Position numbers and translations under genes: made by a program. A stretch of DNA of 64,000 nt from Clytia hemisphaerica. Its lineage: Eukaryota > Cnidaria > Hydrozoa > Leptothecata > Clytiidae. This document shows, in pieces, positions 1-64,000 of the stretch. Each line of letters opens with the position of its first letter. The stretch's first letter is position 1. The stretch covers positions 496,001 through 560,000 of the forward strand of contig CACVBU010000498.1 of assembly GCA_902728285.1 (NCBI GenBank), written 5' to 3'. Under the pieces are notes generated by a model. The model had not been told where the DNA came from and did not search any database. It saw only the letters and a list, made by a program, of their open reading frames with translations.

Positions 1-1019
1 GTTTTCTTAGGAAAGTCGTAAAAGATGTTCGACAGGACTTTACAGGCGAAGTTAAAGACGGTATCATTCAAGTGGTTGCTCCTGATAAAGCCTACTATCC
101 TAAGAATCTGGATAATTTGCCAAGACTTTTTGGTGATGAACAAGATCGAGTCCGCTGGAGATCGAAGCAGTGCCTCGATTATTCATATTTGTATTATTAC
201 TGTAAAGATATGGCGCAATATTTTGTTCAGCTTGAAGATGATATAATGGCTGTTGATGATTATATGGGGAAAATGCGGGAATTTATAACGAAAAACGAGA
301 AACTTCGTTGGTCGGTCCTTGAGTTCGGTGCCCGAGGATTTATCGGAATGACTTATCGGGGAGAACATCTAGAATCGTTGGCAAAGTTTACCAGATATTT
401 CTTTTGGACCATGCCAGTCGACTGGCTTTTTCGAGTTTATAACAATATCTTTTTATATCAAAATCCTAAGAGCTTTCGTACAAGCGAACCTTTGTTCTTA
501 CATATCGGAAAGTTCTCTTCCTTAGATGGCCAAACGAGGTCAAATCTTATAGATCTGCCACTGGTCGGGAGACGTCGATTTCAATTGAGAAACGGAAATC
601 CACCAGCTATCATCAAGTCTGACTTGAAAGACTTTTATATGAAGAATTTCTTAGAAAACCCATATTCCAAAAAAGGGGCGATGTGGAGTAAAACACCTCA
701 CAATGGAGATACTATTACAATTATGTTTAATTCGACTCAAAAAGTCAAAAGAATTGTTTTCGTCAGTGGGTTAGAAGATTATAAAAAAGACAGCTTCTAT
801 GAAACTGAATTATACATCTCTCAAATGAGAGGTAACGCGAATTCGAAATGTGGGAAGTTTGAGAAGGTGAAATTTTACAAAGAAGCAATAGTTGATATTA
901 CTTTTGATGAACCTAAAGAAAACGTTTGGTGTGTCAAACTGGAGTTGACAACTGTCAAGAAAACGAAAGGAATTCCAAACTGGTTGATTATTGAAGAAAT
1001 TGCTATTCTTATTAGTTGA
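1..1019 (+). CDS. MGAT4: MGAT4-like GnT-IV, copy 1, last exon, 5' partial
   Basis: The reading frame is open from base 3 to a TGA at 1017-1019 and matches the last exon of copies 2 and 3; upstream exons lie outside the window. GT54 enzymes (alpha-1,3-mannosyl-glycoprotein 4-beta-GlcNAc transferases) add a beta-1,4-GlcNAc branch to N-glycans in the Golgi. Family marks seen: DRVRWRSKQCLDY, the metal/sugar-nucleotide motif LEDD (EDD codons 234-242), the FLHIGKFSSLDGQ block and the C-terminal beta-rich (CBM-like) domain ending in NWLIIEEIAIL. Between about 520 and 800 this copy differs strongly from copies 2 and 3 (SNLIDLPLVGRRRFQ instead of KLEDLQDIPIVGRRQFQ), while both sides are nearly identical. 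It is probably functional because the frame is intact. Its acceptor specificity cannot be read from sequence. Confidence 0.9.
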   Translation, partial: FLRKVVKDVRQDFTGEVKDGIIQVVAPDKAYYPKNLDNLPRLFGDEQDRVRWRSKQCLDYSYLYYYCKDMAQYFVQLEDDIMAVDDYMGKMREFITKNEKLRWSVLEFGARGFIGMTYRGEHLESLAKFTRYFFWTMPVDWLFRVYNNIFLYQNPKSFRTSEPLFLHIGKFSSLDGQTRSNLIDLPLVGRRRFQLRNGNPPAIIKSDLKDFYMKNFLENPYSKKGAMWSKTPHNGDTITIMFNSTQKVKRIVFVSGLEDYKKDSFYETELYISQMRGNANSKCGKFEKVKFYKEAIVDITFDEPKENVWCVKLELTTVKKTKGIPNWLIIEEIAILIS

Positions 1020-1100
1020 TTTAAAATATCTATATACTAAGTGTATAACTACTATGTTTCGTCCTTTGGGCTTAGAATTCAATCTTATTACCCTCCCCCA
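1020..1100 (+). repeat. Duplicated 3' flank of copy 1 (matches 6410-6490)
   Basis: After the stop codons, copies 1 and 2 stay nearly identical for about 70 bp (from tttaaaatatctatatac to aattcaatctta) and then diverge. Copy 3 has an unrelated sequence after its stop. The duplication or conversion tract shared by copies 1 and 2 therefore runs past the coding region. Confidence 0.85.
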
Positions 1101-1179
1101 CCATCCAAAGGGCTTTATCGTGCACATCATAAGCCCTTTGGGTAGTAAAGGGGAAACTATAGACTGGTTTAATACCAAA

Positions 1180-1720
1180 GAACGAAAAATTGCCCCTTAT
1201 GACCGATCAAAACTCGAAAAATCGTATATTTCATGTTTTGTAACGTCATTTGGGCCCTAAATTACGTCATTGAAATGGTAATAAATTCTTTACTTCACTG
1301 AAATCAATTTGTCATTTACCCAAAAGATTCCCTCAATGATTTCCGATCCAATGCGCGGTCATCCATTGCTTAAATCCTTCTCAAACTCGAAATATTGTAT
1401 TTTTCAGGTTTTGATGACGTCATTGGACCCAAAATGTCTCAATTTGGATATATCATTTTTCGAAAGTTTCTATATACCCACTCTTACCCCTCCCAACTTA
1501 TTGTCCATTAAATTCCAGATCCAATGAGGGTTCAACGACCTCCCAACCGCTATCCAATCGCGCAATATCACAATTTTCCTGTTTTGATGACGTCTTCAAC
1601 TAAAAACGCCTGAAAATTCAGTCAAATTTCAAAGTCACACTCAAGCCTTATAGACCCTCTCATCATATTCTCCATAAAATTTTCGATCAAATGAGGGGTC
1701 ACCAACTTGAATGAAAATAT
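1180..1720. repeat. Diverged tandem repeat, period about 173 bp
   Basis: The block gttttg-a-tgacgtca-tt starts at 1235, 1408 and 1581, exactly 173 bp apart. A second block, gatccaatg, occurs near 1345 and 1518, with a looser copy near 1685. Units share about half to two thirds of their bases by eye. Each carries a CRE-like core (perfect TGACGTCA at 1415-1422; weaker versions elsewhere). Confidence 0.6.
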
Positions 1721-2160
1721 GAAATAGATGGCGTATCTTTTGCTGAACGAAAAATATATTTTTGGGAAATTTTTCGTTTCAAAATCTTGAAAATAATGGT
1801 TGTTGACCAAATTTTTCATTCGAATATTTTCGTAAAAAGAATCATAACTTTTGATACATCAATTTAGAAAATTGTTCCAAAAGATTTTAGATGGTCTTTA
1901 GAAAAAATTTGGAACAAAAAGGTTAATTACCCATTAAAACTAAGCATTTTTTGTAAAAGAGGGTACAACATTTTTTAAGGTTATAACGTCATTTTTGTAA
2001 ATTGTTAATTACTCTTGATAGAATAAATTCAGAAACAACTTATCCAGACAGTTTTTTTGTTAAAAGTGTCAAGGAGCTCCAAACAAAAGTTCTCTCTTCC
2101 AAACTCGTAACCGGCTGGTAACCGATCTCTTGACCATGGTCAGAGCCCTTAAATGTGATT
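1720..2160. repeat. Dispersed AT-rich repeat B, copy 1
   Basis: This segment matches 11960-12450 in order. Both contain a run near 'cataacttttgat', the string ggttaattacccattaaaact, 'aacgtcatttttg' and 'ggtcagagccc'. It has no coding potential. With the 173-bp tandem repeat it fills the space between copies 1 and 2. Confidence 0.6.
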
Positions 2161-2591
2161 TCATTGTTCTTCGAGGAATTTTCATTAAGAGCTTTCATAT
2201 GACCAAATATATTAATTAAATTGCATCAATCATCATTTTACTGTGTTTTTTAATGGAACAGATTAATTAGGCCTAGAAAATGCTTTGAAAAGTTTCTGTT
2301 TTATGTAAGTGTAGTTAGTATTAGAAACATCAAATGAATTAGATGAGTTTCTGATCGGCGTGAATTTTTGAAGAAATTTTTCATCGTCAAATGTTAAAGC
2401 TAAATCTAAGATAACTGGATGTCATATATCTTTTCTTTAATGTGGTAAAATAACCAGGCTATATAGTTGCGATGTGTCCAGATAAAAACGTGAAATTCGT
2501 GAAATTTCCATAACTTCATTGGGAATTATAATTTTTTATCTACTCTATAAATCAAAGCAGAAAAATTGTGGATAAAGTAAAGAAATCATTC

Positions 2592-5500
2592 ATGATGTGG
2601 AATACAATGTTCATCAGAAGGATTTTTCGTGTTTTGCAAGTTTTCATGTTCATATTTCTAATCGTTGTCAATGTGTCGTTTATTTTCCGTCGTTCTACAG
2701 AATCAGGTATGATCCACTTTCTAATATTGCAATATCACCCTTAATCATCCATACAAAATACTGTTTCTGTACCTGGACGGCCGACGGAGACATGCCACTG
2801 GAGTTTGACAAATTGACTCTGTCAAACATTTAGATATGAAATTGCCACATTCGACCAACCCGAGAAACTGTTAAATTCAAGGAATGAACTGATCTCGAAA
2901 TGTCGGCATGTGAATAAGCTCACCCTCAAACTCCACGACACCAAAGACTGAAATAACGTCAATTACTTTGACGAAGACTTTACAGTGCACAGTATATTTT
3001 TGTAAACTTGAAACGAATTTTTTGTATAGAATTTTTGACTGAAGATCGTGACGAAAAGTTGCGTGAAACTTTGAGTATCAAACAATTCTTATCTCAACTT
3101 CAATTTATTGTGTAGATATGAATCAAAAATGTTTCCCATTTTCTCCCTCTCAATTTATTCTCCTATGTCAGATCCACATCTTGAAAATAAGTAAGTTTAA
3201 TATCATGTCAGATATCTTCACATCCCTGCATCTGCATGGCAATATAACTAAACCATTAGTTAGCTCAGGCCGTAAGACTGTGCAACGGCGATGCAAAAAA
3301 GAATCTCACTCTAGCCAATATGCAAAACAGATTTCTAATGTCAAAAAAAAAGATGTTTAACGCAATTCAGCTTTAGATTCGAGCCCAAATCCTTTCTCGT
3401 ATAAATTATAATCCATGTGAGTCTTTCATGAATGTTTTGTGGATTGCTTAGCATAATGATAGATATCTCTAGGCGGGTTTTCTCACTAATGACTTTTTTT
3501 ATCAACATTTGATCTCACTTCACATAATTTCACTTAATTTAAGACATTAAATTGGCATCAGCAGAGTCTTTGATGAACGTACGGGTCAGCAATCGGTCTT
3601 CGAATCTGATGGTCAATGGGGATGTCATGAAGATATCCAAAGATTGGATGAAAAATGCAGATGTCGTCAAAAATCTTACAAACCCAGGTCTGGCTCACTA
3701 TAATTACTACTATATTTCAAAATTATCATGAAATGTCATTGAAAACAACTCTCTGTCACAGACCCACTGGGAATCCAGCCCTACTGGAAAATTTAACAAG
3801 AATTTCGTCCCCGGTGGGAAAATACCCTAGAATTTCAGCCCCACTGGGAAATTTCTGACTTCCCTATTCGAAATTCAGTATTTAAAAATTGCACTTCAAA
3901 ATCACCTCCACTAAATTTTTTAACCTCGGAACAATAGAATTTCTATACCCATTGGAATTTTGATAGGAATTTTGATCCCCGATGAGAAAAAAGTTCCACC
4001 GGGGCTTTTAGACAGAAATCTTTGAAATAATTTAGTGTGAAACCGTTCAAGTAACGAAGTCAACTTTTCAAAAAGTAACTTTACAGTGGTTGTTTTCCTG
4101 GCTATTATATAAACCTATCATCTTCTTGTGTTTCTCTGCACAATTAAGAGTGCTCAATACATAAGTAGAGCTTGTTACATAAAGATTTAAGAAACGGTGT
4201 ATTTCTTTTCAATACTTAAAGTTTCTTGCTTTCGCATTCATCAGTTGATTAGAAATAACTATCAAAACAAAATTCCACGTTTATTTAAAAAATTCAATAC
4301 AGCATCTTCATATAAAAAAATTGACGTCAATCTTTAGAATCGATGTTTTCAAGTAGGTGTTTGTTTATGTGCCGGCATTTTGAGATAAGTTCAGATCTAG
4401 AGTTCAGTAAATTGTCTTTGCGCAAAGATATTTCAAATTTTTCATTCAAACAAAGGTCACATTTCAGGCTGCTTCTGTTGAACGGTTTGCACTTTCTTAC
4501 AATTCGCCATGTAACTTTAGGGTTGGTCTGGTTACGAGAATGCCGCCAAAATTCGTTCGAGAGCTCGGTTTCATTTTCGTATTTGGCGTGGTTGAACGAT
4601 TTCTTGTGGTTCGCACATCGCTTTTGGAAGATTGTTTCTGCGAGACCGATGTAAATTTTTGGTGGTAAATTCTCGTCGTCTGTTGTCAGTGTGGCTTCGT
4701 AAACAGTGTTTTTAGCTAAGCAGTTACCGTTCATGGGGCATTGATTTTTGACGATGCAGTTGCATGTTTTGGTTGGTTGTACGATGTTTTGCTTTTTGAG
4801 TACTGCTTTGTTATGCCCATCGATGATGGCTTTCATGTTGGTCGTGCAGCTATAGCTAACTTTGACTGTATTCCGATTGAACAGCTTGTGGTATTTATGA
4901 TGACGAGGAAAGTGTTTGTCGATCAACTTCAAGAACTTTTGTGCGATATTTGTTTCGACCGATTTGCTGAAGGGAGGGTTAAACCATCATTTTGTAACCT
5001 TCTAATATGAATTTCTTTTCTTTTCAAAAGGTTTTGCTGGAATACACGACATTGAGAAGTATTTCAAGTCAAACAATTTGAAACTTGGTCAGAAACGAGT
5101 AGGGAAAGGTAAAATTATCTCCATACAAATATTTCTCCAGCCACTTCAATCTTTCCCAAAAGCCAAATTTCAATACAGGCAGCCTATCAGGGAAATGCAC
5201 GGTCGAATTCTTATGTATCCTATGAGTTTTCATCTTTCAGCTTTCGTTGTTTTTGGGATTCCAACCGTCAAGAGAAGTAAAGCTTATTACGTCATCCAAA
5301 CGGTATCCTCCTTGCTCAAACACATGAAAACTTCAGAAAGGAAAAATGTTGTCATCGTCATTTTTGTGGCAGATCTTGACGATAGTTTTCTTAGGAAAGT
5401 CGTAAAAGATGTCCGAGATAACTTTCCAGTCGAAGTTAAAGACGGTATCATTCAAGTGGTCGCTCCTGATAAAGCTTATTATCCTAAGAATCTGGATAAT

Positions 5501-6409
5501 TTGCCAAGACTGTTTGGCGATGAACAATATCGAGTCCGCTGGAGATCGAAGCAGTGCCTCGATTATTCATATTTGTATTATTACTGTAAAGATATGGCAC
5601 AATATTTTGTTCAACTTGAAGATGATATAATTGCTGTTGATGATTATATGGGGAAAATGCGGGAATTTATAACGAAAAACGAGAAACTTCGTTGGTCGGT
5701 CCTTGAGTTCGGTGCCCGAGGATTTATCGGAATGACTTATCGGGGTGAACATTTAGAATCGTTTGCAAAATTTGTCAGATATTTCCATTGGACCATGCCA
5801 GTTGATTTACTTTTTCGAGTTTATAATGATATCTACTTGTATAAAAATCCAAAGAATTTTCGCATAAAGAAACCTGTTTTCTTGCATGTCGGTAAATTCT
5901 CATCCTTGGATGGTCAAGTGAGAAAACTCGAGGATTTACAGGATATCCCGATAGTTGGTCGACGACAATTCCAATCGGTAAAAGGAAATCCCGTTGCAGA
6001 AATAGAATCAGATTTATCGGGATTCTATAAAAGCAATAAGTTAGAGAACCCATACTCGAGCAAAGGTGTAATGTGGGCAACAAAACCTAAGGATGGTGAC
6101 ACACTGACGATAATGTTTAATTCTCCACAGAAAATCAAGAGGATCTTTATCTCTAGCGGAATGGATGGACATAAAAAAGACTGCTTCCACGAAACTAAAC
6201 TATACATCTCTCAAATGAAAGGTAACGCGAATTCGAAATGTGGGAAGTTTGAGCTGGTGAAATTTTACAAAGAAGCAATAGTTGATATTACTTTTGATGA
6301 ACCTAAAAAAAATGTTCGGTGTGTCAAACTGGAGTTGACAGCTGTCCAGAAAACGAAAGGAATTCCAAACTGGTTGATTATTGAAGAAATTGCTATTCTT
6401 GTTAGTTGA
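2592..6409 (+). CDS. MGAT4: MGAT4-like GnT-IV, copy 2, four exons
   Basis: The exons are 2592-2706, 3544-3687, 5031-5108 and 5241-6409, joined by phase-1 GT..AG introns; the product is 501 residues (human MGAT4A is about 535). Exon 1 encodes a short basic stretch and a hydrophobic signal-anchor (VFMFIFLIVVNVSFIF, about residues 17-32) followed by RR, typical of a type II Golgi enzyme. Exons 2 and 3 form the stem. Exon 4 holds the catalytic domain (FGIPTVKRSKAYY, VRWRSKQCLDY, EDD at 5618-5626, FLHVGKFSSLDGQ) and the C-terminal lectin-like domain. The start is the first of two consecutive ATGs; either would keep the anchor. Intron 2 carries an antisense Penelope-like fragment. The 5' part of exon 4 and the 3' flank resemble copy 1, and the middle resembles copy 3, as expected after gene conversion. 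Confidence 0.93.
2707..3543 (+). other. Intron 1 of MGAT4-like copy 2
   Basis: The donor GTATGA is at 2707 and the acceptor ..TTTAAG precedes 3544. Small ORFs here (for example around 3118-3360) show no similarity I recognise. I see no repeat with clear boundaries. Confidence 0.7.
3688..4180 (+). other. Intron 2 of copy 2, part before the retroelement
   Basis: It contains a run of phrases built on 'ccactggga', 'ccggtggga' and 'ccccgatgag' (3760-4005), a degenerate repeat also hinted at in 9190-9270 and 9770-10170. No gene is seen. Confidence 0.4.
4180..5003 (-). mobile_element. Penelope-like retroelement fragment (GIY-YIG region)
   Basis: The minus-strand frame from about 4993 to 4327 encodes the C-terminal part of a Penelope-like element: NPPFSKSVETNI, FPRHHKYHKLFNRN, the GIY-YIG nuclease core KIYIGLAET followed by RCANHKKSFNH, then PKVTWRIVRKCKPFN and a Cys-containing end CRHINKHLLENIDSKD, with a stop at 4327-4329. 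A TGA just upstream of WFNPPF and the absence of any reverse transcriptase show a 5' truncation. The 3' tail (to about 4180) includes GAATGCGAAAGCAAGAAAC, typical of such 3' UTRs. It lies antisense in intron 2 of MGAT4 copy 2, ending within about 30 bp of the exon 3 acceptor. Confidence 0.88.
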
Positions 6410-6525
6410 TTTAAAATATCTATATACTAAGTGTATAACTACTATGTTTCGTCCTTTGGGCTTAGAATTCAATCTTATCAACCCCCTATTAACCTCCCCC
6501 ACATTTCTAAGGGCTTTATCGTGCG
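6410..6525 (+). repeat. Duplicated 3' flank of copy 2 (matches 1020-1100)
   Basis: This is nearly identical to 1020-1090, and a looser match continues through the shared gggctttatcgtgc to about 6525. It marks the 3' end of the segment shared by MGAT4-like copies 1 and 2. Confidence 0.8.
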
Positions 6526-6829
6526 CAGGTAACACTCCACTCGCGGTGGGTGCGACGACGATGGGATAAGAATTTACTTCAAATAACCGGGAGTTCAAAC
6601 AACTGAAATATTTGCTTTACAGGCAGATTTAAAATTTAACTTAATGGAATGGACTTTTTTGAAGGAATTCAGGCATTGCAGTTCAGTTGAGCATAATAAA
6701 CACAAAGAACTTTTGAAGGAATTGCTTGATGAGTATAAATAGCCATTACTAGGAATATTGAAACCTGATTTTTTAAGAAAAAAAGTGTCTTAATCGTAGA
6801 AAATCAATGTTCTCACTCTCGACAATCTC

Positions 6830-7039
6830 CCAATAAGAAAACTTCGAATGACTGAGGGTGATTTAGCCTATAATTGGCCCCAAGGGGAATAGAAATCTCT
6901 TCGAATAACTGAAATTTTGAATAACCGAAGTTCGAATAATCGAGAGTGTTTTTGCCTGAGTTGGGTAAGCAGATCCAAGGGGAACGCCCTCTCATTTCGA
7001 ATAACCGAATTATTCCAATAAGTCCGGGAGTCTACTGTA
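6830..7039 (-). mobile_element. Mariner/pogo-like MITE fragment (TAACTCGA family)
   Basis: The right end is tctactgta (7031-7039), which reads TACAGTAGACTCCCGG on the other strand, followed by repeated 'ttcgaataaccga'. The left terminus is not clear. It belongs with the copies at 20721, 43069, 61272, 62867 and 63470. Confidence 0.5.
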
Positions 7040-8435
7040 ATGAGTTATAGCCGTTAAAGCAAATACTTTGAATAACAAATAACTGCTTAAATTGTTTGTT
7101 TAAAGAACCATCGTTAACACGTCTGTTCTTTTATATTTTCTGCTTTGTAAAATAATTATAGATTTTGGACGCTTTTTCGTCACATTTGAAGTAACTCGGG
7201 TTTTCCGGGCCTCGTATACAGGTGATTAAATGAGTTTAAAAAAAATGATAAAAGAAATGCTAAAAAGGGACTTATCTTATATCTACATAATTGTAACCAA
7301 GATAAATTTAGTATGCAAATCACACTTTTTTCGTATTCATGTTGACAGAAATCTTTGATGGCTAGGCTTATTAAACTCATAGACTATTTACTATGAATGT
7401 GGAAGCCAAATAAGTGTCTTAAAACCGATTAACAAAATTTACAGTTCACTGCATTGTTGCGTGGAGATTGTATGCCATCATGTTAGACCATTTTGTACCA
7501 ATTGTAAGCGGTTAGTATCTTTGTCCCGAAAGTGGGGGAAGTCAATCAATGAGGTAAAGTTAACCTGATAGCAGCTGTTCGTAATTTCCTTACGTGTACG
7601 GTAAACCTCTGAAGACGCTTGAAAATTATACATCTGAGGAAAATAGTCCTCCCGCGGAAAATTCTACAACAAGAATCTTGTTGTGCTTCGGAAAGTTAAA
7701 AACGGATACGGCGCCCTAATCACGCAACTTTGTTGTCGTTTCTAGTCCTTTTAGACGAACGCGGTCCTTACGATTTCGAGATTGCGTATTCGTCAGATTG
7801 TTATGTTTTCACACATCGCTTTAGAGCTTCAGCGTGGTGTGCAGAAAACATTCACAATCTGATCTCAGGTTAGGTAAAGTTGGTACCAGCAGCAGGCAGG
7901 ACGTACAATCGCAAATGGTCAAGGTATCTTGTCAGGCTCCAAAAATATTTTGCAGGGTCAATAACCACAAAACTTTAAAAGCTTTTTCTGACAAAACGGT
8001 TGTGTTTTATAAGACCCTCGACCTTAGAGAGAGTTTTCTCTGTCGATTTTAACTCAATTTGTGTCCAAATATTTGAAAATCACAACACTTTGACTTTGAG
8101 AGAGGAAATTTCGATTTTCTTTAATTTTTGACCCTTAGAGAAACTCAATTTGCTTTTAAATGGTTTTTGTACCCCTTTGAGAGACTTTTGAGGATTAGAA
8201 AAAGAGATCCTTTATTAAGCGCTCACAGCTGCACATACCCGGCGGCCGGCCGACCCACCCGGTACTCATTTTCCTAAGTACCCCTCCCCCACTCCCGGCC
8301 GGGTTCGCAGTCAAAATCTTTTTACAAAAACCTTGTCTCTGATAAGGATTTACGCCTGAACAATACATACACGAGATTTTTCGAGCCAACCGGTTTTTGT
8401 ACCCCCTTGGGGTCCCTAGCGTGTAGGATGGACTA
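7040..8435. other. Intergenic, no gene recognised
   Basis: The sequence is unique-looking and AT-rich, with a GC-rich patch at 8220-8310 (ggcggccggccgaccc). Short ORFs lack recognisable motifs. At 8010-8180 the phrase 'agagaga..tttt' recurs several times, perhaps an old simple repeat. Confidence 0.5.
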
Positions 8436-8636
8436 GAGGAAAGAGAAATATTTATTTATTTATTTATTTATTTTATTTATTTTTATTTATTTATTTATTT
8501 TTTTTTCATAGTCTAGTACCTCTGGCGATATAACGTTAGTTCCTAGCGGGGGGAGGGACTATATTTTAAGTTTAAGTAATGTTTTGTAATATATGTTCGT
8601 AGTGTACAGTGTCGTTTTAATAAAGAAAAAAAAAAA
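8436..8636 (+). repeat. (TTTA)n tract and poly(A)-tailed 3' end
   Basis: A (TTTA)n/(T)n tract spans 8448-8510. It is followed by about 110 bp ending in tttaataaagaaaaaaaaaaaag (8614-8636), a polyadenylation signal directly joined to an A-run. This looks like the 3' end of a retroposed transcript or LINE; no upstream coding part is seen. Confidence 0.45.
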
Positions 8637-9179
8637 AGAGGAAAGAGTGAATGGAAGAGGGGTGTGGTTATAAAAAAAGAAGACATTCCAATGCATTCAA
8701 ATTAAAAGAATTATTTCAATGAAAATATTCGAATCTTTTGAATGGGATTCGAATAGAATGTTTACAAGTTGATCGGAAATCTTCACAAATTTTACAAACA
8801 AATTCAAATGATCTAGATACTTACGAGCAAGATGGGCACAAAGTTTATCCAGGTGAGATTTTCATGTGGGAGTAGTATTTTCCAATCCAGCTATACTTAT
8901 ACTAGAGCAGGTTGAAATTTAAGCATAATTTTCTGATCAAGAAGGGTTACTTTGTCGGTTTTTCCATTTGATAGAGGGTCCTGTCAGATATATGTGACAC
9001 AGGGGTGTGATAAACTCAGGAGCCTCAGGAGAGAGACACTCACAAAATGCAGGAGTAAACCTCCAAAAATGCGGGGGGTGGGTTACTCTTTTCACATGGA
9101 GGGTAAAGCCTGTAACACCTATGTTTATTTTCAATGGGTGGAAAATTTCACCATATTTAAGCAGAATTTAGAATCGGAC

Positions 9180-10190
9180 GGACACTGAGCAGATTTTTTC
9201 CCCGGTGGACATTACCCTGTGATGGATATTAACCCTACTAGAAGGCATTTCCACCGAAGAAAAAAATATCCTTCAGGGCATTTGCCTTTTTTCTACTTTT
9301 CTTTGACTTTGTATTACTGACATTTTGAATGATTCTTCTTTGGTGTCAAAATATTGCGGCGCATGGATATAATTTTGAGTTAACACTTTTCCCTCAGTTT
9401 GAAGAGCTCTATCATGTGATATAATATAATTATAAAAATATTAGTGCCTTTTTATGTTTCATCTTTATTTTATTTAGTATTTTCAACACTTTCTCTCCTT
9501 GAGGTCAGATCTCTGATCTTCACCATATATATTTTTTTAATTTGAAGACCCCCCAAAAATCATGAATTAATCAGGCCTTGCAATTTTGCCTGGAAACGCA
9601 AAAAATCGCCAATTACTCGTTACTTGCACGATAATATCGTCGAAACTTTTTGATTTTGGAATCTACATATACTAATTCGTGAGTTTCCATCAAAAAAAGT
9701 TAGTTCTAAGATGTGTGTCACGAAATGAAACATTTATCGACCTCAGCGCAGCGGGACTAATTTTTATTCGGGGAAATACCTGTTCGAGGAAAAAACCGTC
9801 GAAGAAATTTCCAATCGGGTAAATGTCCGTCGGTGTAATATCTGTCGGGCAAACAAGCGTTCGGGGGAAAGGTGTACAGGTGTACTATTCCTCAATTGAT
9901 GTTTCCCCGACCATTCAATCTAGTTTGCAGAATATGGCAAGTCTGCACTCGAGGAAAAATTCGGAAATACAAAGTTCCGCACTGGAAGAGTTTTGGTCCG
10001 GAAAAGTTGCACCTAACACTTGCATCTGAAAACCTCAAATTTTACACTCGACTTTTTCCGAGTTGTGTACTCGAGATCTTGAGAAAACGTGCCACACTCT
10101 GCAAACTGGGCGTTCATTTCCCGACGGCTGTTTCCCCGATCGGAGGTTCTCCTGCGCAGGTTTTTCCTAGTCTAGCAAGCTAGACGACTA
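9180..10190. repeat. Degenerate 'tttccccga/tcgggga'-rich repeat
   Basis: Short phrases such as 'attcggggaaatacc', 'tttccaatcggg', 'gttcgggggaaagg' and 'tttccccgatcgg' recur in both orientations through 9190-9270 and 9770-10150. They resemble the ends of the MITE at 12964-13137. The boundaries are not resolvable by eye. Confidence 0.35.
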
Positions 10191-10529
10191 ATTTATACAT
10201 AGTAGAAATAAAGTAAAAAGTAATGAAGGGAACAATTTTAGTTTATACAAACTAAATCCCATTAGTATTACACGCATTATAAACGACTCCAGTCTAGTTT
10301 TTCCAAGACCGGACTTTTCAGGTACCAGATAAGTGCTAAGAAAAATCATTGAAAACACGGAAAGACAGAAAAATCATTGAAAACTTTTCAATGTAATGCT
10401 ATTCATGAAATGTCAAAAATTTCATAAATTTTTGATCAAGCTAACTTTTTCAACAGAATATAGATATTTATAATTGTAACTAAGAATCTGAATGTTATCT
10501 TCACTAAGCTAAAGCTGTGTTTCAGTGGC

Positions 10530-10733
10530 CTATACACCTTTTCGATCGTAGTCGCGCGGTCAGGCGTGTGCCACTTTATTATTTAAATTACCACCCAAAA
10601 CTCGATCCAATCCTTTTTTAAACTTTTTTGTATTGTTTTTAGGTGTGAAAAAAAGACTGGAACGGTTTTAGGGTGGTAAAACGGACAAAAAATGGATGCA
10701 CGGCAATTGGCAGCTACGGTCGAAAAGGTGTAT
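10530..10733 (+). mobile_element. MITE E, copy 1 (TIR ATACACCTTTTCGA)
   Basis: The ends tatacaccttttcgatcgtag and ctacggtcgaaaaggtgtat are inverted repeats. The interior (gtcgcgcggtcaggcgtgtgcc, then ggttttagggtggtaaaacgg) matches a copy at 30501-30708. It is about 205 bp, has no coding capacity and directly abuts repeat D. Confidence 0.75.
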
Positions 10734-10746
10734 TTGACAGCGGTAG

Positions 10747-11296
10747 CTTTCAACTACCGTGAAAAGCACAGGCCAAAATCATATATTGACGCTGTGCGGA
10801 CGAATCAAGATTCTATTCATCGCGCAATCAACGAAGACAAAAGTAACCATGATGACCATCCAAGATCTTGGATGAGGTTCAAAGTTAGTGTTTTTATTCC
10901 CGTCGTTGAAAATACAACAAAAAATATCATCAATACTTTGTAAAAAGAGTCAGTGATAGAGAATCATAACATAAAGTCTGTCTATTATTTCGATTCAATT
11001 AAAAGTGACATTTCCATAATTAATAGTTTAGTAATTACTGTTATACATTTGGGGATCATGTAAAAGATTTCTTTCGAAAGAAACTCACTCTGATTACACT
11101 TGGAGGTTTCTGGGGAATTCGTAAATAGTAAACTGCATACTGATACAGTCTGCTAGACATTAATAAGGTAATATTTGCTCTTCATCTTTGATTCTTTCTA
11201 CAGTGATTAGATTGACACATGCGCGATAAAATTTCTATTATTGGTCTTCAGAGGTTAATATATTCTTTGAAAACTTAACCTCTGATACTCAGGGTA
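10747..11296 (+). repeat. Dispersed repeat D, copy 1
   Basis: About 550 bp matching 19048-19592 in the opposite orientation at high identity (from ccgtgaaaagcacagg through catccaagatcttggatgag to aacctctgatactcaggg). A short ORF at 10692-10943 spans the junction between MITE E and this repeat and is not a recognised protein. Confidence 0.85.
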
Positions 11297-12450
11297 GCTT
11301 TCAACATGATACAAAATGATAATCTTATCAACAAAATTCACTTCTCCAACCCGCTCCTTTTGATTTGCGGCAAAAAACCTACAATATTAAAAAGGACAGC
11401 CTGTGCTGTGAGTATTTAAATCATTCAAAAAACGAAATAACAACTAAAATTTTAATTCAGGATGACAAGTTTTCAAAACTTATATTTTATTCATTCATCA
11501 TTCTGATTCATGAGGACTTTCGCTTTCTTCATTAGTTTACTTTTCATTCATCACATCTGTAAATATCTTCAGCTTTTTTTGAAGAATTTTATACTGATTA
11601 CAACAGTGTTTATCAGGTACATGAAAGGTTACCAACCTTTTTGAGAGGGGGAGGATATGGAGGTTTTTTTTGTTATTATTACTGGAGAGTTTTTTTAAAT
11701 CGATGTCCCGGGGTGGGGGTACTAGGCAAGTGAAGGGTACGGGATGTGCCACCCTTAAAATTGCCAAGGGTCGAAAGTCGGGTGGCACTCCCCGGTCAGC
11801 TCACAACCCTAGTGGCCCCAGGCTCGATGTTTATTTCAGGGATAAAGGCATAACAAAATTTAAGGGCTCTGATCATAGTGATTTTTTAATATTTGCCACT
11901 TACTAAATATAAAGTTCTACTTGATGTAGCCCACAAAACTGTAGCATGTTATACATTTTCTGTTAGCCCAATTTTCCGTGAGCCTGAAAATTTAAGAATT
12001 GCAATGAAAAAATTTGATGAAAAAGAAAATGAAGACTTTTGCGAAGAAGAATTTTTCAACTTTGAAGAGCTAGTTTCGGCGAAGAAAAAACATTCTTTTA
12101 TCGAACTAAAATTTTTTTTCTAAAAGCTTATTTGCTTCAAAATCTTGAAAATAGTGCTTTTTGACCAATTTTTCATCCCAATTTTCATAGATAAACAGCC
12201 ATAATTTTTGATGTATTAATCTAGAAAATTTTTCCGAAAAATTTAAAACAGTTCAATTCTTTGCGGACAGTTTGAAAAAACTTCGAAACAATAACGTTAA
12301 TTACCCATTAAAACTTAAAGCACTTTTTATAAAAGAAGGTGATGCAACATATTATTAACGTCTTTTTAAAGTCCATAACGTCATTTTTGCAATTAAAACA
12401 TAACCTTCATGTTCAAATACTAAAATCAATTTTCCGACTATGGTCAGAGC
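11297..12450. repeat. Intergenic with repeat B, copy 2
   Basis: 11297-11950 shows nothing recognisable. From about 11960 to 12450 the sequence follows 1720-2160 (shared ttaattacccattaaaactt, 'taacgtcatttttgc' and 'ggtcagagccc'). No gene is seen. Confidence 0.55.
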
Positions 12451-12963
12451 CCAGAGGATTGGATGTTATCTAAATAGGTTTTTTTTAATTCAAAGATTCC
12501 GAGTTTGCATGAATATTTTCTTCTAAAACTCTTCTAATCTTTTCTAGTCTTTTGAGTCTATTTCATCCCCTTGATTCCATGTAGATGAGATTTACTATTA
12601 GCTTTAAATGCGCACTAACTCATGGCCCAATCGTGTGAATCAGGTTGAAGGGGCCAAAAGATCGTCACCTACCATAGTTGGGCGAGGAAGAATATTTTAG
12701 ATTTTTAACCCTTATTTTAACCCCTCAAAAGGTATATTTAGAATATATTATTAGTACAATAATTACTTTGCAATTTATTTGGGGGCAGCACAGGGGCCAT
12801 GGAATTCTTGCGATGCTTGCTATTTTCAAAAAATGGTTCATTTTTAAAAAACTATTTACCGAGATGAAAAGAAAATTTAGAAGTAGTTAAAAGAAAAGCC
12901 CTGCTTTTCTCAAAAGCCTCTTTCAATTAAAGAGGTTCCCAAGTGGTTATCGTGATGACGTGA

Positions 12964-13137
12964 TACCTTATCGGGGAACACTTCGTCGGGGAAAAGTGAC
13001 GAAATTTTGGCCAAGGGACGAATATTTTTCGCCGACGAAAATTTTCCCCGGCCTTAATGCGTTTATCAACTACCAGCAAGTGACGAATATTTTCCCCGAC
13101 GAAAATTTACCCCGGCGAAGTTTTCCCCGATAAGGTA
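12964..13137. mobile_element. MITE with TACCTTATCGGGGAA ends
   Basis: The termini taccttatcggggaa and ttccccgataaggta are perfect inverted repeats. Similarity continues inward as 'cttcg(t/c)cgggg' and 'gacgaaaat(t)ttccccg'. It is 174 bp if the TA is included as target site. Its interior repeats the 'cgacgaaaattttccccg' phrase. It sits inside the GTGAT-rich stretch. Confidence 0.75.
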
Positions 13138-13365
13138 GGAACTTTTTTGCAGCGTAATTACGTGATGATTTGAATTTTTTTTTCTTTGTGATTGCGTGAT
13201 CAGAGATCAAAACGTGATCGTGATTTGAAAGATTTTTGAGCCGTGATACGTGGTATGAACTTTTTCAAAGGGATGCGTGATTTTTTCATTTTTTTGCTGA
13301 TTTGCGTGATCGTGATTGAAGACAAAAAATTGCGTGATATCGTGATTTACCGCTGGGGGGGCCTC
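13138..13365. repeat. Degenerate GTGAT-rich repeat
   Basis: The words cgtgat and cgtgatcgtgat recur at irregular spacing from 12945 to 13360 (for example aacgtgatcgtgatttg and gcgtgatcgtgattg), interrupted by T-runs and by the MITE at 12964. It is an old low-complexity repeat. Confidence 0.5.
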
Positions 13366-13395
13366 ATTAAATGATAGCTGAGCCTACATTCTGGC

Positions 13396-13731
13396 GGGGG
13401 GGGGCGTACGGGGTTTGCAATTTCCGAAAAACCGAATAATTTTGCCAAAATTTCCGAAATTCCGTAAAAAGGAAATTTCGATACCCATTTTTTTGGGTAT
13501 CTTTCCTCTTTTTGACTAATTTTTCATAAAATTTGATTTTTCATGTATGAATTCCGAAAAAGGTGGATAAAAACTTTATATTACCGAAATTTCGAAGCAA
13601 AAATTCATGGATTTTCGATACCGAAACAATTTAAGCATTCCGTAATTACCGAAGGAATTGTCCGATTTCCGAAATTCCTAAGAAAAAAGGGTCGATTTCC
13701 GCAATTCCGAAATATCGTACCCCCCCCCCAC
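13396..13731. mobile_element. G-tract MITE with 9-bp target duplication, copy 1
   Basis: The 336-bp element starts with a run of G and cgtacgggg and ends with tatcgtac and a run of C. It is flanked by perfect 9-bp direct repeats CATTCTGGC (13387-13395 and 13732-13740). The interior is packed with 'ttccgaaattccg' phrases. A 9-bp duplication suggests a Mutator-like group (inference). A short ORF inside is incidental. Confidence 0.8.
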
Positions 13732-13748
13732 CATTCTGGCTGTACAAC

Positions 13749-13920
13749 CATTGAGTTTAAAGCCCGAAGGGCTAGAGTTCAATCTCTAACCTTTCTCAGG
13801 CAAGAAAAAGTGAAGCCTTAAAAAATGATCGCACTAGACCGCGCAACTTTGGTAGGATTTTTTGGCTTCAAATCCTACCAAGGCGATTGACTTCTAGCCC
13901 TTCGGGCTTATACTTCATTG
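13749..13920. mobile_element. hAT-like MITE, copy 1, 8-bp target duplication
   Basis: A 172-bp element with inverted ends (cattgag-tttaaagcccgaagggctag / ctagcccttcgggcttatacttcattg). The flanks are perfect 8-bp direct repeats TGTACAAC (13741-13748 and 13921-13928), the duplication length of hAT transposons. It lies about 300 bp upstream of exon 1 of MGAT4-like copy 3. Confidence 0.85.
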
Positions 13921-14221
13921 TGTACAACTCTTAAAACAATCGAAAAACTCTGTATGTAAAAGTCCTAGATTCCAGTATTTTCCATCTATCTACTGGTTAT
14001 AAAAAAAAACTGAAGAAACATCAGACAAAATCATTATTTTCAATAAAACAGGCGCGAGGACGGAACTTATCAAATCAAATATGAAATGACGGAACTTGTC
14101 TCAATAATTCATAAGTTTTTTGTCAATAATTTCAATGCCAACTTATCATTATTTATCTTAGTGGCAGTTCATCAACTAAAAAATATCAATAACGGATGGT
14201 CGAGTGAAAATAACATTCAAG

Positions 14222-17200
14222 ATGTGGAATGCAATATTCATCAGAAAGATTTTTCATGCTTTAGAAGTTTTCATGTTCATTTTTCTAATCGTTGTTAATG
14301 TGTCATTTATTTTTCGTCGCTCTGCGGAATCAGGTATGTCAGCAGCTCTCTGACACGTTTTCTTTATGTCATATTCAGTACACATTGTTGCTTTACCCCA
14401 CCCCCAAGCGATATACCTCAAATGTTGCCCTTATTATTCGAATTGATCTTAGGTCAAACATAATAGAAGACTGATCCAACCAATGAAGTATAAGCCCAAA
14501 TGGCTAGAATCGAATCTCCTTGGTAGGATTTTAAGCCAACAAATCCTACCAAAGTTGCGCGGCCTAGCACGATCCGCCTAGTTTTAAAAAAAATGACTCA
14601 AACTAAGATTTACCGCTAAATTTCGAAAAGAATATCACTCAAAAACAAAAAAATTACTAGATTCAATCATCGTCAAAAATATGGTGCATATTTTAAGGCT
14701 TCACTTTTTCTTGCCTGAGAAAGGTTATAGATTCGATTCTAGCCCTTCGGGCTTATACTTTATTGGATCCAACACTTTTTCAGCTACGGTTTGAACAAAA
14801 ACTATAAGGGCATATATAATTCAATTGATATCATAGACGTAAAAATATGGACGTAACCTCTTGATTTGTCCAACATAGGTTTACCCACTACCTAGTACCC
14901 ATGCCTCATCTCCTTTTTAGATTGATCAGGAGATTTGCCCTGAAAGCCTCTGTATTTTTTTTAGACCAGAGCTGAATTTCATCATATAAAATCCAAATAA
15001 AAAGGTCAATGATGTTCGCCTTTGGATAAAGGGTGTTTCATAACACCCATTTCCCTAGAAAATCTTTTTACACCACAACCAAAGCGCATCTACAAACACA
15101 TGGTAGCCACTCTCTAAAGCATATTTATATTTAGGCGACCGTAGTGCAGTGGGAGAGCATCCAGCTATGGTTCGCAAGGTTGTGGGTTCAACCCCCAGCC
15201 AGCTCGTACCTCGTACCAAAGATTTCCAAGATGGTACTTGATGCCTCTCTGCTTGATGCTTAGCAATTAAGAGAAGGATCAAGGTAAGTGGAGCTATCCA
15301 GGGAGAAAAAGTGGCGCCCTCCCGTACCTTCCGTACCTTCGGGTAGATAACTATCGAAAGAGGAGTCTTCTGGTCGCCTCCGACTGCGGTCGCAGACTTA
15401 CTGACTTACTAATGCATATTCTTTCGCTTTGTAGACGATAAAATACCGTCATCCTTTCCATCAGAGTCCTTTCAAAACACTAGCTCTGCAGTGTCACACG
15501 TATGGATTGATAAACAATCTTCGAACCCGGTGGCTGATGGGGATTTTATGAAGATCTCCAAAGATTGGATGAAAAGTAAACAAGTCGTCAAAAGTCTCAA
15601 AAAGCCGGGTATGTTGTACTGTATTACAGGTCTGGAAAATTCATTTATGTTTGCTTTTACAGCAGAAAAAATTCCTTGAAAATATCAGGTGGTGGGTCTA
15701 CAATCAATGAAAATTTAAAGTCTTAAAATAGAGGCCTAAAATTTTTACATCAATTTCTAATGATAACTTTTATTGAGTAGTTGACCATGTGATCTTATTA
15801 AACTATCTCTTGTCGGAGACGTACGGGAGTGGTCAACACCAAGAAACCAACAAATTTTTCTTGAACCACTATCAACATTACACAGACAAAATCCTCATTT
15901 GGTCACTGAACGGTACTTTTGAAACCGAAATACCGATAGAAAAAGAGCGTACGCCCCCTAATTAGTTGACGATGGTTCAACTATTTATAGGTTCCGAATT
16001 GAATCAAAATAAACAATTTTCATTTTTTTTAAGGTTTTGCTGGAATAAATGACATGGAGAAATATTTCAAGTCAAACAATTTGAAACTTGGTCAGAAACG
16101 AACAGGGAAAGGTACGGAGCTCATTCTTAGTTTGTTAATATCCCTAAAGTACATTCACTGTGCCGTATCCCATCTAACGAGTCCCGTCTCAATCTCGGAG
16201 CCCTCTTAAGCTAGAAATCATTCTTTTCACCAAAACTAGTAAGGCCTAAAAGTCTGGAGCTATTTATTGTGTAGACTAGCCGAATACAAGCATTTGCGAA
16301 TGTGAGAAAGTTGCATATGCAAGAAATTTCCTTCATTTATTTTGCTCTTTCAGCTTTCGTTGTTTTTGGGATTCCAACCGTCAAGAGAAGCAAAGCTTAT
16401 TATGTCATCCAAACGGTATCCTCTTTGCTCAAACACATGAACATTTTAGAAAAGAAAAATGTTGTCATCGTCATTTTTGTGGCAGATCTTGACGAAGGTT
16501 TTCTTAGGAAAGTCGTAAAAGATGTTCGAGAGAACTTTCCAGGCGAAGTTAAAAACGGTATTATTCAAGTAGTCGCTCCTGATAAAGCCTACTATCCTAA
16601 GAATCTGGATAATTTGCCAAGACTGTTTGGCGATAAACAAGATCGAGTCCGCTGGAGATCGAAGCAATGTCTCGATTATTCATACTTATATTATTACTGT
16701 AAAGATATGGCGCAATATTTTGTTCAGCTTGAAGATGACGTTATCGCTGTGGACGATTTTATGCAGAAAATGCGACAATTCATAACGAAAAACGAGAAAC
16801 TTCGTTGGTCAGTTCTTGAGCTTGGTGCCCGAGGATTTATCGGAATGACTTATCGGGGAGAGCATTTAGAATCGTTGGCAAAATTTGTCAGATATTTCTT
16901 CTGGACCATGCCGGTTGATTTACTTTTTCGAGTTTATAATGATATCTACTTGTATGAAAATCCAAAGAACTTTCGCATAAAGAAACCTGTTTTCTTGCAT
17001 GTCGGTAAATTCTCTTCCTTGAATGGTCAAGTGAGAAAACTCGAGGATTTGAAGGATATCCCGATAGTTGGTCGACGACAATTCCAATCGGTAAAAGGAA
17101 ATCCCGTTGCCGAAATAGAATCGGATTTATCGGGATTCTATAAAAGCAATGTGTTAGAGAACCCATACTCGAGCAAAGGTGTAATGTGGGCAACAAAACC

Positions 17201-17522
17201 TAAGGATGGTGACACACTGACGATAATGTTTAATTCTCCACAGAAAATCAAGAGCATCTTTATCTCTAGCGGAATGGATGGACATGAAAAAGACAGCTTC
17301 TATGAAACTAAATTATACATCTCTCAAATGAGAGGTAAAGCGAATTCGAAATGTGGGAAGTTTGAGCTGGTGAAATTTTACAAAGAAGCAATAATTGATA
17401 TTACTTTTGATGAACCTAAAGAAAACGTTCGGTGTGTCAAACTGGAGTTGACAACTGTCCAGAAAACGAAAGGAATTTCAAACTGGTTGATTATTGAAGA
17501 AATTGCTATTCTTGATAGTTGA
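14222..17522 (+). CDS. MGAT4: MGAT4-like GnT-IV, copy 3, four exons
   Basis: The exons are 14222-14333, 15435-15608, 16034-16111 and 16354-17522, all phase 1; the product is 510 residues. The N-terminus (MWNAIFIRKIFHALE then a roughly 16-residue hydrophobic run and FRR) is a type II signal-anchor very like copy 2. Exon 2 encodes a variable stem with Ser/Thr; exon 3 (GFAGINDMEKYFKSNN) is almost the same in copy 2. The catalytic motif EDD is at residues 248-250 (16731-16739). The loop that in vertebrate MGAT4A/B contains CNPEKDAKHC is shorter here and has no cysteines, so this is a divergent lineage of the family (comparison from memory). Intron 1 contains a hAT-like MITE and a tRNA-SINE. The gene converges on the MEGF8-like gene, whose stop lies about 420 bp away. 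Confidence 0.93.
14481..14765. mobile_element. hAT-like MITE, copy 2, 8-bp target duplication
   Basis: A 285-bp copy with ends caatgaagtataagccc and gggcttatactttattg, flanked by GATCCAAC (14473-14480 and 14766-14773). It shares ctttctcaggcaag-type and ggtaggatttt-type interior blocks with copy 1, partly in inverted order. It sits in intron 1 of MGAT4 copy 3. Confidence 0.88.
15134..15410 (+). mobile_element. tRNA-derived SINE, family 1
   Basis: The head ggcgaccgtagtgcagtggg carries an A-box-like tagtgcagtgg, and gtgggttcaacccccagcc carries a B box (GGTTCRANYCC). A tRNA-unrelated body follows, containing ggatcaaggtaagtggag and 'ggtcgcctccgactgc.gtcg'. A related copy lies at 59371-59590. It is in intron 1 of MGAT4 copy 3. 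The cloverleaf is not maintained, so it is not a tRNA gene. Confidence 0.8.
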
Positions 17523-17940
17523 TGAAATACCTTCGAAATGAAGTTGACTCGCTAGAGATTAAATGGAAATGTTGGGAGATAACGCCCTGGTAAAAACCAA
17601 TATTTCCTACATATTTTTAAATATAACCGTTTTTAAATGTTATGTGAGTTCATTTTCATTCTGTTTACAAAGATTTTATACGCGAAGATTTTATATTATT
17701 TATTAAAAGTTTCCGAAAATGGTAATGTGGTAAATATAAATATGTCCAAAATTTAAAAGTTTTGTTTATGAATAAGAGTAATATCGTTTGCTTAATCAAT
17801 CATCAAGTTGAATTCACAAGCTTTTTAACATTGGATTGACACGGATGTGGAGCAAGATGGTCAGAAAGAGGGAAAAGAAAAATGGTAAGAAAAATTTTAA
17901 TGGTCTAATATCTGTATTATAAAGCGCCAGAAAAAATAAA
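17523..17940. repeat. Convergent intergenic spacer with repeat C, copy 1
   Basis: This spacer separates the stop of MGAT4 copy 3 (+) from that of the MEGF8-like gene (-). 17744-17900 matches 32890-33095 (inverted) and 58195-58365, with shared 'ttgtttatgaataa', 'tcgtttgctta', 'acacggatgtggagcaag' and 'gtcagaaagag'. A minus-strand AATAAA at 17699-17704 could be the poly(A) signal of the MEGF8-like gene. Confidence 0.65.
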
Positions 17941-20900
17941 TCATGCTATATTGTGCCCGTAATTAATATGTTCTAGATCGTACTCTTCTGTCGTGGTTCG
18001 TTTAATAGGTTCAATTCTTTTCGAATCTTTAGTCTCACTTTTCAAAAGGAAAATCCCAGTACCAAAAGTGATATCACATTTCGAGTTTTGATAACCTGGT
18101 AGTTGAACCAGTACTGAAAAAAATGCAACATCATCATCAAATGCTGTTTGTTGTACCGCTACCGGTAATACTCTTAAGTCTCTTCTCTCGTGCTGAAAAC
18201 TCAACGGTGGTGCATCAAATATGTATTGAAGCATAGGTCTATTTTCAAGCTCCTTTAGATGTGTATTATTCAGCTCGTTGTTCAGGTTATTCATATACTC
18301 GCTCCTTAATCGGAACACTAAAGTTAGCTCAACAACCAGCGTTAAAGCGCTCATTAGGAGGCCAACAAAGAGTAGCTTCATGTCTAGGGCCAACATTCCC
18401 TGGTCATAATACAATGTTGTTTTTGCTATGGGTCTTGAATCGTCGCTCTTCTTAATCACTACGTAAAACTGAACTCTCCGCAAATGTTTATCTTTTGGGT
18501 CTATAGTAATTATGGCGCGGTGTTGCATATTCTTCATAGCTAAAACTCCTTTCTGGTATCTCTTAAAAGTGATTAGTTGGTTACCGAGAAGTATCGCCGA
18601 TATATCTTCATCAGCTGTATACTCGGGAGTCGGCTTTTCATTGTCGTTGTAAAACAGGTTTTGTGTACCATTTTCATTTAACGTTGCTCTGAAAACATGT
18701 TCGTTATCGGTGAGATAAATATCAACAGCGCCTTCTGGGACATCAATATTGAGTCGTATCCCTTGATCTTGATCGTAGCTTAAAACGTACGATTTTATAT
18801 TTCCCGGATGAAGATTGTCTTTGTAGAGGAAATTCTCATTGGTCTTTTTGTAGCATTGTTTACCGTTTGTAGGGGACCCGATGTAACCGTTACGACAATA
18901 CGAACACTGTAAAGAAATTGATGCTTAAACAAGTTAGAAATTAGTGGCAAGGTAAGAATCTTTTTTTTTTGCCTTATTGGGATCTAGTGATAAAATCAAG
19001 AAGTTCATTGAGAATAGAGGTAAGAATTTTCAGATTGCTATGCTTAGTACCCTGAGTATCAGAGGTTAAGTTTTAAAAGAATATATTAACCTCTGAAGAC
19101 CAATAATAGAAACTTTATCGCGCATGTGTCAATTTAATCACTGTAGAAAGAATCAAAGATGAAGAGCAAATATTACCTTATTAATGTCTAGCAGACTGTA
19201 TCAGTATGCAGTTTACTATTTACGAATTCCCCAGAAACCTCCAAGTGTAATTGAAATGAGTTTCTTTCAAAAGAAATCTTTATACATGATCCCCAAATGT
19301 ATAACACTAATTACTAAACTTTTAATTATGGAAAAGCCACTTTGATTGAATCGAAATAATAGACAGACTTTATGTTATGATTCTCTATCACTGACTCTTT
19401 TTAAAAAGCATTGATGATATTTTTTAGTTGTGTTTTCAACGACGGGAATAAAAATATCAACTTTGAACCTCATCCAAGATCTTGGATGGTCGTCATGGTT
19501 AACTCTTGTCTTCGTTGATTGCGCGCTGAATAGAATCTCGATTCGTCGGCACAGCGTCAATATGTGATTTCGACCTGTGCTTTTCACGGTATATGCTTAG
19601 AGCTATAAGTTTCAACTATTTTTTACAGCTCGAAAAGACTCGTTAGTATTAGCTAAAATCTTTTTCAGTCTTTTTCTTAATAAGAATGTGAGTTTAGTGT
19701 ATTTATCAACGATTTTGAGGCGAATTTTTATTGTGTAACTGGGCTGGGGTCTACTGGGTCTGTACTAGATGGATAGGCTACTCCGTCCTTGGCTAAAGCT
19801 AAATAATGCATTAAAAGTAAATCAGGTTTTGTTGCTGGAAATTGATGAATCAAGACTATTCTCTCCCCTTCTCACTTCGAGCCATAGTAGTAGTGGTTTG
19901 TTTTGATTAACAGATTCCCGGCGCCGACTGGGGTCTGTTTTTTGTAAATATGACGCAATATTTTACTTTAAATGCCTTGGATTGGGAAGGATGGAGTAGC
20001 CCTATCTAATAAATGTTTTGTATAAGATAATTTGTATTACCTAGTCATTTTATTAAAACGAATTGAAAAATTTCGTCTTAATAAAAACCCCCTTAATTAA
20101 AACCAGCCATTGTTTCCTTGAAAAAGCAGATTTCAAGGCCGTTGAATACTTGCCTAGTAATACGTGTGTTATAAGGTATATAAAGCTGAGTTACTAACCT
20201 GCAGTAGAAGACAAGTTCGATGGTCGAGGCATTGATAAGTGCCTTTAGTCAGTGTGTTATGAAGACAACGACAACCTTGACCAGTTCCTTGGTCACACTG
20301 AGTCGCATGCTCGTTACAGCTACACCTAAGACGAACATTTTTTACGGTTATCTGAAAAACCTAATCGTCCTCGTGTATCTCACCAAGACTGCAAAACTGC
20401 AAGTAGTATATATAAGGAGCACGAATCCGTTAGTGGATACCAGCAGCCTAACCAAGGCTTTATTACTTTTACTGATTGGCACTGTTTTATCTGGCTCGTA
20501 CGGTAAAACATCACGAAGCTGGAGGCTTCCGATAGAAAGTGCACAAGATTTGGAGGAAAATATAATTTTCATGAGCAGATATCCTCTGTTTATGAACTTA
20601 CAAAAACAGTAAAAATTGAGGGCTGAATCTCTATGAAGAAGCATTGTGGTGTTATATCTAATCATCGGAACGCACAAAACTTACTTTTTATGAAAAATAC
20701 GCAAATATCGGAAAATATTATACAGTAGAGTCCCATAAACACCCAACGCAAACTTGTTCGAGTTTTGGACATTTCGAGTTATGGAGACTAGTTTATAAGG
20801 CATTGTTTATTGAAGGGACCAACAAACTTGTTCGAGTTAAGGAGACATTTGAGTAATAGATGTTTGAGTTATGAAGATTTCACTGTACGCCCTTAAGTTT

Positions 20901-23229
20901 CAGCTACAATTACTAACCTTTTACAACCTTTGTCTTTTGTTCTATAGTAACCTTTACCACAAGAAAGTTGACAGCGATGACCGTATCTTCCATCTTTGCA
21001 GTACAAACAGCTCGCTTCATTGGGAATGGAAGGATTCAAGGCCATAGCATCTGAGAGCTATGGTAAGGAAAAAAAGAGGGTAATTCGTATACATGTAGAG
21101 TATCCAAACATAATATCGCATACTCTCGCATACTTTGTATACTTTCCGAGACAAAGAGATTTTAAGCAGCAACTAACTGGACTTTTGACATTATTTGAAT
21201 TCCTGATAAGATTTCATAAGCGGTCCATCTCTTATGTTTAATTGAAGCTCATAACCAAAGCTCATTCGTTTTGATTGTGGACTTTTTGCATTACCATGTA
21301 GAGAAAATATCAGCATGAGAGTAGTTTCTAAATTAGTGGGCATTTATTGCGAATGAATTCAAGCACCAAGTGACTTATTGTGAGGTGGCATATGTAAAAA
21401 CTTTTTCAATGAATGATTTTCCACAAATTTTCCAGTGAGAGCAAAACATGGGTATCTAAAAATAATACACCTACCAATTTTATAACTTGATAGGGTCTCA
21501 GATTATCGTTTTCAATGATGCCTTTCCAAAAGTTGTAAGAATTTGAAGTGACACAGATGTTTGATTTTCCATGACAAAATTCTTGACATGAAATACATTG
21601 TTGGTTGTGTCGTGGACTTCCTATGTAACCAGGTTTGCATCGTTGACAATTTTCACCCTGAAGAAAGGTTGACAGGATTTGTGGTATTCGTTGACAGGAA
21701 AGGATATATAGCATAAACAAAGAGAATTATCGAAAATAGTTGCAATCGTTACGCTTTCGTACCTTTTCAACAAATATTGATATTCAAATTTTAGAAAATA
21801 GTCCCGACCCCAGTTGCCTCCAGTTTTGGGTAAGACACTCAATTCTACTAATGGAGACAGGCGGATAATATAATGTAAAGTCTGTTCACGATAAGTGTGC
21901 ACTCTTTTTTCTTTTACCTATAACTTTTGAAGGAATTCTTCAATCTTTGTAAATTTGGTATCGTTGGAAAGATATTTGCGAGTGGAACAATTTGAAATAA
22001 AAAAATCTTTGAAAAAATTCTAAAAACGAAGATGAGAAAATGAAGAAGAAAAAAATGAAGATCTTGTAGAAAAGTGCTATAACTTTCATTTTTACTGGAG
22101 AGATTCTTTGATCTTAGGAAGTTATCACTGTGAAGAAATTTCACTGAAATATTTATTCATTCAATATAAAGTTATGATACAAAGTTAATAAGTGATTGAC
22201 CCCAAAAAACAGCAGAAAACAGCTTAAACTAATGTTTTTGAGAAGTTTGATGACGTTCGATGATCAAGAATTCACTTCAGTGAAAATGATTGTTATAGCG
22301 CTTTTCTGCAAGATCTTCATTTTTTTTTTCATTTTTAGAACTTTTTTAAAGACTTTTTATTTCAAATTGTAGATATAGATATAGATATAGATATGCCCTC
22401 CGATGCATCAGAATGGGTCCTACCCACGGTGGAGTAGGAATCACAGCGCAAGCAGACATTGCAACCCTGCAGATGCGAGCTGCCGAGCCATGGTGTATAC
22501 CACGACAATCGAACTACACGGGAGAACGGATGTCCTCGCAGGTGTAGAACCTCCTGAGTGTCACGGCGCACCACAATGTCTGAAATATCTACCCATACTC
22601 TTGTATCAGAGTTATGGTACCCAATTCCCCTCACATGGCATGGGTTGACCCGGGCGAAGGAGCATTCACTTGCCAAGTGAATCGTAGTGCCACGGTGGGT
22701 ATCGAACTCGAGCCTCCTGGACAGAAGTCAAGCACGATAACCACTACACCACTACGCCTTCAAATTGTTCCACTCACAAATATCTTTCCAACGATACCAA
22801 ATTTACAAAGATTGAAGAATTCCTTCAAAAGTTATAGGTAAAAGAAAAAAGAGTGCACACTTATCGTGAACAGACTTTAGGTACAGAGAGGTGTCAAAAC
22901 AAATTGAAAGACTGTCTAAAAAGCTCCAGATTACTGGATAATCCTTTGTGAAACATCATTGAGATATTATTTACCTCAGAATGATTGACACATTTCAAAC
23001 ATTTACCAGAATCTTGGTCACAGGGAGACAAACCATTACACTGGCAAGGCTGCCCACACGTTTGCCCAAACCAGCCATAGTTGCATTCACATTTAGAATC
23101 ACCAATGCAAAATCCATTGAGTGAGTTACAAGTGATATTTCCACATTGTCTCTTGGCTTTCAGATGCCCACAAAGGATATTGAGGATCACCAGAGCTGTT
23201 AGTGACCAGCTGGTTTTCTTCTTTAACAT
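17941..23229 (-). CDS. Short MEGF8/attractin-like type I membrane protein, five exons
   Basis: Minus-strand exons are 22975-23229, 21475-21657, 20918-21057, 20199-20325 and 17941-18906; phases agree and the product is about 556 residues. It starts at ATG 23229 with a signal peptide (MLKKKTSWSLTALVILN). EGF/laminin-EGF modules follow (CECNYGWFGQTCGQPCQCNG, GENCQRCKPGYIGSP, CKDGRYGHRCQLSC, CSCNEHATQCD, CSYCRNGYIGSP), then a membrane-proximal domain (DVPEGAVDIYL, HRAIITIDPKD, VQFYVVI) and a TM helix at about 411-433. The cytoplasmic tail is about 120 residues with LENRPMLQYIFDAPP and SVLVQLPG, which match the conserved MEGF8/attractin tail. In vertebrates that tail recruits MGRN1-type E3 ligases that limit Smoothened or melanocortin receptors. 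CUB and kelch domains are absent, so this is far shorter than either relative. Function here is inferred. Confidence 0.88.
19048..19592 (-). repeat. Dispersed repeat D, copy 2
   Basis: Reverse-complement match to 10747-11296, without MITE E next to it. It lies in the last intron of the MEGF8-like gene. Confidence 0.85.
19763..20011. mobile_element. TA-flanked MITE (TAGAT.GGCTACTCC ends)
   Basis: The left end tactagatggataggctactccgtcc and right end ggatggagtagccctatctaata are inverted repeats of about 23 bp. The interior blocks 'aatgcattaaaagtaaa' / 'ttactttaaatgc' extend the symmetry. It ends on TA dinucleotides, as mariner-type insertions do. 249 bp, in the last intron of the MEGF8-like gene. 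Confidence 0.7.
20721..20887. mobile_element. MITE, TAACTCGA family, complete copy
   Basis: The ends TACAGTAGAGTCCCATAA and (reverse) TACAGTGAAATCTTCATAA are imperfect inverted repeats. The interior repeats ttcgagttaaggagac and 'ttcgagttatggagac'. It is bounded by TA. It lies just 30 bp downstream (minus sense) of the 20918 donor of the MEGF8-like gene. Confidence 0.7.
21876..22879. mobile_element. Foldback (long-TIR) element interrupted by a SINE
   Basis: 21876-22000 and 22757-22879 are near-perfect inverted repeats (taaagtctgttcacgataag ... and its complement). The symmetry continues inward, less perfectly, to about 22110 and 22290 (atgaagatcttg / caagatcttcat). Once the SINE at 22381-22758 is removed, each arm is about 240 bp around a central unique loop. 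It ends in TA..TA, compatible with a mariner-type MITE, with no transposase. It is in intron 1 of the MEGF8-like gene. Confidence 0.8.
22381..22758 (-). mobile_element. tRNA-derived SINE, family 2, with 10-bp TSD
   Basis: Perfect 10-bp direct repeats TTCAAATTGT flank it (22371-22380 and 22759-22768). On the minus strand the head reads ggcgtagtggtgtagtgg (A box) and then gctcgagttcgatacccacc (B box). A roughly 300-bp tRNA-unrelated body follows, ending in an (ATCTAT)n tail at 22381-22397. It inserted into one arm of the foldback element, so it is younger than that element. Confidence 0.9.
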
Positions 23230-25521
23230 TTCTAAGAGCTGATCATCGAATGTTTGGTACAGTTTATTAATCTTCAAAAGGACCAAAAGATAGAAATTAC
23301 TTTTCGTTGAAATATAGAGGTACTCGAATTATTCATTTGCGAAACCCGAATCATTAAAAGCCTGAAAACCTGGCGATGAAAACCCCTTTGCTGAATCTAA
23401 TCTTTCTGATGTTTATGATGACGATGGCTTATTCAGCGACAGTATACTCAGAGACCATTAGTGGCTAGTCCTTTCCATTCAAAACAAAAACCAATAATGC
23501 TCTTGTCAAAAAATATTCTGTCAACAGTGATGCAATGAATTAATCAAATCGAATCAAATAGACGTGGAAGTGAAACTTTGACAACTTTGGATAATTAAAG
23601 ACACTTATTTGCTATTTTAGAACTTTTATAAGAACATGATAAGAAGAAATTCAAAGACTGAGTAATGTATTAGAAAAGTAACGTGAGATATGTTATTCAG
23701 AATCTTATATCAAGTATAAAGCTTCAATATTTCAGATAAATAAAGAGATAGGAATTCACGGGGATATCTTATACTTCTATGCTCACTCCTTTTATGCTAG
23801 GTCTAAATCAGTTAAGTTTTTTCCATATGCAGTGTCGAGTTTTGATCCTGAATGCTCAGCACACAGAAAGATCTGAATGTGAATTCATCTATTTGGCATC
23901 ATGATATGAAAGATTTATCTAAAATGTAAAAGTGCTTTTTGGCGTTTTGGTCCATTCAAAATTCAAAAGGGTCATTAATTTTTCACTCCTTTTAGCTTGT
24001 GATCTTGACTATTATATAGCATCAGAGATGATTAAGATAGAGTGCTTGAGGGTCGTATGTGCTTATATAAATGATTTACTTCCACAAACTAAAGCAATTA
24101 AGTTTCTTGCTTCTTGCTTAATTCTATAGATTCTATATCGGCAAGATAATGACTTGTGACGTCATCGCATCATTAATGTCTATCCGAATCTATTCAGAAA
24201 GAACATTAACCAACTCAATGTGATTGAAATATAAGTTAACTTTCTATTTTTTACTCCTGGAAAAGACGCTGTCAGCAGAACGGATAGCCCACAAGTGGGT
24301 AAACGATAAGGGAAACCAGTGTATTAAGTTTTGGCATTTTTTATTGTAACCACTCCTATACAAATAATTTTGGGGATAAAATATTTCCCATAATTGACAA
24401 TAATTATAATGTTTAAGATGGCCGCCTGTAACCATGCTCGCAAGCCTTGAAGGGAGGGAGGGAGGTAAAAAAAATTTTCTGTCTTCACTGTAAGTAAGAC
24501 GAGCTTCTTTGCGAATGGTGCTCGAAGTCATAGCTCTAAACCACCTATAGATTCTACCGAAAGGAGCAAATGCGACGGGCGGACGGCCGACTGAAGCCAC
24601 TCTAGCTAGATGTGAAAGGGCGTTTCGAGATAAAGAGTAACGGTTGAAAGCATTGTTAGCTGTAGAGATGAGAAAACTTCGCGTTAAGGATACATCGAGT
24701 TTTAGAGGTTCGAGTTAAAGAGACTCTACTATATGACAAAATCCATGTGTCCTTTTTTATAACAGTTTTTTAAATCTAGCCCTAGAGTGATTTATAGCAG
24801 TTCGAGCACGCCGTGAATACCACAGTCATTTTTTCGAAGCATTGAAATGGCCATGTTGCTGATGTTGTAAAGTAAATCCTGATATTACATGGTTAAACTT
24901 TGAGAATGTCTTTCGAGTTAGAGTGTAGAATATTTTTTTACAGATTTTAGCTCCCGAAGGAACTGAACGAATAAGAACTAAATAAGAATTTCTAGATTTC
25001 TAAATTTCTTTCTTACTTTTTTTGAAAATAATTTTTTTATTTCCAAAAACTATTTTATTTTGAAAAAAATAATTAAATATGTACACAAGGAGAAAATAAA
25101 ATATAAATAACAAAAAGTCTAATCCATAGATTCTCTTTGGTAGCTCCGTCCTGGAAATTTTTCAGATTTTGGACTCAAACTAGTTCTCGATTGGTTCTGA
25201 ATTTTTCTAACCACCAAAAATTAGGCCAAAGACAATGATAAAATTATTTAGAATAAAATTTTCAACAAAAGCTCTATCTGATATAAAACTATCTAAAAAA
25301 ATATTGCTTATCATAAATTATCATTTCGTAGTCTAGTGATGTGTAAGACCCAAATTTTTACCACTATCTTATTCAAGGTCACGTTTTATACATTAAAGAC
25401 AGGTATATATAGAATTTCATCGACCACGCCTTTCTCTCATACCACGGTGTTTTTCATCATTGAAATTCCCAACTAGATTCCCTTTAAAGAGAATTGATGT
25501 CATCTAACCTGAGACTTGACC
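23230..25521. other. Intergenic between MEGF8-like and multiplexin genes
   Basis: This is the probable promoter side of the MEGF8-like gene. A perfect TGACGTCA (CRE core) occurs at 24157-24164. A TAACTCGA-family MITE end (cgagttaaagagactctacta) ends near 24735. A minus-strand AATAAA at 25054-25059 could serve the multiplexin transcript. No other coding region was recognised; ORFs at 23932 and 24244 lack domain marks. Confidence 0.5.
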
Positions 25522-27152
25522 TCATCTTACTTGTAAGCACAAGACGATGAGTTTTTGGTCGCAGCGAACATCTAACTCATTCAATGCAGGAGTGTAGGTA
25601 AGAATGGAAGATGCGGTGGCCTTATGGAAAGGTTGCTCAGAACGCCAGTTGCGGCAATTCATTTTCGTTGAGTGGAGTTTTCCGTTAGCGTGTGAACCGT
25701 GCCAAAATTTCTTCACCGGCCTAAAAAATAAGTTAAAATAGAAGTGTGATACAGTGGTGCATTTCGAATTCGTTGATTTTAATGATGTTCGTGTTTCTAT
25801 GATTTTTAAATTGTTTTCTTTTTTTGGAGCTTTCATTCATTAGAAACTATTTACTATATTTTTCACAAAAGAGAAACAGCATCAGAATCTTACCATGAAG
25901 GATCTTGGCGAACATCTTTTTGGTCGAAAGAATAGATTGGGATGTTTGGATTAAATGCAGTGTAATTATCACTCTTGTAGATATCTTCCGCGCGTGCGAA
26001 AATCTGCTCACCCTGTAAGATAATAAGTAAAAAGACTTCATAAATTTCCTTTTAAACTTCAAATAATTTGAATATCTCCCTGGTCTGAAAGTCGGTTTCC
26101 TAGCCAGGTAAATATTCAATTGAAATTGGAAGTTTAAAGCAAGAATGGACAACAATGAAAGAAAAAAACTAAAGTGCATAATAAGATCTCATCTGAAAGA
26201 GATTGACTGATTACAGAGAGCGAAAGTATTCTAAAGAAGAGTGTATATTACATATACAGGCAGGGATAACTTCAAATTAGCCTATCATCTCGGAATGTCA
26301 GCTAATTAGCCTAGAATAAGCAAATTAGCCCATTTCATATAGGCTAATTAGCTCATAATGAAGAAAAATTTGATTTTTGAGCCAAATACTAATAGTCGCA
26401 TTCTATAAATTCTCAGATTAATCTCTAATCACTCAATTAATGTATATTCCAAATATTATCCCTTAATCAGCTCCAGAATAGGAGATATTTAATTTTTTCT
26501 AACTGCGCATGCGCGGGCATGCGCAGTATAAAAACTTCGACATTTTTCGCGGAAAATATTATATTTTTTTTTGCACACGGTACTAAGATCAGAAAATTAG
26601 CCTATTATTAGTTATTTAGCCCATCAACTAGCTTTTTTAAAATACATCTTTTCTGGGAGCTGAACACAAAAGATTTTTAAGTGGAGAAGATTCTTTGAAA
26701 CATATAAGATTTGTTTTTAATGAAAAAAAGATGCGACTATTAGTATTTGGCTCAAAAATCAAATTTTTCTTCATTATGAGCTAATTAGCCTATATGAAAT
26801 AGGCTAATTTGCTTATTCTAGGCTAATTAGCTGATATTCCGAGATGATAGGCTAATTTGAAGTTATCCCTGCCTGATATAGTGCTTCCACATGATAATCA
26901 AGAAGATAATAAATCTATATGTGGAACTATTATCATTTATTCATTGGTACATACCCTGGTATTAGCGACTGGTTTTTTACGACTTCGGAATGGAATCATA
27001 TTTGCGATATCATTATAATTATCTGAGATCAAGGTGTGGAATTTCAATCCGAAATATCCAGCTGCTTTGGCTTGTGTTGAACACATTTTATCAATCTTTG
27101 CTAAACCTCCCATTCGTCCAGAATAAGGCTCGTTCAAAGCGATTAACATCAA
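25522..27152 (-). other. Endostatin domain exons
   Basis: Exons 26955-27152, 25894-26012 and 25522-25720 encode LMLIALNEPYSGRMGG to the stop after LIVLCLQVR. Cys residues in DKMC, KMNC, DVRC and IVLC fit the C1-C4 and C2-C3 disulfides of vertebrate endostatin. The domain is released from collagen XVIII by proteolysis in vertebrates; the hinge exons (27698-27811 and 27367-27432) are Thr/Lys-rich and probably protease-accessible here too (inference). Confidence 0.92.
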
Positions 27153-30100
27153 CTGAAAAGGGAAGATTTTTAAAGTAATTTTTAATTTAGATGCGTGGGT
27201 TTAACAGTGGTTGATGCAAGTGGAAAGATTGGAAATTTCTATCGAAAAGATAGTTCGAAAGGAAGGCAGGGTCAAACATCAATCAACGACAAGGACAATA
27301 CAAGCCGCCTGTAGTGATATGTTTTGATATTCAAAAAAAGAAATTTTTTTGCAAAAGTTAACTTACGTAAGGTCTTTTTGCCATTATCCCAGGCTGTGGA
27401 ACAATCAAGGTTTCTTTGATCAACTTCTTATCCTATGATGATACAAGACGAAAATTTACAATCCAGTGAAACTCTATAGTCCAATTGGAGAAACTTTATT
27501 CGAAATTTCTATGAATTTGGTCTACGATGCAATTTTTAGTTTAGGGCCTCCTTAGTATTTTATGTGGCAAAACTTTAATTAAAAAATCGATTTCTTTGAA
27601 TCATGTTTACAATTGATTGATTGATTTCTACTGTCGTGACTCAATACGAATAAAAGTAGCAAAAGAAATTGCCAAGGAAAGAAGAGCCACCACTTACAAC
27701 ATCAGTGGGTTCGGTGATTTGTTTCTTGGTCAATTCGATCACGGTTGGACCTGATGCAATCTCGTTGCTATCCGTGGTCAGTTTGCCAAGAAGACCTGAT
27801 TTCGATTCGGTCTATGGTGATAGAAATGGGATAAAATTACAAGTAAAGTTTTAAGTTTTACATTTACTTAAGGTTGAAAAAGATATTTGAGGGTTTAGAT
27901 CTCAAAAAATGCATGGCTTACATGGCTCACAGGTATTATGGAAATATTCAAGCTTGTATAAAGTGTATAAGAATCTAAAGGGCAGACTTGGGATAAAATA
28001 AATGAGATAAGTCTCACAAAAAACTGGTGAGAATGAATATATCTCAATCAAAACCAAAGAACTTACGGGGATGCTGATCCAACCTTTGAGAGATTTGATG
28101 AACAAATTATTTGTACTGATAACAAATGCAAGAGAACCAACGCCGAACATATCTTCCATTATATCCAAATCTTGATCCGTTAATATCACATTCGCCTACA
28201 GAAAACAACAATTTGTCATTGTAATTATATTAAAAAGAATAGGAGTTGGGAAAAACTTTGATAGTGCTTCTGAAATCAGCGTTTTAACGAATTTGGGTAT
28301 CGTTCTGTCTACCTAGATGCATCGATTAAGAGGATATATCCGACATCGCTTATCGGATAAAAAGCTCTAATAGCCATTTACAAATTATAACGACGTTATC
28401 GGGAGCAATTTTGAAAATAGTTTTCAATACAACGGGAAGCGAATATTTTATTTAGAAAGTATATTTTTGATGACATATTTCTACTTACTTTACTTCCTGT
28501 AGAAACTCCAGCTTCTCCTTTGGGTCCTCGCGGCCCTCAAACACCAGGAAGACCACGTGGCCCTTGATCACCTGGAGGTCCTTGATCGCCCTTCAATTTT
28601 CGAATTTCTGTGATAAATACAAAAACCTCAATTACAAGCTAGTAAGTTAATCTGTTCAGGAGGAAGGTAGTGGGAAGGGAAAACCTGCAGGCACGCAACG
28701 TTGTCTCAACATCCGTCTAACGTTATACGGAAAAACATTGAAATAACGTTGTGTGCTAGCTGGGAATCTGCACTCGCTAAAACTCTGAAGGTCGGGAAAT
28801 TTTCAATATGTGGAAGGTTTGGATTACGGAATTTTGCAAGACTGCGTCAGGGATTTTGCAGCGGGAGTCTTCGACCCCAGCCGATGTTTTCGGGGATTAA
28901 CGGGTCTAACCTAAATATTTTCAGCCTTACGCACAAGGGTGGCTGAACCTGACTGGGAATGCAGTACATCAAAGGCCGACTATCATTCCTCTCCGATGGG
29001 AAATTGGCCCGCTCCTTTTAGAGCTTTAGCGTGGGCGGCCGCCAATCCGCCAATCCACCATCGGAATTTATCAGAACCCCTCTAAGTATTGGAGAAAAAT
29101 AAACTTACGTCTTTCTGCCAAACCAATAACCTCTTGAGCAACTTCTGATATTTTCAGACTGTCCCCTTTTTCACCTTTTGGTCCAACTTCACCGATTCCT
29201 TGTTCACCCTAATCAGGAAATGGAGTTTGCTAATCAATAACGTGAAAAATGATGTTTGTTTTAAGACAATTATAGTGTTTTAGATAAGGCCCAAATTATT
29301 ATGTAGGCCTTAAATATTAATTGAAATCGCGTGTGAAATGGCTTCTTCTAGACAGCTGCATGCGTGGTATTAAGATTAGTGATTTTAAATTGCTTGAAAG
29401 CAAATCCTCCTTTGTCATAAACGAGTAAGATATATTTCTCTACCTTTTCTCCTCTAGCACCTCTTTCACCTTTTTCCCCTTGGATACCTTGTATTCCCTG
29501 AAGAAAATGAAGAAATATATATATATCCACATATTGAAGGAAAAACCCAACGATTCAGGTAGGTGGTAAGTATCTAAAGTAGCCTGCATCGACCAAAACA
29601 CCCATGGGCGATTTTAACTTTTTGAGAAATACTTTCTTGAACTTCTAAAGTGATAATGTTGCCGGACCTTCACTTGGGCGAGAGTTAACCTCACTAAGTT
29701 GGCTATAGTGGTTATAACCCAAACCAAAGGCTCTATTCGCGAACTCTTGATAAAAATGATAATAGACAAACTAAACAGAGATTCTATATAACTTACCTGT
29801 TCTCCTTGAGGTCCTTGTTTTCCTTCCTCGCCTTTCAATCCCATAATGCCTTGCTCTCCCTTGGCTCCTTTCAATGTTCCAACAAATTCCATCGCATCTT
29901 CCTCAAATTGTAGCTAAATGAAATATAAATGTTTCGAAAATCAAATCGTTTCTATAAAATATTCTTTTGAGAGGGTTGATTAATTTATTTTTTGCAAATG
30001 CAGCTTTTCCCATAAATCTTTCCCAAAATGGCCTACCCTGGTAAACAACCAATAGCTTGGCTGATTTGATAAAAAGTACACATGGGACTTAGTCAATATC

Positions 30101-33100
30101 TTAAACTCAAAATAACGATTTAAAATAAAATTGAACAGTAAAATCTTTTGAACTTACAAACTTGCTGTTGATAAGCTGAAAAATAAAAGACCCAATAGTT
30201 AAAAACTGGTTAAACAAAAAATGATTACGAAAATTTCAACCAAAGGAAAATGAGAACATTTGCTGAGCAAAACCTAAAGCATTGATGAGCTGTTGCTCAG
30301 TGGTTTGAATCATTTTCTTAGATTTAAATAACATACTTAAAGACATTTCTTTTGATATGGAAAGGTGGCTTGCCTTTATGCTGGCAAAGCAGAAAAAACA
30401 AAAGGATTTCTCAAAATTGTTCGAGCGGCGCTGAGAGGGAAGAAATTTTTTCTTATACTTTTGTTTGAAAATACTGAGTAAGCAAATGTAAGGAAATACG
30501 TCAATACACCTTTTCGACTGTAGTCGCGCGGTCAGGCGCGTGCTACTTTATTATTTGATTTATCACCCTAAACTCGATCCAATCCTTTTTTTTACACTTT
30601 TTTCTATTGTCTTTAGGTGCAAAAAAAGACTGGGACGGTTTTAGGGTGGTAAAACGGAAAAAAATGCCCGCGCGGCAATTAGCAGCTACGGTCGAAAAGG
30701 TGTATTGATGAAAATAAGTTCTTATTCTACGGTAAACACATTATTCTCACCTTTTCAGGGACAACTCCAGTTTCACCTTTCGGACCTCGAGGACCAGGCA
30801 ATCCAATCTTACCACGTGACCCCTTGTTTCCAGTCTCTCCTTTCAAAGTGTGCAATTCTTTAAAAAAAAGAAAATTGAGAGTTTCATTCTGAGGACCAAG
30901 GGCAATGCACATGACAACAGAACGAGAAAAAAATAGACTGTTGCCTTTTAGGTGAATTCGTGCTGAACTATTTAAACCTTTTCAACTTGATTTATTTTTT
31001 TACTTTGATTCAATAGACCTTATCGGAGTTTTTGATTTTTCTAAAAAAGCGATGCATTGTGGGATTGTTTCGAGTGTATTACAATAGAAATCTCTTAGGA
31101 ATTCCTCGAGGGAATTCTATTGTAATACACTCGAAACAATCCCACAATGCATCGCTTTTTTAGAAAAATCAAAAACTCCGATAAGGTCTATTGCCAAGGA
31201 ATGAGATTAGGTAAATGCAGTGAATTAACTTATATTACAGGTGGAATTTCTTGTGAAAAGGACTCACTTTCTTCGGTATCTCGAACAACTTCATTGACAA
31301 CGTCCGACAACTGAAATAAAGATATAATATTTTTGATTCGAAAAAAATAATCGTGGATTTGTACAATTGTTGAATCTTTAGGAATCTTGAGGAGAGGCCA
31401 GGTGGTTTGTGTCTAAAATATCGGTTTGATCAAGCCATCCGATAAACCGTGGTCCAGACCGAACTACGCAATAACAATTCAACTTGACATGAAAGTTTTT
31501 ATTGGTATTGCACTTACATTAATACCCTTGCCTTTTTCACCTTTCAGTCCAACTCCCATTTCACCCTGTAAGGTAAAAAGAAACGAGTCAGGCTAGACTC
31601 TCTAATTGGTGGGTATCAGAATGAAAGTGGGACTATCATTGATTTTGATTTAAAATAGAGCTACACAGCAAATTATAAGACATAAATATTGTTATTTAAT
31701 CCGAGGGTGTTATCAGATAGCTTTCGCTTAAGTTGAATGAGTGGTATTACCTTTGCTCCTTTGACACCATCAAAACCTTGCTTTCCTCGTACTCCTGGTA
31801 TGCCCTGTAACGTGGTAAGAAATAAATGTTTTGATGGAAGGAAAAATGAAAAATGTTGTGTAAGTAATAGAAGCCCAATGTCTTCAGAGTACGAAGTGAC
31901 GATTCTACGATGAAAGTAAAACATTATATCTTTTACGTTTATAACTTGCATTTACTGATCCAATATGCCATTTCACGGTCCTAATGAATCATGGTTAATC
32001 AGGACTGATCGCGAAGTCAAAACGGCTTCCCGTTGGTAAATGCGACAACTTCCAAAACTTTAAACTAACAAAAATTCGTTATCAGAGCACGGTAGTCCTG
32101 ATTACCCATAATTCCTTTCGACCGTGATATGACCTATGAAAATATGAGAAAAAACTTTCCTTGAATAAATCGTTTCTTACCAAATCTCCTTTTTCACCAC
32201 GTTTCAATTTGATTTCATTTAACATTTTCTCGGTGTCTCTTTCAAAGCGAGTCTGTGGAAAAGAAATGTATGTTTTTAGACAGCAACAGGATCTCTCAAA
32301 GAAATATTGCAAAGGTTAAACAACGATTTTATGTGGGCAATACAGTACTGCAGCTGAAAAAATCTTATCTTATCGCTAGGTATATTAATATCAAATATGT
32401 AGAAATTAATTTGAAAAATCTTACCATTTTTTCGTTGATAATCTAAAAAAAAAAAATCAAAAATATTTTTAATTCAATTTTATTAAGTTTGCATTTAGGT
32501 CGAATAGTAAACCTAAATGTCCCATTCGGTAGATCTAGTCTCCAATCCCGGACCCATTTCACGTGACAGCAAATCTAATTAGCTAATAAAAAACAGTTTT
32601 CGACAACATTCAATAAAATGGGTAAAGTTTGGTGGTCCAAAAATCAAGATGATGGAATTTCAATTGGTTTACAAACTTACCTTCTGGGCAATTAATTCAA
32701 AGTCTTGATTGGTAGATTCTTTTTCTTTGGTGCAATTACATTCCTCTTTCTTCGCCTCCATCTAAAGAAAAAAGTATTGATAAATGGTGATAAATGAAAA
32801 GTGGGAATGTATTGTCATCGTTTCCAAACAATCAATCGTATTCTCGGGTGCTTAAAGGTTTTGTTTTACATAAGTGTTTCCGTTTCATATCAGACACATA
32901 TTTCATATTAGGACAGTGTCTTGCTATTGTTATATTATGCTGATATAAGCAAATAACTGTTTTTCCTTTCCTCTTTCTGACCAATCTTGCGCCACAATCG
33001 TGTCAATCCAATGTGAAAAAGCTTGCGAATTAAAATTGATGAGTAAGCAAACGATATCACTCTTATATTTAAAAACAAAACCTTTAAATTCCAGTTGCCA

Positions 33101-36100
33101 ATTGTAATAACAATAGCAGGCTGTAGCAAGCAAAAAGTAGCCACAAGAGTTAGCAGTCAAATCTTTGCTTGAAAAAGATTGAAAGGAGTCATTGCATCGA
33201 CGTCAAAAGAACTCAATGTATTGACATTTTTCTGCCAACTTTAATTCACAATTATAGACTAGGCAAGGGCAAAAAGTTGGCCGTGCAAACCACAGAAAAG
33301 TTTTTTTTCAGTTTCATACTAGGAGAAATAAGACGCCCATCTTAAGTGGTAGTGGATCCTAATGGCTTGAATAGATTAATCATTTTAAAAGTGTTTGAAA
33401 CCATCAGTATTTTGGTATCTTCCTCAAGATCTTTATCAACCATACTCATAAAACTTTCCCATGGTAAGGACGGTATTGTGTCTTTGATGAGTTTTTTAAC
33501 GGCCAAAAATGTTAGTCTGAAGACCTCTGAAAAACATTACCACGATCTTTGTTATATTGTGAACTGAGTTGAGTTTACTTTTTTGTTCGTTATCATAACC
33601 CTTATATATTCTAATATCTGTAAGAACAGAAACTTTTTTGGTTAGCAGATCAGCAAAAACATTAGCTACCTTTTCAATAACACGGTCAACGATCTCGTCC
33701 AGCGAGTCACCAAACCGTCTGTCATTCGTTCCAGTCTCGGTTCCATTCCCCTGATTCACATCAGTTGTATTTACACTACTCCTTGTCGTCGTCAAATTAT
33801 TTTTCACTTTCAGCATAATCAGTGTATTATCAATTTCCTTAATTTCGTCTAATAGTTCTAAGCGTGCTTGCTCTAATTTAAAAATTTCTTTGGCTGCCAT
33901 TTGCTCTTCAACGGAAGTTGGGGCAGATGGTTTTGGTGAAGGGAGATCATTTGTTTTATCTCCTAGTTCATTTAAAGCCGACTTAATCCTCTCTAGCTCT
34001 TTCTTGATTTCGTTGCGTAAGTCTTTAACAGTCGCAGGTGTACTGGAAATAAAAGGCTCGTCAGTAGATTTAGGATATAAAGTAAGAACTTTGGAGAAAT
34101 CAGGGTCAGCTGTGTATGGGGTGGGTGTTGGCATTTCAAAAGTTGAAGTTCTTCGTTTTGTACTTTCGATCGTGTCTCGTGTAGTGTATTCTGTTGTTAC
34201 AAAAGTCTCTGTTGTAGGCTGGGTCGTTGATGTAGTAAGCATAATGGTCGTTGTTGTGGGGGTGGTTGTTGTTGTAGTTTGTGTGATTGTTGTTGTGGTA
34301 GGGGTGGTCGTTGTTGTTGTAGTAGGGGTAGTCGTAGTAGGGGTAGTCGTTGTTGTACTAGGGGTGGTCGTTGTCGTGGTAGGGTTGGTAGTTGTTGTTG
34401 TAGTAGGGGTAGTCGTTGTTGTGGTAGGGGTGGTCGTTGTTGTAGTAGGGGTGGTCGTTGTCGTGGTAGGGTTGGTAGTTGTTGTTGTAGTAGGGGTGGT
34501 CGTCGTCGTTGTAGGAGTGGTCGTTGTTGTAGTAGGAGTGGTCGTTGTTGTAGTAGAGGTGGTCGTTGTTGCAGTAGTAGGAGTGGTCGTTGTCGTGGTA
34601 GGGGTGGTCGTTGTCGTAGTGGGAGTGGTCGTTGTCGTAGTAGGGGTGGTCGTTGTTGTAGTAGTAGGAATGGTCGTTGTCGTGGTAGGGGTGGTCATTG
34701 TCGTAGTGGGAGTGGTCGTTGTCGTAGTAGGGGTGGTCGTTGTTGTAGTTGTGGTAGTCGGAAGAGAAGTGGTCGTTGTGTTAAATTGTCCCCTTTCCTC
34801 TTTAGCAACCTTAAGACAAAAAATAGACGATTGCAAGGATGAAAACAAAAACTTCACAGCTGGATAATCGTCAAGGGAAATGTTTCAAAAGGTAGACAAG
34901 CCTTGCACAATGAAAAGCATAAATACCTCAGTTTTTCGGGAATCCACGTGACATTTGGGAATAGCATCACGGTAATCTTTGAACATGGTCAGATCATAAA
35001 TTGCACCCTGAAGCAAAAGGAAATATGAATAGCGAATGATAGTAGCAGAATGTTCTGAACAAAAGGAAATATGAATAGCGAATGATAGTAGTAGAATGTT
35101 CTGATAGTCACCAACCCTATAGTAAAACCGAGGAAAGACGAAAGATAGTTTGTGCTCAAAATCGATGTTTCCAGTCCAGTCTTCAGCTAAAAAATACTAA
35201 AATACTCGAATCTTTCTTTAATTCGAAGGAAATTCTTGGTCACTTGAAGATCGAATTAGAGAGAGAGTCAACAGTCAGTAACTTGATGTACAAAACTGTT
35301 TGTCCAATACAGAAGGACGATAGTATCCACGTTAAGGGATTCATCCAACATTGATTCTAGGGGAGGTAGGCTCGAATTGAGAGTGAAGTTGAGTTATTTG
35401 TCACGAGTTATAATATCATCGGTTATTCTTCCCAGCTGGCACACAGCGTTGTTTCAACGTTCAACTAACGTTATATGGACGTTGTGAACGTTAGATGAAC
35501 ATTGAAAAGACGTTGTGTGCCAGCTGGGTTGGAGACAGGACTCACATAGAGAGCAGGTTTCTTTATATACCATCCAGCATTGCCAAGAAAGATGGGTGAA
35601 TTGGAACGTACATCTAAAGCTTTTCTTTCATGTTTGAAAACTTTCCTCAAAACGCGATCACATCCTAAAAGTAAAGAGGAATATGATGGCTTGAATCTTG
35701 GTTTCACTTCAATCATTATCATTTCAATCTCCAAGAAATGAAAGTCGAAGTCAAAGATGGAAAAACACAAAAGTAGAAAGTCTACGATGCTCTAAAATCT
35801 CAAAAGATTTTTCTTCACTTTAAATAGACTGCCAAATAAAAAGTTTTAAGGTTTCTTGTTAGCATGAAAAGCATGAAATTATACCGGAGAAGTAAAGGGT
35901 GACTTCTTGGTCTACCACAGTTATACTGAAAACATTCCAACGTCGATCCATTCGTGGTACTAAGAAGCTTGCTACCAAGTTCCGTTCTTCTTCTGTTCCA
36001 CTCTTACTCCGGTAAATAAATTCGATCTTATGTTTATTGTTTGACGCTTGTAGAACGTTCAGAGCAAGGATACTTTTCGAATGATCGTACTCTAAGACAC

Positions 36101-38227
36101 TGAAAAGTACTCCACCGTAGATTGATTGTAAGAAAAGAGAGATTTTGATTCCGAAATTCCAGAAAAAAGGGATCGGGAGTAGGTCCCTGGCCCATCTTCC
36201 GACGTAACTGTTTGGTGTGAATTCGACAGCTGGGCGGCCAAAACGACCAAAGGGTCCGGTGACCGCGCGTACGTCAGGCGGGAAGGGCGATCCAACGGCG
36301 GCCAAAAGATTGATATCTTCATTCGCATCTGTAAAATGGAGAGAGGAGATGAAAATGAAGATCAAAGTTCGCATTCCGTAGGAGAAAGCTTATTTGTTCA
36401 TGCGAGGGCTTCTCAAAATTGTTCCATTAAATCAGTTCTTGTTATTACCACTCCTTACAAGTATTGCCTTTTCTCAGCTTTTCCCTCTCTCTCCTTCAAA
36501 TCTGCAATCCCACCAAATGATATAAAAGTACACGAAATTTAAAGGATAAAACACATATAAATCAATCAACCCGAACACCAAAATTTCATTATGGGAGAGT
36601 ATAGAAATATAGGTGAAAGAAAGTTTATTTTATCGCGGTTTTGAAATTCATTTAACACAAGCCACACGTCATAAGGTGGCAAAGGGTCTCAGGTATTCTA
36701 TTTTTGTGCGAGTTTATGTTTAAAAAGTCTGCTCAAAATTACAACACATAAACGATAAATTGACTCTCAAAAACTCGAGCGGGAATATGGAGAATTTATT
36801 GATCTGTTGGAATTACATAGACATTCGAATTTTTAAATTAATTGAAAAGAATCAATAGACGATATCGGCTTCACATAAAAACTCAGATTTTACCCCCAAG
36901 AATTTCCCACAATGCTTTGTGCGAGAAAAAATCATTGTGGGCAATTTTCGGAGGTCAAATCTGAGTTTTCACGTTAAGCCAATGTCGTCTATTAAAAAAA
37001 TATTTATAATGATTCCCTCTTCACGAGGGGAAAATGAGCTGCCAGCCTTTGTCAAAGTTGTAGAAAAATTCGAATAATGGAAGTTCAAATCTCGAAAATG
37101 GGGGCGATACAGAGAATGTATTTTGCTTTTTGTATATTTTTGAATTTTCATCATTCGCATCAACCGTGTTGGATATTAGAAGATAAAGCCCTTCCCTGTC
37201 ATATCGTAACTTTTCTTTTCAAACCAATGTAGGTTGTTATATTCAACAATAGTTACATAAAGATTAAAGTTAAACAAGATATTTTCAAGGGAATCTAAAT
37301 TCGTCTACGAATTTAAAAAGTCACGGTGGTTGAATCTCAAATAACAATATTCCAGAATTCGTACTCAAATGTAATCACAGAAGCCCATCAGACCGCAGAC
37401 AGAGTAATGGAATGTATATCGCCCGTTTTAACAAACATCAGGTCAAAGTTATAACTTTTTCACGATATATCAACACTCCCATGGGAGGAGCTGAGAAACC
37501 AAAAACGGTCAAACTCCAAATAAAAATTCTCCCACCCTTAAAAAATATTTTTACAATAGCTGTCGTGATATAAAGAATGACTTCACGTCTAGAAATTGAT
37601 AGAAAGATTTCTTTTTGGAGAGCAAACTCATGATAATTTTCGCCAATAGTCAAATAGAAAAATGCGAGCATGTATGTAAAATGCCTTTTGCCTTTAAAAA
37701 TGGCAGAGGCAGATAAATTGACTGAGGACGACTGTTTCAGTGCTTTTACCATCCACAAACGTACAGGTCAAAAAGTGCGAGTTGCTCCAAGTGTTGCAGC
37801 CGTTCCTACATTCGCAAAAGCGTAGATACTTAACTTCATATCAAAACCCCTAAATAAGTCAAAGAGAAATCGAACTAATCCAATGCCAAGAGCCATTTGT
37901 ACTAATTTTTGTTTTGTTGATGGACGAAGTAAAACCTTTCATTAATGTTTCTGAATCATAAAAAGTGAACTAATGGTCCGAGTACGAGTTTGGAATTTAA
38001 CGTTAAAGAAAGTAAGCAGGTCCCTAGAGCCCAGTTCCCAGATAGTTAAACTTACCATGAAGCCAATTCTGAAAATATTTATCCCAAAGCGTATCCAGAT
38101 TAGTTTGGTTGATTTGTTCAAAACTTGGCGGCGGAGGGCCAATCAAATTCGGTATATTTTGACACGTGACTAGAGTTGATATAAGCGATAGCACTACGCT
38201 AAATTCCAAACCAGTAAGCCTGTTCAT
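25522..38227 (-). CDS. COL18A1-like: Multiplexin (collagen XV/XVIII-like) with endostatin domain
   Basis: There are 23 minus-strand exons with consistent phases: 38056-38227, 35885-36328, 35546-35664, 34927-35007, 33670-34809, 32681-32761, 32425-32442, 32181-32252, 31751-31804, 31518-31565, 31268-31310, 30751-30857, 30158-30175, 29797-29913, 29444-29497, 29109-29208, 28489-28607, 28067-28195, 27698-27811, 27367-27432, 26955-27152, 25894-26012 and 25522-25720. The product is about 1,203 codons: signal peptide, TSPN/LamG-like domain (to about residue 272; GNAGWYIKKPALY, GAIYDLTMFKDYRDAIPKC), Thr/Pro mucin segment (about 282-488), short Gly-X-Y blocks with heptad-like linkers, NC1 trimerization segment (SLAFVISTNNLFIKSLKGW), hinge, and endostatin (ALNEPYSGRMGGL, YSFDQKDVRQDPSWPVKK, WHGSHANGK) with its four cysteines. 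Multiplexins are basement-membrane collagens. An in-frame TGA at 28537-28539 would cut the last six exons from the product. The exact 3' end of exon 33670-34809 is the least certain junction. Confidence 0.92.
26257..26875. mobile_element. Long-TIR MITE with TAATTAGC arrays
   Basis: 619 bp with near-perfect 130- to 140-bp inverted ends (caggcagggataacttcaaa ... ttgaagttatccctgcctg), flanked by ATATA on both sides. Each arm has several copies of the palindromic phrase ggctaattagcc. The centre contains actgcgcatgcgcgggcatgcgcagt-type palindromes. It lies in an intron of the multiplexin gene, between exons 26955 and 26012. Confidence 0.85.
28489..28607 (-). pseudogene. Collagen exon with in-frame TGA
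   Basis: The exon joins in phase on both sides (CAG|AA at the acceptor, AAA|GTAAGT at the donor) and reads IRKLKGDQGPPGDQGPRGLP, GV, stop, GPRGPKGEAGVSTGSK. The stop occupies the Y position of a Gly-Val-Y triplet, at 28539-28537. CGA (Arg) to TGA is a one-base CpG change. Only this exon is affected; the gene as a whole looks intact. Confidence 0.75.
28685..28770. mobile_element. Palindromic AACGTT MITE, fragment
   Basis: The sequence gcaacgttgtctcaacatcc ... aacgttgtgtgctagctggga matches the element at 35431-35529. It is intronic in the multiplexin gene (between 29109 and 28607). The following 28771-29100 has no recognised feature. Confidence 0.6.
30501..30708 (+). mobile_element. MITE E, copy 2
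   Basis: Complete copy with inverted ends tcaatacaccttttcgac and gtcgaaaaggtgtattga, plus an interior of gtcgcgcggtcaggcgcgtgc and ggttttagggtggtaaaacgg. It is 208 bp and ends about 40 bp from a collagen exon (30751-30857). Confidence 0.85.
31011..31193. mobile_element. Perfect 79-bp-arm hairpin
   Basis: 31011-31089 and 31115-31193 are exact reverse complements by eye (caatagaccttatcggag ... ctccgataaggtctattg), with a 25-bp loop that is itself partly palindromic (ggaattcctcgagggaatt). It is intronic in the multiplexin gene. It shares its terminal caatagac and internal cccacaatg with the hairpin at 36854-36993, so it is a foldback MITE family. Confidence 0.88.
31968..32131. mobile_element. 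MITE with CATTTCACGGTC ends
   Basis: The left end gccatttcacggtcctaatg(aatcatggttaatcagg) and the right end, reversed, (gtcatatcacggtcgaaagg aattatgggtaatcagg) are imperfect 40-bp inverted repeats. Solo ends of the same family are at 42280-42350 and 46660-46715. Confidence 0.7.
32890..33095 (-). repeat. Dispersed repeat C, copy 2
   Basis: Reverse-complement match to 17744-17900 and 58195-58365. A further stretch, 33190-33300, matches 51265-51360 (shared ctttaattca-aattatagactaggca). All are intronic or intergenic. Confidence 0.6.
33670..34809 (-). CDS. Multiplexin Thr/Pro-rich mucin-like exon
   Basis: A single 380-codon exon of the multiplexin gene. After VAKEERGQFN it encodes about 205 residues of TTTTTP-type repeats (units of 7-9 codons, one Pro each). 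A Ser/Thr/Glu linker and a heptad-like helix (EEQMAAKEIFKLEQARLELL) follow. This would be a heavily O-glycosylated rod. The antisense strand has long Val/Gly- and Cys/Arg-rich open frames that are by-products of the repeat. Vertebrate COL15/18 have glycosaminoglycan and mucin-like stretches near this position, but not a pure poly-Thr array. Confidence 0.88.
34200..34790 (-). repeat. Coding minisatellite (ACN)n/(CCN) Thr-Pro array
   Basis: On the + strand it reads as repeats of 'ggtagtcgttgttgtagtagg' with a 21- to 27-bp period. Synonymous variation (gtc/gtt/gta) between units keeps the protein repeat uniform, as expected under selection for Thr content. Unit number is probably length-polymorphic. 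Confidence 0.85.
35431..35529. mobile_element. Palindromic AACGTT MITE, complete
   Basis: cccagctggcacacagcgttg ... caatgttcatct ... gacgttgtgtgccagctggg forms an almost complete hairpin of about 99 bp. It ends 12 bp from the donor of multiplexin exon 35546-35664. Confidence 0.75.
36854..36993. mobile_element. Imperfect hairpin MITE (family of 31011)
   Basis: The arms caatagacgatatcggctt ... cccacaatgc and cattgtggg ... aagccaatgtcgtctatt pair with mismatches around a roughly 13-bp loop. It lies in the first multiplexin intron. Confidence 0.75.
38056..38227 (-). CDS. Multiplexin first exon, proximal (exon 1a)
   Basis: From ATG 38227 it encodes MNRLTGLEFSVVLSLISTLV (signal peptide, probable cleavage after VTC/Q) and a 35-residue tail with IGPPPPSFEQINQTN. 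It ends CATG|GTAAGT, leaving one base (phase 1), which joins the exon at 36328 in frame to give ..WLHDANEDINLL. Confidence 0.85.
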
Positions 38228-38528
38228 AATGTGATATTTTGGTGCAGAAGCTATGTAAAAGTGTTTTGAACGGTTATGCTAGTCACGTGTTTTCTGTTTG
38301 ATGGTTTCTACTGTTTCTTAATCTTTTCCGCATAATTTCAGCAGATTTTCATAAGATTTCTAATTTGTTCTTTACTTTTTATATTACATTTCACCGAATG
38401 TGTATATGTGTGTATCTACCTGTAATGTAAGAGGAATAGTATGGAAGAATCGTAAAATTATAATACATAATATTCATAAATACATGATTATGTTATACAG
38501 TTATTGATTTTTCCAAAAAGAAGGAAAA

Positions 38529-39014
38529 TTAGACTAGTAAACTAGTCGTTGAAAACAGAGCCATATACAAAAAACTCAAGCTCCAAATAAAAAGAATCGA
38601 AGAGGTGAGGTTGCGTGTCTTTTCTGAATTTCAACGACTAGAAGCTTCTTCCCTCAAAAAACGTTGTTTAATTTTACAACCTTTTTTAGGTTTTTGAGAA
38701 TCCATTCAACTTTTTTGACTAAATGATATTTCATAGTAACATTGAACATGGGAACATATAAATAAATGAGCATTTCCAAAAACGCAATAAACAGAAAGAA
38801 AAATAAATGCAATCCCGCACGGATGAGACATACAGAAATCTGTATGTCTATCCTTACGATTTTAGGTGAAGAAAAAAAGGCCTCGGAAGTAGCTTCTAGT
38901 CGGTTATTTTCCTTTACTCTCAAGCGCGCTGAATATTAAATTAGTGTTTACATTATTTGATTGACAGTTTTATTATAACGTTATAAGTAATAACCGACTT
39001 GTTTACTAGTCTAA
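38529..39014. mobile_element. MITE with TTAGACTAGTAAAC ends
   Basis: The left ttagactagtaaactagtcg and right (reversed) ttagactagtaaacaagtcgg are inverted repeats about 485 bp apart. The interior has a second 'cgactag' pair near 38636 and 38898. It lies just upstream of exon 1a. Confidence 0.6.
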
Positions 39015-39148
39015 AGGAAAATATGATATTTAGTATGTCAGTCTAACTGTCATCATCAAACGAGCTTTATTGCACCCTTCTTTCATCAACTAGCTATATA
39101 CAGTAGAAATATAAAATTCATTTATTAGCTGCCAGAATAGGTACTTAC

Positions 39149-39226
39149 AAGCTCAGAACAAGTAGAATCAATGACTTTACAGGCGCAAGCTGCTACACGA
39201 TTACGTATAACGGCATTCGAACGACA
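39149..39226 (-). CDS. Orphan Cys-rich candidate exon
   Basis: Acceptor TTTCCTAG and donor CTT|GTAAGT bound 78 bp that is open only in phase 0: CRSNAVIRNRVAACACKVID then STCSEL, with four cysteines. It cannot be inserted before the phase-1 exon at 36328 without breaking the frame, so it may belong to an unseen transcript or be chance. Confidence 0.3.
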
Positions 39227-42200
39227 CTAGGAAAGCGATGATATAAACTCAAGCCGGTAGCATTCAATAAGGTATAGCAAAATTCAAAGGATTCAAAGCA
39301 GCGTGTTTTTCATACAAACGCTAGATTGGAAGTAACATTTACCCCTCAAGTTCATGAAATGTAAGATGCAAAAACAATGATGAAAGTACAATCAGTCATC
39401 CAGAAGCGGCGAAAATTTAAAGGAGTCACTTTAGCTTGAAACTCAATGGTCGTATCTAGCCAAACTCTTAAGATAAAATACTGTATAAGTCTTTAAAATC
39501 CAAACCAACACCTCCCAAGTAAACACTCTTTGTCATAGATGTTCAGCACGAGACTGCATCATCCTCAGAGTTGTGTACAGAACTGATGACCATACCATAA
39601 GGTGTATTTCCCTTCAATTCAATACATCTTAGCCACCTTTATCAGTATCCCTCTATCAATAATTAAGATCACAAAACAACTTCATTAAAAATTAAACGAA
39701 TTAATTTGTAACTCATCAGATGTTGTGATGGAGTATTGATCAGGCATTTCGCGGCTTAAAATTTTCTTTTAGACGGAAATCATTTCGGTGCCCCTTAGAT
39801 CCATATCTGATCCGATTATTGATTGCTACATTTAAAATCCAGACATCTACTAAAATGTTTTACACGAAAACGTAGTGCATGAAAAACTTCAAAATGCTAT
39901 CTTTCACCGAATGTTTACCGAGAATGATGAAGTTTAGCCATCTAACGGTTAATACGTATTGTGTATTATATTTCAACTTTTTAAATTTTTATTCAAATCG
40001 ATTTTCTGGGCACAAGTCGAGTCTCTAAAATACATGACTCAAATGATAAGCAAAACTCTCTGTGAATAAGCTATATAGACTCCAGTGCTACAACTCAATA
40101 AAGAACCTTTTCCAGTAGTTTTTCCGAAGGAGCAAACCTTCCATTAGCAAACCTTTAAGTTAAGTTGAAATCTTTTCCTGATCAAAATAATCTCAAGAAA
40201 AAAAGTTGTCATTCGAAAAAATATTATAGTTCCTTTATCTCGTTATTAAACCATGACAGAAATTTTATGTTTATTTTTACCCGCTGTTCTGAACGGGATT
40301 CACGGACACTATAACGACCGTGAACTCTCGAATATTTCCGCTTTTTCAATATTTGTTTTAGAACATCACACAAAATATACACACAAGATAAAACTTTTAC
40401 AACTTTATAAATCTTGAAATCAAACAGGGAAATACTTCACATAATTTTTGAGCGCCTACTAAACTCCTGGGAATCTAAGCTCCAATTTAGTCCGAAAGTT
40501 TAAAGGGGATCTACTCTCGATGAAATAAAGAAATAGCCCTGGTTGCAATATAGAGTGATTTAGTAGTTAATTGATTAAAAAGACTTATGGAGAGATTGCA
40601 GCTATGGACTGTCGAGTTGCAGAAGCACCTTTTGATAAATAACGAGATTAATTGCGTACCCTCGAGTCTGACAAGTAATCTCATTATTAATTTAGCGAGG
40701 TCACGTCTACTATATCGAGAAATCTGCAGATAATTAAAACATGCTACTGGTGTCCAGGACTTTATCTGCTGATCCGATCAAGCTGATTTTCCTGTTCTCA
40801 AGGAGACATGATACATACATAAATCACATTCCTCTTAGAATCATTGTAAAGATGATCAGTGGAAGATACGGAAATTATTCAGTCAAAATGCTATCATTCT
40901 CAATCTAGATCGAAATCCATCAAAAGCTGTCAAATCAATCTACATAATACGTCAATGTAGGTATGAAAAACTCTTTGTGAATGCGATATATGTCAGTTCG
41001 CTCAGTTAAAAAGCATTCAACTCTATCATGAATATTTTTACAAGATGGTCATGCAATTTCGCAATAATTTGATCAACTATCAAACATCATATTCACTATC
41101 GACCAATCGAATGGCAGCTTGCAAAAACCTCCTTCCAAGACCTTTCTCAGTTTATCCCCTTAGGCGAGGTCAGATAAGAAGCAGCGCAAAAAAGCATCGT
41201 TTGATTTGAATATTCATTTATCTTACGAAAGAATAATTTTCTTTGATCCAAACACTTAAAAAAATATCAGGATATCTTTGAACCACAATCATATTTTCAT
41301 TTATAGATTGAGTATCCTAAAACTCTGGTCAACCTTGGATACGTATAAAACATATAAATATCTTTAACTGCCATTGAATGTTGAAATAACATCATCAGTG
41401 AAGAAAACTCAATGAAAATTTATAACGGTTAAAATAAGTCAAAATTTTGAAGCACTTTAATAAGATTGGGCCAATTTTGAGACTCCCTCCAGCGCCAAAG
41501 ATAGTCGAGAGTGTTAGGACTAAATTAGAGTTTTGCAAAGCGAAACCCACCCAAATTTCAGTGAGCTACACGATCAATATTGACAGAAAGCAAACGAGAT
41601 ATATTTACCAAACCAAACACGATAATCTACGCCATAGCAAGAATTTTGGGCATGTCTCAATCCCTCAAATCCTAGATAAATATGTACACGTTTATTTTAT
41701 AAGGACAAACTAAATAAGAACATAAGGCTTCGATGGCCAAAATGTTAAGAACATGTTAAGAACATTTTAAGGCTTCGCGGGCTCAAAAACACCCGACTTC
41801 TTAAGAAAATGGACGAAAATACTCAAAAAATGGCGAAAATAAGAACATGTTACGAACATTTTTAGGCTTAAAATTCAAAAAGTTAACAACATCCGAAGGC
41901 TTCAAAAATTTTGGATGTTCTTATAAAAAAAACGTGTATCTGAAAGTCAATATGATGAAGAAAAAATATCTGACAAAAAAAATCCACTCATTTACCTCCC
42001 TTTTAAGATAACTAGCCTATAGATTGCCAAGAGATGTAGTTGGTCCTGAAAAATGAGATAGGGAAGGCTAATGTAATCTTTAGTTTGACAAAACACATCT
42101 TTTTTGTTAAATATTTGCAAATATTGGGATATGACTTCTCGCTGATATCTAAACATAGATGTAGACGAATAGATGTTTCGTGCCGCCAAAAATAACAAAA

Positions 42201-44700
42201 ATTACAGCGGAAAATCAGTTTCGCAAAATTCGTCATCTAGACCATTTGTAAGGCTCACATACATCTGTTGTTCCCCATAGACCATTTTACGGTTGAAATG
42301 AATCATGGGTAATCAAGAGGCATTGCACCCCCAGCGATGTCTCTGATCGCACATGAAAATGATCCCCTATCACACCATTACGCCCAATCAAGGCCCAATC
42401 AAGCCATCACGCAAACCGCAATGACAAAAATTAAAGAACTCGAAATTCGAGAATTCAAATTCATTTCATTTGAATGACCCGCAAAGTTAAAGCTAATGTA
42501 TCCAGGAATTACTACAAAGAAAGTAGTTGACCTGTATGACATCTTCTAAAAGTTCCAAGCAGCATAACTTTCACCAGAAGACACAAGATTCACACCAATG
42601 GCTATTGCATCTTACAATATACAAAGATGTCACCCGTACGAGAACTTAGAACTCTACTAAACGCTGCAACGACTTTTTATCGTAATTACTTTACCTTCAC
42701 TTTAACTATTATGTTGTGACAGACATAGACTTAGACTAGAGACAGAAATATCAATGAAATTCTTCATAAGCTACTAATAAGATTTTAAATCCCTTTTAAA
42801 CCTTATGAACTCCCTTCTGATAAAGCTTAACACGAGGATTGTCACATACCTAATACAACATACAAGAAAAAAATGCTTTTCTACAGAGACTGACTCCCGG
42901 AAGCAGAGAATGATTTCATAGGGTACCAAAATATAATGTTTATTTTATCAGCGTGATAGAGGCTCCTTGTGGTTTTGTAAGAGGAGATTCAAATTTCATT
43001 CCTGCTCAAAAATATCTAAGTCTTTGTTAACAACTATCGAAGGGCTTCCCAAAAGGCTTCATTTGAAGTACAGTGGAATCTCTTACTCGAAACTCTATAA
43101 ATCGAACAAGTTTTCAGGTCCCTTCACAAAACCTTTGTAAACCAGTCTCCATAATTCGAACTCTCAATCATTCGATAAAAAATGGGGTTTCACATGCAAG
43201 TTGAAGGTGTAGAACCTCCACTGTGTAAGCTATTGCCGTAATACTAAAACTACTCAGATATAGAGTGGGCTACATACAACAACCCTTAAAAGTTGTCTCG
43301 ACACTATGCATTCAAACTCTGAGTTTCACATTATAACACTTTCAAAAATTGTAAATCATTCACAAGGCAAGACTCGACGACGCGCTAAGCAGTTGATAAA
43401 ACATCTAAGTAGTTGTAGAAAGCTTTAGCACTACATAAATCAAAACAAAATTCACGAATTAAAGAAATGCGAGCAAGCAGAAAAGAAATTATTAAAGAGG
43501 CAGCTGAATATTCTACTCTTAACAAAGTCACGATGACATAACACGTCAAAATCGAATACACACGGAAAAGAGCGATGTCTCTGTCGAACTTCTCGTTCTT
43601 TCGGCCTTTTTTCGTACAAAGTAAGATAACCTGTTGTAAGGTACAACAAAGGAGCGTTTCCCTGGACTCACTTACTAAACAGAAAAGACAGAAAAACTAA
43701 AGTTGAAAAGCCCAATAGAACGAGTGGAAATACGTTTAGAAGTAGAAGAATCAGGAAATGCTCTATATACGGACCAAAAGTACAGCTATGGCCATAATAT
43801 TTGGAATTTCCCTGCAAAATTTTAAAAACCGCAAGACAGGAAAGTAGACTTTTTACTCTGAGTTTTAACATGAAACTCAAGACTTGAGGATCCAAAAGCT
43901 TGTGAATAGCCCGACTAGTCACTATACCCCTCCCAAATCGAAATATCTGATTAGATAAAGTAGAATGCCTGAAAATGTCATTCTCGCCCGAACTTTGAAT
44001 TCTGCAAAACCAGAATGGATACCAGAATTTATGGTAAATAACCACCAATGAGAAACAACTATGAGCTAAGTATAATCATCAAAAACAAAATGACACTGCT
44101 GATGATTTTGATGATGAAAAATTCATCACAAACTGATAAGATGATGACGATCACTCCTTTAATGATGGACAGTCTGTTAAAATAATCATGATGTTAAAAA
44201 CTAAAATAGTTTTACTGTCTGGCTGTCTATGTCATATATATAACACTTGTCTGAGATCGGATAAATTATTGAGAAGGGATTTTTATCAGGAGTTTGAATT
44301 CTCATTCTGATGATGAAAAGATAGATAAAGATTTGAGCTGACGTCAGTATTTGAGTGAACATCTGCTTATGGATTCACCAAACTTCTTAATGATAGATTG
44401 GTTGGAATATATAAATTCGTAAATATGTAAATTCGAGGAAGTTCCTGTCAGTCATTTTAAAACTGTGAACCTTAGTTCATCAAAAAAATTGCCCTGACAC
44501 GGTAGATCATTCAAGCCAGTAGGGTAACGAAAGTGTTAAACAACAATAGAGATATATATTTTCTTGCATGGTTGAGATTTTTATTGTTTGAAGCTCCATA
44601 TGAATCTCAGTATTTTTCCAAGTTAGGATTTGAGCAACTTAATTTCAATTGGGTAAGATTTCAAAGGCATATTTCTTAGCTGGGACGAGATTCCCAGAGG
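39227..44700. other. Long 5' intron/intergenic segment
   Basis: AT-rich with no recognised gene. Within it are a possible MITE at 41715-41927 (taagaacat ... ttcttata ends, internal aagaacatgttaagaacat), a solo CATTTCACGGTC end near 42280-42350 and a TAACTCGA-family MITE left end at 43069-43190 (tacagtggaatctcttactcg). A weak exon-like stretch at 42001-42050 was not accepted. Confidence 0.5.
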
Positions 44701-44705
44701 GTAGG

Positions 44706-44882
44706 GGGTTCCATCTGCTCTGTGTTACAGGATCCCAACGGTTCTGTGATATGGTGTTCCACCGGCTCTGTGATACGGGGCCCCACCGGCTCTGTGAAAC
44801 GGGGGTCCCACCAGCTATGTGAAACGGGGGTCCCATCGACTCTGTGATATGGGGGTTCAACCAGCTCTGTGATCCTGGGGTT
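44706..44882. repeat. Minisatellite, unit 24-25 bp, about 7 copies
   Basis: The unit is close to ccaccggctctgtgatacgg followed by ggg and two bases; five well-kept and two weaker copies run head to tail. It is G-rich on the + strand. Overlapping minus-strand ORFs (ITEPV-type repeats) are a by-product of the 24/25-bp period, not a gene. Confidence 0.85.
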
Positions 44883-44889
44883 TATCAAC

Positions 44890-47800
44890 ATATATTCTCG
44901 ATTCCTTATCGAAAGACAAAGTAACTAAAAAAGTTGAATATTCATTAACAATTCAACCGAGGATTGATAAAACTCTGTCATTCTCATATGGTCATATAAA
45001 GTGGTAACATTTCTTGGTTGAACAACCAGCTATTGCAAGTACACCGTAAAAGATACGGGCCGTAAAATACCAGCAAAATATCCTGCAACACAGCCAACAG
45101 TATTACTAACCTGATCCCGAGGAAGCATACAAACAAATTAATTAGACACGAAATGTAATAGGTATTAGCGAATAACGTTTGCTTCAGATCTAAAGGAATA
45201 ACATGAAATAACATTTAAGCATTTAATACACTTCTTTTGAAATAAAAATCCATTAATCTCCTCAGGTAAGTTAATTAATTAACGCATCTATCGATTCGAA
45301 CGAAGATAAATATACAGGCGAAAGAATTTCAGTAACTTGGCTGAATCGGTCATCCTTTATAACGAAAGTGTATGCTATTAACCATGTTTTATTCCATAAA
45401 ATCCTTTATTTTGAAGTCGAATGACATAGGCTGCATTTTCTTTAAGACCGACTGGATAATGTTTGAAATAGGTTTTGTCCGATTAAAAGTGAAAAAGCTG
45501 AACATTTTTAAGCGTTCTACAACAAATCATAGAACTAGGTATAGTACTAGAAAGTCTGCGACAAGATATACGCTTTTCCACAAAAACTCCGAGACCATCT
45601 TAAAAAACAAGCTTCAATAGTCAAATTCATGACCTTATCATGAGTAATAAAGTTGACAAGAGTCATAGAGATTTAAGATAGGATTTGATAAGAAAATTCT
45701 AAATCCGTAAAAATCACTTAAAATATCCCACAAATTAGAGAGTAAACAAACATTTTAATAGATTAATCATCAGATTTCCTCATGCTCTTTCTATCAATCA
45801 AATAATAACTTCAATGTCAAACCTTAAGACTTAAATTGACCAATTTTCTTGTAGACATAAGACTATCGAACCCAGTCCATATTACCAGATTGTACAATCA
45901 TACAAATCCGTAAATCTTAGGAAAATTAAACAACTTTTTTCTTCCAGTGAAATCTCACTATACAGAGCCCTAACAACAGAAAAGCCTTTCTTTGCTAACG
46001 CCATATTGTACAACCCCCTGTGTAAAAGTAAAAATGGCAACCTTTTTCTGAAAGTTTACGCAATAAATAAAAATTCTACAAAATCGTTTGCTGAAAATAA
46101 TCATAAATTAAATATTGACTTCAAGGAAAATGAAAGCAACTCCCCAAGAAATCAGCCAGCAATTAAGCTCCAATTAGCTGAGTATCTACGGGCAATATAC
46201 TATCGTGAAACTATGTGATATACAAAAGAAATCCTGCATCATATCAACACAAAAATCATAGCAGCACAGCGCAAAACAAATGACATGTCAACAAAAAATT
46301 TCTGTCATTCTGACTTTCCCTTGTTTAAGGGTTTGTTTACATTTTCAACCAAATACCACGCTAAAAATAACAAATCATCTCGATGACTAAAAATGACCGT
46401 AACAATGTCTCCTTTGTTCATCCATTCGAAACATGACATCATCGCTCTAATCTCATCTTAAACAAAAATGTTTGTTAAGCGACCCGAAAAATGACTTATG
46501 ATCGCTTTCAATTTTTCGGAATTCAACTATATAGAAAGTGAACCGTGCACCCAGATGTACGTAGAGGGTCACTTTTTCAGCCCTGGATTGTTCCAAATGA
46601 AATTCAAAAAGCAACTGAGAGGCTTCTCCAGAAAACCACCCCTGTTTTTCCATCAATGACCGTCATTTCACGGTCGATGCGAATTCTTGGGGAGGAGTGG
46701 TAGTCAGGACTGCTTGTCCAGGCCGGAACAATCGTAAAAGTGGAGAGGCTGAAGGCTCAAAATGATATGAAATTTGCTAGGAATTTGAAAAAAAATCTCA
46801 TTTTCTCAAAACTGGCTGAAGTTTCCCCAGTCTCCCCGCTTCCGCAGGGTCTGTTGTCCCTCTAATAACGAATTATTTTTGCTCAAAAAATCTATATCAA
46901 CAGGAAACCGACAAGAAAGCGATGTCCAAATTACTAATTACGCATTACATGGATATTGAAATTGTTCTCTTTTACTCTGCAATCTGCAATCACTCCAGCA
47001 AGTAATTATTGCATGAGCCAAGCAATATATTCAAATCTTCAGCGTCCTAAGACAACGGTTATTCCCAGTTAATGCGTCTCAGCCTGTCGAGTTCATAGAA
47101 TCTAATGACTAAGACCACGTTCACACGCTATGTTCCATTTCGCTCCTAAACGATACGGTTCCGAAACACTGTGTGAACGTAAAAATTGGAAACGTCAAAA
47201 AAGAAGACGTTACAAAGCAAAACAGATGGAAACGGTTTTGTTTTGTTTCGTTTTCTTTCTCCGAAACGTTCCGAAATGAGTATGAACACTTCCTATCCGT
47301 AATAAATACCAAACCGGGGCGATACGAAACCGTAACGCCTGAACATGGTCTAATAAGATAACACTTAGGATTCAAGCCATTCCACTCAAAGTAATGACTT
47401 CATCCGCAAATAGCGACAGCTATCAAAGAAATATCAGCTTAATTAATCTGACGAGTGTCACTGTGTCCGCCCCTCCACAACACGCCGGTAATCCCATCTG
47501 GTAGAGCTAAACGAGGCATTTTATGCAAGTATGAAATAAGGCGTTCTATTTAGAACATTTCACAGCTTAAGAGAAAATCTATGCAATTTAAAAGCTTTAA
47601 TTCATTATTAGTACTTTTGTGAAGTGGTTTCGTTTAAAGTTTTAATGACTTTAAGGACCTCCTTCTCGACAGCGGGTGTTTGGGAGATAATTTGATTGAA
47701 ATTATTGGTTCAATTGTGACCAAAGTGTTTGAGTTTGTCCTCATGGTTAAGGTTTACCACTTCATCTAAAAGAGCAAGACACCATGATGCTGAGATGTTT

Positions 47801-50100
47801 TTCAAGTGTTGACGCATCACGCCTTAAGATCTTTGGGAAAGTCAAAAAATCTCCTGAAATATTCATTCATAACTCGAAAAAAATCCATGTCCTTTCTGGG
47901 TGCTTAAGTCGTGAGGGCGGTAGTAAACAATAAACCCACTCCACCCCCAACGCAACACTTTAAGAGAGTCATCAGTCTTTTTGAAGGTCTATTCCATTCC
48001 CAAAAGAATAGAATACACACTTTCTGAAACAAAACATGGGAGATGAGAGTTAATTCTTAGACACCTACTCAGGTTAAAGCGGTTAGGTTGATTTCACGTA
48101 AAGGGGACTTGCGAAAAAGTCAGGAGAAATCAGTGACGAGACTAAAGGTGCCCAAAAATTTTAAGTAAAGTGTTTTTTTAAGGGACGGCCAAAAGATTTG
48201 TTGACTGATACACTTGTATAGACACTGGGACCTTCTTTATTCAGGATTGATGTCTGAAAAAGCATACAGATGATGAATCAAATGAAAAAATAGTCAAGAC
48301 AAAGAATGAGTGAAAAGGGCTTTTTTAGTACCATATTTCTGTCGCTCCTAAAAATTCCATCATTGTCCTGTGACTTTGGCACTGCACAAAAACTTGGTAA
48401 ATATAGAGAGCCCCTGTTATGTTCTAACTGCTCAAACTAAGCTACAAATCCGGTGCAATCCCAAGAAATCTGATATTGGCGACTTTCCTTGAAATTCTAC
48501 AACTTTAAGAACAACCATCACAATCTATCCAAGACCTAGACTCGCAAAAATAAACTTTTTCTCAAGACGTCTAATTTCTTATGTTTAAATATTATTTTAT
48601 GTTTGATATAACAAGGATCATCGTCTTGTTTACTGCTTTTCTATAAAAGAAGCCTGCATTCTGAGCATACCAAATGATAAAATATATTTAAGGCACCATG
48701 CAGGGTCTTCATTACCTTTAGGAAGTTTGTCAACTAAGCAATTTACAACAGAACCCCTCAGATTGAAGCCTTTTAAAAGTATGCAAATGCAGGATCTTTA
48801 AAATTGTATATGGGGTGATCTAAGATAACAAACTTAAACTTTAAATACAAGCAATCAACATTCATGATTTTATTATATAGACTAGAAAAATACACTAATC
48901 TCCAGCAGCTACAAAGCGTGCAAGAGTGTAAACAAATACTTCTTAAGCCAAAGATTAAACACATTATCGCATCTCATATCTAAACATGGATTACGTTGGA
49001 TAAACAATTTATAAGAATGATATTTGTTACACCGTCTTCGAGAGGTGGAAAACGAAATCTGTGTTGGACGAGGCTTGAAAAGGCTTGTCGAAAACCCACC
49101 AAATGAAGTTCAACAAACTTTCCCTTTTTCCAATCAAATCCAGGGAGTCTGGATGGGGTATACATTCCACTTCAGGTAGGCTGTCGTTATCCTCTGATAG
49201 ATTTGTACCCTTTATAGACATAATGAGGTTTTGTAGATGACCTCCACTGGATGTCTTTGAGAATGTTAGTAATCTGTGAAAAAAGCCGTACCCTAATTAT
49301 CTACCTGTACTGGTGACTGGATGACATGGAAACACTTTTGGAAACCAAATTCAACAGAGTAAAATCAATGACAAAAATAGTTGAAAGAGAAACCTTCAAC
49401 TTCGAGGCTTAACATTTTAACAAGCTTAACACAGGAAGAATAATTTCTATAGATTTCTGAAGACCTTACCACTAACTCAAGTCTTTCCTTGATTGAATAT
49501 AAATTTTCTTATCGTATTCTTATAAAAAAGTATATCGGGATTAATTCAGCATTAAAATCGGATTATGTGTAAGTAATCCGGTGTTTGCATTGTTCCAACG
49601 AACCAAAACTTGTATATTGATCGGATTAAGGTTTGATCGCATTCCTTACATAAACAAACCTTATTATTAGACACCATTGCTTGATTACTAGCCAAATCGG
49701 CCCATCAAATAATGTCAACCCCTCAAATCTGATGTCTTAGCCTTATTTATGAACGGTAGTCAAAGCAACTTATAAAACAAATGATAGCAACCCTACTATT
49801 GAAATCGCTTGAAGTTTATGTTGATGAAGATTGAAGTCTGTTCTTCGAGGGAAAGAAATGTTTTTAAAATTGCAAACATAATCTACAATACATTTTAAAA
49901 TGGTACGAAAGCTTTAACATTAAAATCTTAAAACTCTTTGATTGATTGAATGGTGAAAAGCAAAGTTAAGCCTAAAGTAGATTCCAAACTCTAACCTGGC
50001 TTTTTGTTACTTTTCTTACATCAATCAAATCTCTTAAATATAAACTTCTGACAGTAATAAGTTTTCAGTTTGGTGATAGGGTGTTGATGATAATACTTAC
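44890..50100. other. Intron/intergenic, no gene recognised
   Basis: AT-rich. The MITE at 47110-47353 is listed separately. A 64-codon minus-strand ORF at 49027-49221 (MSIKGTNLSEDNDSLPEVEC...) has a balanced composition but no clear splice or domain support. Nothing else stands out. Confidence 0.45.
47110..47353. mobile_element. MITE with TTAGACCATGTTCA-type ends
   Basis: The left taagaccacgttcacacg and right (reversed) ttagaccatgttcaggcg are inverted repeats. The interior is rich in 'gaaacg' and 'cgtttc' phrases. 244 bp. The plus and minus ORFs across it are incidental. Confidence 0.65.
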
Positions 50101-50245
50101 TTAACCTGCGTGGCATGTCCCAAAAATTCCAGTCCCAGCCTGGAGGTAATTCTTCGTTTCTCCTCCAAAATTGAGCATGAGTAAGTTGCAGAGCTACCAT
50201 CGACCAATAAAACGTACATAGAACCAATTGAGAAATGTGCACCAT
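50101..50245 (-). CDS. Candidate alternative first exon (exon 1b)
   Basis: From ATG 50245 it encodes MVHISQLVLCTFYWSMVALQ, a signal peptide ending near THA/Q, then FWRRNEELPPGWDWNFWDM. A consensus donor TTAA|GTAAGT at 50101/50100 leaves one base, the same phase as exon 1a. No compatible exon of another gene is seen downstream before 38.2 kb. Assignment to the multiplexin gene is inferred. Confidence 0.55.
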
Positions 50246-52119
50246 TTCTATTCCAACACATTGTTGTTTTTGTTGGAGATGTCAAATATGGTCATTACCA
50301 GTGAAGAAATTAAAACTTTTTGTGCTAGAGAAATTATTTCTGCATTCTTTATTTTGTGGTAATTTTGTTGGTATGTTGCTTTTACTCTACTCTGAAATTT
50401 TGTAAGAAGAATGATATTTAGCGACCAAGCTTTTTGATGATCTGATTTCTTTTCTTTCCTGAAATTAACTCTTGCTTTGACCACAAAATTTAATTAACCT
50501 TTTCAAACGCCTAAAGAGGTTATGTATTTGGTCTAAAGTCCATCCCCCGAAAGAACCTACTTAAAGTCAGTGTATTTTGAAAACGTTCCAATTAGATAGA
50601 TGACTTGGGAAAATCAGGTATTGCAGTCACTGTACCAAAGCAAAATATCTTTAAACTCCAATCTTTGTTGGTAAATTTCTTGATGTATATTTGTTGTACC
50701 AGATTTAAAACATTCCCGTCAGATTAGTTTACGAATATACAATGACAAATTTGTGGGAAAAGCCAGTCACATAAGATAATCATGTTAAGAAATTCGGAGG
50801 TGTTTCATTGCGGTTAGCATGTCATCAAGTAAATTTAACAAAAAAATTGATTCACTTCTGATTTGATCAAAAATGATTATCTTTTCTGACCATAGATTTA
50901 TCCGAATTCTGTAAAAAAGATTCAAAGGTCAAATGCTTTGATCCTCCAATGGTGAGATGAAAAAAATTGCTTCGTGATAATTACATTATTATGAAGTGAC
51001 GCTGGATTTCTAGCTTGCGGAACATTGGGGTCTAATATTAAGGTAATAGTATAATATTTTATGGAAAAGTAACCCTGAGTGAAACGAAATTTGTAATTTC
51101 AAGATTAGCTTCAAATTACCCACCTTTATCTTACGTAAGTCTAGTTTAGACGGTCAAATTTCTGCCTTGCCTATTGTATTTGTTAGAGTAAGGAAAGAGT
51201 GGGCAGAAAGTTTGCAGTTGAAACTATACTTGAAAATGATTGAATAAGTCATTGCATTGACACCAGAAAAAAGACATTGCATTGACTTTAGAATGCCAAT
51301 TTTTCTGCAAACTTTAATTCATAATTAGAATAGGCAGGGTGAAAAGTGGACCGGCCAAACCAGGGCTTTCACGGTTTGCGTGGTTTTTTAGACAAAAACT
51401 ATATTGAAAGTAAAATTTACGGCCAGCTTTATGCCGAAATATATGCCACGAAAAACAAGGGCACATTCATTGAAACCCCTTGTACCTTGATATGAAAATG
51501 TCTGTCAAAGTAGGTTTCAACAAAAAACATAGCCATTCAGTTCAAATTAGTTTGAAGACTTTTATCGAAATCAATCATCAGTAACTGGAATATTATTGCA
51601 TCGAAAGTAAAAACTCCAAAAAAATCACACACAATAAGGTGCAGCAAATTGTGTTAACGAAATTATTTCTCAATCATTTGTCAACCTTTTTTTCTTACAT
51701 TGATATCCAGCCATTAAACTTATTTTATCAACCCGACCAACATAAAAAAAAATTCTTGATATTTCTAACCACAATTTTGGCCAAAAGAACGAAAAAAGTC
51801 AATTTTGTGTCAAAATAGATACTGTTATATACAGACGTTATTTGATAGTTGCTTTAATTCTGAATATCACTAAAATCTCGTTTGAGAGCTCACGACGGTC
51901 AGCTTTAATCACTTAAAAGGTCATAGTAGACTGACAAGATCATTAGCTTTAATAGTTATTTATAATAGAAACTTGCAGAAAAAACCTTCTTAGGCCGATA
52001 GTTTGGTCTACTATTAGCGACACAAAAGTCATTCAAGTCGTTAAAAGGCATTTGAACGTCACACTCAAACGAGTTGGAATAAGAGTTTCAATGGAGGTCT
52101 TACATAGTCGGTTTTAGAC
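50246..52119. other. Upstream of exon 1b; no gene recognised
   Basis: It contains a stretch at 51265-51360 that is also found at 33190-33300 (both orientations checked by eye). No coding or structured feature was seen in the rest. Confidence 0.45.
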
Positions 52120-54540
52120 CATGGGCTGCGTTTAGACCAACTGGCATTTGTAATTTGGCATTTGCTCATGTAGACCAGCGTCCGAGATTCAAAAAAGGCC
52201 TTAAAAATGGTTTTCGAAATCTCAAATGCTCCGTCATCGGAAAACGCCAAAAACGTCGATTTTTCGCCTTAAAAATGCCATTTCTCGGCACCAGGTGGTC
52301 GAAACTTAACAAATAACCCCATTTTCTTTATCTACTTTTCACGCTGAATCCGTTTGTAGTCTCAGATATTTGATTTTCAGACTTCAAAAAAACCGTTAGT
52401 AAAGGGACCCTTGATAAGTTCTATCGATTAACTAAAAATCGATTCACTCGAAAACTGCAGGAGATTCGAAGGGCAAATTTTTTTTGTCAATTCTACACCC
52501 TATTAGGAGCATAATATCAAAAATTTGCCCTGATCTAAGGGGTGCCCTACGAAGTGACACAATCCACTGCCTCGGCCGCTGGTCAAAGGTGATTCCCTCA
52601 AGTTCAACTTTGACAGATCAAACGATGAAAGCATGAATTTCTCAAAAACTGCAGTCATTAAGACGGAAACTCTTTGCCGTAGGGCTAGGCTATGGCAAAT
52701 CTTGCAAACTTTACAATCTATAGAAAGAATTGAATAAAAAACGTGCAAATTCTTTAAAAAATCAAAAATGTCATTTTTTCTCTTTGTTTTGGTTCCTTTG
52801 TTTGATTTGAAATGCCAGAAAAGGGGATTCCTTTGCTCAAAATTATCAAGGTTATTCGTGAAGGTAAAGTTCCCGCTGAATGGAATGAATCTTTCATCAT
52901 CAGTTTATACAAAGGCAAAGGTGACTCACTTGAGTGTGGCAACTATCGTGGTCTTAAGTTGCTTGAAGTCTTACTTAAAGTTCTTGAGCGTATTCTTGAA
53001 ACTCTTATCAGAGAGCAAATCTCAATCGATGAGATGCAGTTTGGCTTCATGCCCGGTCGTGGTACGACTGATGCTATTTTTATTCTTCGCCAGCTACAAG
53101 AAAAATATCTAGGCAAAAGGAAAGATATTTTCTTCGCTTTTGTAGATCTGGAAAAGGCTTTTGATCGCATACCAAGGAAAATACTATGGTGGGCTATGCG
53201 TAGCCTTGGTGTCCCTGAATGGATTGTACAAACTGTCCAAGCGATGTATAATGGTCCAAGATCGTGTGTCCGGATCAATGGTCAGTTTAGTGAAGAATTC
53301 AACGTAAATGTTGGTGTCCATCAAGGCTCAGTCCTAGGTCCTCTGTTGTTCATAATTGTCATGGAGGCTCTGTCCCGAGAATTTCGAACTGGCTGTCCAT
53401 GGGAATTACTGTACGCTGATGATCTTGTTATTATCGCAGAAACAAAGGATGAACTCTTGTCAAAGCTTGCTCATTGGAAGCAAGGAATTGAAGCTAAAGG
53501 TCTTCGTGTTAACACTCGTAAGACCAAGGTTATGCATTGTAAAAATGGCCAGAGTGAAAGACAAAAATTAAGTAAATGGCCTTGTGGTGTTTGTTATAAG
53601 GGTGTAGGAAGCAACTCTATTCTATGTAGCAGCTGTCAATGCTACATACACAAACGCTGCTCCGGGATAAAAGGTCGCCTGAAGGAAGACTTGAATTATG
53701 TTTGTCCAGCCTGTTTAAATCCTGTTGTTGTACCTCCACCTAGTATTTTTGCCATAGATGGTTCTAATCTTGAAGTTGTTCAGACTTTTTGTTATCTTGG
53801 TGATATGTTTGGTAACAATGGTGGCTGTTTTGATGCCATTACTTCGCGTATCAAATCAGCATGGAAGAAATTCAGGGAGTTGCTTCCCATTTTAACAAAT
53901 AAAAGTATTCCCATCAAGTGTCGTGGTCGTGTATTCTCATCGGCTGTGAGAGGTGTCATGTTGCATGCGAGCTCAACTTGGGCTGTAACTGTGGATGATT
54001 GTAACAGACTTATTCGCAATGATAATGCTATGGTCAGGTGGATCTGTTCGATACGTTTGTCAGAAAGAATCTCTATGACTGCTCTTAGGGGTAGGCTTGG
54101 CGTTGATTCAATTGACATTTTGCTACGCCAAGGTAGGCTACGCTGGTTTGGCCATGTCCAACGTATGGATGAAGATTGTTGGCAAAAGAAAATCCTTTCC
54201 CATGTCGTGGAAGGTAAATATTTGGGCAGACCAAAAAAACGATGGATGGACAATATAAAAGACAACCTCAAATCTGCTAATGCAACTGTCGACATGACTA
54301 ATGATCGTGCAGCCTGGCGTTCAATCATTAGAGGAAGGCGTCCAACCCCAGATGCTGGGAATCACGGACGTTAAATCGTGCAGTAAGTAAGTAGTAAAAT
54401 GGCATTTCAAATGCCAACGAAATGCCAACACGCTGGCATCATTAGGCATTTGACAAACCGAACAATTGCGCGGAACAATAGAATTCAAAAGAATAATGCA
54501 AGCAATTACAAATGCCAGGCTGGTCTAAACGCAGCCCATG
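52120..54540. mobile_element. TIR element (CATGGGCTGCGTTTAGACC ends) carrying an RTE insert
   Basis: The left catgggctgcgtttagacca followed by actggcatttgtaattt and the right, reversed, catgggctgcgtttagacca followed by gcctggcatttgtaatt are inverted repeats of about 37 bp. The sub-terminal zones on both sides are rich in ggcatttg/caaatgcc. The middle 1.6 kb is the RTE-like fragment. No transposase was seen, so this is probably a non-autonomous DNA element of about 0.85 kb hit by a retrotransposon. Confidence 0.75.
52812..54374 (+). CDS. RTE-like non-LTR retrotransposon ORF, 5' truncated, with zinc finger
   Basis: A 520-codon open frame. Reverse transcriptase blocks: PAEWNESFIISLYKGKGD (fingers), QFGFMPGRGTTDA, FVDLEKAFDRIP (motif A), GVHQGSVLGPLLF (motif B), YADDLVI (catalytic YADD, residues 201-204) and GLRVNTRKTK. 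Then follows a PHD-like zinc finger at about 258-301 (C-x2-C-x10-C-x2-C-x4-H-x2-C-x14-C-x2-C) and a C-terminal domain with FCYLGDMFG, RLRWFGHVQRM and GRPKKRWMD that fits the RTE/BovB group. The N-terminal endonuclease is missing, so this is a 5'-truncated insertion whose remaining frame is intact (no stops), hence fairly recent. Its 3' end is (GTAA)n-like (54381-54393). Confidence 0.9.
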   Translation: MPEKGIPLLKIIKVIREGKVPAEWNESFIISLYKGKGDSLECGNYRGLKLLEVLLKVLERILETLIREQISIDEMQFGFMPGRGTTDAIFILRQLQEKYLGKRKDIFFAFVDLEKAFDRIPRKILWWAMRSLGVPEWIVQTVQAMYNGPRSCVRINGQFSEEFNVNVGVHQGSVLGPLLFIIVMEALSREFRTGCPWELLYADDLVIIAETKDELLSKLAHWKQGIEAKGLRVNTRKTKVMHCKNGQSERQKLSKWPCGVCYKGVGSNSILCSSCQCYIHKRCSGIKGRLKEDLNYVCPACLNPVVVPPPSIFAIDGSNLEVVQTFCYLGDMFGNNGGCFDAITSRIKSAWKKFRELLPILTNKSIPIKCRGRVFSSAVRGVMLHASSTWAVTVDDCNRLIRNDNAMVRWICSIRLSERISMTALRGRLGVDSIDILLRQGRLRWFGHVQRMDEDCWQKKILSHVVEGKYLGRPKKRWMDNIKDNLKSANATVDMTNDRAAWRSIIRGRRPTPDAGNHGR

Positions 54541-55120
54541 TCGAACTTATCAGAGGAAGAGATTTATAATTGTAATTTTACTGCCTTTTAACGAGCATTG
54601 CACTCCTTCGCATGTTTCCGACGTACTTGATCTATTGTCTTAAATCCGCCAGAGGGCTTTAAAGTTATAGCGTATCACCACACCTTTAATATGCTAAGCT
54701 TATGAAGCGACACCTGGGTTAGCACTGACACAATGCACCCCGTGTCAATACAAGCCCTTGAGATTTCGGCAAGAAGAACATTTCTTCAAACTTTATCTAC
54801 TGTACGCTAGAAAACATTTAACGCTCAGTCTTTGAAATAAGAGCTTCAATATGACAATAAGGCAAAAGTATGGAGGGAGTTAAAGTAATAGTCTATAGCC
54901 GCGCCTTTAACATGCTAAGCTTGTAACAGGCCAAACAGGGTATAATTGTGTTAACTAATGCATTCTCTACGGAGGACAGAGCAGATAAACTCGATAACCC
55001 AAATTTATCTGATCCCCGGTCGTGGTCGCCATTTCTGGTCGATATTTGGAAACTCACATGTGCTGTATTTTTGAGCTTGTTAGTGTTCATTTTTTATCTA
55101 ATCTCGTTACAGATCATCTT
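54541..55120. other. Intergenic with a short direct duplication
   Basis: The phrase taatatgctaagcttatgaag (54687-54707) recurs as taacatgctaagcttgtaac (54908-54927), each after a 'ccacacctt'/'ccgcgcctt' block. No gene was seen. Confidence 0.45.
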
Positions 55121-55345
55121 CTCGGGGGGGGGGTTCAGGGGTACCCGATTCCGCAATTCCACCAATTTTTTCTCCAATTTCCGTCAAACCGTCTAAAAAT
55201 GAACCGAGATTCCGCCACCGAAAATTCCTTTGAAATTCAAGATTTTTGTCAAAAATTCCACGAGTTTTGAATATTTTTTGCCAATTCTGAAATTCCGCAC
55301 TTTTTTTTGCTAAATTCCGTTTTTCCGCACCAAAATTGAGATTGG
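55121..55345. mobile_element. G-tract MITE, fragment
   Basis: It starts with a run of 10 G followed by ttcaggggtacccgattccg and is filled with 'aattccg'/'ttccgccacc' phrases like the element at 13396-13731. The C-tract right end is not found. Confidence 0.5.
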
Positions 55346-56685
55346 CTTTTGATTTTGTGCGATTTTTTGTTTTAGCCAATCACCGCGTTCAAAAACTCAT
55401 TTAATATTCATCCCAAACTTGGATGAAAAAGATCAAAGCGGTGCCCTAACCTGGGCAGATTTTCTTTCGGAGCCATGACCTTTAGAGTGAAACGTGTCAT
55501 GCGTGGAGTATCAGAATCTGCATGGAGATTAGTGTGCATCTAAGGTTCACTTTACATTTCAGGGTAATGTTTCTTTTTTACATTTCAGTATGGAAATAGA
55601 AAAAAACAGGGTTATTCTACATAACATATGATTTATAACAACAATAACTTATCCATACAAAAAAACACATTGAAAATGTGAGCGACGAACATAAATGGGA
55701 CATACGGGTGAGTATGATATTTTCCACACAAAGAATTCAAACAGAGATATTCACTCTCCACCAGGTCCGTTTATTGTCGTAATGTTTCTTTTTGACCCAG
55801 AATTTATTGCATAGAATCCAAAATCATGGTTATGGAGAAACAAAGGACAACGCGATACATGAGCCGGTTTTTTCATTTTCCCGTGAGATAAAAATTTCAG
55901 TATAACCACAAACATCTATTAAAGTCAAATCGGGTCAAATCAATATGTTGAATTCTTTTAACAAAGATCTATAGGACAAAATCGTTAATATTGAATGTCT
56001 AATGAGGTCAAAGGATACGTCATTTTTAAGTTTGTGACTAAAATCTACCGGACATAATTATGCAATCATCCCCCCCCCTGCAATGTTAAAGACGTTAATA
56101 CCAATCTGATCAAAATCCAAAAAGAAATTAATTTTGAGCTTTGAGTGATAATGAAATGGCCGGGAAAAGTCGTTAAAAAGACCGTTTCAAAGACCGGCTG
56201 CTTTTCTGTCCAAGTAAAGTTTGTTATATCTTTGGACATTTTTTAATTATTCGCTTGCAGAAATATTCCAAGGTACGCACTGCCTAATTTGGAAAAACGA
56301 TTTGACAACTATCTTCGTAGAGGCAAAAATCTAATGGTTTTGAAGGAATTTAGTGATCCTTTGCTTTCCGCCGAAAAACTTCTGTGAATTAGCCAGAATA
56401 TGCTTTAGAAAATGTTCCCTCCTCAAAATGAAACCCTGTGACTTTTCTAATACTGTATAAAAACCCTTGAAAGAATCTGAAAACTCGATGGGCACAGTGT
56501 AAATTAAGTTAAACGCTCAACCCATTTTTTTCGAATTGAACATAGCTTGATAAAGGTTCACTTTGGGTTCATGGTAGCATTCTTGACGTCACGTCGTTTC
56601 CACGACATTCTAAATCTAAGACCTCACAAGCGTTGCTCCCCCCACTGGACACACTATATTGGAAAAAAGAAAATGTGAAACTTAC
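55346..56685. other. Intron/intergenic, no gene recognised
   Basis: No ORF, RNA or repeat with clear limits was seen, apart from a C-run at 56069-56078. Confidence 0.5.
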
Positions 56686-56811
56686 ATAGCGAGCAATTGT
56701 AGACGATATCAGAGGGCGTCAACCACCATTTGATCTGTTTAATGGCGCAGTGTTTGTTCTTTTGTGCTATCTCGTCCAAAGGCTTCAAATCCGGCAGTTT
56801 ACGGTTAGTTC
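56686..56811 (-). CDS. Second exon after exon 1c
   Basis: Acceptor TTTTACAG before 56811 and donor CTAT|GTAAGT at 56686. In the frame set by exon 1c it encodes 42 residues starting GTNRKLPDLKPLDEIAQKNK and ending in SDIVYNCSL, with two cysteines. It exits in phase 1, so it can splice onto the multiplexin exon at 36328. No family was recognised for this segment. Confidence 0.6.
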
Positions 56812-57425
56812 CTGTAAAACAGAGGTAAATGTAATTAAAAAAAAAAATTAGATTTTAAAGTGACCGAAATGATAAAGGATAAAATAGAGGATAAATAAAA
56901 GATTGGGACTTTTGGTTCTAAGAATAATCACTGGCCCATGTCTCAATTCTTTAAGAATTCTTCAATGTTATCTTGAATATGGATATCATTATTTTTCAAC
57001 TTAAGAATATTGAAACATTTCAAACAAGGATTGCAATGATATCGAAGGATGGGAGGAGTTTTTAAAATGCCAAAACTTAAGCCTATCATACAGAGGGGAC
57101 AGTGCAACAGACAGTTTGCGAATTCTTTTATTGAAATTCACTAGATCAGACAAATAACAAAAAAAAAACACTCAAAATGAAAGATCAAAAGTCCAAGATA
57201 ATAAAAACATTCGAGTTTTGCAAAAGCCTTGAAATAGCTTAGTCAAGTCAACCATAATTCAATTTGGAAAGATAACTTTTGCTTTGGCCGAAGTATCATA
57301 TATCAATTAGTCTCGCAGAATACCACAAATGAAAAAGATAAGGCATTGATAGGCAAGCATTCTGCTGAGAAAAACGTGATCTTTACTACCACAGAGTAGA
57401 AAAAATTAACGTGACATTTTGGCTC

Positions 57426-57601
57426 AATTTACGGTAAAAATGCAATATAACTTACAGTAAGATGAAAAGCGGAAACTTTGCAATAGATTGCAGCTTTTCA
57501 CCGTGGCACTATGGGCAATTTCACGGTGAAAAGCTGCAATCTATTGCAAAGTTTCCGCTTTTCATCTTACTGTAAGTTATATTGCATTTTTACCGTAAAT
57601 T
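57426..57601. mobile_element. Perfect 80-bp-arm hairpin
   Basis: 57426-57505 and 57522-57601 are exact reverse complements by eye (aatttacggtaaaaatgcaa ... ttgcatttttaccgtaaatt), with a 16-bp loop. It does not share sequence with the 31011 hairpin. It lies in the intron between exons 1c and 56811 or just beyond. Confidence 0.88.
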
Positions 57602-58194
57602 TTAATTTTTTAATACGCAACAATTTGGCTTAATTTTCATCCTTAACGTGAATTTGACTGTAATAAACCCGATAATCACGGAGATATAAAATGCGTTGCC
57701 GTATTCTGACATCTGGTTGCAAATGTCTATTTGCTTTTCACCAAAACAATTGACAAGTTTTTTAAAGCTCGTGGTTTAAGCTAGATTAGACTAGAGCTTT
57801 GTCCGAAGAGGTGTGTCAGGCCTTCCAGCAGTTTTAAGACCCTTCTATTTAACACCCAAGAACATTCATCTCGAGTTTCAAGCCAAAGGCTATAGAGCAA
57901 TCTCTTGGATGTGAAATGAGGCCGCAGATTCCCCATCCGAAATCGAACGACCCATGTGATTTTCACACAAACGATGCATTGAACGTAAAATCTATCGCCT
58001 CATTTCGAAAAATGTATCGCACGGTAATAAAAAAACACGGCCATTGATTTTTTTTATTTTTATTTTTTCTTTTCGGTTTTTGAAATTGAAACTCAACGAT
58101 ACATCCCTACTTGAGGTTTTTTTCTAAGAATCAGCAGTTAGTGAGGCTTCTTTTGCTTCAGTGTATACAGGATGGGTCATTATTAACAGTAGAT

Positions 58195-58365
58195 TAAAGG
58201 TTTTGTTTTTGAATAAAAGTGCTATTGTTTGCTTACTAATCAATTTTAATTTACAAGCTTTTTTATATTAAATTGACACGGATGTGGAGCAGGATTGGTC
58301 AGAGATAGAAAAAGAAAAACATTTTTTTGCTTATATCAGCACAATGAAACAATAGACCTGATATG
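58195..58365 (+). repeat. Dispersed repeat C, copy 3
   Basis: Matches 17744-17900 directly (ttgtttttgaataaaagtgc, ttgacacggatgtggagcagg, gtcagagatagaaaaagaaaa) and 32890-33095 inverted. Confidence 0.7.
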
Positions 58366-58612
58366 AAACGGGAAAACTTATAAAAAAATAAAACCTTTAA
58401 GCAACACAACAGGCTACGGTTCACTCTGTACAAGAGTGTATCTCATGTATAACGTATAGCGCGGTGATGAATTTTGTAATTTCCGTAGATATTAGGTCTA
58501 TTTACAGACAAGTTACGCTTATGTACAACCGACAAGTGTACCTTTTATCACACTTCACACTTTTCAAAAATCTCTCTTAGAGAGGGTTACAAAAAATTTG
58601 TTGAAAAATCCA

Positions 58613-59050
58613 CGGGGGGGGCACTTATATGATCTGGCCTACGTCATGTGCTGCGCTTAAGGGTGGGATTTTTTCAGTATCCCAAAATGCACTGTAAGGG
58701 CGTGTTTCTGTGAGATTGCACTGCAAGGGTCGAATTTTAAAACAAATTCAAAATAATTGATAAAAAGAAAGGTTTTTACTTCTCGTCTGTTTTAAAAAGT
58801 TTCTTTTGTCTGATAATTACAGCTGACAAGAATATTTTTCCAGTTTTTCTTTAAAACAGAAAATTTCCCAAGCTTCTTTTTTCACACAGATTTATAGCTG
58901 AGAAATACAGTGCACTGTAAGGGTTGGGCAAATCAAGAGAAAGTGCACTGAAAGGGTACCTTTTCAGCCATATTGAACTGCATTGTAAGGGTACGATTTT
59001 GCGCGGCACATACCGTCGTTTCAAAATCGCGTGCCCCCCCCCCCCCCGGG
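58613..59050. mobile_element. G-tract MITE, copy 2, 9-bp target duplication
   Basis: 438 bp starting cggggggggcac and ending gtgc followed by a long C run and ggg. The flanks are AAAAATCCA (58604-58612) and AAAAATCTA (59051-59059), a 9-bp duplication with one mismatch. The interior repeats 'gcactgtaaggg' at least five times, a different filler from copy 1. Confidence 0.75.
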
Positions 59051-59370
59051 AAAAATCTAATTCAAGTTTTGGAAAACTAAAAAGGAGACCTTTTGGGTCC
59101 ATTCTCTCCCAGGTAAATAATTTCCTATCAAAAGTTTAACTATAACTTTAACCTTAACGATGACATTTAAAATCTACAGGGCGTTCGTGGCCAAAACCTT
59201 GAAATAGAGTAAACCGTGAATAGCATATTAGAAAGTGCTAAACCGCTCTGAAAAAAGTGGTTGGTTATATTTCAATCACGTATAGAAGAGAAGGCGTGGT
59301 TGAAGAAGGTTAATTTACTGTATGTCAACACTTCTTTCCAAGTATAGGAAGGGGTATACTATGAGAATAC

Positions 59371-59590
59371 GGCCGTAGCATGAAGGTAGAGCATCCAGCA
59401 ACGGTGCGAAAGGTTGTGGATTCGAGCCCCAGCCGGGTCATACCAAAGATTTTCAAAATAGTATTTGAGACGGATCAAGGGTAAGTGGAGAAATTCAGGG
59501 AAAAAGGAGTGGCGGCCTCCACTAGACAGCTGGAGAAAAGGGAGCCTTTGGGTCGCTCTCGACTGCAATCGTAAATTTAGCACGAAGAGT
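59371..59590 (+). mobile_element. tRNA-derived SINE, family 1, copy 2
   Basis: ggccgtagcatgaaggtaga ... gtggattcgagccccagccgg (B box) ... ggatcaagggtaagtggag ... 'gggtcgctctcgactgcaatcg' follows 15134-15410 in order at lower identity, with deletions. Confidence 0.75.
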
Positions 59591-59697
59591 CTTGTTCAAG
59601 TTATGTAAAATGAGTTTTATAGATTTCTTTACAAGGGTTTTTCACCTGAAGGGAGCATTGTTCTGTTCGAGTTAAGGAGATATAAAAGGTCCTTTGT

Positions 59698-59770
59698 ATG
59701 ACCTTGTTGGGATTGAACTAACAACCTTGCGCAAAGTAGCCGAATGCTCTACCTCTGCACTACGCGATCA
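59698..59770 (-). mobile_element. tRNA-like SINE head, minus strand
   Basis: Reversed, it reads gatcgcgtagtgcagaggtag ... gcaaggttgttagttcaatcccaacaaggtc, a tRNA-like A box and B box without the SINE body. There is no convincing acceptor stem, so it is not called a tRNA gene. Confidence 0.6.
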
Positions 59771-60252
59771 ATTCTATATTGTAATTTTCAACAGCGGAGA
59801 CGGTTATTTTTTGATATGTCTAGATGCTGGCTCACTGAGGACGGCGATGATCGGCATTTTTCACCGTCACTCATCCGTCCTTAAAAGGGTAGGCGTACAA
59901 GCGCTCTGTTAGACCTTAAAGGGGCATAAAAGTACTAATGGAATTTGTAAACAAACCGTATGCAGCGGGATACAAAATCAAAACAAATGTCACATGTCAA
60001 AATAAAAAATCAAAACAAATATGGCTGATTTTGATTGTTTCAATTGTTTCATAAGTTTGTTTTGGGCACGTAATTTTAATTGTTCTTATTAATGAAACGT
60101 GGCTCGCGCAATGTTTACATTTTACTACTTATATGTCCCTTTAAGGCGTCACCTCAACCTATTTTAGCCGGTGCGCTGCTTTTGACATATCTTTCTTTAA
60201 AACATTTAAAACGTCCGCAGGGGAAAAGAATACTAAAATAATTGCGCCTTAC

Positions 60253-60340
60253 CTGGAAAACTTTGGGCTCCACAAAGGCACAGAAAGCTGACCAAAATGT
60301 ACGCCGAGATCCAAACCAATCGCCAATCCATACTTTTCAT
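60253..60340 (-). CDS. Candidate alternative first exon, distal (exon 1c)
   Basis: From ATG 60340 it encodes MKSMDWRLVWISAYILVSFL and then CLCGAQSFP, a clear signal peptide. The donor CCAG|GTAAGG leaves one base, which joins in frame to the exon at 56686-56811. It is either the distal start of the multiplexin gene or the 5' end of an independent gene. Confidence 0.6.
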
Positions 60341-61680
60341 AGTAAATTGAATACAACCAAAACACTCCAAAAAAATCAAAACATTCGAAAATAAACGTTT
60401 GAATTTATCCAAATTGCATAAAATGTGATGAAGTGCGAAACGTTAGGTTGTTTAAAAATCTTTCCAATAGCGTTCTTCGTTAATAAAGTCTTGTGAAACT
60501 GCTTTATGTAATAAACTTTGCTGAGAGTGGCGGGTTTTTTATCGACAAATATATCGGTAACTTTGTTTCTCAGTTAAAAGAGTATATAACACTTAAGATG
60601 CACTTCAGATATTTTTTTCTCTCTGCACCCCTCACAATCTTGATAAGTGATTGGATATCGAATTGAAAAATCTGCGGCTTTTTTACTTCTTTTGAGTTCT
60701 CCCTCTCCATAAACTAAAATAGAAACAGATAGGTGTATAGATACTTTAACCATACGTTTGTATTCCCACAAAAGTTTTTCTAATATAATAAAATTCTCCG
60801 AATGTTTTCCAGTCTGTGATTGAGAGTCCTTGAGAAATAAAGTTTGTCACGTTTTGACCCAGTCTGAAGGCTGTCTGTGAAGAAACCCGGTAACGATAAT
60901 GTCAAAATTCATTACCATACTACGTCAAGTTTAGCGAGCACCTCACCAAAAACCGCGATTTTTCACCCGTTTCTTAGTGAGTTCCACTTTGAAGCCTTTC
61001 AAGTACTTTGACGCAAATTCGATATTTTCGCTACTGCAGGAGTTCGAAAGTTTAAAGTGAGTCCAAAAATTTGATGTTCGGAGCCCAAAAACCTAGTCGT
61101 GACGTCTAGTATAAGCTACGTCAAGTTACGCTACGCGGGTACTACGTTACGATAAACGTTAGACGCACTTTGTACCACAGTAAAGGGGGAGCAGTTATAG
61201 CAAAATGCTAAAAGTAAGCGAGTAACAAGTAATTTTCTCTTGCTTGCAACACCATTATATTCGATTGTAAATACAGTTGACGCTCTCTAATTCTACTTTC
61301 TACTATTTGATACGCTCGATTATTCGACAATATTGAAAGTTACCGTCAACAAGAAACTCATAAACAACGCTCTACTATTCGATACGCTCCCTTATTCGAT
61401 AAAAAGCCAATTTCCCTTGAAATCGAACTACAGAGTATGCTACCTACATGGCGCAATCAAGTCCATCGTAACATACTAACAACCAATTTCAAGTTAACCC
61501 CCTCCCTAATATTACTCAGATCATGCAAGAAGCACTAAACAACAAAAAATCTCAAACGTCAAGAACTTCCTTCCGCTTACTGGCAGGCTTCAGATAGCTA
61601 GAGAACATTGAACAATATACAAACTATTACAAAATATATTTTTCATTCAATCTTTTGCACGGAGGCAAAATATTAGATAT
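60341..61680. other. Upstream of exon 1c; possible promoter region
   Basis: On the minus strand this is the 5' flank of the distal first exon. It includes a TAACTCGA-related MITE end at 61272-61440 (tacagttgacgctctctaat, with repeated 'ctattcgatacgctc'). Promoter elements cannot be assigned with confidence. Confidence 0.4.
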
Positions 61681-61681
61681 A

Positions 61682-61967
61682 TACTCTTAGGTTCCAAATA
61701 AACGCCCCGCCCCGCCCCGCCCCCCCCCACATGTTAATGTTTCGAAAATTTTCCAACCCCCCCCCCGGACTTATTAGGACCCTCCCCCTGTTTATTTATT
61801 TTTAAAAATATTTTCAGCTGTCAAAAAGAAGGCCCCTTATTTTCCTCTAAATAGCCTGATTTTAGCCTGTATTTACATTATTTTTGGGATAAAATTTTCC
61901 AACCCCCCCTTCCCAACCCCCGTTTATTCGAACATCCGTCCTCCGTTTTGTTTGGAACATAAGAGTA
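61682..61967. mobile_element. TA-flanked MITE, C-rich interior
   Basis: The left tactcttaggttccaaataa(acg) and right, reversed, tactcttatgttccaaacaa(aacg) are inverted repeats with TA at both ends. The interior carries long C runs and two 'attttccaaccccccc' blocks. 286 bp. Confidence 0.8.
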
Positions 61968-62866
61968 ACATTTAAAAGATTTTAAGTTATAGAGGAGCAC
62001 AAAAATTCAGAATCCCTGGAACTATTTTGGGAGCGAAAAAGATAGAGAAAATATTTAGATTCTTAACTGTGGTACCCTTCAGGTACAATTTTTAAGGAAC
62101 AATGTTGAGCCTGCACATTTAGGATCAAAGAGATAAAAAAGATTAGAAAGCCTAACGTGCTTCTGATTATCCTGAAAATAAGAACTGAATGAGAACAATT
62201 TTAAGCTAAAAGTGTTGAAAAAAAATAAGAGAAACAAATATTCATTGGTTCTTGGAAAAAAGAATTGTACAGTAATTAAACACGACACCTCAACGAAGAA
62301 ATTTGACCATACCATACCTTAACTCAATTCAACAACTTTGCGTCCACCAGTTTATAACAGAAAAATACTGAAACTGTATGCGTGAAAAAATACCCGTCTA
62401 CTTGATATAGCGTGTTTTAAAGTTTCAAAAGGGATCATCTTAAAAAAGTATTTAAGAAATAAAACTACCTAACTATTGATTTACGATAAATTTAAAAACT
62501 TAAAATCTTACCCAAAGAATAGGAATAGAGTGTGAACGTCAAAGGTTGTCACTTTTGATTTATCACTGACCGGCCAGTTCTCATAAAAATGCTATAGTAG
62601 TAAAGCCTTGTCAGCTTGTCGAATACAGCAACCAGTTAGATCACACCCACAAGATTAAAAACATTCAAATGTTTAAAGTCAGATGTGTATTCTAGATTGA
62701 GCTTATAGCCAAAGTAAAAGTAGGGAATAATCAAGAAATCCCGTAGAAAGAATTTTAATCTGAGGGAGGGTACGAAAGAAATGAAATGGTATATACGGCA
62801 TAAAAGAAAATGTCTTTTAAGTATTTTACGCCACTTAAACCTTCTAAATCTCGAAAGCTCTCTCTC
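61968..62866. other. Intergenic, nothing recognised
   Basis: AT-rich. A 78-codon minus-strand ORF at 62079-62315 is Phe/Leu-rich and looks like chance. Confidence 0.5.
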
Positions 62867-63041
62867 ACAATAAAGTCTTCATAACTCGAACCTCTATAAC
62901 TAGAATGTTTTTCCTTAAGTCGATATTCTGGTGCCTTCAGTTAACAATGCCTTATAAACCTTACTCCATAACTCGAAATTTCACTAGCTCAAAATAATTT
63001 GTGTCCCCCGTGCGTGTTCGAGTTAAGGAGACTCCAGTGTA
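62867..63041. mobile_element. MITE, TAACTCGA family
   Basis: The left acaataaagtcttcataactcg and right, reversed, tacactggagtctccttaactcg form degenerate inverted ends. The interior 'ataactcgaa' recurs four times. Confidence 0.65.
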
Positions 63042-63469
63042 CAACTTTCATAACGTGAAGCTTCTGCATCCATCTTTTCCTAATCAAAAACCCAACCATC
63101 GTCTAGATAAGACATCCTACTACCAAAAGATGCACAAATCTACATCAACCATTTTAATCATACCTATTAGATAAAATCAAGGAATAATAAGCCTGTAGGA
63201 GCAAACATTTCACGTCATAAAATTGGCGGATTATAGATTTAAAGACAGCCGACAAAAATTAGAAACTTATCAAATCAAGCACCCAGAAAGGATTGTAATC
63301 CCGTCTAATGGGGTTGTTTCATTTTATCAGTAAATCAAAAGCCTTGATAGTGTCCCGGTTTCAGATTCTTATCGATATTTTGTGACTAGTTATCATTCGA
63401 TGATTGTTTGTCCTTAATACACTCTACAGAATCTTGCCAACCGAAACTGATTTGAAATTCCTTGCTGAT
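63042..63469. other. Intergenic, nothing recognised
   Basis: No coding, RNA or repeat structure was seen. Confidence 0.5.
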
Positions 63470-63642
63470 TACAGTGGACTTCTGCTAGTTTGAAGTCGAA
63501 CAGGGGAATCTTATTTGCTCGAATTATAGAGAGATTCGAATTATAGAAAGTACTTTAAGTAGGTTTCTCCTTGACGTAAATTGGAAACAAGCTCGAACTA
63601 AGGAAAGATTCGAATGATAGAAGTGCGAATAAGCGATAGTGT
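63470..63642. mobile_element. MITE, TAACTCGA family, complete copy
   Basis: It starts tacagtggacttctgctag and ends agcgatagtgta, a degenerate inverted pair. 'tcgaattatagag' and 'tcgaactaaggaaag' phrases repeat inside. 173 bp, TA-bounded. Confidence 0.6.
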
Positions 63643-64000
63643 AATTTAATCATATTCTAAACGATCCTATTCTCTAAACAAGTTCATTAAAAAGGGAATA
63701 CTTAGGAACACAGGACAAATTTGAAAAAGGAAGAAAACCCGAAAAAAAGTTGACAGTAACGGGGGTGTTCGGGTGTTTACTGTGTTAGGTTTGTTTCAAA
63801 CGCTATTTTTTCTGCAAACCACCCATTACGGCTGTAAACTCCAGACATTCATATTTTCCCACATTTACTATCCAACGCCAACGGACGATAACATGGTCTA
63901 GTCATTGAATATTTCCCCGCTATAAGGGGAAATATTAGTTAAAAAGGCATTTCTCCGATCCTTGGCTACTTACGCCCTTTTTGCGCCCTTAAAGGGGGCG
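63643..64000. other. Right end of window, nothing recognised
   Basis: The last 100 bases contain a small inverted repeat, aatatttccccgctataaggggaaatatt (63908-63935), perhaps a solo end of a CGGGGAAA-type MITE. Confidence 0.4.

Follow-up and report, generated by a model that had tools for sequence, protein, structure and literature searches.

A candidate MEGF8 paralog without most of the ectodomain in Clytia hemisphaerica

A gene of five exons was identified on the minus strand at positions 23229-17941 of the analysed stretch of DNA (64,000 nt, referred to as the window). Its product of 556 amino acids can tentatively be read as a type I membrane protein encoded by a complete stand-alone gene and, judged by sequence likeness, as a derived, partial MEGF8 paralog. 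MEGF8 is a surface protein which aids cells in the removal of signal receptors. The gene seems to code for the membrane side of such a protein, namely the last EGF-type modules, the Stem domain, the transmembrane helix and the cytoplasmic tail.

Gene model and protein layout

The coding sequence of 1671 nt starts with the ATG at 23229 and ends with the last base of the stop codon at 17941. All four introns are bounded by GT and AG with the phases 0/0/2/0, and the spliced frame of 556 codons contains no internal stop. The complete five-exon gene with matching phases, which had been proposed in the initial annotation, was confirmed exactly to the base. A possible polyadenylation signal (AATAAA) is located on the same strand at 17699..17704, about 240 nt past the stop codon and ahead of a convergent MGAT4-type ORF, whose end is at 17522.

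Exon 1 (22975..23229, minus strand like all exons and domains below), delimited by its open reading frame and a GT donor in phase 0, encodes a probable signal peptide, an EGF-like module and the start of the first laminin-type EGF module. The putative signal peptide comprises residues 1-25 (23229-23155) and consists of three lysines followed by a hydrophobic core. By a simple hydrophobicity rule, the signal peptide of the initial annotation is likely but not certain: 6 of the 293 ATGs in the window with 40 open codons, its own ATG included, are at least as signal-like, so that the assignment is suggestive and short of proof. The EGF-like module (residues 26-61) gave weak Pfam matches to EGF_2 and EGF_Teneurin below the cut-off.

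Exons 2, 3 and 4 were placed by their splice sites and phases. Exon 2 (21475..21657) completes the first laminin/attractin EGF module, which extends to residue 106 and matches the Pfam family EGF_LMN_ATRN at residues 62-106, and begins a Cys-rich middle module. The second part of this module, to residue 192, is encoded by exon 3 (20918..21057). According to the cysteine positions the two parts are separated by about 40 Cys-free residues, and the middle piece has no Pfam match. The larger part of the last laminin-type EGF module lies in exon 4 (20199..20325, residues 193-235), as is also seen from the phmmer alignment described below. For the whole protein, EGF_LMN_ATRN (6.4e-11) and EGF_laminin (8.8e-07) were found with three stretches each, in agreement with the laminin-EGF modules annotated before.

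Exon 5 (17941..18906) is an open frame of 966 nt, encoding the end of the last EGF module, the Stem, the transmembrane helix, a cytoplasmic helix, the tail and the stop codon; with this base composition, 321 codons would stay open by chance with a probability of about 1e-10. The predicted Stem (M-Stem-like) domain has a length of 157 residues (256-412, 18376..18846), contains no cysteine and lacks a Pfam match. In a single-sequence AlphaFold2 model it forms ten beta strands. It is followed by the predicted transmembrane helix at about residues 413-433 (18313..18375) with a hydropathy of 2.3, the single peak in the protein. The membrane-proximal domain and the one transmembrane helix of the initial annotation are therefore both recovered, the former as a beta-rich juxtamembrane domain.

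The cytoplasmic part consists of 123 residues. Its first segment (residues 434-454, 18250..18312) seems to extend the transmembrane helix, as the AlphaFold2 model contains a continuous helix at residues 405-456, ending at the motif LENRPML, with a pLDDT of about 90 over residues 418-447. Two models were computed with no alignment, one of exon 5 (mean pLDDT 49.0) and the one described here, of residues 258-463 (pLDDT 68.5). The motif LENRPML (residues 455-461, 18229..18249) is aligned by phmmer where MEGF8 has MASRPFA, and the motif VLVQLPG (residues 500-506, 18094..18114) where MEGF8 has LLLQLPG. A Foldseek search against the PDB with both low-confidence models returned no match at an E-value of 0.001 or better; with the limit raised to 10, there were 1722 matches for one model and 1952 for the other. 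No MEGF8 chain was present among the best 50 of the 1722 or the best 50 of the 1952, and the search was treated as uninformative.

Relationship to MEGF8 and attractin

In a phmmer search against PDB chains, three distinct MEGF8 sequences rank first with E-values of 3.7e-11 to 1.1e-10, followed by laminin with 2.3e-05. The matched chains are C-terminal pieces of MEGF8, and the match is collinear from the last EGF module via the Stem and the transmembrane helix to the tail. The alignment to 9qs6_B begins in exon 4, where the MEGF8 chains in the PDB start. The matched molecule is labelled isoform 2 of MEGF8 with no species given, and we take it to be human. The chain 9qs6_B contains a helix rich in Glu, Lys and Arg, which may be engineered, and 9qqs_B has other letters in the helix at equal chain length. 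Together with the EGF_LMN_ATRN modules, these top matches bear out the relationship to MEGF8 and attractin suggested earlier.

Most of the MEGF8 score comes from the EGF module and the early Stem, the only stretch which is significant alone. There, at the start of the Stem, IRLNIDVPEGAVDIYLT aligns to IRLTLDVTFGAVDLYVS of MEGF8. A query restricted to EGF, Stem and transmembrane helix matched MEGF8 in the PDB with an E-value of 1.4e-11. When Stem and tail were used without the EGF module, the best match was still MEGF8, but only with an E-value of 0.2, and the cytoplasmic part alone matched nothing up to an E-value of 10. The later stretches of the alignment to 9qs6_B reach 3.8 bits at the MASRPFA position and -3.4 bits at the LLLQLPG position, neither being significant alone. 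Since these stretches are weak and the tail-only search was empty, the assignment of the tail rests more on collinearity than on its own strength. In shuffle tests against the printed MEGF8 pieces, the observed score was reached by 0 of 5000 shuffles for the N-terminal part of the Stem, and by 1 of 5000 each for its C-terminal part and the QLPG tail block, where the preselection of the pieces by HMMER with the same query biases toward a match. Judged by these alignments, conservation is stronger where the MEGF8-type Stem begins than in the tail.

The tail had been attributed to the family by three motifs. VLVQLPG is located at the LLLQLPG site and beats 4,999 of the 5,000 shuffles, and ENRPM is located at the MASRPFA site, where LENRPML is identical in 2 of 7 positions, but nothing in the printed alignments corresponds to FDAPP.

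The distance from the juxtamembrane LDM/IDL to the RP of the motif is 49 residues in the protein of the window and in the MEGF8 chain alike, with two compensating one-residue gaps placed inside by the HMMER alignment. According to the literature, the transmembrane helix positions the ligase MGRN1 (PMC13161197). In fly Distracted, deletion of MASRPFSQVLV reduces the co-precipitation of Mgrn1 to the level of the negative control, and fly Megf8 itself has only a partial MASRPF(A) motif (PMC8254101). The membrane-to-motif ruler is thus retained in the sequence, but it is doubtful that LENRPML serves as a docking motif. Since the MGRN1 motif is degenerate, recruitment of the ligase may be weak. The claim that the ligase-recruiting part is kept is unsupported in this form, as the Mgrn1-association motif described for Distracted (PMC8254101) is only partly kept in LENRPML.

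Described for MEGF8 is an ectodomain of CUB, beta-propeller (kelch) and PSI domains and many EGF modules (PMC8513608). The gene in the window shares with MEGF8, in collinear order, the last laminin-type EGF module, the Stem, the transmembrane helix, a cytoplasmic helix of equal length and the QLPG tail. However, CUB, kelch propeller and PSI are unmatched in it, and its EGF modules are far fewer. In contrast to the aligned MEGF8 stretch with its several cysteines, the Stem of the gene in the window is Cys-free, and it comprises 157 residues compared to 184 in MEGF8, of which 32 form a disordered insert, leaving about 152 (PMC8513608). The term "C-terminal half" used in the initial annotation is too large, given 556 amino acids and a construct numbering of MEGF8 up to residue 2778 (PMC8513608). 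The gene was classed as a partial paralog and not as a MEGF8 ortholog, because the domains of the large ectodomain are unmatched in it and in the nine upstream ORFs searched.

Attractin, ATRNL1 and fly Distracted share with the gene the EGF_LMN_ATRN modules and the logic of transmembrane helix plus tail, but their CUB, kelch and C-type lectin domains are unmatched in it. Compared with a provisional attractin sequence, the Stem scores at the level of shuffled sequence (z -0.7, 2344 of 3000 shuffles reach the score), and for the attractin tail 27 of 3000 shuffles score as high. Attractin as the closest relative of the Stem was rejected on this shuffle-level score, which is a lead only, the attractin sequence being provisional. 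On sequence the gene seems to be nearer to MEGF8 than to attractin.

The layout is nearly the same, within the described boundaries, as that of the construct MEGF8deltaN-Stem (aa 2313-2778; PMC8513608), which likewise contains an EGF part, Stem, transmembrane helix and tail. By this analogy the gene is a natural counterpart of the construct in layout. The construct is man-made, whereas the gene is natural, probably starts with a signal peptide and has EGF and laminin-type modules of its own in front. Among the matches listed in the openly licensed literature (CC0, CC BY, CC BY-SA), as excerpted, no natural short MEGF8 or attractin was recognised.

Genomic surroundings

On the same strand, the nearest gene upstream carries an endostatin-type domain (4.6e-08) at its end, at 25522-25836; together with the likeness to MEGF8, this type of collagen indicates an animal source. 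It extends over 25522-36389 (minus strand) as a collagen-like gene, presumably of the XV/XVIII type, with Gly-X-Y stretches further up, a signal-peptide-like start near 36.4 kb by eye and a long Thr/Pro mucin-like ORF at 33496-34884 inside its span.

Three single-ORF genes of the MGAT4 glycosyltransferase type are located on the plus strand at 3-1016, 5006-6406 and 16275-17522, the first being cut by the window edge. They contain the Pfam domains MGAT4_cons and MGAT4A_C, share 274/338, 270/338 and 361/406 identical residues in pairs and look like a local expansion. An ORF at 4330-4986 (minus strand) resembles by eye the end of a GIY-YIG/Penelope-type element, with no convincing Pfam match. The plus strand also carries a reverse transcriptase ORF at 52806-54371 (RVT_1 1.9e-35). 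Following its RT domain, a PHD-finger-like sequence is matched weakly (0.0016, short of the cut-off).

Intron 1 harbors an inverted-repeat element (21876-22879) with 121-nt arms, which are 99% complementary and 762 nt apart. By eye it includes a tRNA-like sequence; ARAGORN finds none there. A dispersed repeat in intron 4 (19048-19591) is present in inverted orientation at 10755-11296, with 94% identity over 545 aligned positions. Rfam and tRNA scans across the 64,000 nt of the window found nothing. Relatives of the gene were not found in viral contigs, and a pattern search of GTDB genome contigs gave 25 matches, none of them confirmed, as is expected for an animal gene.

Possible function and alternative readings

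In MEGF8 the interaction with MOSMO was mapped to the Stem by truncations (PMC8513608), and the MEGF8 Stem binds MOSMO, which ATRN and ATRNL1 do not (PMC12752501). The most likely reading, put forward tentatively, is an adapter working like MEGF8 without most of the ectodomain, for which MGRN1 recruitment and MOSMO binding are suggested by the likeness to MEGF8. Such a paralog would have retained the stretch from the last EGF-type modules to the tail, including the Stem and a transmembrane helix that extends into the cytoplasm, and would be located at the cell surface. Its Stem would pair with a MOSMO-like tetraspan protein, the long transmembrane-cytoplasmic helix would hold an MGRN1-type RING ligase beneath the membrane, and the protein would help to remove a neighbouring receptor, e.g., Smoothened, independently of ligand input via CUB or kelch domains. 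The short form is more easily explained as derived than as ancestral, since MEGF8 is reported to be conserved across metazoans and choanoflagellates (PMC5792066); the ancestral origin considered earlier is thus unlikely.

Second in rank, and rather unlikely, is a competitor of the full-length protein, a dominant-negative paralog whose Stem binds MOSMO or the substrate and whose LENRPML is uncoupled from MGRN1, so that full-length MEGF8 is blocked and receptor levels rise. The few identities in the MGRN1 motif (2 of 7 aligned positions), the loss of Dsd-Mgrn1 co-precipitation down to the negative control after deletion of MASRPFSQVLV (PMC8254101) and the better conservation of the MEGF8-type Stem start would fit such a blocker, but the retained QLPG tail block and exact membrane-to-motif spacing would be odd for it, and the motif is also partial in fly Megf8 (PMC8254101). 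A decaying, functionless partial duplicate could account for the strong divergence of the tail from MEGF8 and for the repeats seen upstream and in three of the introns (1, 3 and 4); however, five intact exons, four good introns, 556 codons free of stops and frameshifts and the kept Cys pattern of the EGF modules make it very improbable.

It is also improbable, if less so than decay, that the gene is the 3′ end of a longer one with further exons upstream, its hydrophobic start being a chance or internal feature. A good splice acceptor at 23271, from which the frame is open into exon 1, would allow this, as would the signal-like stretches arising in AT-rich DNA (6 such starts among the 293 ATGs, counting that of the gene); but the acceptor could equally belong to a 5′-UTR intron, an upstream coding exon being its less likely partner. 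The interval from 25521 to exon 1 contains 23 ORFs with a length of 25 aa or more. Among the nine longest (at least 36 aa) no Pfam match to CUB, kelch, PSI or EGF was obtained, the best E-value being 0.0097 for a family without relation to these. A longer gene could still have exons in the remaining 14 ORFs or in introns of the collagen-like gene. Against it also stands the endostatin-type end of the next same-strand gene at 25522. CUB and kelch are likewise unmatched by Pfam in the gene itself, in line with their absence as annotated before.

Possibly, though with less than even odds, some animals have a distinct class of MEGF8 paralogs nearly devoid of the ectodomain, as natural counterparts of the Stem construct, which would either set the strength of receptor degradation independently of an extracellular ligand or compete with full-length MEGF8 for MOSMO. 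With a natural protein largely restricted to the membrane side, the role of the very large MEGF8 ectodomain, including ligand sensing, could be tested by comparison, and such a protein would show whether the unit of Stem, transmembrane helix and tail suffices in an animal.
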